DNA from: Beijerinckiaceae bacterium
GTDB taxonomy: Bacteria > Pseudomonadota > Alphaproteobacteria > Rhizobiales > Beijerinckiaceae
Direction: 5' to 3'
Length of the DNA: 33,958 nt
NCBI GenBank assembly: GCA_947453155.1
Contig: CANGFE010000023.1
Location: 1 to 33,958 of the forward strand
Every line of letters begins with the position of its first letter. The first letter of the stretch is position 1. The translations under genes were made by a program, and so were the position numbers. Below the pieces are notes generated by a model. That model was not told where the DNA came from, did not search any database, and saw only the letters and a program-made list of their open reading frames with translations. Shown here piece after piece: positions 1 through 33,958 of the stretch.

Positions 1-37
1 GTTGTTCGATGCGGATTTTCATGGAGCGCAAAACCCT

Positions 38-1252
38 CTAGCGGCGTGTGAGCCACATGGCGAGCACATGGCGCTCGTCTTTGGTGATCTCGGTGATGTT
101 GTTGGGCGGCATGGCATTGGTCATCACGGCTTGTTCCATGATGAGCGATGCATTGCGGGCAATCTGCTCAGGACTGTCGAGCAAAATGCCTTTGGGTGCA
201 CTGGCGAGGCCAGCCCAGACAGGCTCTGCCGCATGACACATGGAGCAGCGCGAGGTGATGATCTCGTTCACATCCGCCGGCACATGTGCGCTGGCTATAG
301 CCACAGGCGCTTCAAGCGCTGCAAGGCCCAAACGCGCGCGCCCAATCGGATTGGACACCATGCTGACGAAAGCCGCTGCAATGAGCGCGATGGCCGCGAC
401 AACCCACGTCCACCACTTATTGCCTTTGCCTGCATGGCGCTGATTGTAGAAATAGCGAACAATCGCACCAGCAACGAGCACAAGGCCGACAATCACCCAA
501 GCATGAGGCGAGGTGAAGGTCAGCGGATAATGACCCGAGATCATCAGGAAGATGACGGGCAGGGTCAGATAATTATTATGCGTTGAACGCGTCTTGGCCT
601 GCTTGCCGTATTCCGGATTGGGCGTGCGGCCTGCAATCAGATCAGCAATGACTTTCTTCTGATTGGGAATGATGTTCATGGCGACGTTGCCGGTCATGAT
701 TGTCGCCATCAGCGCGCCTGTGTGGATCAGCGCACCGCGACCGGAAAACATCATCTGGAAGAAATAGGCCATGGCCATGATGAAGGCGAAGCCAACGCTG
801 GCCAGCAGCACAGGGCTGTCTGCGAGTTTCGAGCTGACGAGGAAATTATAAACCACCCAACCCAGCACGAGGCCGCCAATGCCAATGCCCGCCGCCTGCC
901 AAGGCGTCAGCACGCGAATGGCCGGATCGATCAGATAAAGATCGGATGAGAGATAATAGACCCAGATGAGCAGGAAGAAGCCGGAGATCCATGTCGAATA
1001 GGATTCCCACTTGTGCCACATCAATTCATCGGGGAGCTTTTCGGGTGCGACCAGATATTTGCGCACTTGATAGAAGCCACCGCCATGCACTTCCCAAGCT
1101 TCGCCGCCCTTGCCTGCGGGGATTTCGGGAATGGCGCGGATCGCGGCATCCAGATGCATGAAATAGAAGGACGAGCCGATCCAGGCGATGCCGGTGATAA
1201 TGTGGGTCCAGCGCAAGATCAGGCCGCCCCATTCTGCCAGTATCGGATCCAT
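38..1252 (-). CDS. puuD: PuuD-type membrane urate hydroxylase with C-terminal cytochrome c domain
   Basis: The product oxidises urate to 5-hydroxyisourate, the first step of the urate-to-allantoin route; PuuD-type enzymes are integral membrane proteins that pass electrons to their own cytochrome c domain rather than to oxygen directly. The 404-residue protein begins with the family's W-G-G-L-I-L-R-W-x-H segment, has about eight hydrophobic helices up to residue 310, and then a periplasmic haem domain with C-S-M-C-H at 336-340 and a likely Met axial ligand at 381 in N-A-M-P-P-N-N. The ATG at 1252 is preceded by GGGGGA, six bases upstream. It is divergent from a LysR gene, and uraH and uraD, which act on its product, lie just beyond. 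Length and domain order are normal for the family. Confidence 0.95.
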   Translation of the reverse strand: MDPILAEWGGLILRWTHIITGIAWIGSSFYFMHLDAAIRAIPEIPAGKGGEAWEVHGGGFYQVRKYLVAPEKLPDELMWHKWESYSTWISGFFLLIWVYYLSSDLYLIDPAIRVLTPWQAAGIGIGGLVLGWVVYNFLVSSKLADSPVLLASVGFAFIMAMAYFFQMMFSGRGALIHTGALMATIMTGNVAMNIIPNQKKVIADLIAGRTPNPEYGKQAKTRSTHNNYLTLPVIFLMISGHYPLTFTSPHAWVIVGLVLVAGAIVRYFYNQRHAGKGNKWWTWVVAAIALIAAAFVSMVSNPIGRARLGLAALEAPVAIASAHVPADVNEIITSRCSMCHAAEPVWAGLASAPKGILLDSPEQIARNASLIMEQAVMTNAMPPNNITEITKDERHVLAMWLTRR

Positions 1253-1331
1253 AAAAAGTCCCCCGGTTTCAGCTTAGTCTTTGCCCAGCATAAGAGGCTG
1301 TCTGATTTTACAAAACAAGCCTTGGAGTTTA

Positions 1332-1349
1332 ATGATTTTCAAATCTCAT
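1332..1349. promoter_or_regulatory. Candidate LysR-type operator between puuD and the regulator
   Basis: The 109-base divergent intergenic region contains ATGA-N10-TCAT, an interrupted dyad whose inner bases (TTTTCAAA) are AT-rich. It has a T-N11-A arrangement of the kind LysR regulators bind, and it ends 12 bases before the regulator's start codon. A second TTTCAA/TTGAAA dyad occurs upstream of uraH. The site is weak on sequence alone; binding is inferred from position. Confidence 0.3.
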
Positions 1350-1361
1350 GCGTAAATCCTG

Positions 1362-2279
1362 ATGGCCAGTCTCGATAATATCCATGTTTTCACCCGCTGC
1401 GTGGCTCTGGGCTCCTTTTCCAGCGCCGGGCGGAGCCTTGGCCTGTCAGCCGCGGTCGTCAGTCACCGCATCAAAATGCTGGAGCAGCATCTGGGCTGCC
1501 GGCTCTTTCACCGCACCACCCGCCAGATGCGGTTGACCGAGCAGGGGGCCATTTTTCATGAACATTGCCTCGAAATTCAGGAGGCGATTGAGCGGGCGGA
1601 ATCGAGCGTCGAGGAGGCAAGCCGCTCCCCGCGCGGCTCTCTGAAAATCACAGCGCCCCTCGGGCTCGGGCGGCGCGTGGTCACGCCGATGGTGGCCAAA
1701 TTCCGCACCGAATTCCCGCAGATCAATGTGCGCTTCCGCCTGTCCGATTACTTGATCGACCTGCTGACGGAATCCGTCGATGTGGCTTTGCGCATGGCGA
1801 CCATGCAGGATTCCTCCCTCACCATGCGCAAGATCGCCAATGTCGACCGCATGCTGGTCGCCTCGCCTAATTATCTGGCGCGGCGCGGACGGCCCCAAAA
1901 GCCGGAAGACCTTTTCGAGCATGAATGTCTGTTGCTGCGCTTTCCGGGCAGCGAGCAGGTGCGCTGGACGCTGATCGATGCGGGTGAATTGCGCCATCTG
2001 CCCGTCTATGGCGCGGCCGATGCCGATGATGGCGACGTTTTGACCGATTGGGCGGTGCAGGGCATGGGCATTGCGCTGAAACCCGCCTTTGAGATTGCCG
2101 AACATCTCAAAAGCGGGGCGCTGGAGCCCGTTTTGCCTGATTTCCCCCCGCCGCAGGTGACGCTAGGCCTGCTTCACCCCTATCCGCGCGCCATGCCTGC
2201 CAAAGTCCGTGCCTTTGCCGATATGCTGGTGCCCGACGTACGGGCCTATCTTGCCCGCCAAGCGGCCATTCTTGTGTAA
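1362..2279 (+). CDS. LysR family transcriptional regulator, probably of urate catabolism
   Basis: A 305-residue DNA-binding regulator of the usual LysR length. The N-terminal winged helix-turn-helix spans about residues 1-60 (S-F-S-S-A-G-R-S-L-G-L-S-A-A-V-V-S-H-R-I, then the wing with F-H-R-T-T-R). The rest is the periplasmic-binding-protein-like effector domain, starting near residue 90 with G-S-L-K-I-T-A-P. The overall pattern fits the CrgA/AaeR-like subgroup. It is transcribed away from puuD and lies upstream of uraH, uraD and the permease, so control of these genes by a purine metabolite is a reasonable inference. No convincing Shine-Dalgarno sequence precedes the ATG at 1362, but the HTH alignment supports this start. 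Confidence 0.92.
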   Translation: MASLDNIHVFTRCVALGSFSSAGRSLGLSAAVVSHRIKMLEQHLGCRLFHRTTRQMRLTEQGAIFHEHCLEIQEAIERAESSVEEASRSPRGSLKITAPLGLGRRVVTPMVAKFRTEFPQINVRFRLSDYLIDLLTESVDVALRMATMQDSSLTMRKIANVDRMLVASPNYLARRGRPQKPEDLFEHECLLLRFPGSEQVRWTLIDAGELRHLPVYGAADADDGDVLTDWAVQGMGIALKPAFEIAEHLKSGALEPVLPDFPPPQVTLGLLHPYPRAMPAKVRAFADMLVPDVRAYLARQAAILV

Positions 2280-2324
2280 GACCAAAGACTAAGGGATGGA
2301 TTGCCTCGAAAATGGGCTGATGAG

Positions 2325-2343
2325 TTTCAATTCCTTTTTGAAA
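2325..2343. promoter_or_regulatory. Inverted repeat upstream of uraH, possible operator or promoter part
   Basis: TTTCAA (2325-2330) and TTGAAA (2338-2343) form a dyad with a 7-base spacer, 48 bases before the uraH start. The right half, TTGAAA, also resembles a -35 hexamer, with a poor -10-like stretch near 2362-2369. The same TTTTCAAA-like core occurs in the puuD/LysR gap, so both sites might be read by the LysR protein. This is inference from two short AT-rich motifs. Confidence 0.25.
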
Positions 2344-2390
2344 ATGCGTTGATTGCCAAAGACTATCATGGGCGAAAGGGAGAGATTCCA

Positions 2391-2744
2391 ATGGGCCGCC
2401 TTTCGACACACGTGCTCGACATCAAACGAGGCAAGCCGGCAGCGGGCGTGCGCACGGATCTCATGCGCATCGGCAAGGATGGATCATCCGTGCTGGTCAA
2501 AAGCGTCACGACCAATGCCGATGGCCGCACCGATGCGCCGCTGCTGATTGGCGATGATTATGCGACCGGAACTTATGAGTTGCGTTTCCATGTCGCGGAT
2601 TATTTCCGTGCGGCGGGTGACGCTGACGCTGAATTGTTTCTCGACATCGTGCCGTTGCGTTTCGTGATCCGCGAAGCGGATGGTCATTATCATGTGCCGC
2701 TCTTGGTTTCGCCTTGGGCCTATTCCACCTATCGGGGTTCATGA
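2391..2744 (+). CDS. uraH: 5-hydroxyisourate hydrolase (transthyretin-like)
   Basis: The enzyme hydrolyses 5-hydroxyisourate, the unstable PuuD product, to OHCU. The 117-residue protein opens with the family signature L-S-T-H-V-L-D, which carries a catalytic His, and closes with the diagnostic C-terminal tetrapeptide [19 protein letters not shown] lies between. The ATG at 2391 is chosen over an upstream in-frame TTG at 2301 because GGGAGAG lies just upstream and the family N-terminus begins here. The stop overlaps the uraD start as ATGA at 2741-2744, so the two are probably translationally coupled. Confidence 0.96.
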
Positions 2745-3250
2745 TGCAGCCCTCACGCATGGGTGAAGCAGAATTCGTCTCTGCCTTCGGTGATATTTTC
2801 GAGCACACGCCGCAAGTTGCGCAGCGCGCGCATCAGCGCGGTTTTGCATCCGCGCAGGACACAGCGGATGGCATGCATGCCGCACTCGTTGCCGTAATGC
2901 GCGAGATGAGTCGCGAAGAAAAACTCGCGCTGATCAATGCCCATCCGGATTTGGCGGGACGTTTGGCGCTGTCGAAAGAACTGACAGCCGATTCCACCAA
3001 AGAGCAGGGCTCTGCCGGCCTCGATAGGCTGACGCCAGAAGAACTCAAAAAATTCACGACGCTGAATGATGCCTATAAGGCGCGCTTCGGCTTCCCGTTC
3101 ATTATGGCTGTGAAGGGCGCGACGAAAGACGCCATTCTGGCAGCCTTCGAGCGGCGCATCGCACATGATGCCGACACAGAATTCGCAGAAGCACTGACGC
3201 AAATTGAACGTATAGCGCTTCTGCGTTTGAAGGATCGTCTGCCAGCCTGA
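2741..3250 (+). CDS. uraD: OHCU decarboxylase
   Basis: The enzyme decarboxylates 2-oxo-4-hydroxy-4-carboxy-5-ureidoimidazoline to S-allantoin, the last step of the urate module. The 169-residue protein is all-helical by appearance and contains the family motifs [18 protein letters not shown], and [19 protein letters not shown], which include the catalytic His and the Glu and Arg residues. Two ATGs in a row (2741, 2744) are possible starts. The first gives the ATGA overlap with uraH and has GGGG four bases upstream. With puuD and uraH it completes urate to allantoin; no allantoinase is in the window. Confidence 0.96.
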
Positions 3251-3310
3251 GGGGGGCTGGAAGGTGAGATGGGCTGCTTTGGCAGCTGGAAAGAAAACAG
3301 GGGGGATTCC

Positions 3311-4729
3311 ATGTCTAACCCGCATGCCGTAGATGAAATTCTACCAGCGCCACGCTTGGCGGCGCTTGGTATTCAGCACGTTCTTGTCATGTATGCCGGC
3401 GCTGTCGCAGTGCCGCTCATCATTTCGGGCGCTTTGGGCCTGCCGCCTGAACAGCGCACGCTTCTGATCAATGCCGATCTCTTTGCCTGCGGTCTGGCAA
3501 CACTCGTCCAGGCTTTCGGCTTTGGTGGCGTTGGCATTCGTCTGCCCGTCATGATGGGTGTGACCTTCGCATCTGTTGCTCCCATGCTCGCCATGGTCGG
3601 CGCTGGCAAAGCTGCGGGCATGACGCCCAATGCGATTTTGCTGCAGATTTACGGCTCGGTGATTGCCGCCGGTATTTTCGGCGTGCTCGTCTCGCCTTTG
3701 ATTGGCCGCTTGCTGCGCTTCTTCCCGCCGGTCGTCACCGGCACGATCATCACCGTGATCGGCATTACCTTGATGCGCATCGGCATCGGCTGGTTTGGCG
3801 GTGGCTTTGCAACCGTGAAGAAGCCGCTCGATGGCGTGATGGGTGATTTCCCCAATCCCGCATTTGGCGCGCTCGACAATATGGGCATTGCGCTCGCCGT
3901 TCTGGTTGCCATTTTGCTGATTGCAAAATTCGCAAAGGGCTTCTTTGCCAATATTGCCGTTCTGCTCGGCATTATCTTTGGCGGCGTGATTGCTGTGGCT
4001 GTCGGCAAGATGAACTTCACCTCGGTTGCTAACGCCCCGTGGTTTGACTTTGTCTATCCGCTTCAGTTCGGCATGCCGACTTTCGACCTCTGGTCGGTTG
4101 TCACCATGTCGATTGTCATGATCGTGGTGATGGTGGAATCCACTGGCATGTTCTTGGCGCTCGGCGAAATGACCGGCAAGAAAGTATCTTCCGAAGATCT
4201 GACACGCGGCCTGCGCGCTGACGGTGTCGGCACCATCTTGGGCGGCATTTTCAACACCTTCCCCTATACGTCCTTCTCGCAAAATGTGGGTCTTGTCGGT
4301 GTGACGGGCGTGCGTTCGCGCTGGGTGGCGATTGCGGGCGGTCTGATCCTGATCGTGCTGGGCCTCATCCCGAAACTTGCCGCTGTCTTTGCAGCCATTC
4401 CGGTCTTCGTGCTGGGTGGTGCGGGCATCGTCATGTTCGGCATGGTTGCTGCGACTGGCATCCGCATTCTCTCGAATGTTGATTACAATGCGAACCGCAA
4501 CAATCTGATGATTGTGGCCGTGGGCATTGGTGTTGGCATGCTGACGCTGATCGCGCCGAATATTTTCGACAAATTGCCGAAAGAACTGAAGCCGATCCTC
4601 GACTCCGGCATTCTGCTGACCACCATTGTGGCGGTGATCCTGAACGCTTTCTTCAATGGTTCGGGTTCGTCAGACTCGGGCGAAAAGGGTGCGTCCTCTG
4701 CAGCCATGAGCTCGGGCGGCATGCACTAA
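3311..4729 (+). CDS. NCS2 nucleobase:cation symporter, probable urate/xanthine permease
   Basis: A 472-residue polytopic inner-membrane transporter of the NCS2 (nucleobase-ascorbate) family, with about 14 hydrophobic segments. The signature Q-N-V-G-L-V-G-V-T-G-V-R-S-R is present, and V-E-S-T-G-M-F-L-A-L-G precedes it as in the substrate-binding TM8 region. G-I-Q-H-V-L-V-M-Y-A-G-A lies at the N-terminus. The start at 3311 follows AGGGGGGA at the right spacing; an upstream in-frame ATG at 3269 is less suited. It lies 60 bases after uraD in the same direction. The neighbours point to urate or xanthine as substrate, but family membership alone does not separate these from uracil. Confidence 0.93.
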   Translation: MSNPHAVDEILPAPRLAALGIQHVLVMYAGAVAVPLIISGALGLPPEQRTLLINADLFACGLATLVQAFGFGGVGIRLPVMMGVTFASVAPMLAMVGAGKAAGMTPNAILLQIYGSVIAAGIFGVLVSPLIGRLLRFFPPVVTGTIITVIGITLMRIGIGWFGGGFATVKKPLDGVMGDFPNPAFGALDNMGIALAVLVAILLIAKFAKGFFANIAVLLGIIFGGVIAVAVGKMNFTSVANAPWFDFVYPLQFGMPTFDLWSVVTMSIVMIVVMVESTGMFLALGEMTGKKVSSEDLTRGLRADGVGTILGGIFNTFPYTSFSQNVGLVGVTGVRSRWVAIAGGLILIVLGLIPKLAAVFAAIPVFVLGGAGIVMFGMVAATGIRILSNVDYNANRNNLMIVAVGIGVGMLTLIAPNIFDKLPKELKPILDSGILLTTIVAVILNAFFNGSGSSDSGEKGASSAAMSSGGMH

Positions 4730-4753
4730 GCGGTTTCGCTCCACACCCAACAG

Positions 4754-4780
4754 AAGGCCCGCCTCTTGGCGGGCCTTTTT
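4754..4780 (+). terminator. Rho-independent terminator after the purine permease gene
   Basis: A perfect 10-base-pair stem (AAGGCCCGCC with GGCGGGCCTT, loop TCTT) is followed by TTTTTATTT on the plus strand. It lies 24 bases after the permease stop, and two bases separate it from the minus-strand small ORF stop. It may also stop the converging efflux operon, although no clear T-tract follows in that direction. Confidence 0.9.
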
Positions 4781-4782
4781 AT

Positions 4783-4911
4783 TTAGCGGTTGAGCATAGC
4801 CCGCCAGAGCATCAGCGAGAGACCCGCCAAGATGATGGCAATGACATAGGCCTCTGCGAGAAAGGCAATGAAAGCGCAGATGGGCGCGAGGATGGTGAAA
4901 ACCGTCATCAT
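4783..4911 (-). CDS. Small (42-residue) membrane protein coupled to the RND pump operon
   Basis: The reading frame begins M-M-T-V-F-T-I-L-A-P, is almost entirely hydrophobic (one long or two short membrane helices, roughly residues 4-17 and 22-36), and ends R-A-M-L-N-R-TAA. Its first ATG overlaps the stop of the upstream RND gene as ATGA (4908-4911), the same 4-base overlap seen at the other three junctions of this operon, and the terminator follows two bases after its stop. That repeated junction is the main evidence that the gene is real. I do not recognise a family. By position it could be an accessory subunit like AcrZ, the small helix that binds AcrB in E. coli; this is inference. It has no strong Shine-Dalgarno sequence of its own, as expected for a coupled gene. 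Confidence 0.62.
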   Translation of the reverse strand: MMTVFTILAPICAFIAFLAEAYVIAIILAGLSLMLWRAMLNR

Positions 4912-7900
4912 GCTGATTTGCTCCGCCGCAAACGTTCCATGGCGACATAGATGACGGGCGTTGTGTAGATCGTGATCAATTGTGAGAGCGCCAGCCCCGC
5001 GACAATGGTAATGCCGAGTGGGCGGCGCATTTCAGCCCCCGGTCCTTCAGCAAAGAGCAGAGGCAGGGCGCCGCACATGGCTGCCAAAGTGGTCATGAGA
5101 ATGGGACGGAAGCGCGCCAGACAAGCTTCATGCATGGCGCTTGCCGCATCCAGTCCCCGTTCGCGTTGCGCAGCCAAAGCAAAATCAACAAGCATGATGC
5201 CGTTCTTCTTCACAATGCCGATCAGCAAGATCATGCCGATGAAAGCAATCAGCGAGAGTTCTGTGCCCGTGATGGCCAGAGCCAGCAGGGCGCCAAGTCC
5301 TGCCGAGGGGAGTGTGGAGAGAATGGTCAGCGGGTGGCGCAGGTTCTCGTAGAGGATTCCCAAGATCAAATAGACGCAGACAAGGGCCGCCAGAATGAGA
5401 AAGGCCTGACTGCCGCCACTCTCTTCGGCAAATTTCGCATCGCCCGAAAAATCCGTGCGGATAGAATCCGGCGGATGAAGGCCCAAGACAGCCTCTTGCA
5501 CGGCACGATTGGCACGCTCGACCGGCACGCCGCTAGCCTGTGCGTAGCTGATGGTCGCCGAAGCAAACAAGCCAGTGTGATTGACGGCGACAGGCGAAAG
5601 GCGCCGCTCCATCTGCGCCATGGCGGACAGCGGCACTTGGCGCCCGCCCGCGGCAGGGACATATAGATTCAACACATCATTGGGATCATCTTGCCGGTCG
5701 CTCGCGACGTCGAGTACAATTTTATATTGATTGCGCTCGCCATAGACAGTCGAGATTTGCCGCTGGCTGTAGCTGTTGGACAGAGCATTGTTGATGTCAG
5801 TCATGGAGGCGCCGATGCGCGCCGCCGCATTGCGATCAATCAGCACGCGCGCTTCAAGCCCGGCTTTGTCGCGATCACTCGAGACATCGACAATCTCAGG
5901 CAAGGTGCGCAGGCGTGCGAGCGCTTTTTGCGTCCATTCGTCGATTTCTTCCGAGGAAGATCCCCAGAGCGTGAATTGCAAGGAGGAACGGCTGGGCCGC
6001 CCGCCGACACGCACATCACTCACCGCCCAGAGATAAGTGCGGATGCCGGGCATCAGCGTCAATTGCAGGCGCAGGCGATCAATGACTTGCTGCGTTGTTT
6101 CTTTGCGCTCGCCTGGCGGCTTGAGACTGATGAACATGCGCCCCGTATTGGTGGTGAAGCCGGAGCCGACGAAAGATGCGGTCGAGGCGACTGCAGGATC
6201 AGCCTCGATTGTCGCCCCCGCTTTCTTCTGCAGCTCGCTCATCGTCGGGAAGGAGACATCGCTGGCAGCTTCCGTCCAGGCAAAGACGAGACCCAGATCA
6301 TCTTGCGGGATCGCGCCTTTGGGGAGTGTGCGGAAGAGATGAATGGTGAGGCCTGTCGTCACCAAGACGAGAATGATGGAAAGTGCCGGTCGCGCCAGAG
6401 CAGGCTTGAGCGTGCGCGCATAAAGATTTTTCAGCGCCTCCAGCCATGTGTCGAAGCGGTTGGGTTCAGGTTCCCCGTCTTTTTGTCGCGCGCAAATGGT
6501 GGGCGTGACGATCAGCGAGACAAGGGTAGAAAAGCCGATGGCAAAAACCATGGTGAGCGAGAATTCGCGAAATACGCGACCAATCACACCCGGCATGAAA
6601 AGCAGTGGAATGAAAGCGGCCACCAGCGAAATGCTGATTGCCAGAATGGTAAAGCTGATTTGCCGCGCGCCTTCAACCGCCGCTTGCAGAGTGCTCAAAC
6701 CCTTTTCGCGATTGCGATGGATGTTTTCAATCATGACAATGGCATCATCAACAACGAAGCCGACCGAGATGATGATCGCCATCAGTGACAAAGTGTCGAT
6801 GGTGAAGCCCGCCAGCCACATCATGGCGAATGTGCCAGCTAGGGAAAGCGGAATGGTGATCCCCGCCGCCAGTGTGGACGTGGCTCGGCGCAAAAAGAGG
6901 AAGACCACGCCCATGACGAGGCTGACGGAAATCAGAAGCGTCTTTTGCAGATCCGCAATAGAGGCGCGGATTGTCACCGTGCGGTCGCTCATGATGGAAA
7001 AATCAACACCAGCGGGAATCCATTGACGCAATTGCGGAAGAATGGCTTTCACGCCATCGACTGTCTCGATGACATTGGCATCGGGCTGTTTGGTCACTTG
7101 AATGAGAACAGCAGGTTTTCCGTCGTGCCAACCAGCGGAGCGCGAATTGCGTGTGGCGCGCTCGATGGTCGCCACATCGCCCAAGCGCACCAGCGCGCCG
7201 CCACGCGTGCGCAGAACGACATCAGCATAATCTTGTGGTTCGGTGAGCTGGCCGTTGCTGGAGAGCGTGAGGAAGGTCTCGTCACCATCAATGCCGCCTA
7301 TGGGTGAGGCTGTATTAGAACTGTTGATGGCGGTGCGCACCTCTTCGAGCGAGAGGTTCATCCCCGCCAAGCGCGCGGGGTCGAGCCGCACGCGGATTGC
7401 GGGTTGTTCGGAACCGCTCACTTGCACTTCTGCGACGCCATCCACCTGTGACATGCGCTGGGCGATAAACGTGTCAGCCAGATCATAAAGAGCATCGGTT
7501 GCCAGAGTGGTGGATGTGAGTGCGATGATCAGCACAGGCTGGCTGTTGGGATTGGCTTTGCGCAGGCGCGGGCTTGACGGCATATCGCCCGGCAAATCGG
7601 GAATGGCGGCATTGATGGCGGCTTGCACATCGCGCGCAGCCATATCGATCTTGCGCGAGAGGTCAAACTGGATGGTGACAGCGCTTGTGCCCAAAGTTGA
7701 TGACGAGGTCATCTCGGTAATGCCGGCGACATTGCTGAGCGCCCGTTCAAGGGGTGCCGCGACAGTGGCTGCCATGGTGGACGGATCAGCGCCGGGGCGT
7801 GACGCCAGCACGCGGATGGTCGGGAATTCGACATTGGGCAAACTGGCGACGGGCAGCGCGATCCATGCAGCGAGGCCAGCAATCAAGAGGCCCGCGCAGA

Positions 7901-7952
7901 TCAGCACCGTGCCGATGGGGCGAAAGATAAAGCGCTGCGAGAGGGCGCTCAT
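4908..7952 (-). CDS. RND efflux pump permease subunit 2 (MdtC/AcrB-like)
   Basis: A 1014-residue inner-membrane proton-driven exporter of the hydrophobe/amphiphile efflux RND class. It has the expected twelve-helix, two-large-loop layout: TM1 at about residues 12-33, a porter domain, then TM2-6 from about 335. The proton-relay pair is D402-D403 in G-F-V-V-D-D-A-I-V-M-I-E-N, and the TM10 Lys lies in G-I-V-K-K-N-G-I-M-L-V-D. The start overlaps the stop of the upstream pump gene by ATGA (7949-7952). Two unequal RND genes behind one adaptor recall MdtBC, which works as a mixed trimer, so this pair may do the same. The substrate cannot be told from sequence. Confidence 0.95.
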   Translation of the reverse strand: MSALSQRFIFRPIGTVLICAGLLIAGLAAWIALPVASLPNVEFPTIRVLASRPGADPSTMAATVAAPLERALSNVAGITEMTSSSTLGTSAVTIQFDLSRKIDMAARDVQAAINAAIPDLPGDMPSSPRLRKANPNSQPVLIIALTSTTLATDALYDLADTFIAQRMSQVDGVAEVQVSGSEQPAIRVRLDPARLAGMNLSLEEVRTAINSSNTASPIGGIDGDETFLTLSSNGQLTEPQDYADVVLRTRGGALVRLGDVATIERATRNSRSAGWHDGKPAVLIQVTKQPDANVIETVDGVKAILPQLRQWIPAGVDFSIMSDRTVTIRASIADLQKTLLISVSLVMGVVFLFLRRATSTLAAGITIPLSLAGTFAMMWLAGFTIDTLSLMAIIISVGFVVDDAIVMIENIHRNREKGLSTLQAAVEGARQISFTILAISISLVAAFIPLLFMPGVIGRVFREFSLTMVFAIGFSTLVSLIVTPTICARQKDGEPEPNRFDTWLEALKNLYARTLKPALARPALSIILVLVTTGLTIHLFRTLPKGAIPQDDLGLVFAWTEAASDVSFPTMSELQKKAGATIEADPAVASTASFVGSGFTTNTGRMFISLKPPGERKETTQQVIDRLRLQLTLMPGIRTYLWAVSDVRVGGRPSRSSLQFTLWGSSSEEIDEWTQKALARLRTLPEIVDVSSDRDKAGLEARVLIDRNAAARIGASMTDINNALSNSYSQRQISTVYGERNQYKIVLDVASDRQDDPNDVLNLYVPAAGGRQVPLSAMAQMERRLSPVAVNHTGLFASATISYAQASGVPVERANRAVQEAVLGLHPPDSIRTDFSGDAKFAEESGGSQAFLILAALVCVYLILGILYENLRHPLTILSTLPSAGLGALLALAITGTELSLIAFIGMILLIGIVKKNGIMLVDFALAAQRERGLDAASAMHEACLARFRPILMTTLAAMCGALPLLFAEGPGAEMRRPLGITIVAGLALSQLITIYTTPVIYVAMERLRRSKSA

Positions 7953-10900
7953 CCGATCAGCTCCTTGCTGCCGGGACTGAATCGTTTTTCACTTTGGCGG
8001 AAGCGATCAATGGCGAGATAGATCACGGGCGTGGTGTAGAGCGTCAAAGCTTGCGAGAGCAGCAGGCCACCGATGACAGAAATGCCCAGCGGCACGCGCA
8101 ATTCACTACCCATGCCCGAAGCTAGCGCCAAAGGCAGGGCCCCAAACAGCGCGGCCAATGTCGTCATCATGATCGGGCGGAAGCGCAGCAGGCAGGCGCG
8201 GATGATGGCATCTTGCGGCGAAAGGCCTTGTTCGCGTTCCGCCACAAGCGCGAAGTCGATCATCATGATCGCGTTTTTCTTCACAATGCCCATGAGAAGG
8301 ATAATGCCGATCAGAGCAACAACGGAGAGATCTTGCCCTGCCAAGATCAGCGCCAGCAAAGCGCCCACGCCCGCCGATGGCAGCGTGGTCAGAATGGTGA
8401 AAGGATGCGCAAAGCTCTCGTAGAGAACGCCGAGCACAATATAGATGGTGATGAGAGCTGCGAGAATAAGCCAAGGCTGATTGGCGAGTGAGCGCGAAAA
8501 TTCTGCGGCGTCGGCTGAGAAGGCGCTGATGATCGTGGCTGGCAAGCCGATGTCGGCTTCCGCCTGGCGGATTTCTTTTACTGCTTCACCGAGTGACGCG
8601 TCGGGCGCTAGATCGAAGCTGATGGGGGCTGCGGGGAATTGATCGAGGCGCGCGACCGAGAGCGGGCCGGTTGTCAGTCGGATTTGCGCAATGCTCTCCA
8701 ATTGCACCTGCGCACCGCCTGCCGCCGTCAGGAAGATTTTGGAGAGTGCAGACGGATCGCTTTGATAGGGCGCAGATGCTTCTAGCACCACGCGGTACTG
8801 GTTGGATTGCGCGTAGATGGTCGAAATCTGGCGCTGACCGAAAGCGCTATAGAGCGTGTCGTCGATCTGCTGCATGCCAATGCCGAAGCGGCCAGCCTTT
8901 TCGCGATCGACATCAATCTGGATCCGCGGACCGCCAGCTTGCGTCTCGCGTGCGACATTGCGCAAGAGCGGGCTTTCACGCAGGCGCTGCGCCAAGCGTT
9001 CGGACCAGAGCGTCAGCACCGCGCTGTCAGAGGCTGAGAGCGTGTATTGATATTGGGAGCGGCTGGAGCGTGTTGAAATCTGAATATCCTGTACTGGCTC
9101 GACATAAACCGTGACACCGGGAAGCGTGCCTGCCGAGCGGGTGAGACGATTTGCAATTTCTTCCGCCGAGGCACTTCGCGCCGCGCGGTCTTTCAAGACG
9201 ATGGTGAGGCGCGCGCTATTGCTGGTGGGATTGAGCGGGCCAATACCAGCCACTGAAGTAACGGCGCGCACATCCTTGTCTTTGAGGAAGAGTTCAGTCG
9301 CCTGCGCTTGCAAGCGTGTGACTTCGCGGAATGAGGCTTCGGGTGCTGCATCCAGCATGGCGATCATCACGCCCGTGTCTTGCGCGGGCAGGAAGCCCTT
9401 GGGCATGACGATATAGAGAAGGGCCGTGAGTGCTAGCGTGCCCGCGGTGATGCCAAGCACAAGGCGGCGGCGCGCGAGCGCGATCAGCAGTGTTTTTTCA
9501 TAAAAGCTCAGCAGCGCGCTGAAGGGAGCCTCGGTGCGTGCGAGCCATTTGTCGAAGCGGGGCGAAGTTTGTTTGCGCAGATATTTGGCGCAGATCATTG
9601 GCGTGACGGTGAGGGAGATCACCGCAGAGATGATGACCACCAGCGTGAGGGTGAGCGCAAACTCCCGGAACATGCGCCCAACAATTCCTGTCATGAACAG
9701 GAGAGGAATAAAGACTGCGATCAGCGAACAGGTCAGCGAGATGATGGTAAAGCCAATTTCGCGCGCCCCATTCAACGCGGCCTCCAGTGCCGCTTCCCCT
9801 TGTTCCATGCGCCGCTTGATATTTTCGATCATGACAATGGCATCATCGACCACAAAGCCCGTGCCGATGGTCAGCGCCATGAGGGAGAGATTGTCGATGG
9901 AAAAGCCCGCTGCCCAAATGGCCGCGAAAGTGGCGACGAGAGAAAGTGGGAGGGTAATGCCAGCCACGACCATGGCGCGGATGTCGCGAAGGAAGAGAAG
10001 CACGACGAGCACGACGAGAAAGATGGACAGGATCAGCGTCAGCTGAACTTCGGACAAAGAGGCGCGGATGGATTGTGTGCGGTCGTGAACAATTTCAACA
10101 CGTGCACCCGCCGGCATCAGGCGTTCAATGCGTGGTAATTCGCTGCGCAGCTTGTCGAGGGTTGCCACGACATTGGCGCCGGGCTGTTTCTGTACATCTA
10201 GAATGATGGCATTGCGGCCCTGATACCATCCTGCGACGCGCGCATTTTCGAGGCCTTCAACCACTTCGGCGACATCGCGCAGTAAGACCGGCGCGCCATT
10301 GCGCCAGGCGATGATGATATTGCGGTAAGCGTCTGCCGCACCGATCTGATCATTTGACGCGATGGTATAGGCTTGGCTCGGTCCGTCGAGCGCGCCTTTG
10401 GCACCGGCGACATTGGCGGCCGCAATGGCGATGCGCAATTCTTCCAAGCCAATTTTCATCACCGACAGACGCGCGAGATCGGCTTGAATGCGGACTGCTG
10501 GTTTGATCCCGCCTTGCAGCGTCACTTGTCCCACGCCCGATATTTCCGCGAGGCGCGGCACCATGAGGGTGTCTGCATAATCCGATAAGGTGCGCAGCGG
10601 CAGCGTGTCGGAGAACAGCGCCAGAGTGACAATCGGTGGGTCGGCCGGATTCACTTTGGAATAGGTTGGTGGATAGGGAAGATTGCGCGGCAATGTGGCG
10701 CCTGCGGCATTGATGGCCGATTGTACATCTTGCGTGGCTGCATCAATGTCGCGCGACAGATCAAATTGCAGCGTAATTTGCGACAGGCCAAAAGCTGATT
10801 GCGATGACATGGCAGCGAGCGCGGGGATTTGTCCGAATTGTCGCTCCAATGGCGCGGTGACAATGGCCGCGATCGTATCGGGATTGGCACCGGGCAAGCG

Positions 10901-11047
10901 TGTGGTGATTTGAATTGTGGGGAAATCCACCTGCGGCATAGCCGAGACAGGCAGGCGCCAATAGCCCAAAATTCCGCACAGCAAAACCGCCACCGCCAGA
11001 AGAGACGTGGCGACAGGGCGCAGAATGAAAGGCGCGCTAATGTTCAT
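7949..11047 (-). CDS. RND efflux pump permease subunit 1 (MdtB/AcrB-like)
   Basis: A 1032-residue RND transporter related to but clearly distinct from its downstream neighbour. The N-terminus is M-N-I-S-A-P-F-I-L-R-P-V-A-T, typical of MdtB/MdtC-type pumps. The proton-relay residues D401-D402 lie in G-F-V-V-D-D-A-I-V-M-I-E-N-I-K-R and the TM10 Lys in G-I-V-K-K-N-A-I-M-M-I-D. It overlaps the adaptor gene by ATGA at 11044-11047 and the second pump by ATGA at 7949-7952, so equal, coupled expression is likely. The full-length open frame with all relay residues suggests it is active. Confidence 0.95.
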   Translation of the reverse strand: MNISAPFILRPVATSLLAVAVLLCGILGYWRLPVSAMPQVDFPTIQITTRLPGANPDTIAAIVTAPLERQFGQIPALAAMSSQSAFGLSQITLQFDLSRDIDAATQDVQSAINAAGATLPRNLPYPPTYSKVNPADPPIVTLALFSDTLPLRTLSDYADTLMVPRLAEISGVGQVTLQGGIKPAVRIQADLARLSVMKIGLEELRIAIAAANVAGAKGALDGPSQAYTIASNDQIGAADAYRNIIIAWRNGAPVLLRDVAEVVEGLENARVAGWYQGRNAIILDVQKQPGANVVATLDKLRSELPRIERLMPAGARVEIVHDRTQSIRASLSEVQLTLILSIFLVVLVVLLFLRDIRAMVVAGITLPLSLVATFAAIWAAGFSIDNLSLMALTIGTGFVVDDAIVMIENIKRRMEQGEAALEAALNGAREIGFTIISLTCSLIAVFIPLLFMTGIVGRMFREFALTLTLVVIISAVISLTVTPMICAKYLRKQTSPRFDKWLARTEAPFSALLSFYEKTLLIALARRRLVLGITAGTLALTALLYIVMPKGFLPAQDTGVMIAMLDAAPEASFREVTRLQAQATELFLKDKDVRAVTSVAGIGPLNPTSNSARLTIVLKDRAARSASAEEIANRLTRSAGTLPGVTVYVEPVQDIQISTRSSRSQYQYTLSASDSAVLTLWSERLAQRLRESPLLRNVARETQAGGPRIQIDVDREKAGRFGIGMQQIDDTLYSAFGQRQISTIYAQSNQYRVVLEASAPYQSDPSALSKIFLTAAGGAQVQLESIAQIRLTTGPLSVARLDQFPAAPISFDLAPDASLGEAVKEIRQAEADIGLPATIISAFSADAAEFSRSLANQPWLILAALITIYIVLGVLYESFAHPFTILTTLPSAGVGALLALILAGQDLSVVALIGIILLMGIVKKNAIMMIDFALVAEREQGLSPQDAIIRACLLRFRPIMMTTLAALFGALPLALASGMGSELRVPLGISVIGGLLLSQALTLYTTPVIYLAIDRFRQSEKRFSPGSKELIG

Positions 11048-12300
11048 CGACTGCCCTGTCCACCGCCTCCTGTGCGGCGTCTGTCACGATTGGGTGGTGC
11101 TTGTGGCGTTGCTTCTGGTGCATCGGCATCAGAAGGCTTCACCAAACTGCCGTCATTGAGCAACATAAAGCCCGATGTGACGACGCGCGTATTTTCATCC
11201 ACGCCGGAGGTGATGACAGCCAAGCGTTCATTCTGGCGGGCAATGGCGACGGCTTTCATAATGACTTTCAAATCCTCACCTACGGCGAAGACATAAGGGC
11301 CGTTGGGCCCGCGCTGCACGGCAGCAGAGGGCACGGTCAGGACATTGCGCTCGACATCGAGTTCCAGCCGCACATTGACGAATTGGCCGGGCCAGATTTT
11401 TTGCGCATCATTGGGAAAGATGGCGCGGATGCGGATTGTGCCGGTGGCGGCATCAACCAGATTGTCGATGACTTCCACCTCGCCCTTTTCAATCGGCGTG
11501 CGATTGTCACTGTCGAGCGCTTGCGTGATGATTGGCCCTCGTGCCTTGGCGGCATTGACCGCACGCAGATTTTGCTGCGGCAAAGAGAAGAGCACGCCAA
11601 TCGGATTCATCTGCGTGATGGTGACGAGCCCGTTCGGGTCGCTCGCACGGATCACATTGCCCGCATCGACATTGCGCAGGCCTGTGCGGCCATCAATGGG
11701 CGCGACAATGGTGGCGTAATCGAGCATGACTTTGGCGCTATCGACCAAGGCTTGATTGACTTGTTGCAGGGCTTCGAGCTGCGCCACGGTCGCACGCTGC
11801 GTATCGGCCTGCTGGCGTGAGCCGAAGTTGGATTGGGCGAGCCGCTCATAGCGTTCCAGGTCAAGGCGCGCATTGGCAAGCTGCGCGGCATCCTGTGCTT
11901 TTTTGGCGAGCACCTGATCATATTGCGCTTGCAGCGAGCGGGAATCGATGCGCGCCAGCACATCGCCCTTTTTCACATCCTGCCCATCGCGGAAGAGGAT
12001 TTCGGTCAGGCGCCCTTCGACTTGTGCGCGCACCACGACTGAATTGAGCGATTGCACAGTGCCAACCGCATCCAAAGTGACCGGCACATCAGCACGGGTC
12101 ACGCGCGCGGTGAGCACGGGAACTTCCTCAATCTTGGCCGGACCACGACGACCACCAAAGCCACGTCCACCAGCGGCGTTGTCGCGGCCGAAGAGGCCGA
12201 ATTCATAACCAAGCACGCCCAGAAAAATCACGCCAACAAGGACGGCGCCGATCTTTGTCTTGTGCTGTTGCGCAAAGGTGAGGATCTGCTCGCGCGTCAT
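11044..12300 (-). CDS. RND periplasmic adaptor (membrane fusion protein, MdtA-like)
   Basis: A 418-residue adaptor that links the inner-membrane RND pumps to the outer-membrane channel. One N-terminal membrane anchor lies at about residues 16-34. The beta-barrel/lipoyl half begins near residue 65 (V-V-V-R-A-Q-V-E-G-R-L-T-E-I and D-V-K-K-G-D-V-L-A-R-I-D). An alpha-hairpin follows (about 105-165), then the second lipoyl half with A-P-I-D-G-R-T-G-L-R, and a barrel near 250-330. The C-terminal 35 residues are Pro/Arg/Gly-rich and look disordered. ATGA overlaps bind it to both neighbours (12297-12300 and 11044-11047). Confidence 0.95.
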   Translation of the reverse strand: MTREQILTFAQQHKTKIGAVLVGVIFLGVLGYEFGLFGRDNAAGGRGFGGRRGPAKIEEVPVLTARVTRADVPVTLDAVGTVQSLNSVVVRAQVEGRLTEILFRDGQDVKKGDVLARIDSRSLQAQYDQVLAKKAQDAAQLANARLDLERYERLAQSNFGSRQQADTQRATVAQLEALQQVNQALVDSAKVMLDYATIVAPIDGRTGLRNVDAGNVIRASDPNGLVTITQMNPIGVLFSLPQQNLRAVNAAKARGPIITQALDSDNRTPIEKGEVEVIDNLVDAATGTIRIRAIFPNDAQKIWPGQFVNVRLELDVERNVLTVPSAAVQRGPNGPYVFAVGEDLKVIMKAVAIARQNERLAVITSGVDENTRVVTSGFMLLNDGSLVKPSDADAPEATPQAPPNRDRRRTGGGGQGSR

Positions 12301-13751
12301 GGCTGGGCCTCGGCTGTTTTCATCGGGCGGGACCAGCCGCCACCGAGCGCTTGGAACAGGCTGACATAGGCTTGCACTTTTTGCAGCCGTACTTGCGTCA
12401 GCTGATCTTGTGCCTGAAACAGCGTGAGCTGCGTGTTGAGAAGTGTCACCACGTCAATCGTTCCCTCGCGCAAGCGCTCAGCCGTAATGCTTTGCGCGCG
12501 TTGCGCCGTTGCCACCACCTGTGCCTGCAATCTCTCATGCTTCATTGTCTGTTCAATCGCGATGAGTGCATTTTCTACATCTGACAAAGCCGTCAGGATT
12601 GTCTTGCGATAAGTTTGCAAGCTTTCAATCTCGCGGCCTTCGGCTTGCCGTAATTTGCCCGACAAGGCACCGCCATCAAAAATGGGTTGTGTCAGCCCCT
12701 GTGCCAAGGAGGCAGCTAAAGCATCAGGCCGCATCAGATTTTTAAAGGCCACGCTTTGAAAGCTGCCCGAGGCCGTCAAGGTGATGGAGGGCAGAAAGGC
12801 GCGGCGCGCTGCTTCGACATTGGCGCGCTCGGCCACCAACCGCCATTCAGCTGAAGCTATATCGGGGCGGCGGGCAAGAAGATCCGATGGCAAGCCCGGT
12901 TGCACGATGGGCGTTCGCAAAGCGCGCAGAGTACCGCCGGTCAGCCGCACATTTTCCGGCGTTGCGCCAGTCAGCACGGCAATGAGATTTCGGTTTTGCG
13001 CAATGGCCTGTTCAAGTGCGGGGATGGAGGCGCGTTGTGAGGCGACCACGCCTTCTTGCTGGGCGACATCAAGTTCGGTCGCCGTGCCGACTTCGGCGCG
13101 GGCGCGAATGGCTTCGAGCACTTGTTCGGCGTTGCGGATATTGTCCAAGGCCAAGCGGCGGCGATCTTGGGCCGCGAGCAATTGGAAATAGAGATTGCTC
13201 AAGCTTGCCGTGGTGGCGAGCGCAATTGTCTCGCGGTCAAATTGGGCGGCAATGGCATCGGCTTGCGCGGTTTGCGCCAAAAGTCTTTCGCGCCCGAAAA
13301 GATCAAGCATGTAAGAGGCGGAGAGGCCGAGGCTGAAACTATTCGTCGCGGTGCGATTGAACGGCGGGTTTGCTGCGCGCATCGTGCCGGGCGAAAGCGT
13401 GCGTGATGCGCCTTGTGCGCCGGAAATCTCGGGGAAGAGATTAGCGCCCGCCACTTGCGCGGCGCCTTCCGCTTGGCGGATGCGGGCCGCCGCTGCGGCA
13501 ATATCGAGATTGCCTTCCGCTGCTGCGCGCGCCAGCGCGGATAATTCAGTCGAGCCGAAGAGATCGGGCCATTGCGCAATTTCGCTCGTGTCATTCCTGC
13601 GCGCGGCGGCAAAGGCTGCCGGCAGTTCCGGCGTGTCGCCTTCAAGCGGCACAAAATCGGGTGCGCAGGCGGCTGTCAGGCCCGCCACCAGCACAGCCGC
13701 CAGCACCGCGCGGAGGCGGTTTTGGGCGGGGCGGGGTGGGCATACAGGCAT
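12297..13751 (-). CDS. NodT-family outer membrane efflux lipoprotein
   Basis: The outer-membrane channel of the tripartite pump and the first gene of the operon; 484 residues from the chosen start. The lipobox L-T-A-A-C puts the lipidated Cys at residue 29 after a clear signal helix. Two outer-membrane-efflux repeats follow, with typical segments such as S-A-S-Y-M-L-D-L-F-G-R and L-L-A-R-R-P-D-I-A-S-A-E. The frame is open up to 13961, but the ATG at 13751 is preferred: GGAAG lies 3 bases upstream and the signal peptide begins right after it. The 70 extra residues of the longer frame are Arg/Pro-rich with no signal character. It is divergent from the FAD dehydrogenase gene across 221 bases. 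Confidence 0.92.
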   Translation of the reverse strand: MPVCPPRPAQNRLRAVLAAVLVAGLTAACAPDFVPLEGDTPELPAAFAAARRNDTSEIAQWPDLFGSTELSALARAAAEGNLDIAAAAARIRQAEGAAQVAGANLFPEISGAQGASRTLSPGTMRAANPPFNRTATNSFSLGLSASYMLDLFGRERLLAQTAQADAIAAQFDRETIALATTASLSNLYFQLLAAQDRRRLALDNIRNAEQVLEAIRARAEVGTATELDVAQQEGVVASQRASIPALEQAIAQNRNLIAVLTGATPENVRLTGGTLRALRTPIVQPGLPSDLLARRPDIASAEWRLVAERANVEAARRAFLPSITLTASGSFQSVAFKNLMRPDALAASLAQGLTQPIFDGGALSGKLRQAEGREIESLQTYRKTILTALSDVENALIAIEQTMKHERLQAQVVATAQRAQSITAERLREGTIDVVTLLNTQLTLFQAQDQLTQVRLQKVQAYVSLFQALGGGWSRPMKTAEAQP

Positions 13752-13972
13752 GAGCTTCCCATTGGGGCCGGACGGAAGATTCGGCCCCTTGATTCCAGCC
13801 CCTTTTCTATCCCTTTCCGGGGCTGACTTTGGGGCGGCGGGGCCATTCATCCCCAGAGACTTGGGCGCTTTTGGGCTCCGGCGTCGAAAGTCTCGACAAG
13901 GCGGCGCCCTTTGCCTAGAGCAATCGGGACAAATGGGCCGCAAAAGCCCCCGGACCTTCAAGGATCGCCCTT

Positions 13973-15376
13973 ATGACCCTGCTCGCCGCGCTCGCCGAAA
14001 TCGTCGGCCAGAAGAATGTTCTGACCGGAGAAGAGCTCGCCCCCTATCTGACCGATTGGCGCAATATGGCGACCGGCAAAGCGCAATGCGCCGTGCGTCC
14101 CGGCTCAACGGCAGAAGTCTCCGCCATCGTCAAAGCCTGCGCGGCTCAGGGCGTGCCGGTTGTGACGCAAAGCGGCAATACGAGCCTTGTTGGTGGTGCA
14201 ACACCCGATGACAGCGGCAAGGCGGTGATCCTGCTCATGGGTCGTTTGAATAAAATCCGCGCGCTTGATGCCGACAATGCGACGATCACGGTCGACGCCG
14301 GCATGATCTTGCAAAATTTGCAGGCTGCCGCGCGCGATGCCGGTTTTCTGTTTCCGCTTTCGCTTGCCGCTGAAGGCTCCTGCATGATCGGCGGCAATCT
14401 CGCCACCAATGCGGGCGGAACGCAGGTTTTGCGTTACGGCAATATGCGCGATCTGACTTTGGGCCTCGAAGTGGTCTGCGCGGATGGCGAAATCTGGGAT
14501 GGTCTGCGCGGTCTGCGTAAAGACAATACAGGCTATGATCTGCGCGACCTCTTCATCGGCAGCGAAGGCACGCTGGGGATTATCACAGCCGCAACGCTGA
14601 AACTCTTTCCGCAGCCTGCGGCTAAATGCACAGCCATGCTGGCGTTGGCGTCGGTTGAAGATGCCATTTCTGTTCTCCGCCGCGCGCGCAAAGCTTTTGA
14701 TACCGCGCTCACCGGCTATGAACTCATGGCGGGCGTCTGCCTTGATATGGTCAACCAGTGTTTCCCGCAGCAAAAGCTGCCCTTCGCGGAAAAGCCCGCT
14801 TGGTATGCTTTGCTCGAAATCTCGGATTCGGAAGGCGAAGAACATGCCCGCGGCATGTTTGAAGCCATGCTGGGTGAAGCTTTCGAGGCGGGCGAAATCG
14901 CCGATGCGGTGATTGCGGAAAATCTGACGCAATCGAAGGACCTCTGGCATTTGCGCGAGAGCATTACGCTGGCCCAAGCCCAAGCGGTGAAGAGCATCAA
15001 GCACGATATTTCTGTGCCGGTTTCCAATATGGTTTCTTTCATCGAAAAGACCGATGCGGAATTGCAGGAAAAATTCCCCGGTCTGCTCAACATGACCTTC
15101 GGTCATCTGGGTGACGGCAATCTGCATTACAATGTCGGCTCGTCCGAGCTTTTCACGGGCGATGACCTGATGAAGAATTATGACGCGATCTATAATCTGG
15201 TGCATGACAATGCGCATGCACATCAGGGTTCGATCAGCGCCGAGCATGGCATTGGCTCCTTCAAGATCGACGAATTGCCGCGCTATAAAAAGCCCCGAGA
15301 ATTGGAGCTGATGAAACGCATCAAGGCGGCTTTCGATCCGGCTAATATTCTCAATCCGGGAAAAGTTTTGCGCTAA
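13973..15376 (+). CDS. FAD-linked 2-hydroxyacid dehydrogenase (GlcD / D-lactate / D-2-hydroxyglutarate type)
   Basis: A 467-residue flavoprotein of the vanillyl-alcohol-oxidase (PCMH) superfamily that oxidises a D-2-hydroxy acid to the keto acid. The FAD-binding half carries V-V-T-Q-S-G-N-T-S-L-V-G-G-A (about residues 61-75) and G-G-N-L-A-T-N-A-G-G near 141-150. The C-terminal half has F-G-H-L-G-D-G-N-L-H-Y-N with the active-site His residues, and E-H-G-I-G near the end. No signal peptide is seen, so it acts in the cytoplasm or at the inner face. AAGGA lies 8 bases before the ATG. It overlaps the PhoB-like gene as TAATG. D-2-hydroxyglutarate, D-lactate and glycolate remain alternative substrates. 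Confidence 0.9.
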   Translation: MTLLAALAEIVGQKNVLTGEELAPYLTDWRNMATGKAQCAVRPGSTAEVSAIVKACAAQGVPVVTQSGNTSLVGGATPDDSGKAVILLMGRLNKIRALDADNATITVDAGMILQNLQAAARDAGFLFPLSLAAEGSCMIGGNLATNAGGTQVLRYGNMRDLTLGLEVVCADGEIWDGLRGLRKDNTGYDLRDLFIGSEGTLGIITAATLKLFPQPAAKCTAMLALASVEDAISVLRRARKAFDTALTGYELMAGVCLDMVNQCFPQQKLPFAEKPAWYALLEISDSEGEEHARGMFEAMLGEAFEAGEIADAVIAENLTQSKDLWHLRESITLAQAQAVKSIKHDISVPVSNMVSFIEKTDAELQEKFPGLLNMTFGHLGDGNLHYNVGSSELFTGDDLMKNYDAIYNLVHDNAHAHQGSISAEHGIGSFKIDELPRYKKPRELELMKRIKAAFDPANILNPGKVLR

Positions 15377-16086
15377 TGGCCCCGAACGGAAACAAGCCAC
15401 GCATTTTGCTCGTCGAAGACGAAGATGCTTTGGCGACGCTTGTTTCTTACAATCTCGAAGCCGAAGGTTTTGAGGTGGAACATGCCGCGCGCGGTGATGA
15501 GGGGGATCTGCGGCTCATCGAAAACCCACCAGATCTCGTCATTCTCGATTGGATGCTGCCCGGCGTTTCCGGCATAGAAATCTGCCGGCGCCTGCGGGCG
15601 CGCGACGAGACCAAAACCTTGCCTGTCATCATGCTCACGGCACGTGGTCAGGAAGATGAGCGCATCCGCGGGCTCTCGACCGGCGCGGATGATTATATCG
15701 TCAAGCCTTTCTCTGTGCCCGAACTTGTGGCCCGCATCCGCGCGCTCTTGCGCCGCGCGAGCCCTGAGCGTGTTGCAGACCAATTGGTGGCTGGAGATAT
15801 CGTGCTCGACCGCACCAGCAAGCGCGTGCATCGCGGTGCGCGCGAGATCAATCTGGGGCCGACGGAGTTCCGCCTTCTTGAGCAATTGATGGAAAAGCCC
15901 GGCCGCGTTTATACGCGCGGGCAATTGCTGGATGCAGTCTGGGGCATGAGTGTCGAGATCGACGAGCGCACGGTTGATGTGCATGTCGGGCGCTTGCGTA
16001 AGGAACTCTCCTTCGGGCGCGAAAAAGACCCGATCCGCACAGTGCGCGGAGCGGGCTATGGATTTGATGATACTTTTGGAAAGTGA
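15376..16086 (+). CDS. phoB: PhoB-like OmpR-family response regulator
   Basis: A 236-residue two-component response regulator. The receiver domain (residues 8-125) has the acidic pair near E14-D15, the phospho-acceptor D58 in I-L-D-W-M-L-P-G, T88, and K110 in D-D-Y-I-V-K-P-F. The C-terminal winged helix (about 135-232) contains L-G-P-T-E-F-R-L-L-E, the recognition region D-E-R-T-V-D-V-H-V-G-R-L-R-K, and I-R-T-V-R-G-A-G-Y. This matches alphaproteobacterial PhoB closely. However, no PhoR, Pst or PhoU gene is nearby, so it may be a second PhoB paralogue. It starts inside the stop of the dehydrogenase gene (TAATG, 15374-15378), which implies co-translation. Confidence 0.88.
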   Translation: MAPNGNKPRILLVEDEDALATLVSYNLEAEGFEVEHAARGDEGDLRLIENPPDLVILDWMLPGVSGIEICRRLRARDETKTLPVIMLTARGQEDERIRGLSTGADDYIVKPFSVPELVARIRALLRRASPERVADQLVAGDIVLDRTSKRVHRGAREINLGPTEFRLLEQLMEKPGRVYTRGQLLDAVWGMSVEIDERTVDVHVGRLRKELSFGREKDPIRTVRGAGYGFDDTFGK

Positions 16087-16088
16087 GC

Positions 16089-16796
16089 TTACGCTTTGGG
16101 GAGTGAACCCAGATGCGTCAGCACATCTTCCACATGCATCACATCGGCATATTTATGATGCATGTCGAAAAGATTGACCTTGTGCGTCAGCGGCGCGCGG
16201 TCAAAGGTGCATTCTTCCACGACATTGATGTGATAGCCCGCTGAAAAGCCTTCCACGACGCTGGCGCGCACGCAGCCCGATGTGGCTTCACCCAGAACAA
16301 TCAAAGTGCGCACGCCCATCAGCGCGAGATGCGATTTCAGGGGGGTGCCTTCAAAAATGCTGGCACGCTGTTTGCGGATGACAATGTCTTCCTTGCGCAC
16401 TTCGAACTCGTGGTAAATGTCGTAATCATCCGGACCCGGCGCCCATTGGCGGCGCTTGGTGGAAATGGCGTCCGCCGGGCGATTGTTGGGCGCGATATCC
16501 TTCGTGCAGAAAATGATCGGCACGCCGGCAGCACGCGCAGCCGCGAGCACTTTCTTGGTCGGCTCAATCGCCTGATGCGCATAGATGCCGCAGGAATTGG
16601 GGAATTTTTCTTCCAGCTCGTAGGGCGAATGCGGCCCGCCGCGATAGACGATATTGTAGAGATCGATGGCGAGAATGGCGGCATTGGGGCCAATGTAAGT
16701 CTCGCGGTGATAGGTCTCATAGAGTTTGAGATCTTCCGGCGGGACGACATCCTTCCAGCAATGATCTTCGAAACGTTCTTTTGGCACCCGCACCAT
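16089..16796 (-). CDS. Isochorismatase-fold cysteine hydrolase
   Basis: A 235-residue cytoplasmic hydrolase of the isochorismatase/N-carbamoylsarcosine amidohydrolase superfamily, which usually cleaves C-N bonds of amides or ureido compounds. The catalytic triad is visible as D45 (A-I-D-L-Y-N), K142 (I-V-I-R-K-Q-R-A-S-I-F) and C175 (A-T-S-G-C-V-R-A-S). An ATG at 16805 is in frame, but the strong GAGGAG abuts it with no gap and lies 9 bases before the second ATG at 16796, so the latter is chosen. The N-terminal 35 residues before the core fold are longer than in minimal members. It converges on the PhoB-like gene with only two bases between stops. The substrate is unknown. Confidence 0.88.
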   Translation of the reverse strand: MVRVPKERFEDHCWKDVVPPEDLKLYETYHRETYIGPNAAILAIDLYNIVYRGGPHSPYELEEKFPNSCGIYAHQAIEPTKKVLAAARAAGVPIIFCTKDIAPNNRPADAISTKRRQWAPGPDDYDIYHEFEVRKEDIVIRKQRASIFEGTPLKSHLALMGVRTLIVLGEATSGCVRASVVEGFSAGYHINVVEECTFDRAPLTHKVNLFDMHHKYADVMHVEDVLTHLGSLPKA

Positions 16797-16935
16797 ATCC
16801 GGCATCTCCTCTTTTATTGCTTTTCTGATGGTCTTTTTAGGCTGGACAGGCAGAAAGTTCTAGCCGTAGCCCATGGACAAGGGCGCTTCTCCCGATGACA
16901 ATTGCGACAAAAGCAAAAGAACAGGGGAGGGGAAG

Positions 16936-18093
16936 ATGAAACGTCACCTTTTGGGGCTGGGACTCGCCATGCTGGCTGCCACGACACTTGCGGCGAGCGC
17001 GCAGGAAAAGATCCATACGATTGATCGGTTGGTCGCTCATGTTTCGACCGTTCCCGCCATTGCAGGCAAGCCGATTGATCTCTTCGTGCGCGAGAAAGTG
17101 CCGGAATCGATTTTCAAACGCGCGGACGGCAAAGCGCCCGCCGGCAAAGTCGTTCTCATGGTCCATGGCGGTTATTCGCCGTCGACTCTCGCCTTCGATG
17201 TGCCGTTCAAAAATTATTCGTGGATGGATTATCTGGCCAAGCGTGGCTACGACGTTTTTGCCATGGATATGACAGGCTATGGCCGCTCCGGTCATCCGAT
17301 GATGGATGATCCCTGCAATTTGGACCCCAAGCAGCAGGATTTGCTGGTTCCGAAAAATCTGCCTGCCAAATGCGAGCCGAAATATAAGTTCGAACTGGTC
17401 AATAGCGACAGCGAGAGCGACGATATCAATGCGGTTGTCGATTACATCCGCAAGCTGCGCGGTGTCGACAAGATTGCGCTGATCGGCTGGTCGGGCGGGG
17501 GCATCCGCACGGGTTCTTTCATTGGGCGCCATCCCGAAAAGGTCGAAAAATATGTGATTTTTGCGTCATCCAATTACGACCGCAAAAATCCCTCTGCCAA
17601 GCCAGCTGAATTGCCCAAGCCCGGCGCACCGATGACGATCCAGACGCGCGATGTAGGCATCGACAAGCGTTGGCTCGGCACGTCGAAGTTTCCGCAGACG
17701 ATTGAGCCGGGCATGCCGGACATGATCTGGGCCATGAATGCGCAGCATGATCCGCTGGGTGCCACCTGGGGCACAGGCGGTTTGCGCGCGCCCACCCGCA
17801 CTTATTGGGGCTGGAATGCACAAGGTGCTGCCAAGGTGAAAATCCCGACGCTCATTATGGTGGGCGAGCAGGATGATCTGACGCGGTCGAACAATGAATT
17901 GTTCGATGATCTAGGCACGCAGCACAAAGCCTTTATCGGCATTTCGCAATCGACCCATTTCATGGTTTGGGAAAAGCAGTCGCGTGTGTTACATGCGGCG
18001 TCTTATGAATGGCTGCAAACGCAAACCGTGAAGGGCCAGAAGACGGGCCGTTTCCGCGCCGATGAAAATGGCGTCGTGAAACCGGTGAAGTGA
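16936..18093 (+). CDS. Exported alpha/beta hydrolase
   Basis: A 385-residue serine hydrolase with an N-terminal signal peptide (M-K-R-H then a hydrophobic core, cleavage expected after A-S-A at residue 22), so it should act in the periplasm or outside. The oxyanion region is L-M-V-H-G-G-Y near 74-80. The nucleophile is S186 in I-G-W-S-G-G-G, the acid is probably D313 or D314 (V-G-E-Q-D-D-L-T), and the base is H341 (S-T-H-F-M-V-W-E). An AGGGGAGGGG tract precedes the ATG at 16936, which outweighs an upstream in-frame ATG at 16873. A second hydrolase begins one base after its stop. The substrate is unknown; esterase activity is the default guess. Confidence 0.88.
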   Translation: MKRHLLGLGLAMLAATTLAASAQEKIHTIDRLVAHVSTVPAIAGKPIDLFVREKVPESIFKRADGKAPAGKVVLMVHGGYSPSTLAFDVPFKNYSWMDYLAKRGYDVFAMDMTGYGRSGHPMMDDPCNLDPKQQDLLVPKNLPAKCEPKYKFELVNSDSESDDINAVVDYIRKLRGVDKIALIGWSGGGIRTGSFIGRHPEKVEKYVIFASSNYDRKNPSAKPAELPKPGAPMTIQTRDVGIDKRWLGTSKFPQTIEPGMPDMIWAMNAQHDPLGATWGTGGLRAPTRTYWGWNAQGAAKVKIPTLIMVGEQDDLTRSNNELFDDLGTQHKAFIGISQSTHFMVWEKQSRVLHAASYEWLQTQTVKGQKTGRFRADENGVVKPVK

Positions 18094-18094
18094 G

Positions 18095-19159
18095 ATGAGC
18101 CTGCCGCCGCTGGAAATTGCCGAACAGGGATATTTTTTCTGCGGCGGCAGCTATTTTGATGCGCCTGACGGACGCTTCATGTCCGGGCAGATGTATGTCG
18201 AATATCAAATCCCTTTTCACCGCACGCAAGACCTGCCCATCGTCATGTTTTCGGGTGGTGGGCAAAGCGGCCTGAATTATTCCGGCACGCCGGATGGCCG
18301 CCCCGGTTTCCGTGATTATTTTCTGCGTCGCGGTTTTGCGGTTTATCTGTGCGATCAGCCTTCGCGGGCGCGCTCGCCCCATCAGGCAGAGACCGGAACA
18401 TTGTCGCGCCATTCGACCGCGCGCGTTGAACAGCAATTTACCGCGCCTGCTCGTGCGAAGCTTTGGCCGCAGGCCCATTTGCATACGCAATGGCCCGGTG
18501 ATGGCGTCGCGGGTGATCCCATCTTTGATCAATATTACGCTCAAAGCTTTCCCTCGCTTGCGAGTTTTCCTCAGCAACAGGCGCTTAATCGCGATGCGGG
18601 TGCAGCACTTCTGGATCGCATTGGCGAGGCTGTTTTGCTCACCCATTCGCAATCAGGCACATTCGGCTGGCTGATTGCTGACGCGCGTCCGAATAAAGTG
18701 AAGGCCATTGTCGCGCTCGAACCGTCCGGCCCGCCGGTGCATGACATGCTTGCCAAAGGCGCGCCCGATTGGTGTTCCGATGGCGCTTTCACCAAACCTT
18801 ATGGTCTGACCGCCGAGCCGCTCACCTATGATCCGCCTTTGCAGGACGGTGAGCAGCTGAATTTTGTGCGGCAGGTACAGGCTGATGGGCCGGGGCTTAT
18901 GCCGGGGTGGTTGCAATCCGAGCCCGCGCGCAAGCTTGCCCATTTGCAAAATGTGAACGTGCTGGTCGTCCAAGGCGAGGCGTCTTATCACGCGCCCTAT
19001 GATCACAATACGGTCGCCTACCTCAGACAAGCAGGCGTGCCGACCGATTTCATCCGTCTCGCGGATCGTGGTCTCCACGGCAATGGCCATATGCTGATGC
19101 TGGAGAAAAACAACGGCAAGATTGCAGCGCTCGTGATCGATTGGCTCGCGGCTCTTTAA
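18095..19159 (+). CDS. Alpha/beta hydrolase, possibly esterase-713-like
   Basis: A 354-residue hydrolase without a signal peptide. The N-terminal F-C-G-G-S-Y-F-D-A-P-D-G and M-S-G-Q-M-Y-V-E-Y and the F-S-G-G-G-Q-S-G loop recall the bacterial esterase-713-like group. The nucleophile elbow reads T-H-S-Q-S-G (183-188), with S185 as the likely nucleophile; the usual G-x-S-x-G glycines are replaced by T and S. H332 in G-N-G-H-M-L-M-L-E is the likely base. It follows the exported hydrolase by one base in the same operon, and the two may act in sequence on one compound outside and inside the cell, which is inference. Its stop interlocks with that of the converging phosphopantetheinyl transferase gene. 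Confidence 0.85.
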   Translation: MSLPPLEIAEQGYFFCGGSYFDAPDGRFMSGQMYVEYQIPFHRTQDLPIVMFSGGGQSGLNYSGTPDGRPGFRDYFLRRGFAVYLCDQPSRARSPHQAETGTLSRHSTARVEQQFTAPARAKLWPQAHLHTQWPGDGVAGDPIFDQYYAQSFPSLASFPQQQALNRDAGAALLDRIGEAVLLTHSQSGTFGWLIADARPNKVKAIVALEPSGPPVHDMLAKGAPDWCSDGAFTKPYGLTAEPLTYDPPLQDGEQLNFVRQVQADGPGLMPGWLQSEPARKLAHLQNVNVLVVQGEASYHAPYDHNTVAYLRQAGVPTDFIRLADRGLHGNGHMLMLEKNNGKIAALVIDWLAAL

Positions 19160-19875
19160 AGCGCAAAGCCTTGCACGGCGAGGGATGGGCTTGCAGCGCA
19201 AATGGCGGCTTGGCCATCACCAAAGGCCGCAAATGCGTGGAGCGTCCAAGCCTGCGCAGCTGATTCATTGCCATCAATAGAGAGAAGCTGGGCTTCTTCA
19301 TCCGCACGCAAAGTGACACGGTAGCGATGCAGCCCGCCTGCAATACCTTCGCCAGTTGCTTTGAGGCAGGCTTCCTTACGTGTCCAGGCAGCGAGGAAAG
19401 CTTGCGCGCGTTGATCATTGGGTAGCGACGTTAGAATCTTTTCTTCTTCGGGTGCGAAGTAATTTTCGACCAGCCGATCAAGATTGCGCACCGAACGCGC
19501 AAACTCGAGATCAATCCCGAGCGGCACATGCGCGACGGCGATCAGCGCTTTCCCGCGGGCATGGGTGACGTTGAATTGCGGCGCATTGGGCATGTCCAGA
19601 AATGGCTTGCCTTGTGCAGCGGTGGCAAGGCCAAGTTGCTCAGGTGCGCCGCCGATATATTTCGACAAGATCAGCCGCAGGGCTGAACGGGCGGCGATAA
19701 AATGGCGCTGCTTTTCGGCATGGCGCATGGCATCGGCACGCTCTTGCTCAGCGGGGCTCAGCCAATTGTCACAAGGCGCTTCAAGATCGACCAGCCAAAC
19801 ATGCGCTTCATCCGCGCCGGGCATGGGAAGCCGATTCAGCGGGCAGGGCGCAAAGGTCAGGTGAAGGAGAGCCAT
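19156..19875 (-). CDS. 4'-phosphopantetheinyl transferase (Sfp type)
   Basis: The enzyme moves the phosphopantetheine arm of CoA to a Ser of an acyl or peptidyl carrier protein. In this 239-residue protein the Sfp-family metal site is G-I-D-L-E (D122, E124) and the second signature is W-T-R-K-E-A-C-L-K (164-172). F-N-V-T-H-A near 101-106 matches the family's F-N-x-S-H-S. Length fits the Sfp/Gsp class rather than the shorter AcpS class. AGAGG precedes the ATG. No polyketide or peptide synthase or carrier protein is in the window, so its target is elsewhere. Confidence 0.92.
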   Translation of the reverse strand: MALLHLTFAPCPLNRLPMPGADEAHVWLVDLEAPCDNWLSPAEQERADAMRHAEKQRHFIAARSALRLILSKYIGGAPEQLGLATAAQGKPFLDMPNAPQFNVTHARGKALIAVAHVPLGIDLEFARSVRNLDRLVENYFAPEEEKILTSLPNDQRAQAFLAAWTRKEACLKATGEGIAGGLHRYRVTLRADEEAQLLSIDGNESAAQAWTLHAFAAFGDGQAAICAASPSLAVQGFAL

Positions 19876-19970
19876 GGCGCCTCTTTATCATTGCCCCCGC
19901 TGATCGGCCAATCCCGGCCTTCCGTCTGCGCTTGAGACATGAGACAAGAGGCTGCCTGAGGGAGACAGAC

Positions 19971-20807
19971 GTGGCGCCGTGGACGGATTATCAGGGACGG
20001 GTTGCACCATTGAAGCTTGCGACCTTTGTCGCGCTTTTTGGGCCTGGCCTTTCGATCATCTGGCAATGGGTGCAGGGGGATTTGGCGCCCAAACCCGTCA
20101 CTGAGGCTTTGCATCAGACCGGCACATGGGCCGTCCATCTGCTCCTGATCTCTCTCGCCATCACGCCCATCCGCACCATTGCCCAGTGGCCGCGCCTGAT
20201 TGATATCCGTCGCATGGTTGGCGTAGCGGCCTGTCTCTATCTGGTTATTCATTTCGGGCTTTATATTTATGACCAGAAGGGCGACATGCTGCGCGTCGCT
20301 TCAGAAATTGCACTGCGCTTTTATTTGACCATCGGCTTTGTTGCGCTTTTGGGCATTGTCGCACTTGGCATCACCTCGACGGATGGGTGGGTGCGCCGCT
20401 TGGGGGCCATGCGCTGGAACAAGCTGCATCGCACGATCTATTGGCTGACTGTGCTGGCCTTCATCCATGCTTTCTTGCAGTCGAAAGTGGATGTCAGCGA
20501 CTGGGTCATGCTGAGCGGTCTGTTTTTCGCCATGATCATGTGGCGCTTTGCCAAAAAGCGCGCGCAAACGGGCTTTCTGCCTCTTGTGGTCATTGCACTT
20601 GCAGCCACGCTCGCCACAGGTCTCGTCGAAGCGCTTTGGTATTGGGGCAAGACGGGCGTCATGGCGTCTCGTGTATTGGCGGCCAATTTTGATCCCGATA
20701 TGGCCGTACGGCCCGCCCAATGGGTGCTGGTCTATCTCCTGCTGGTCCTGCCTTTGCAGGCTTTTGGCCGCTGGCGTGGCCTTAAAAAGCGTAAAGCAGC
20801 ATCCTGA
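19971..20807 (+). CDS. msrQ: MsrQ-like haem b membrane protein (ferric-reductase-like domain)
   Basis: A 278-residue integral membrane protein of the YedZ/MsrQ family, which carries haem b and passes quinone electrons to the periplasmic methionine sulfoxide reductase MsrP. Six or so helices are visible. The haem-ligand His residues lie in C-L-Y-L-V-I-H-F-G-L-Y and in L-H-R-T-I-Y-W-L-T-V-L-A-F-I-H-A, and the arginine-rich loop I-D-I-R-R-M-V-G is typical. The GTG at 19971 is chosen because GAGGGAGA lies about 6 bases upstream; a TTG at 19932 would add 13 polar residues. No msrP is adjacent, which is unusual for this family. Confidence 0.85.
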   Translation: MAPWTDYQGRVAPLKLATFVALFGPGLSIIWQWVQGDLAPKPVTEALHQTGTWAVHLLLISLAITPIRTIAQWPRLIDIRRMVGVAACLYLVIHFGLYIYDQKGDMLRVASEIALRFYLTIGFVALLGIVALGITSTDGWVRRLGAMRWNKLHRTIYWLTVLAFIHAFLQSKVDVSDWVMLSGLFFAMIMWRFAKKRAQTGFLPLVVIALAATLATGLVEALWYWGKTGVMASRVLAANFDPDMAVRPAQWVLVYLLLVLPLQAFGRWRGLKKRKAAS

Positions 20808-20929
20808 ATCGCTTTTCATTGGTCTTTTCGGGCAAAGAGGCCTAGAAGGTTGACATCGCGGGGCTTGGACCTCGCCTCTGCTGCGCCTGTGCTTCACGCA
20901 TCGCGCCTTGAACGACTTAAGGTTTCTTC

Positions 20930-22825
20930 TTGCCCTTTCCGACAACAATTCCGAGCCTCGCGCGCGCGCTGGCTGCGCGTGACTATCATGAGCCGACACC
21001 TGTTCAGCTCGCAGTCCTCGATGAAGCCACCCAAGCCCGCGATTTGCTCGTCTCTGCACAGACCGGTTCTGGCAAGACAGTGGCCTTTGGCTTGGCTATT
21101 GCCCCGACACTTTTGGGAGAGGCAGAACAATTTGGCGCTGCTGGTGCGCCGCTCGCCTTGATCGTCGCGCCGACGCGCGAACTGGCTTTGCAGGTGCATC
21201 GCGAACTCACTTGGCTTTTTAGTGAGGCGCGCGGTCGCATCATCTCTTGCGTGGGCGGCATGGAGCCGCGCCGCGAGCGCATGATGCTTCAGCAGGGTGC
21301 GCATATTGTGGTCGGCACACCGGGCCGCTTACGCGATCACATTGAGCGCAAGGCGCTCAATCTGTCAGCCATTCGCGCCGTCGTGCTGGATGAAGCCGAT
21401 GAAATGCTCGATCTCGGTTTCCGTGAAGATCTCGAAGAAATTCTGAAGGCCATGCCGGAAGAAAGGCGCACGCTGCTTTTCTCGGCCACCTTACCCAAAG
21501 GCATTGTCTCGCTTGCCCGCGATTTCCAGAAAGACGCTATGCGTCTCAATGTGGGCGGTGGCGAACAGGCCCATGCCGATATTGATTACCGCGCTGTTCG
21601 CGTGTTGCCGCATGAGATCGAACATGCGGCCGTCAATCTGCTGCGCTTCCATGATCCTGAATGCGCGATCATCTTTTTGAACACGCGCGAAGCTGTGCGT
21701 CATATGCAATCGGCCTTGATGGAGCGCGGCTTCAATGCTGTCGCTTTGTCGGGTGAGCTGAGCCAGAATGAGCGTAACCATGCTTTGCAGGCTTTGCGTG
21801 ACGGGCGCGCGCGTATTTGCGTGGCCACCGACGTGGCTGCGCGCGGCATTGATTTGCCTAATCTCAATCTCGTTATTCACGCTGATCTTCCCCATGATGC
21901 GGAAGTCTTGAAGCATCGCTCGGGCCGCACAGGTCGTGCAGGCCGCAAGGGCATTGCTGTTCTGCTCGTGCCGATTTCGCGTCGCCGCAAAGCGGAACGC
22001 ATGTTGGTGGATGCCGGGCTGTCACCCGAATGGAGCGGCCCGCCGTCAGCGGAAGATATTCGCAAGCTCGACCAGCAGCGCCTGTTGCAGGATGATATTT
22101 TCAAGGAAGAAACGAGCGAGGAAGATCTGGCTCTCGCGCGTGCGCTTCTCGAAGGTCGTTCGGCCGAAGATATTGCCAGCGCCTTGGTGCGTCTGCATCG
22201 CCTGCAATTGCCAGCACCCGAAGAAGTCAGCGATCCCGGTTTCCGCGCCGATATGCGTCCTGCCCGCACAGATCGTCCGATGCGCGAGCCGACAGGCGGC
22301 GCACCGTCTGCGCCGATGCGTCACCGTGGTGATGGCGGCGTCTGGTTCCATATCAACATCGGTCGTCGCGCCAGTGCCGATCCGAAATGGCTCTTGCCGG
22401 TGATTTGCAAACGGGGCGGTGTGTCGCGTGAAGCGATTGGCTCGATCCGCATTTTCGACAATGAGACCAAGTTTGAAGTCTCGGCAGATTTTGCCGAGAG
22501 CTTTGCGCAGGCCATGAAGGCTCCGGTGAAGCCGCGTAAGGGCGAGGCTGAATTGTTCTTCACGCGTCTGGACGGCGGTGCGCCGGGACGCGAAGAAAAG
22601 CCGCGCTTTGAAAAGGGTGACAAAAAGCCTTTCGAGAAGAAGTCTTTTGAAAAGAAGTCCTTCGACAAGAAGCCCTTCGAGAAAAAGCCTTTCGAGAAGA
22701 AGCCGTTTGAAAAGAAGCCCTTCGAAAAGAAGGCTTTTGGCGACAAGCCCGCGGGCAAGCCGCCGTTCAAGGATAAGGATAAGGGCAAGCCGAAATTCAA
22801 GAAGAAGCCTCACAAAGAGGATTGA
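20930..22825 (+). CDS. DEAD-box RNA helicase with DbpA-type RNA-binding domain and Lys/Phe repeat tail
   Basis: A 631-residue ATP-dependent RNA helicase, probably for ribosome assembly or mRNA decay. The core has the Q motif (P-T-P-V-Q, 22-26), Walker A A-Q-T-G-S-G-K-T (43-50), P-T-R-E-L (81-85), T-P-G-R (130-133), D-E-A-D (154-157), S-A-T (185-187) and H-R-S-G-R-T-G-R-A-G-R near 330. After a linker, a DbpA-type RNA-binding fold begins near residue 463 (W-F-H-I-N-I-G-R-R). The last 90 residues are a Lys-rich tail of K-K-P-F-E repeats. The start is a TTG with AAGG upstream; no in-frame ATG precedes the conserved N-terminus. Whether it is a DbpA or CsdA equivalent is open. Confidence 0.93.
   Translation: MPFPTTIPSLARALAARDYHEPTPVQLAVLDEATQARDLLVSAQTGSGKTVAFGLAIAPTLLGEAEQFGAAGAPLALIVAPTRELALQVHRELTWLFSEARGRIISCVGGMEPRRERMMLQQGAHIVVGTPGRLRDHIERKALNLSAIRAVVLDEADEMLDLGFREDLEEILKAMPEERRTLLFSATLPKGIVSLARDFQKDAMRLNVGGGEQAHADIDYRAVRVLPHEIEHAAVNLLRFHDPECAIIFLNTREAVRHMQSALMERGFNAVALSGELSQNERNHALQALRDGRARICVATDVAARGIDLPNLNLVIHADLPHDAEVLKHRSGRTGRAGRKGIAVLLVPISRRRKAERMLVDAGLSPEWSGPPSAEDIRKLDQQRLLQDDIFKEETSEEDLALARALLEGRSAEDIASALVRLHRLQLPAPEEVSDPGFRADMRPARTDRPMREPTGGAPSAPMRHRGDGGVWFHINIGRRASADPKWLLPVICKRGGVSREAIGSIRIFDNETKFEVSADFAESFAQAMKAPVKPRKGEAELFFTRLDGGAPGREEKPRFEKGDKKPFEKKSFEKKSFDKKPFEKKPFEKKPFEKKPFEKKAFGDKPAGKPPFKDKDKGKPKFKKKPHKED
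22625..22744 (+). repeat. Eight in-frame 15-base tandem repeats encoding K-x-F-E-K
   Basis: Eight consecutive 15-base units, based on AAGCCTTTCGAGAAG, encode K-P-F-E-K with Ser or Ala variants at position 2. Units differ mainly at third codon positions, and the last decays to K-A-F-G-D. The unit length is a multiple of three, so copy-number change keeps the helicase frame. The encoded tail is strongly basic with regularly spaced Phe. Confidence 0.95.
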
Positions 22826-22876
22826 TCGTACCTTTCGCCCATTGTGCTGCCGGAATGGCGGGTCTATAGGGGCGCC

Positions 22877-23647
22877 ATGTGTGAACTTCTCGGCATGAAT
22901 GCGAATGTCCCCACAGACATTCGCTTTTCCTTTGCAGCGCTCGCCCGTCGGGGCGGCGCGACTGGCCCGCATCGGGATGGCTGGGGCATTTCCTTCTATG
23001 AAGGACGCGGCGCCCGCATGTTCCACGATCCACAGCCCTCAGCCCATTCCGAAATTGCGCGTTTGTTGCGTGACTATCCGTTGAAGAGCGAGATCGTCAT
23101 TGCCCATGTGCGCCGTGCCAATCGCGGCCGCGTGGCGCTTGAAAATACGCATCCCTTTTCGCGCGAGATTTGGGGCCGCACGATGACCTTCGCGCATAAT
23201 GGCCAGCTCAAGGGCGTGAAGCAGAAACCGCTGGGTCTTTATCGGCCGATTGGCACGACAGACAGCGAATATGCTTTTTGCTGGATCATGGGGCGTCTGC
23301 ACAAGCAATTTCCGGATTTGCCCACGCATGCGCAATTGCAGGCGGCGCTGGAAAAACTTTGCAAGGATCTCGCCAAACTTGGCGTGTTCAATATTCTGAT
23401 GAGCGATGGTCGTTCATTGTATACGTTTTGCACGAAGAAACTTTATTACATCGTGCGCAAAGCACCCTTTGGTGTGGCGACCTTGGTTGATGAAGATTTG
23501 CGCGTCGATTTTTCCAAAGAGACCACGCCGAAAGATCGTGTGGCAGTGATCGCTTCCAATCCTCTTACGCGCGATGAAGTGTGGAGCGTATTGCCAATCG
23601 GTTCGCTGACAGTCTTCCGAAATGGTGCCCCGTCATTGCGAGCCTAA
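22877..23647 (+). CDS. Class II glutamine amidotransferase (YafJ-like)
   Basis: A 256-residue N-terminal-nucleophile glutamine amidohydrolase. The initiator Met is followed by the catalytic Cys (M-C-E-L-L-G-M), which fixes the start at 22877. H-R-D-G-W-G-I, H-V-R-R-A-N-R-G, N-T-H-P-F and F-A-H-N-G-Q-L are the conserved glutamine-site motifs. No synthetase domain follows, so the acceptor of the ammonia is unknown, as for YafJ in general. The final codons, P-S-L-R-A-stop, lie within a palindromic repeat, so the native C-terminus may have been altered. Confidence 0.9.
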   Translation: MCELLGMNANVPTDIRFSFAALARRGGATGPHRDGWGISFYEGRGARMFHDPQPSAHSEIARLLRDYPLKSEIVIAHVRRANRGRVALENTHPFSREIWGRTMTFAHNGQLKGVKQKPLGLYRPIGTTDSEYAFCWIMGRLHKQFPDLPTHAQLQAALEKLCKDLAKLGVFNILMSDGRSLYTFCTKKLYYIVRKAPFGVATLVDEDLRVDFSKETTPKDRVAVIASNPLTRDEVWSVLPIGSLTVFRNGAPSLRA

Positions 23648-23709
23648 GCGAAGCAATCCAGAAGCCTCACGCGTTGCCTCTGGATTGCTTCGCTCCGCTC
23701 GCAATGACG
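23631..23709. repeat. REP-like palindromic element (CGTCATTGCGAGC type)
   Basis: Left arm 23631-23662 and right arm 23679-23709 are inverted copies, matching except for a GG/CTA difference at one place. They read CGTCATTGCGAGC outward and AGCGAAGCAATCCAGA inward, around a 16-base loop. Such palindromes are widely dispersed in Bradyrhizobium-like alphaproteobacterial genomes; that is from general knowledge, and no second copy is in this window. The left arm supplies the last codons and stop of the amidotransferase gene. In RNA it would fold into a long hairpin just ahead of the terminator. Confidence 0.85.
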
Positions 23710-23722
23710 GCGGTGTCGCAGT

Positions 23723-23752
23723 AAAAAAGGCCCCGTTTCCGGGGCCTTTTTC
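23723..23752. terminator. Bidirectional terminator between converging genes
   Basis: AAAAAAGGCCCCG and CGGGGCCTTTTT pair around a TTTC loop, giving an A-tract on one side and a T-tract on the other, so it can act in both directions. It lies between the amidotransferase gene (plus strand) and the bicupin gene (minus strand), ten bases before the bicupin stop. Confidence 0.9.
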
Positions 23753-23761
23753 TTGTGTGGC

Positions 23762-24997
23762 TTACACCACAGTTTTGGTCGTATCCGCATCAGCAGGCTT
23801 GTCATACCATTTTGCATCCATGCGGCATGGCACGCCATTCTGCTTCAGTGTCTCTTCATATTCATTGCGGATATACGGATCTTCCATCCAATAGGGAATG
23901 GCAGTGCCGCCCTGATTGACGTCGATCGCCGTGTAATCGGTGTGCTTGGCACCCGGCGCACCCGGATCGCGACCCGGATTATGCGGGCCGAACCATGCGG
24001 TGAGGCGGAAGTCTTCCTTCGACACCGAGAAGTGCTGGTGATACCAGCGCGCGCCACCTGGCGCTGCCGTCACAAGACCAACGGGTTCATAGTCGAGACG
24101 GTTGACCTGATCGGCCATGCCGTTTTCCCACGGACGTTCGCCGCACTTTTCCGGCCAGGAATAAGTGTAGCCCTTGCCCTTCAAGCAGACGAGCACGGCG
24201 GCGGATGTATGCGCATGGCCCTTGGAATAGCGGCCATTCTCGTGCTGACCGATCCAGAAATAGAACTGGTTGTTGGTCATGGCGGGTTCGACGCGGCGAT
24301 AGCCGACCGAGCGGCGGTTATCGAGCGGCAATTCGCAATTGATCACATCGGGGATGAAGTTGGTCTTGCGCTGGGCCAAGCCGCGCACGGGATCGGGCTC
24401 GATCTCATCCTTCGGCTTGAAGAAATCTTCGTCGCCCGAGAAGCGATCACGGAAGATGAAGGGGTTGTTAAACACGGCCTCAACATTGTTGAGCTGGTTC
24501 AGCACATTCGGCGCCGTATTGCCGGCCAGCAGCAGAGCGCCGCCCGATGTCGCATTGACGTGGCGATACCAAGCGTTCATCGGGATCGAGAACATCGAAC
24601 CCTTCTGCCATTCGAAAACGACTTTCTTCTTGTCGCCTTCCTGCCAGACTTCCGTGGTGCCACGGCCTTCCACGACGAGGAAGATTTCCTCATACATGTG
24701 CTTCTCAGGATTGAGCGCGCCACCCGGCGGCACTTCAATCACATAGCAGCCCCATTTCGTTTCTGTGCCGTAGAGCTGGATGAAATGGCCTTTGCCACCG
24801 CGACGCTTCCAGTCGAAGAGCGGCAGGTTCTGCACCTTGCTGATGCCAATGCCGCGGAAGACCGGAATGCCTTCGGCTTCCATCCACGCATCATAGGGTG
24901 TCGGCTGCTTTTTGAACTCGCCGAAGCCCGCCTTGCGGGTGCCTGACGGCTCGTGCCAATGCTGGACGCCGTCCTTCTCGCCGGGATCATGGGGCAT
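23762..24997 (-). CDS. Bicupin domain protein of unknown function
   Basis: A 411-residue protein with two cupin barrels and no signal peptide. The first has H100 and E104 (P-E-K-H-M-Y-E-E-I-F) plus H146. The second has H261 and H263 (K-G-H-A-H-T-S) with H320/H322 (W-Y-H-Q-H-F). These are plausible metal ligands in both halves, so a metal-dependent dioxygenase or isomerase in the broad style of gentisate dioxygenase is possible, but I do not recognise a specific family. GAGGAGA lies 5 bases before the ATG. It follows the Bug binding protein gene by 26 bases, which suggests they share a substrate. Confidence 0.82.
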   Translation of the reverse strand: MPHDPGEKDGVQHWHEPSGTRKAGFGEFKKQPTPYDAWMEAEGIPVFRGIGISKVQNLPLFDWKRRGGKGHFIQLYGTETKWGCYVIEVPPGGALNPEKHMYEEIFLVVEGRGTTEVWQEGDKKKVVFEWQKGSMFSIPMNAWYRHVNATSGGALLLAGNTAPNVLNQLNNVEAVFNNPFIFRDRFSGDEDFFKPKDEIEPDPVRGLAQRKTNFIPDVINCELPLDNRRSVGYRRVEPAMTNNQFYFWIGQHENGRYSKGHAHTSAAVLVCLKGKGYTYSWPEKCGERPWENGMADQVNRLDYEPVGLVTAAPGGARWYHQHFSVSKEDFRLTAWFGPHNPGRDPGAPGAKHTDYTAIDVNQGGTAIPYWMEDPYIRNEYEETLKQNGVPCRMDAKWYDKPADADTTKTVV

Positions 24998-25023
24998 AAG
25001 TGTCTCCTCTCGTTTTCTTCTGA

Positions 25024-26049
25024 TTACTGAATCTCGCCGATAATAGAGGCCAGCCGCTCGGCTGTCTCCTTCGGTGTGGCCACAATTTCACTGACAATCT
25101 TCTGCAAATCGGCGCCGGAGACCGGATCGACCTCCAGATTGCCCTTCCGGGCGTCCTCGAGGAAGGCCGGATCCTTGAGCATTTTGTCAAATGCCCCGCG
25201 CAGAGCCGCGACACGCTCGGCGGGAACGTCCGGCGTCGTAAAGACGGGGCGGCCGACGGCCGAGGGGGCTGAGAGCAGGCGCAAGACCTGGCGGTCGGCG
25301 TCATTCTTGGCCAGATCCATGAGCAGCGGGACGTCGGGCAGGTCGGGGGCCTTGGTCAGGCCGATCTGCACGAGGATGTTGATCTTCTTGTCGCGAAGCC
25401 AGTCGGGGCGGGTCGATTTCCACGAGGCCCAGCTGTTCGAGCCACGGCCCGAGACTTCGCCCTTTTCCATGGCAAGATTGATGTCATTGCCGCCGGGATA
25501 GCCCAGAATGATTTTGAACTTGGTGCCGAGCAGCGAATTCATGGCGCGCGGGAATTGCGAAGAGGTCGAACCACCTGTCGCGCCCATCGGCACTTCTTGC
25601 TTGGTCGCATCTTCAATCGTCTTGATGCCCGATGTGAACCAAGTGACAGTGGTGTTGTTCTCTTGGCTCGGATTGCCGATGTAGATGAACTTCTGCGTGT
25701 CAAACGTGATGGCCTTGTCGCCAATCGCCTGTTGAAGCGAGAGCGATTGGTCGGCAGTGGCGAGCACAGTGCCGTCTTTGGGCGCGATTTTGGCAACATA
25801 GCCTGCCGCCACGCGCGAGCCGCCGCCGGGCATATTGCGGGCGATCATATTGGGCGTGCCCGGCACATATTGGCCCATATGGCGTGCCACGAGGCGGGCA
25901 TAAGTGTCGTAACCACCACCCGGCGAATAGCCGATGATGAAATCAATCGTCTTGCCTTTGTAGAAGCTTTCAACCGCCGGCTGGGCAGCCAGCGGCGTGG
26001 CGGCGAGCGCCAGAAGGGCGGTGAGGGCGGGGGCCTTTAAAGAGGTCAT
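25024..26049 (-). CDS. Bug/TctC-type periplasmic solute-binding protein
   Basis: A 341-residue exported receptor of the tripartite tricarboxylate transporter (Bug) family. The signal peptide ends at A-A-Q near residue 23. The mature start, F-Y-K-G-K-T-I-D-F-I-I-G-Y-S-P-G-G-G-Y-D, is the family hallmark: the P-G-G-G-Y-D loop binds carboxylates. N-M-P-G-G-G-S and G-A-T-G-G-S-T-S-S are further conserved loops. No TctA or TctB membrane genes are in the window, which is common for Bug proteins. It lies 147 bases after soxA and 26 bases before the bicupin gene on the same strand, so it probably forms a unit with the latter. The ligand is unknown. Confidence 0.9.
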   Translation of the reverse strand: MTSLKAPALTALLALAATPLAAQPAVESFYKGKTIDFIIGYSPGGGYDTYARLVARHMGQYVPGTPNMIARNMPGGGSRVAAGYVAKIAPKDGTVLATADQSLSLQQAIGDKAITFDTQKFIYIGNPSQENNTTVTWFTSGIKTIEDATKQEVPMGATGGSTSSQFPRAMNSLLGTKFKIILGYPGGNDINLAMEKGEVSGRGSNSWASWKSTRPDWLRDKKINILVQIGLTKAPDLPDVPLLMDLAKNDADRQVLRLLSAPSAVGRPVFTTPDVPAERVAALRGAFDKMLKDPAFLEDARKGNLEVDPVSGADLQKIVSEIVATPKETAERLASIIGEIQ

Positions 26050-26196
26050 GTGTGAGCCTGCATTTCCTGATTTTTGCCATGTGGCGCTAACCGGCCCCCA
26101 GAGACGGTGCGTCTTTTTGTCGTTCCCAGACGTGCCACAGACTGCAACGAAAGTCTAATGCCGGACCGCTGAAATTGCAGGATTTTCTCGAAAAAA

Positions 26197-26958
26197 TCAG
26201 GGCCTGACGGCGGGTGTTTCGAGCTTCATGCCGGCGGCGCGCTCCATCAGGAAGGCTTCGAGCGCGATGGCTTCCGTAGAGCCTGCGGCAAAGGGCTCGG
26301 CGCGCATGCCCGACATACAATTGCGAAAGCGCCGCTGGAGCGAGCCCAAAGACTGCCATTCGAGGCGATAAAGCGGATAGCCGTTCGGGTGAGCTTGGGG
26401 AATGGGGGCGGCGCCCAAATGCCCGCCCGCATTGTCATCATGACATTGCGCGCAGGAGAAATTGAGCTGGCCCATGCGCGCGGAATAAAGCGCCGCGCCT
26501 TGCGCACGCGTGGCTGCAAGCTTTGCGTCTTGCGGCGGGCTGATTGGCATATCGCGCGATTGGCGCCCGACGAAAGCCGAGAGGCTCAACAATTCACGGC
26601 CCTCGCGCTGCGGAGCGGGCGCCTCTTGGCGCTCGACGCGGCATTGGATGATGCGGCCAGCCAAGTCGATTGCGCTTTGTGTCTTGTCATCCATGGCCGG
26701 ATAGCGCGCGGCCACACCCTTCATGCTTTGCGTTGCATCGCCATGACATGCGGCGCAAGATTTTTGCGCTTTGCCAGTTGGCGTATTCCATAATGTCTCG
26801 CCTTCCAGCACAGACAGCATGCCGGGATTGGCGAGATCATCCTTTTGCATGGCCTGCGTATCGGGCCCCATATAATCAAAGCCGGATTTGCGCGCATCTT
26901 GCGCAAAGGCAGGCAGTGCCATGCCGATCACAACAACAAGGCAGGCAAGCCTATTCAA
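26197..26958 (-). CDS. soxA: SoxA, dihaem cytochrome c of the SoxAX complex
   Basis: SoxXA oxidatively joins a sulfur substrate to the Cys of SoxY in the periplasm. This 253-residue form is dihaem: C-A-A-C-H at 68-72 and C-A-Q-C-H at 169-173. C106 (I-Q-C-R-V-E) and the essential C214 in R-N-C-M-S-G-M-R-A-E-P-F match the family's Cys haem ligands; the second becomes a persulfide in known SoxA. The start is taken as TTG at 26958, inside the 3' end of soxZ, because it gives a compact signal peptide (M-N-R-L-A-C-L then a hydrophobic core to A-F-A); the longer frame to 27111 reads only Arg/Pro-rich shadow sequence. All catalytic residues are present. Confidence 0.93.
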   Translation of the reverse strand: MNRLACLVVVIGMALPAFAQDARKSGFDYMGPDTQAMQKDDLANPGMLSVLEGETLWNTPTGKAQKSCAACHGDATQSMKGVAARYPAMDDKTQSAIDLAGRIIQCRVERQEAPAPQREGRELLSLSAFVGRQSRDMPISPPQDAKLAATRAQGAALYSARMGQLNFSCAQCHDDNAGGHLGAAPIPQAHPNGYPLYRLEWQSLGSLQRRFRNCMSGMRAEPFAAGSTEAIALEAFLMERAAGMKLETPAVRP

Positions 26959-27271
26959 CTTGGATGCTCGCAGTCTGCACTTGTGTCTCGCCCTTATTGT
27001 CCGTCCAGGAAAAAACCAGCGTGCCGGATTCCGTGGCGATGGTGGTGAAAGAGATGAACGGATTGGCGGTGATCGCTGGATGCAGCTGTGCCGAAAAGAC
27101 CACCTCGCCATTATAGGTGCAGACGAATTTCTCGATAATGTCGCGCGGGATTAGCTGGCCATCCATGCCGGGCCGAAATCCCGTTTCCATCGGATGCGAC
27201 ATCAGTGTTTTGATTTCAATGATCTCGCCGCGCTTGGATTTGGCGGGGACATTGATGAGGGCGCGGGCCAT
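26951..27271 (-). CDS. soxZ: SoxZ, sulfur carrier complex subunit
   Basis: SoxZ is the immunoglobulin-like partner of SoxY in the SoxYZ sulfur-carrier heterodimer. The 106-residue protein shows the usual M-A-R-A-L-I-N-V-P start, the I-I-E-I-K-T-L-M-S-H-P-M-E-T-G motif, A-N-P-F-I-S-F near 72-78, and a Trp-containing last strand, F-S-W-T-D. It has no signal peptide, as is normal: SoxZ is carried out with Tat-exported SoxY. GGAGGA upstream of the ATG at 27271 lies inside the last codons of soxY. Two bases separate the soxY stop from this ATG, and the stop overlaps the soxA start by 8 bases. Confidence 0.93.
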   Translation of the reverse strand: MARALINVPAKSKRGEIIEIKTLMSHPMETGFRPGMDGQLIPRDIIEKFVCTYNGEVVFSAQLHPAITANPFISFTTIATESGTLVFSWTDNKGETQVQTASIQVE

Positions 27272-27273
27272 CT

Positions 27274-27717
27274 CTATTCCTCCACACAAGCTGGCATGGT
27301 GACGATGACTTCGCTCTTGGCGCTGAAATAAGTCCCGTCCGACATTTCGGCAATGGCCGTGATAAATTGCGTATCATTGAGGCGCATGCGGGTCGCGACC
27401 TGAGCGCGGCCAGAACGCGGCGTCAGATTGAAGATCGCAACATCGGGCAGCGGATTTTTTTCGTTGAAAATACCGATACGCGTGACGTGATTGTCTTTGG
27501 TCATCGGGCTGTCGACCAGCACGCTGAGTGGCACCGAATTGCCATTCTCGACCAGCAGTGAAATGTCGAATTTCACGCGCCCTTCTTTCACCGGCTTGCC
27601 GCCTGTGAAAGCATCAACGGCAAGTTTCATCTTTTCCGGTGTCGCGCGCGCAGGCGTCACCAGCGCGATGCTCGCGCCTGCGGCCAGAAGCGTGAATTGG
27701 CGGCGTGTCGTGTTCAT
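27274..27717 (-). CDS. soxY: SoxY-like sulfur carrier with atypical C-terminal tail
   Basis: SoxY holds sulfur intermediates on a Cys at the end of a flexible C-terminal arm. This 147-residue protein has a Tat signal (T-T-R-R-Q-F-T-L-L-A-A) and the SoxY fold with G-R-V-K-F-D-I-S-L-L-V-E-N-G-N-S-V-P and D-N-H-V-T-R-I-G-I-F. Its tail, however, reads V-I-V-T-M-P-A-C-V-E-E: C144 is fourth from the end, where known SoxY proteins end G-G-C-G-G. The codons for V-E-E double as the soxZ Shine-Dalgarno sequence. In another frame C-G-G is encoded just ahead of soxZ, so a frameshift or sequencing error should be excluded. It overlaps soxX by ATGA. Function as a carrier is likely; the bound group may differ. 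Confidence 0.88.
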   Translation of the reverse strand: MNTTRRQFTLLAAGASIALVTPARATPEKMKLAVDAFTGGKPVKEGRVKFDISLLVENGNSVPLSVLVDSPMTKDNHVTRIGIFNEKNPLPDVAIFNLTPRSGRAQVATRMRLNDTQFITAIAEMSDGTYFSAKSEVIVTMPACVEE

Positions 27718-28163
27718 TTCTGCGTGTCGTCTTTCAGGCTGACGAGAAAGGCAATGACATCTTCGATCTCTTGGGCGTTGAGCAAAGTCTTGGCCTTGTA
27801 ATTGGCAGCGACCCGCTCGAGCCCTTCGCTTCTATAATAGGGCGGCATGATCGTTTTTTCATTCACTTTGGTGCTATCGACCATGCGCAAGCGGATTTCA
27901 CCTTCGCTCATGCGTGATCCAGTTCCAGCCAAGCTGGGTGCCAGATCACCCTGAAAACGCTCTTCCGGAAAGGGGCCGGAATGGCACAACAGACAAAGCC
28001 CCTTTTGGCGTTCAACCACAATGGCGCGGCCTTTGGCGGCGTCTCCCTTCACGCCCGTGAGGGATTGGGTAATGGCGCCGTTCTCTATGCGATAGGGCAC
28101 AAGCGTTTGCGCTGACGCATCAAAGCTCACCAGCACCGCCAACAATCCCAACAAGCGCCACAT
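27714..28163 (-). CDS. soxX: SoxX, monohaem cytochrome c of the SoxAX complex
   Basis: A 149-residue periplasmic cytochrome that takes electrons from SoxA. After a signal peptide ending near residue 18 (D-A-S-A), the haem site is C-L-L-C-H (57-61) followed by S-G-P-F-P-E-E-R-F-Q-G-D-L-A-P-S-L, a SoxX pattern. M106 in T-I-M-P-P-Y-Y is the likely axial ligand. E-I-E-D-V-I-A-F-L-V-S-L closes the haem fold. Its ATG at 28163 shares one base with the flavoprotein gene's stop (TGATG), and its stop overlaps soxY by ATGA, so translation is coupled on both sides. Confidence 0.93.
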   Translation of the reverse strand: MWRLLGLLAVLVSFDASAQTLVPYRIENGAITQSLTGVKGDAAKGRAIVVERQKGLCLLCHSGPFPEERFQGDLAPSLAGTGSRMSEGEIRLRMVDSTKVNEKTIMPPYYRSEGLERVAANYKAKTLLNAQEIEDVIAFLVSLKDDTQK

Positions 28164-29410
28164 CAGCCGAAGACTTCCTGTGTGATCGTCTTATACCAGC
28201 CTTCGGCATATTGCGCTTCAGCTGCGCGCACGCTGGCGGATGCATTGGCGGCACTCACGCCACCAGCTCCTTGGACATCCGCGAGAAGACCTCTGGCTGG
28301 TGCATAAACGCCGGCAACGGAAATTCCATAATCAGGTTTTACCAGCGAATAGCAGGTGTTGACGAGTTTGGGCTCCGTCGGAGCGTCTCCGCGCAACAAA
28401 GCCGCGACGGCTTGCGCACAGGCCTTGGCTTGGGCATTGGCTGAAAAGGCTGATTTGGGCATGCCACCACCAACACAGGCGTCTCCAATGACATGAATAT
28501 TGGGCGCGAGTTTGGCTTCAAAAGTCACAGGATCAATCGGGCACCAGCCGGTCTGGTCGGCAACGCCAGCACTGATCGCAATTTTTCCGGCGCGTTGCGG
28601 CGGGATCACATTGCCCACATCCGCTTTATGTTCACCAAATTCGGTGATGAAGATTTTCTCTTTCGCCTTCACCTCAGTGACTTTGCCGCCGCCCGAGAGA
28701 CCGATCCATTCGACGCGGTCGCCATAAATCTCTTTCCATGCGGCCGTGAAGAGCGATTGCTTTGAAAAAGCATCCTTCGCGTCAAGGATGAGCAGTTTCG
28801 ATTTCGGCTTGTGGTTTTTGAGATACCAGGCAATCAGGCTTGCGCGCTCATATGGTCCCGGCGGACAGCGGAAGGGATTGGCGGGGGCGGAAATGATCAC
28901 CGTGCCACCATCACTCATGGCTTCAAGTTGCTGACGCAAAAGCAGGGTTTGTGCGCCCGCTTTCCAGGCATGCGGCATGAGATTGCTGGCCGCTTCATCA
29001 TAGCCGGGAAGCGCTTCGAAATTGAGATCAATGCCGGGTGCGAGCACCAGCCGATCATAAGAAATCATCACGCCATCAGCCAAAGTCACGCGGCGCACGG
29101 AATTGTCGATTTTGCTCGCCATCTGCCGCACCAAGCGAATGCCTTGGCGCTCTAATGCAGCATAGGTGAATGTCTGCTGCGACAGATCGCGAAGTCCGGC
29201 AATCACGGCATTGCTGAAAGGGCAGGAGATATATTGCGCATTGGGTTCGATGAGTGTGACATCAAACCCCATTTTGTGCAGAAAGCGCGCGGCCGAGGCG
29301 CCGCCAAAGCCGCCACCAATCACAACCACTTTGCCTTGCGTCTGCGCGAGGGCAGGCGCGGCTAAGGCTGCGGCGGAAGAGGCGAGAAGTGTGCGGCGCG
29401 TGAGGCTCAT
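28163..29410 (-). CDS. Flavocytochrome c sulfide dehydrogenase flavoprotein (FccB/SoxF)
   Basis: A 415-residue periplasmic flavoprotein that oxidises sulfide or polysulfide and reduces its cytochrome partner. It has a Tat-like signal (L-T-R-R-T-L-L-A-S-S) and an FAD-binding V-V-I-G-G-G-F-G-G (29-37). C63 in S-C-P-F-S-N is at the place of the covalent FAD-linking Cys of Allochromatium FccB. C182 (P-F-R-C-P-P-G-P-Y-E-R) and C353 (N-T-C-Y-S-L-V) match the redox disulfide. The start at 29410 gives an ATGA overlap with the cytochrome gene; a longer frame to 29437 lies wholly within that gene. Every catalytic Cys is kept, which argues for an active enzyme. Confidence 0.92.
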   Translation of the reverse strand: MSLTRRTLLASSAAALAAPALAQTQGKVVVIGGGFGGASAARFLHKMGFDVTLIEPNAQYISCPFSNAVIAGLRDLSQQTFTYAALERQGIRLVRQMASKIDNSVRRVTLADGVMISYDRLVLAPGIDLNFEALPGYDEAASNLMPHAWKAGAQTLLLRQQLEAMSDGGTVIISAPANPFRCPPGPYERASLIAWYLKNHKPKSKLLILDAKDAFSKQSLFTAAWKEIYGDRVEWIGLSGGGKVTEVKAKEKIFITEFGEHKADVGNVIPPQRAGKIAISAGVADQTGWCPIDPVTFEAKLAPNIHVIGDACVGGGMPKSAFSANAQAKACAQAVAALLRGDAPTEPKLVNTCYSLVKPDYGISVAGVYAPARGLLADVQGAGGVSAANASASVRAAEAQYAEGWYKTITQEVFG

Positions 29411-29739
29411 TTGGCGCGCCCCTGTGTGGCAAGCCATTGCGCAATGGCGCGCGTTTCTTCCGGCGTGAAACCTTTGGCGATGCGGTTCATCAGTGTCGCT
29501 TCGCGCGCACCGGTGCGAAACGCATCCATGCCGGCTTCAATCTCAACCGCGGAAAGATTCTTGAGAGATGGTAATTCTGTCTCAGTAGCCCCGTGGCATC
29601 CAAGACAGGCCGATGCACCGGGTGGCGATTGGGACACATCTAGCGGGTCGGCAAGAGCAGGGCCGCAAAGGCAGAAGAGGAGCGCCATAAGCGCTCCTCC
29701 TGTTTTTGTCGCGAAGCGAAATGTCTTTCGCTCCCTCAT
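29407..29739 (-). CDS. Class I cytochrome c, probable electron acceptor of the sulfide dehydrogenase
   Basis: A small cytochrome with one haem site, C-L-G-C-H (45-49), and M84 as the likely axial ligand. Coupled by ATGA to the flavoprotein gene, it is the likely FccA-type subunit, although known FccA proteins may be mono- or dihaem. Two starts compete. The ATG at 29739, three bases after the molybdenum subunit's stop, gives a 110-residue protein with a well-formed signal peptide (R-E-R-K then a hydrophobic core to A-L-A). An internal ATG at 29688 has a much stronger Shine-Dalgarno sequence (GGAGGAG) but a very short, uncharged signal. I prefer 29739. Confidence 0.88.
   Translation of the reverse strand: MRERKTFRFATKTGGALMALLFCLCGPALADPLDVSQSPPGASACLGCHGATETELPSLKNLSAVEIEAGMDAFRTGAREATLMNRIAKGFTPEETRAIAQWLATQGRAK
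29677..29699 (-). promoter_or_regulatory. Hairpin enclosing an internal start codon and Shine-Dalgarno sequence
   Basis: GAGGAGCGC and GCGCTCCTC form a perfect 9-base-pair stem. On the transcribed strand the five-base loop contains the in-frame ATG at 29688, and the GGAGGAG that precedes it lies in the stem. The structure falls inside the cytochrome c signal-peptide codons. It could hide or expose the internal start, or it may be chance in a GC-rich coding region. Confidence 0.3.
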
Positions 29740-29742
29740 GGA

Positions 29743-31914
29743 TCAAGCCTTGCGCAGATCGAGGTTTTTCAACGGCACGTCACGCAGACGCTTGCCCGTT
29801 GCTGCGAAAATGGCATTGAGCACGGCAGGGGCGGCGACGAAGATCGTCGGTTCACCCACGCCACCCCAGAATCCGCCCGAGGGAACCGGATAGGATTCAA
29901 CTGGCGGCATCTCAGCCATTTTCATCACTTCATATGTGTCGAAGTTTTCTTGCTCCATGCGGCCATTCTTGACCGTCATTTCGCCGTAGAGAAGTGCGGA
30001 CAGGCCATAGGCAAACGAGCCTTCGATCTGGGCGGCAACTTGCTGCGGATTGACGACATGGCCGCAATCGGTGGCAGCAACAATGCGATGGATCTTCAAG
30101 GCGCCCTTGTCGCTGACCGAGACTTCTGCGACAGCGGCGACATAAGAGCCATAGCCCATGTGCTGCGAGATGCCGCGGAAGACGCCTGGTGCTGTGGGTT
30201 TGCCCCAGCCCGCTTTCTCTGCAACCGTATTCAGCACCGCCAGATGCTTTGGATAATTCTTCATCATCTTGCGGCGGAATTCGAGCGGGTCTTGTCCGGC
30301 GGCATGCGCCATCTCATCGATGAAACATTCCAGATAGATCGCGTTCTGGTTGTTGTTCACACCACGCCAGAAACCCGGACGGAAGGGCGGGTTGCGCATG
30401 GCATGGTCAACGAGCAGGTTCGGAATGTCATAACCGAACTGACCTTCCGGCCCCTGTGCATTGAGACCCTGGAACGTGCCGGGGTCACGACCCTCGACAA
30501 GCGCTTCGGGGCGCAGACCTGCCAGAATGGATTGGCCGGAAATGCGCATATGAAGACCAACCACATTGCCCTTGTCATCCAGCGCGCCTGTGAGCTTGCA
30601 CATGGTGGTCGGGTGATAGGTGCCGTGCGTAACATCTTGCTCACGTGACCAGATGAGTTTGACCGGCGTGCCGGGCATTTCCTTGGCGACGAGTACGGCT
30701 TGGCGCACATAGTCATGGCTCGATGAGCGACGACCGAAGCCGCCACCCAGATTCATGCGGATCACATCGCATTTTTCAATCGGCAGGCCGGAGGCCGGCA
30801 CGACCGTAGCCAACGCGGCTTCGGCATTTTGTGTCGACGTCCAGACCATGCACTTTTCTGGTGTCCATTGCGCCGTGGCGTTCATGGGCTCCATGGTCAT
30901 GTGATGCTGGTAAGGGAAGCGATAGACCGCTTCCACTTTCTTCGTCGCACCCGCGATGGCGGTCTCGACATCACCCTTCTTGTTGCCAACGAAAGCCTGT
31001 TTGGCGTCGAGGCCTTCGGTGAGCATGGCTTTGATGGATGCGGTCGAGACAGAAGCGTTCGCGCCTTCATCCCAGATGATGTTCACCGCATCGAGCGCGG
31101 TCTTGGCGCGGTACCATGTGTCGGCAACCACCACGACGGCATTGCCGTCGATGACCAGCACTTTTTTGACGCCGCGCATTTTTTCGGCTTTCGCCGCATC
31201 AAAGCTTTTTACCTTGCCACCTGGCACAGGTGTTTCCTTGATGGCGGCGTTCAACATGCCGGGCATTTTGTAGTCGATGGAATAGATCTGCGATCCATCA
31301 AGCTTCATCTTGGTGTCAAGACGCGGCAACGGCTTGCCGGCAATCGTCCAATCTTTCGGATCCTTGATCTTCACATCTTTTGGCGCTTCGAGCTTGGCTG
31401 CGGCGAGCGCCACTTGGCCATAGCGCAACGAGCGTCCCGAAGCCTTATGCGTGATCACGCTCTTCGATGTGGTCAGTTCAGCGACCGGCACTTTCAGCTG
31501 ATTGGCGGCAGCTTGCATCAACATGATGCGGGCTGCTGCACCGCCCTTGCGGACGTAATCTTCCGAACCGCGGATCCCGCGCGAACCGGCTGTCTGGAAA
31601 TCACCCCAGATGCGCTTGCGCGCAACATTCTGGCCGGGTGTCGGATATTCAGTCGTCACCTTCGACCAATCAGCATCGAGCTCTTCGGCAACGAGCTGGG
31701 CAAGGCCTGTGAGTGTGCCTTGGCCCATTTCAACACGGGCCACGCGAACCACGACAGTATTGTTAGGCTTTACGACAACCCAAGCATTGATTTCGGGCGT
31801 GTCACCAACAGCAGCTTCGGCTGTGGGAATATGAAAACCAATAGAGAGGCCGCCAGTGGCAGCAGCAGCGCCGGCAAGGAAGCCGCGACGCGAAAGTTTT
31901 TGCGCAATCGTCAT
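29743..31914 (-). CDS. Molybdenum hydroxylase large subunit (IorB / xanthine dehydrogenase family), Tat-exported
   Basis: A 723-residue molybdopterin-cytosine-dinucleotide enzyme subunit resembling isoquinoline 1-oxidoreductase beta. The N-terminus carries a twin-arginine signal, S-R-R-G-F-L-A-G-A-A-A (8-18), so the folded enzyme is periplasmic or membrane-bound. Molybdopterin-binding motifs include V-E-M-G-Q-G-T and L-G-G-G-F-G-R-R. The catalytic Glu of the family is E688 in G-V-G-E-P-T. GGGAGG lies 7 bases before the ATG at 31914; an upstream TTG at 31935 overlaps the small-subunit gene and lacks such support. It is followed three bases later by the cytochrome c gene. The substrate (aldehyde, N-heterocycle or something sulfur-related) is unknown. 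Confidence 0.92.
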   Translation of the reverse strand: MTIAQKLSRRGFLAGAAAATGGLSIGFHIPTAEAAVGDTPEINAWVVVKPNNTVVVRVARVEMGQGTLTGLAQLVAEELDADWSKVTTEYPTPGQNVARKRIWGDFQTAGSRGIRGSEDYVRKGGAAARIMLMQAAANQLKVPVAELTTSKSVITHKASGRSLRYGQVALAAAKLEAPKDVKIKDPKDWTIAGKPLPRLDTKMKLDGSQIYSIDYKMPGMLNAAIKETPVPGGKVKSFDAAKAEKMRGVKKVLVIDGNAVVVVADTWYRAKTALDAVNIIWDEGANASVSTASIKAMLTEGLDAKQAFVGNKKGDVETAIAGATKKVEAVYRFPYQHHMTMEPMNATAQWTPEKCMVWTSTQNAEAALATVVPASGLPIEKCDVIRMNLGGGFGRRSSSHDYVRQAVLVAKEMPGTPVKLIWSREQDVTHGTYHPTTMCKLTGALDDKGNVVGLHMRISGQSILAGLRPEALVEGRDPGTFQGLNAQGPEGQFGYDIPNLLVDHAMRNPPFRPGFWRGVNNNQNAIYLECFIDEMAHAAGQDPLEFRRKMMKNYPKHLAVLNTVAEKAGWGKPTAPGVFRGISQHMGYGSYVAAVAEVSVSDKGALKIHRIVAATDCGHVVNPQQVAAQIEGSFAYGLSALLYGEMTVKNGRMEQENFDTYEVMKMAEMPPVESYPVPSGGFWGGVGEPTIFVAAPAVLNAIFAATGKRLRDVPLKNLDLRKA

Positions 31915-31931
31915 GTCATTCCTCCCGATGT

Positions 31932-32420
31932 TCAAGCGCGCTGCGCTTTGGTGTTGCTCTTCTTAGCCTTGGCATTTTTAGCCGCCAGCTTCACGCCGGC
32001 GCGAATGCGATTATAGGTGCCGCAGCGGCAGATGTTGCTCATCTCTTCATTGATCTGCGCATCGGTCGGCTCGGGATGTTTCACGAGCAAAGCGGCCGCG
32101 GCCATGATCTGGCCGGACTGGCAATAGCCGCATTGCGGCACATCGAGTTCGAGCCAGGCTTGCTGGATCGGATGCGTCACAGTCTTTGACAGACCTTCAA
32201 TGGTGACGATCTTCTGTTTTTCGGTGAAAGAGCTCACAGGCAGCGAGCAAGAGCGCGTTGGCACGCCATCGACATGGACGGTGCAAGCGCCGCAAGCAGC
32301 AACGCCGCAGCCATATTTCGTGCCGGTCAGGCCGATCTGTTCGCGAATGGCCCAGAGCAACGGAGTATCCGGCTCCACGTCGATATTATGGATTTTGCCA
32401 TTGATATTCAGGCGCGCCAT
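31932..32420 (-). CDS. [2Fe-2S] small subunit of the molybdenum hydroxylase (IorA-like)
   Basis: A 162-residue iron-sulfur subunit passing electrons from the molybdenum centre. The plant-ferredoxin-type cluster is bound by C38, C43, C46 and C58 ([10 protein letters not shown]). The second, helical-domain cluster is bound by C97, C100, C131 and C133 (Q-C-G-Y-C and C-R-C-G-T-Y). There is no signal peptide, so export would rely on the Tat signal of the large subunit. No FAD subunit is present, as in isoquinoline oxidoreductases, so a cytochrome or quinone takes the electrons. The C-terminus is Lys/Ala-rich. GGGAGG lies 5 bases before the ATG. It is the first gene of the block that runs into sox. 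Confidence 0.93.
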
Positions 32421-32520
32421 TCATCCCTCCCGATGGTTTATGGCTTTTGGCAGCGGGCTGGTTATCCCAAACTCCGTCCGCCTTTGCTGGGCAGCTTACA
32501 AGAATTGATGGTCTCCGCCA

Positions 32521-32553
32521 TAGAAATGCGCGCCCGGATGACCGGACGCGCGC
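32521..32553 (-). terminator. Possible terminator after the TauD-type gene
   Basis: GCGCGCCCGG (32528-32537) and CCGGACGCGC (32542-32551) pair around ATGA with one G-U pair on the RNA. On the minus strand only ATTTCT follows, so the T-tract is weak. It lies between the dioxygenase stop and the molybdenum hydroxylase genes and may partly separate the two units. Confidence 0.45.
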
Positions 32554-32578
32554 TTTTCCCAAAACGGAATTGTGAAGC

Positions 32579-33400
32579 TTATTGGAGCGGCGGCACCGTA
32601 TCACCGATGGTGACGCGCTTCATCAAGCGGCGTTCCTTGTCGGAAAAATCGGTGCGCGCATGGCTGGTGCAGCGATTGTCCCAGACGAGAATGTCGCCAA
32701 CCTTCCACTGATGCGCGTAGATCAAGCCTGTGTTTTCAATGTGATCGCACAGCTCATCGATCAGCGCGCGGCTTTCGGCTGCATCCATGCCGACAATATG
32801 GTCGGTCATCAGGCGGCAAACATAGAGCGACTTTTTGCCGGTTTCTGGAATGCGGCGCACAATCGGATGGATGGCATGTGGGCCGAGTTCATTCTTGCCG
32901 TCAGGCTTGGTCGCGCCATAGGTGAAGGTGTTTAGGGCCTTCAAGCCTTCGATGCGCTTCTTGGTCGCCTCTGGCAGCGTTTCATAGGCGCGCACCATAT
33001 TGGCAAAGCACGTGTCGCCGCCCTCGGAGGGAATTTCCAAACCATGCAGCGCCGCGCCCTTGCAGGGCTGGGCCTGATGAATGCGGTCGAAATGGAAATC
33101 CATCTCGCCATCGGGCAGGGAGCCAACGAGCTCACCATTTTCGCGGATGTTGGAGATGACCATAATGTCGTCGCGATGCGACAGCGGCGATTTTTTGCGC
33201 GCCTTTTCGATATGTCCGAAAACTTTGCCAAATTCGACGAGTTCGTCGTCATTGATGGTCGGCCCATGGACGACGAGCACATGATATTGGTTGAAGGCCT
33301 CGAGAATGGCCTTGGAATCTTCGGGCGTGATATTGCGCACGTCGAGCCCGACAATCTCTGCACCCAGAGGCGCGTCGAGGGGCTTCACCGAAATCGTCAT
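32579..33400 (-). CDS. TauD/TfdA-family Fe(II)/2-oxoglutarate dioxygenase
   Basis: A 273-residue cytoplasmic dioxygenase that couples 2-oxoglutarate decarboxylation to hydroxylation of a substrate; family members cleave taurine and other sulfonates, sulfate esters or phenoxyacetates. The iron triad is H103 and D105 (F-H-F-D-R) and H247 (T-S-H-A-R-T-D), in the classic W-D-N-R-x-x-x-H context. The Arg residues that bind 2-oxoglutarate lie in R-R-L-M-K-R (257-262). The N-terminal P-L-G-A-E-I-x-G-L-D is typical. GGGAGG lies 5 bases before the ATG. It precedes the molybdenum/sox block on the same strand, so a link to organosulfur breakdown is tempting but unproven. Confidence 0.92.
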   Translation of the reverse strand: MTISVKPLDAPLGAEIVGLDVRNITPEDSKAILEAFNQYHVLVVHGPTINDDELVEFGKVFGHIEKARKKSPLSHRDDIMVISNIRENGELVGSLPDGEMDFHFDRIHQAQPCKGAALHGLEIPSEGGDTCFANMVRAYETLPEATKKRIEGLKALNTFTYGATKPDGKNELGPHAIHPIVRRIPETGKKSLYVCRLMTDHIVGMDAAESRALIDELCDHIENTGLIYAHQWKVGDILVWDNRCTSHARTDFSDKERRLMKRVTIGDTVPPLQ

Positions 33401-33495
33401 ACTGTCCTCCCGTTGACCGGATTCTTATTAGTCTATGGGGCTAGGTTAGCGGCCTGCTCGCGGGATGACAACTGGGCGCAGCTTTGTCGTGCCCA

Positions 33496-33527
33496 AAGAA
33501 AAAGGACGGTGCCAAGGCACCGTCCTT
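33496..33527 (-). terminator. Rho-independent terminator of the outer-membrane protein gene
   Basis: AAGGACGGTGCC (33502-33513) and GGCACCGTCCTT (33516-33527) form a perfect 12-base-pair stem with a tiny AA loop. On the minus strand it is followed by TTTCTTTGGG, extending the T-run of the stem base. It lies 27 bases after the stop of the partial outer-membrane gene. Confidence 0.9.
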
Positions 33528-33554
33528 CTCTAAAAGTCGCGACTGATCGTGGGA

Positions 33555-33958
33555 TCAGAGGTGGTAAGCGAGGCCCACGTAGACCTGATTTTCGATAGCG
33601 CCGCCAGCCGAAGCAGCCTTGCTGTCGTTGCCGAACTTGTTCAGCCAGTAGCGGTAGCCGACGAACGTGTCGATTTTGTTGGCCTGATAGCCAACGACCT
33701 TGCCGAAATCGAGTGTCAAGCGGTTATCCGAGAGGATTTCCGTCTTGGTCTTGGCGCCCGAGCCGTCCTTGCCCTTCGGCGTAACGAAATTTGTGTTGCC
33801 AGAGAATTTGAGCGGAAGGCCAGTGAAAGCCAGTGGCTGCATGTAGTTCACTTCGATATGAGCATTCATGTCGAACACCGGATCGGAGGTCTTGCCAGCG
33901 CCGACGCAGATCGCGTTCACGCCGCAATGGTTCCATTCCTTGCCAGCAAGCAGTGCCA
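33555..33958 (-). CDS. Outer-membrane beta-barrel protein, 3' part only
   Basis: The gene runs off the right edge; about 134 C-terminal residues are seen. The sequence has alternating polar and hydrophobic strands with aromatic girdles (L-T-L-D-F-G-K-V, I-D-T-F-V-G-Y-R-Y-W, N-Q-V-Y-V-G-L-A-Y-H-L), as in outer-membrane barrels, though the last residue is Leu rather than the common Phe. Two Cys residues (N-H-C-G-V-N-A-I-C) near the left of the visible part are unusual for a barrel and might form a loop disulfide. A Tsx-like nucleoside channel is possible but not supported by a clear motif. It is followed by a strong terminator. Confidence 0.75.
   Translation of the reverse strand, partial: ALLAGKEWNHCGVNAICVGAGKTSDPVFDMNAHIEVNYMQPLAFTGLPLKFSGNTNFVTPKGKDGSGAKTKTEILSDNRLTLDFGKVVGYQANKIDTFVGYRYWLNKFGNDSKAASAGGAIENQVYVGLAYHL

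Follow-up and report, generated by a model that had tools for sequence, protein, structure and literature searches.

The eight-gene cassette described here is, with high confidence, a distinct genetic unit that is tied to an IorAB-type molybdenum hydroxylase and is able to do without SoxB. It probably oxidizes a sulfur compound other than that of the textbook pathway. The cassette was found in the window, the whole stretch of 33,958 nucleotides of Beijerinckiaceae DNA that was analyzed, which is the entire contig C23 of a 2.79 Mb genome (83.6% complete). A preliminary description had listed eight tightly packed genes, and we confirmed both the genes and their order on the minus strand at 26197-32420. 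With the likely starts (IorB, ATG 31914; FccB, ATG 29410; SoxZ, ATG 27271), adjacent genes overlap or are separated by 17 bases or less. The features of the region are as follows.

32579..33400, minus strand: TauD-family dioxygenase (PF02668, 203.9 bits), 158 bases upstream of iorA
31932..32420, minus strand: IorA-type [2Fe-2S] subunit of the molybdenum hydroxylase (Fer2 and Fer2_2)
29743..31914, minus strand: IorB-type molybdopterin subunit (MoCoBD_1 and MoCoBD_2, Tat signal); longer start at 31935 in the preliminary description and by tool
29407..29739, minus strand: small monohaem cytochrome c (one CxxCH in the translation; Pfam match below cutoff only)
28163..29410, minus strand: FccB flavoprotein of sulfide dehydrogenase (FCSD_central, FCSD-flav_bind); longer start at 29437
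27714..28163, minus strand: SoxX cytochrome c (TIGR04485, 74.4 bits; cutoff 61)
27274..27717, minus strand: SoxY of the AACIE-arm kind (TIGR04487, 188.6 bits, cutoff 172; TIGR04488, 93.6 bits, cutoff 125)
27277..27309, minus strand: SoxY carrier arm VIVTMPACVEE (translation), standing where ...GGCGG is expected
26951..27271, minus strand: SoxZ (TIGR04490, 100.4 bits; cutoff 76); longer TTG start at 27289
26197..26958, minus strand: SoxA dihaem cytochrome c (TIGR04484, 219.1 bits; cutoff 110); exact start uncertain, first ATG at 27111
25024..26049, minus strand: Bug/TctC-type binding protein (PF03401); lineage-specific, 9/71 loci
23762..24997, minus strand: bicupin protein (Cupin_2 and Cupin_1); lineage-specific, 10/71 loci

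The SoxY variant and its partner proteins

The SoxY of the window is a relative of the Sox carrier, as had been stated, but it is not a canonical SoxY. It passed the NCBIfam model TIGR04487, "SoxY-related AACIE arm protein", and failed the true-SoxY model TIGR04488. Its arm ends in PACVEE and not in GGCGG, a change that the preliminary description overlooked. The arm cysteine was retained in 70 of 71 related SoxY sequences, and the exception (L051) is a sequence cut off ahead of the arm. In a tree with few canonical rows (four, one of them long-branched), the 69 cassette SoxY rows stood apart from these with support of 100/97. Of the features observed, the altered arm hints most strongly at why SoxB might be dispensable.

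SoxX, SoxZ and SoxA scored over their family cutoffs and appear intact. The haem and cysteine sites of SoxXA are conserved in the sequence, and SoxA aligned over its full length with 1h31_A and 2c1d_A. The carrier-loading pair SoxXA is therefore predicted to be intact.

In IorAB, the domains of the xanthine oxidase family, the conserved GVGE motif and the fold were all present. The fold comparison barely covered the region before about residue 190; the chains listed belong to the xanthine-oxidase family, and the best match was an aldehyde dehydrogenase. Judged by its sequence, IorAB belongs to a family of carbon-hydroxylating enzymes.

The FccB of the window possesses the expected domains and the redox cysteines. 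Its best solved relative was 5n1t_A (E 1.1e-138), and the protein is assigned as a close relative of flavocytochrome c sulfide dehydrogenase. The small monohaem cytochrome c is probably the FccA partner of FccB; it was not detected in any locus that had room for it and lacked FccB.

Conservation of the cassette and occurrence of SoxB

We analyzed 71 related loci, of which 46 had enough flanking DNA. SoxXYZA was complete in all 46. IorAB adjoined SoxXYZA in 45 of them, and IorA was likewise found in 45. For the 46th locus (L052), the genome has IorB on a contig identical in length (45,216 bases) to that of the locus, about 12 kb away if both are one record. Parts of the cassette were also detected on other contigs: TauD-IorA-IorB-cytochrome c-FccB near a contig end in the genome of L003, and IorAB-SoxX in that of the Devosia record L067. 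The genomes of L029, L046, L049 and L063 also hold an IorB match (62-77%). The cassette is present at three Bradyrhizobium loci (L016, L031 and L034), and plasmids of Neorhizobium galegae and of Methylobacterium sp. NMS14P are annotated with the AACIE arm protein name in the same gene setting. Since the gene order recurs in Alpha- and Betaproteobacteria, it is not due to chance.

The same was observed in a survey of 397 genomes of the host's order. All 31 AACIE SoxY genes over the cutoff had IorB adjacent (30 by script, and G298 with a partial IorB at a contig end). Conversely, 44 of 49 orthologues of the window IorB had an AACIE-like SoxY gene just downstream (43 detected by script, and G404 added on reading its locus), which bears out the earlier suggestion of a joint unit. 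The other five had no Sox genes within the 18 kb examined. Thus, IorAB can work without the carrier, an observation that speaks against the mechanism proposed below.

The suggestion that all eight genes act together holds for SoxXYZA and IorAB and not for FccB. FccB was beside SoxX in 37 of the 46 loci with room and missing in nine, where IorAB stays. Because of these nine loci, FccB is not a core part of the cassette; FccAB is a frequent accessory.

The preliminary description had stated that soxB and soxCD are lacking. For SoxB this stands for the whole genome, where no match was detected at E ≤ 0.001; the four closest relatives (G001-G004) also gave none. SoxC is not present within the window, but a SoxC-like gene adjoined by cytochrome c genes was found on another contig (G000:C4:21378-22619, 492.1 bits; cutoff 420).

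Among 50 cassette genomes, SoxB scored over the 550-bit cutoff in 15. Three more contained a piece of it, G041 and G005 at contig ends and G046 within a contig (partial match of 236.6 bits), and were counted as positive (18/50). In the other 32, the window's genome included, SoxB was found neither over the cutoff nor as a piece; the cassette thus recurs in other genomes without SoxB, as the earlier note had proposed to check. Cultured bacteria that have the cassette and lack SoxB include a Microvirga strain, Azorhizobium doebereinerae and Skermanella aerolata. Some match at E ≤ 0.001 occurred in 40 genomes and none in ten; the 22 genomes with only 38-172-bit matches were not counted, and such weak matches also appeared in 10 of 14 control genomes. 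In the genomes with SoxB, a separate GGCGG SoxY adjoins SoxB where it was found (7/18 short loci). SoxC was over the cutoff in 24 of the 50 genomes. Of the 32 SoxB-free genomes, the window's and eight of the other 31 had SoxC over the cutoff, and 23 did not; the nine with SoxC would also fit inorganic sulfur and count against the mechanism proposed below.

In the order survey, SoxB was present in 23 of 31 AACIE genomes (odds ratio 6.5), 16 of the 23 being from one genus. This co-occurrence is a further point against that mechanism. Seven of the eight genomes without SoxB are 93-100% complete.

FccAB was considered as a replacement of SoxB. Across the 49 genomes from which the loci come, SoxB (pieces counted) occurred with 7/9 cassettes without FccB and 11/40 with it (p 0.008). 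L003, whose FccB is on a different contig, is treated as FccB-positive in these values; before this change they were 7/10 and 11/39 (p 0.025). In the order survey, where FccAB was judged solely from the size of the IorB-SoxY gap, SoxB was present in 20/28 genomes with FccAB and 11/15 without (p 1.0). The association failed in this second sample, and the idea was dropped; its failure likewise counts against the mechanism proposed below.

The Bug binding protein and the bicupin protein, which had been placed after soxA, were identified by their domains. Together with the TauD-family dioxygenase (5/71 loci, and G003), they were seen solely in the window's own relatives. Apart from the cassette genes, no neighbor was present in more than 11 of the 71 loci. 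Twenty proteins scanned at other loci, including cytochrome c, FAD enzymes, an amidohydrolase, a two-component system, a LysR regulator, an amidase and a beta-eliminating lyase, showed no common theme. Neighbors were therefore rejected as a clue to the substrate, and their inconsistency also weighs against the proposed mechanism.

Proposed function and alternative explanations

We propose, with a probability of about 0.35, that the cassette is a SoxB-independent SoxXYZA variant that works with an IorAB-type hydroxylase, and with FccAB as an accessory, in a self-contained periplasmic oxidation. SoxXA would couple a reduced sulfur compound to the arm cysteine of SoxY as a mixed disulfide; thiosulfate would be a less likely compound than an organic thiol or thione. 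IorAB would oxidize carbon, either next to the sulfur on the loaded carrier or in the same compound before loading, and the carbon part would be released as a carbonyl or hydroxy product. The sulfur remaining on SoxY may be removed by FccAB, by a SoxCD-like enzyme encoded elsewhere or by another route. As the arm would carry no sulfonate, SoxB would not be needed. We infer this coupling and chemistry from what can be read in the sequences, namely which genes are present and how they are conserved, the altered arm of SoxY, the intact haem and cysteine sites of SoxXA and the SoxB-free genomes. A narrower version, in which a thiol or heteroaromatic thione is held on the SoxY arm, IorAB hydroxylates the sulfur-bearing carbon and the sulfur stays, is doubtful; if true, it would be a carrier-bound cleavage of the carbon-sulfur bond assembled from Sox parts.

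Bradyrhizobium diazoefficiens has two soxY genes, and its report describes soxY1 alone as essential for thiosulfate oxidation and the second as dispensable (PMC5748708). We presume that soxY2 is of the AACIE kind. By analogy with this case, thiosulfate would not be the substrate of the cassette.

The cassette might instead act on inorganic sulfur: FccAB would make sulfane from sulfide, SoxXA would load it onto SoxYZ, and it would then be oxidized by IorAB or by a SoxCD-like enzyme in place of the usual steps. We consider this unlikely. The kinship of FccB with sulfide dehydrogenase, its position beside SoxX in 37/46 loci and SoxC in 24/50 genomes, the window's included, agree with it. However, nine loci keep IorAB and lack FccB, in 23 of the 32 genomes without SoxB no SoxC exceeds the cutoff either, and the family of IorAB hydroxylates carbon. 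Furthermore, the consensus model as given in PMC5336275 has SoxB remove the SoxY sulfonate, and SoxB is absent here.

There is a similarly small chance that IorAB is an ordinary periplasmic oxidase of free aldehydes or heterocycles and that SoxXYZA acts indirectly, in sulfur protection or disposal or in disulfide chemistry. The five genomes with IorAB alone and the aldehyde dehydrogenase as best fold match are consistent with this, and in the ped cluster a SoxYZ-like carrier accompanies a periplasmic dehydrogenase (PMC12997753). However, the cassette retains the SoxXA pair with its conserved cysteine, the three ped-associated proteins named in that source do not include SoxXA, and the window SoxY and SoxZ fall below the cutoff of the ped-type model.

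An ordinary thiosulfate Sox system with soxB elsewhere and the hydroxylase as a chance neighbor is very improbable: SoxB in 15 cassette genomes, pieces in three more and an 83.6% complete host genome would suit it, but 32/50 genomes and seven nearly complete AACIE genomes of the order lack SoxB, G001-G004 give no match, IorAB is constant, the SoxY arm is not GGCGG, and a separate GGCGG SoxY accompanies SoxB where found. Given the constancy of IorAB and the frequent absence of SoxB, we reject an ordinary split sox locus; the pattern that the preliminary description had named for such a locus, soxBCD complete everywhere and IorAB mostly absent, was found in neither of its halves.

Comparison with known systems

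Extra soxY genes or sox clusters besides the main one are described in Bradyrhizobium and Polynucleobacter (PMC5748708, PMC3308952). The likeness to our cassette lies in this extra soxY or sox cluster, and the parts of these reports that describe it mention no hydroxylase. We presume that the second loci of these strains are the same cassette. In the open-licence literature, we found no paper that ties such a second-soxY locus to a hydroxylase. A SoxY family survey from 2024 states that sequences without the GGC motif were discarded as poor quality (PMC11237559), a filter that should have excluded the AACIE SoxY group.

Sox genes are commonly taken as a sign of thiosulfate oxidation. Since the soxXYZA relatives described here, mostly without soxB, probably have another function, this interpretation may not hold for various bacteria of soil, fresh water and the sea that have the cassette. 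The cassette also allows a direct genetic test of Sox carrier cargo besides inorganic sulfur.

With the canonical Paracoccus-type system (SoxXYZABCD), the window has SoxX, SoxZ and SoxA over the family cutoffs in common; it differs in the variant SoxY, the added IorAB and the lack of a SoxB match in the genome. The Gluconobacter aldehyde dehydrogenase (8gy3) shares domains, Tat signal and fold with the window IorAB at 28% identity. Hydroxylases such as this dehydrogenase stand with a multihaem cytochrome, whereas the window IorAB is coupled to Sox genes.

The quinoprotein dehydrogenase-associated carrier TIGR04557 likewise resembles SoxYZ and accompanies a periplasmic oxidase of carbon compounds, and roles in disulfide formation and protection have been suggested in the ped cluster (PMC12997753). 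That system has a fused SoxYZ and a PQQ enzyme, whereas the window has separate genes, a molybdenum enzyme and SoxY and SoxZ scores of 59 and 47.8 bits, below the cutoff of 140. By score, the window SoxY is a member of TIGR04487, whose name covers SoxY alone. The present analysis adds the link of this AACIE SoxY with IorAB.

Variant SoxY and the SoxXA proteins

By open reading frames and family profiles, the cassette was identified as follows.

26197-32420, minus strand: IorA, IorB, small cytochrome c, FccB, SoxX, SoxY, SoxZ and SoxA

Neighbouring genes overlap or are separated by at most 17 bases, given the likely start codons. This confirms the tight order of eight genes on one strand in the preliminary description. 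The window fills contig C23 of the host genome (2.79 Mb, 83.6% complete). In the nearest relatives found, which are Beijerinckiaceae and Rhizobiales metagenome genomes, SoxY identity was 88-93% and IorB identity, where the gene is present, was 96-97%.

The window SoxY scored 188.6 bits against TIGR04487, the SoxY-related AACIE arm protein (cut-off 172), whereas it failed against true SoxY, TIGR04488 (93.6 bits; cut-off 125). Its arm ends in PACVEE. The arm cysteine, preceded by A or S, was retained in 70 of 71 related loci; in the remaining one (L051), SoxY is cut off before the arm. SoxY with a VTIGGCGG or VTLGGCGG end adjoins true SoxB in seven of 18 short loci from cassette genomes (L072-L089). 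In the tree, 69 cassette SoxY rows were split from the canonical side with a branch support of 100/97, this side consisting of four rows only, one with a long branch. Judged by sequence, the window SoxY is a variant.

SoxX and SoxA of the window exceed the true-family cut-offs. SoxA aligned over its whole length with SoxA proteins of known structure, and the cysteine close to the C-terminus was matched as well. This cysteine and two CxxCH sites were present in all SoxA rows inspected except L068, a mis-called piece of 36 residues. A near-C-terminal cysteine of the SoxA kind is catalytic. From these sequence features, SoxXA appears capable of carrier loading. For TsdA, a cysteine of the same kind is described as catalytic (PMC4423706).

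Conservation of the cassette and neighbouring genes

One-genome-per-species contigs were scanned for SoxY, and 71 loci were obtained from Alpha- and Betaproteobacteria; since short peptides of the window SoxY were the query, the scan favours near relatives. Among the 46 loci with room (at least 5 kb upstream and at least 1.5 kb downstream), SoxX, SoxZ and SoxA were all found in 46, IorA and IorB in 45, FccB in 37 and the small cytochrome in 33. The next most frequent neighbour family appeared in 11 of the 71 loci. The one locus without adjacent IorAB (L052) has its IorB on a contig of equal length, roughly 12 kb off if the contig record is the same.

In the survey of 397 genomes of the host's order, AACIE SoxY over the cut-off was detected in 31. 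By a scripted count, 30 of these carry an orthologue of IorB on the strand of SoxY, 0-6 kb upstream of it, and the remaining genome (G298) has a partial IorB at a contig end. In the reverse direction, 43 of 49 IorB orthologues (identity of at least 58% to the window IorB; the next below were 52% and 45%) have an AACIE-like SoxY downstream, also by scripted count. Another (G404) is followed by a divergent SoxY with 106.5 bits to TIGR04487, and for five of the 49 no Sox genes were found in the 18 kb of DNA inspected. Pairwise distances were correlated between IorB and SoxA (0.82) and between SoxY and SoxA (0.85), and shared descent alone could produce both values.

The cassette is plasmid-borne in two genera: a Neorhizobium galegae plasmid typed as conjugative (L110) and a plasmid of Methylobacterium sp. 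NMS14P (L111). The IorB and small-cytochrome matches of L110 are each in two pieces, perhaps owing to a frame break. In the close relative G003, the cassette is split over two contigs (L151 and L003), and two genes without a Pfam family lie upstream of soxX, as if something separates fccB from soxX.

Further genes were recorded in the window.

23762-24997, minus strand: bicupin protein
32579-33400, minus strand: dioxygenase of the TauD family, on the strand of iorA and 158 bases upstream of it
19932-20807, plus strand: ferric-reductase-like membrane protein

Across ten related loci, bicupin identity was 90-99%, whereas that of SoxA in the same loci was 66-83%; the bicupin protein therefore seems to be under stronger constraint than the adjoining Sox genes. 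The dioxygenase, retained in close relatives, scored well below the NCBIfam taurine dioxygenase cut-off (129.4; cut-off 313). The ferric-reductase-like protein presumably resembles MsrQ, and no msrP was noticed beside its gene. A urate breakdown set (membrane urate oxidase, HIUase, OHCU decarboxylase and a xanthine/uracil-type permease) occupies 38-4729.

SoxB and SoxC in cassette genomes

True SoxB over the cut-off was detected in 15 of 50 cassette genomes. SoxB was incomplete in three more, as contig-end pieces (G041 and G005) or a partial match inside a contig (G046). The profile search gave neither in the other 32. Ten of these had no match at E<=0.001, including the host's four closest relatives and the host genome itself (83.6% complete). 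The other 22 gave weak matches (38-172 bits) to the wider SoxB family. SoxB-free hosts include named strains of Microvirga, Skermanella aerolata, Azorhizobium doebereinerae, Mesorhizobium, Neorhizobium, Rhizobium terrae, Palleronia and Wenxinia.

In the order survey, SoxB was present in 135 of 397 genomes; 23 of the 31 AACIE genomes had it and eight did not. The resulting positive association (odds ratio 6.5) is due in large part to a single genus, g41, which supplies 16 of the 23. With a looser cassette definition, 12 of 43 cassette genomes lacked SoxB. In the phylum survey, which partly covers the same genomes, AACIE SoxY exceeded the cut-off in 12 of 299. Three of the 12 are genomes of 1.7-2.1 Mb from another class and possess SoxB; their IorB is directly upstream of SoxX without FccAB between (two 18-kb loci and one short locus). 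Four genomes of family f57 have SoxY just below the TIGR04487 cut-off (162.6-170.6 bits) and no SoxB match in the profile search, and the one locus inspected of the four (G676) contains all eight cassette genes. The SoxY of G459, also under the cut-off, is canonical, with a GGCGG arm, SoxB in the genome and FccB nearby; as a useful negative, IorAB was not found in the 18 kb of this locus.

SoxC over the cut-off was detected in 24 of 50 cassette genomes, nine of them among the 32 SoxB-free ones, and the host genome is one of the nine. In the host, the SoxC-like gene and its neighbours are on another contig, and the arrangement is repeated in G002, a close relative.

G000:C4:21378-22619 (L112:8370-9680): SoxC-like sulfite/sulfane dehydrogenase
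L112:7829-8377 and L112:9694-10704: two adjoining cytochrome c genes

The preliminary description reported no soxB or soxCD, which is true of the window but not of the genome, given the SoxC-like gene on contig C4. Its inference is partly supported: the cassette is conserved as a unit and SoxB is often absent, but the host genome does have a SoxC-like gene.

Proposed mechanism and known systems

By analogy with the family, SoxXA would load the SoxY arm cysteine. If no sulfonate forms on the arm, SoxB would be dispensable, which would agree more with an organic sulfur compound as substrate than with thiosulfate. IorAB belongs to a family of carbon hydroxylases, so a carbon next to sulfur would be its natural target. 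The stand-alone IorAB orthologues call for caution, as IorAB may act on free substrate. FccAB as a replacement for SoxB did not hold in a second sample.

No publication linking AACIE SoxY to the hydroxylase was found in the open-licence literature. A SoxY survey discarded sequences lacking GGC (PMC11237559). Polynucleobacter QLW-P1DMWA-1 is described as having three SOX clusters, with particular SOX genes in common with Bradyrhizobium (PMC3308952). In Bradyrhizobium diazoefficiens, thiosulfate oxidation requires only one of the two soxY genes, soxY1 of locus I (PMC5748708, citing Masuda 2010). Among the matches listed, 16 of 17 g41 genomes carry AACIE SoxY over the cut-off. Genus g41 is probably Bradyrhizobium, and soxY2 of B. 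diazoefficiens would be of the AACIE kind. The cassette is a combination of known-family parts in a conserved unit, new as a variant.
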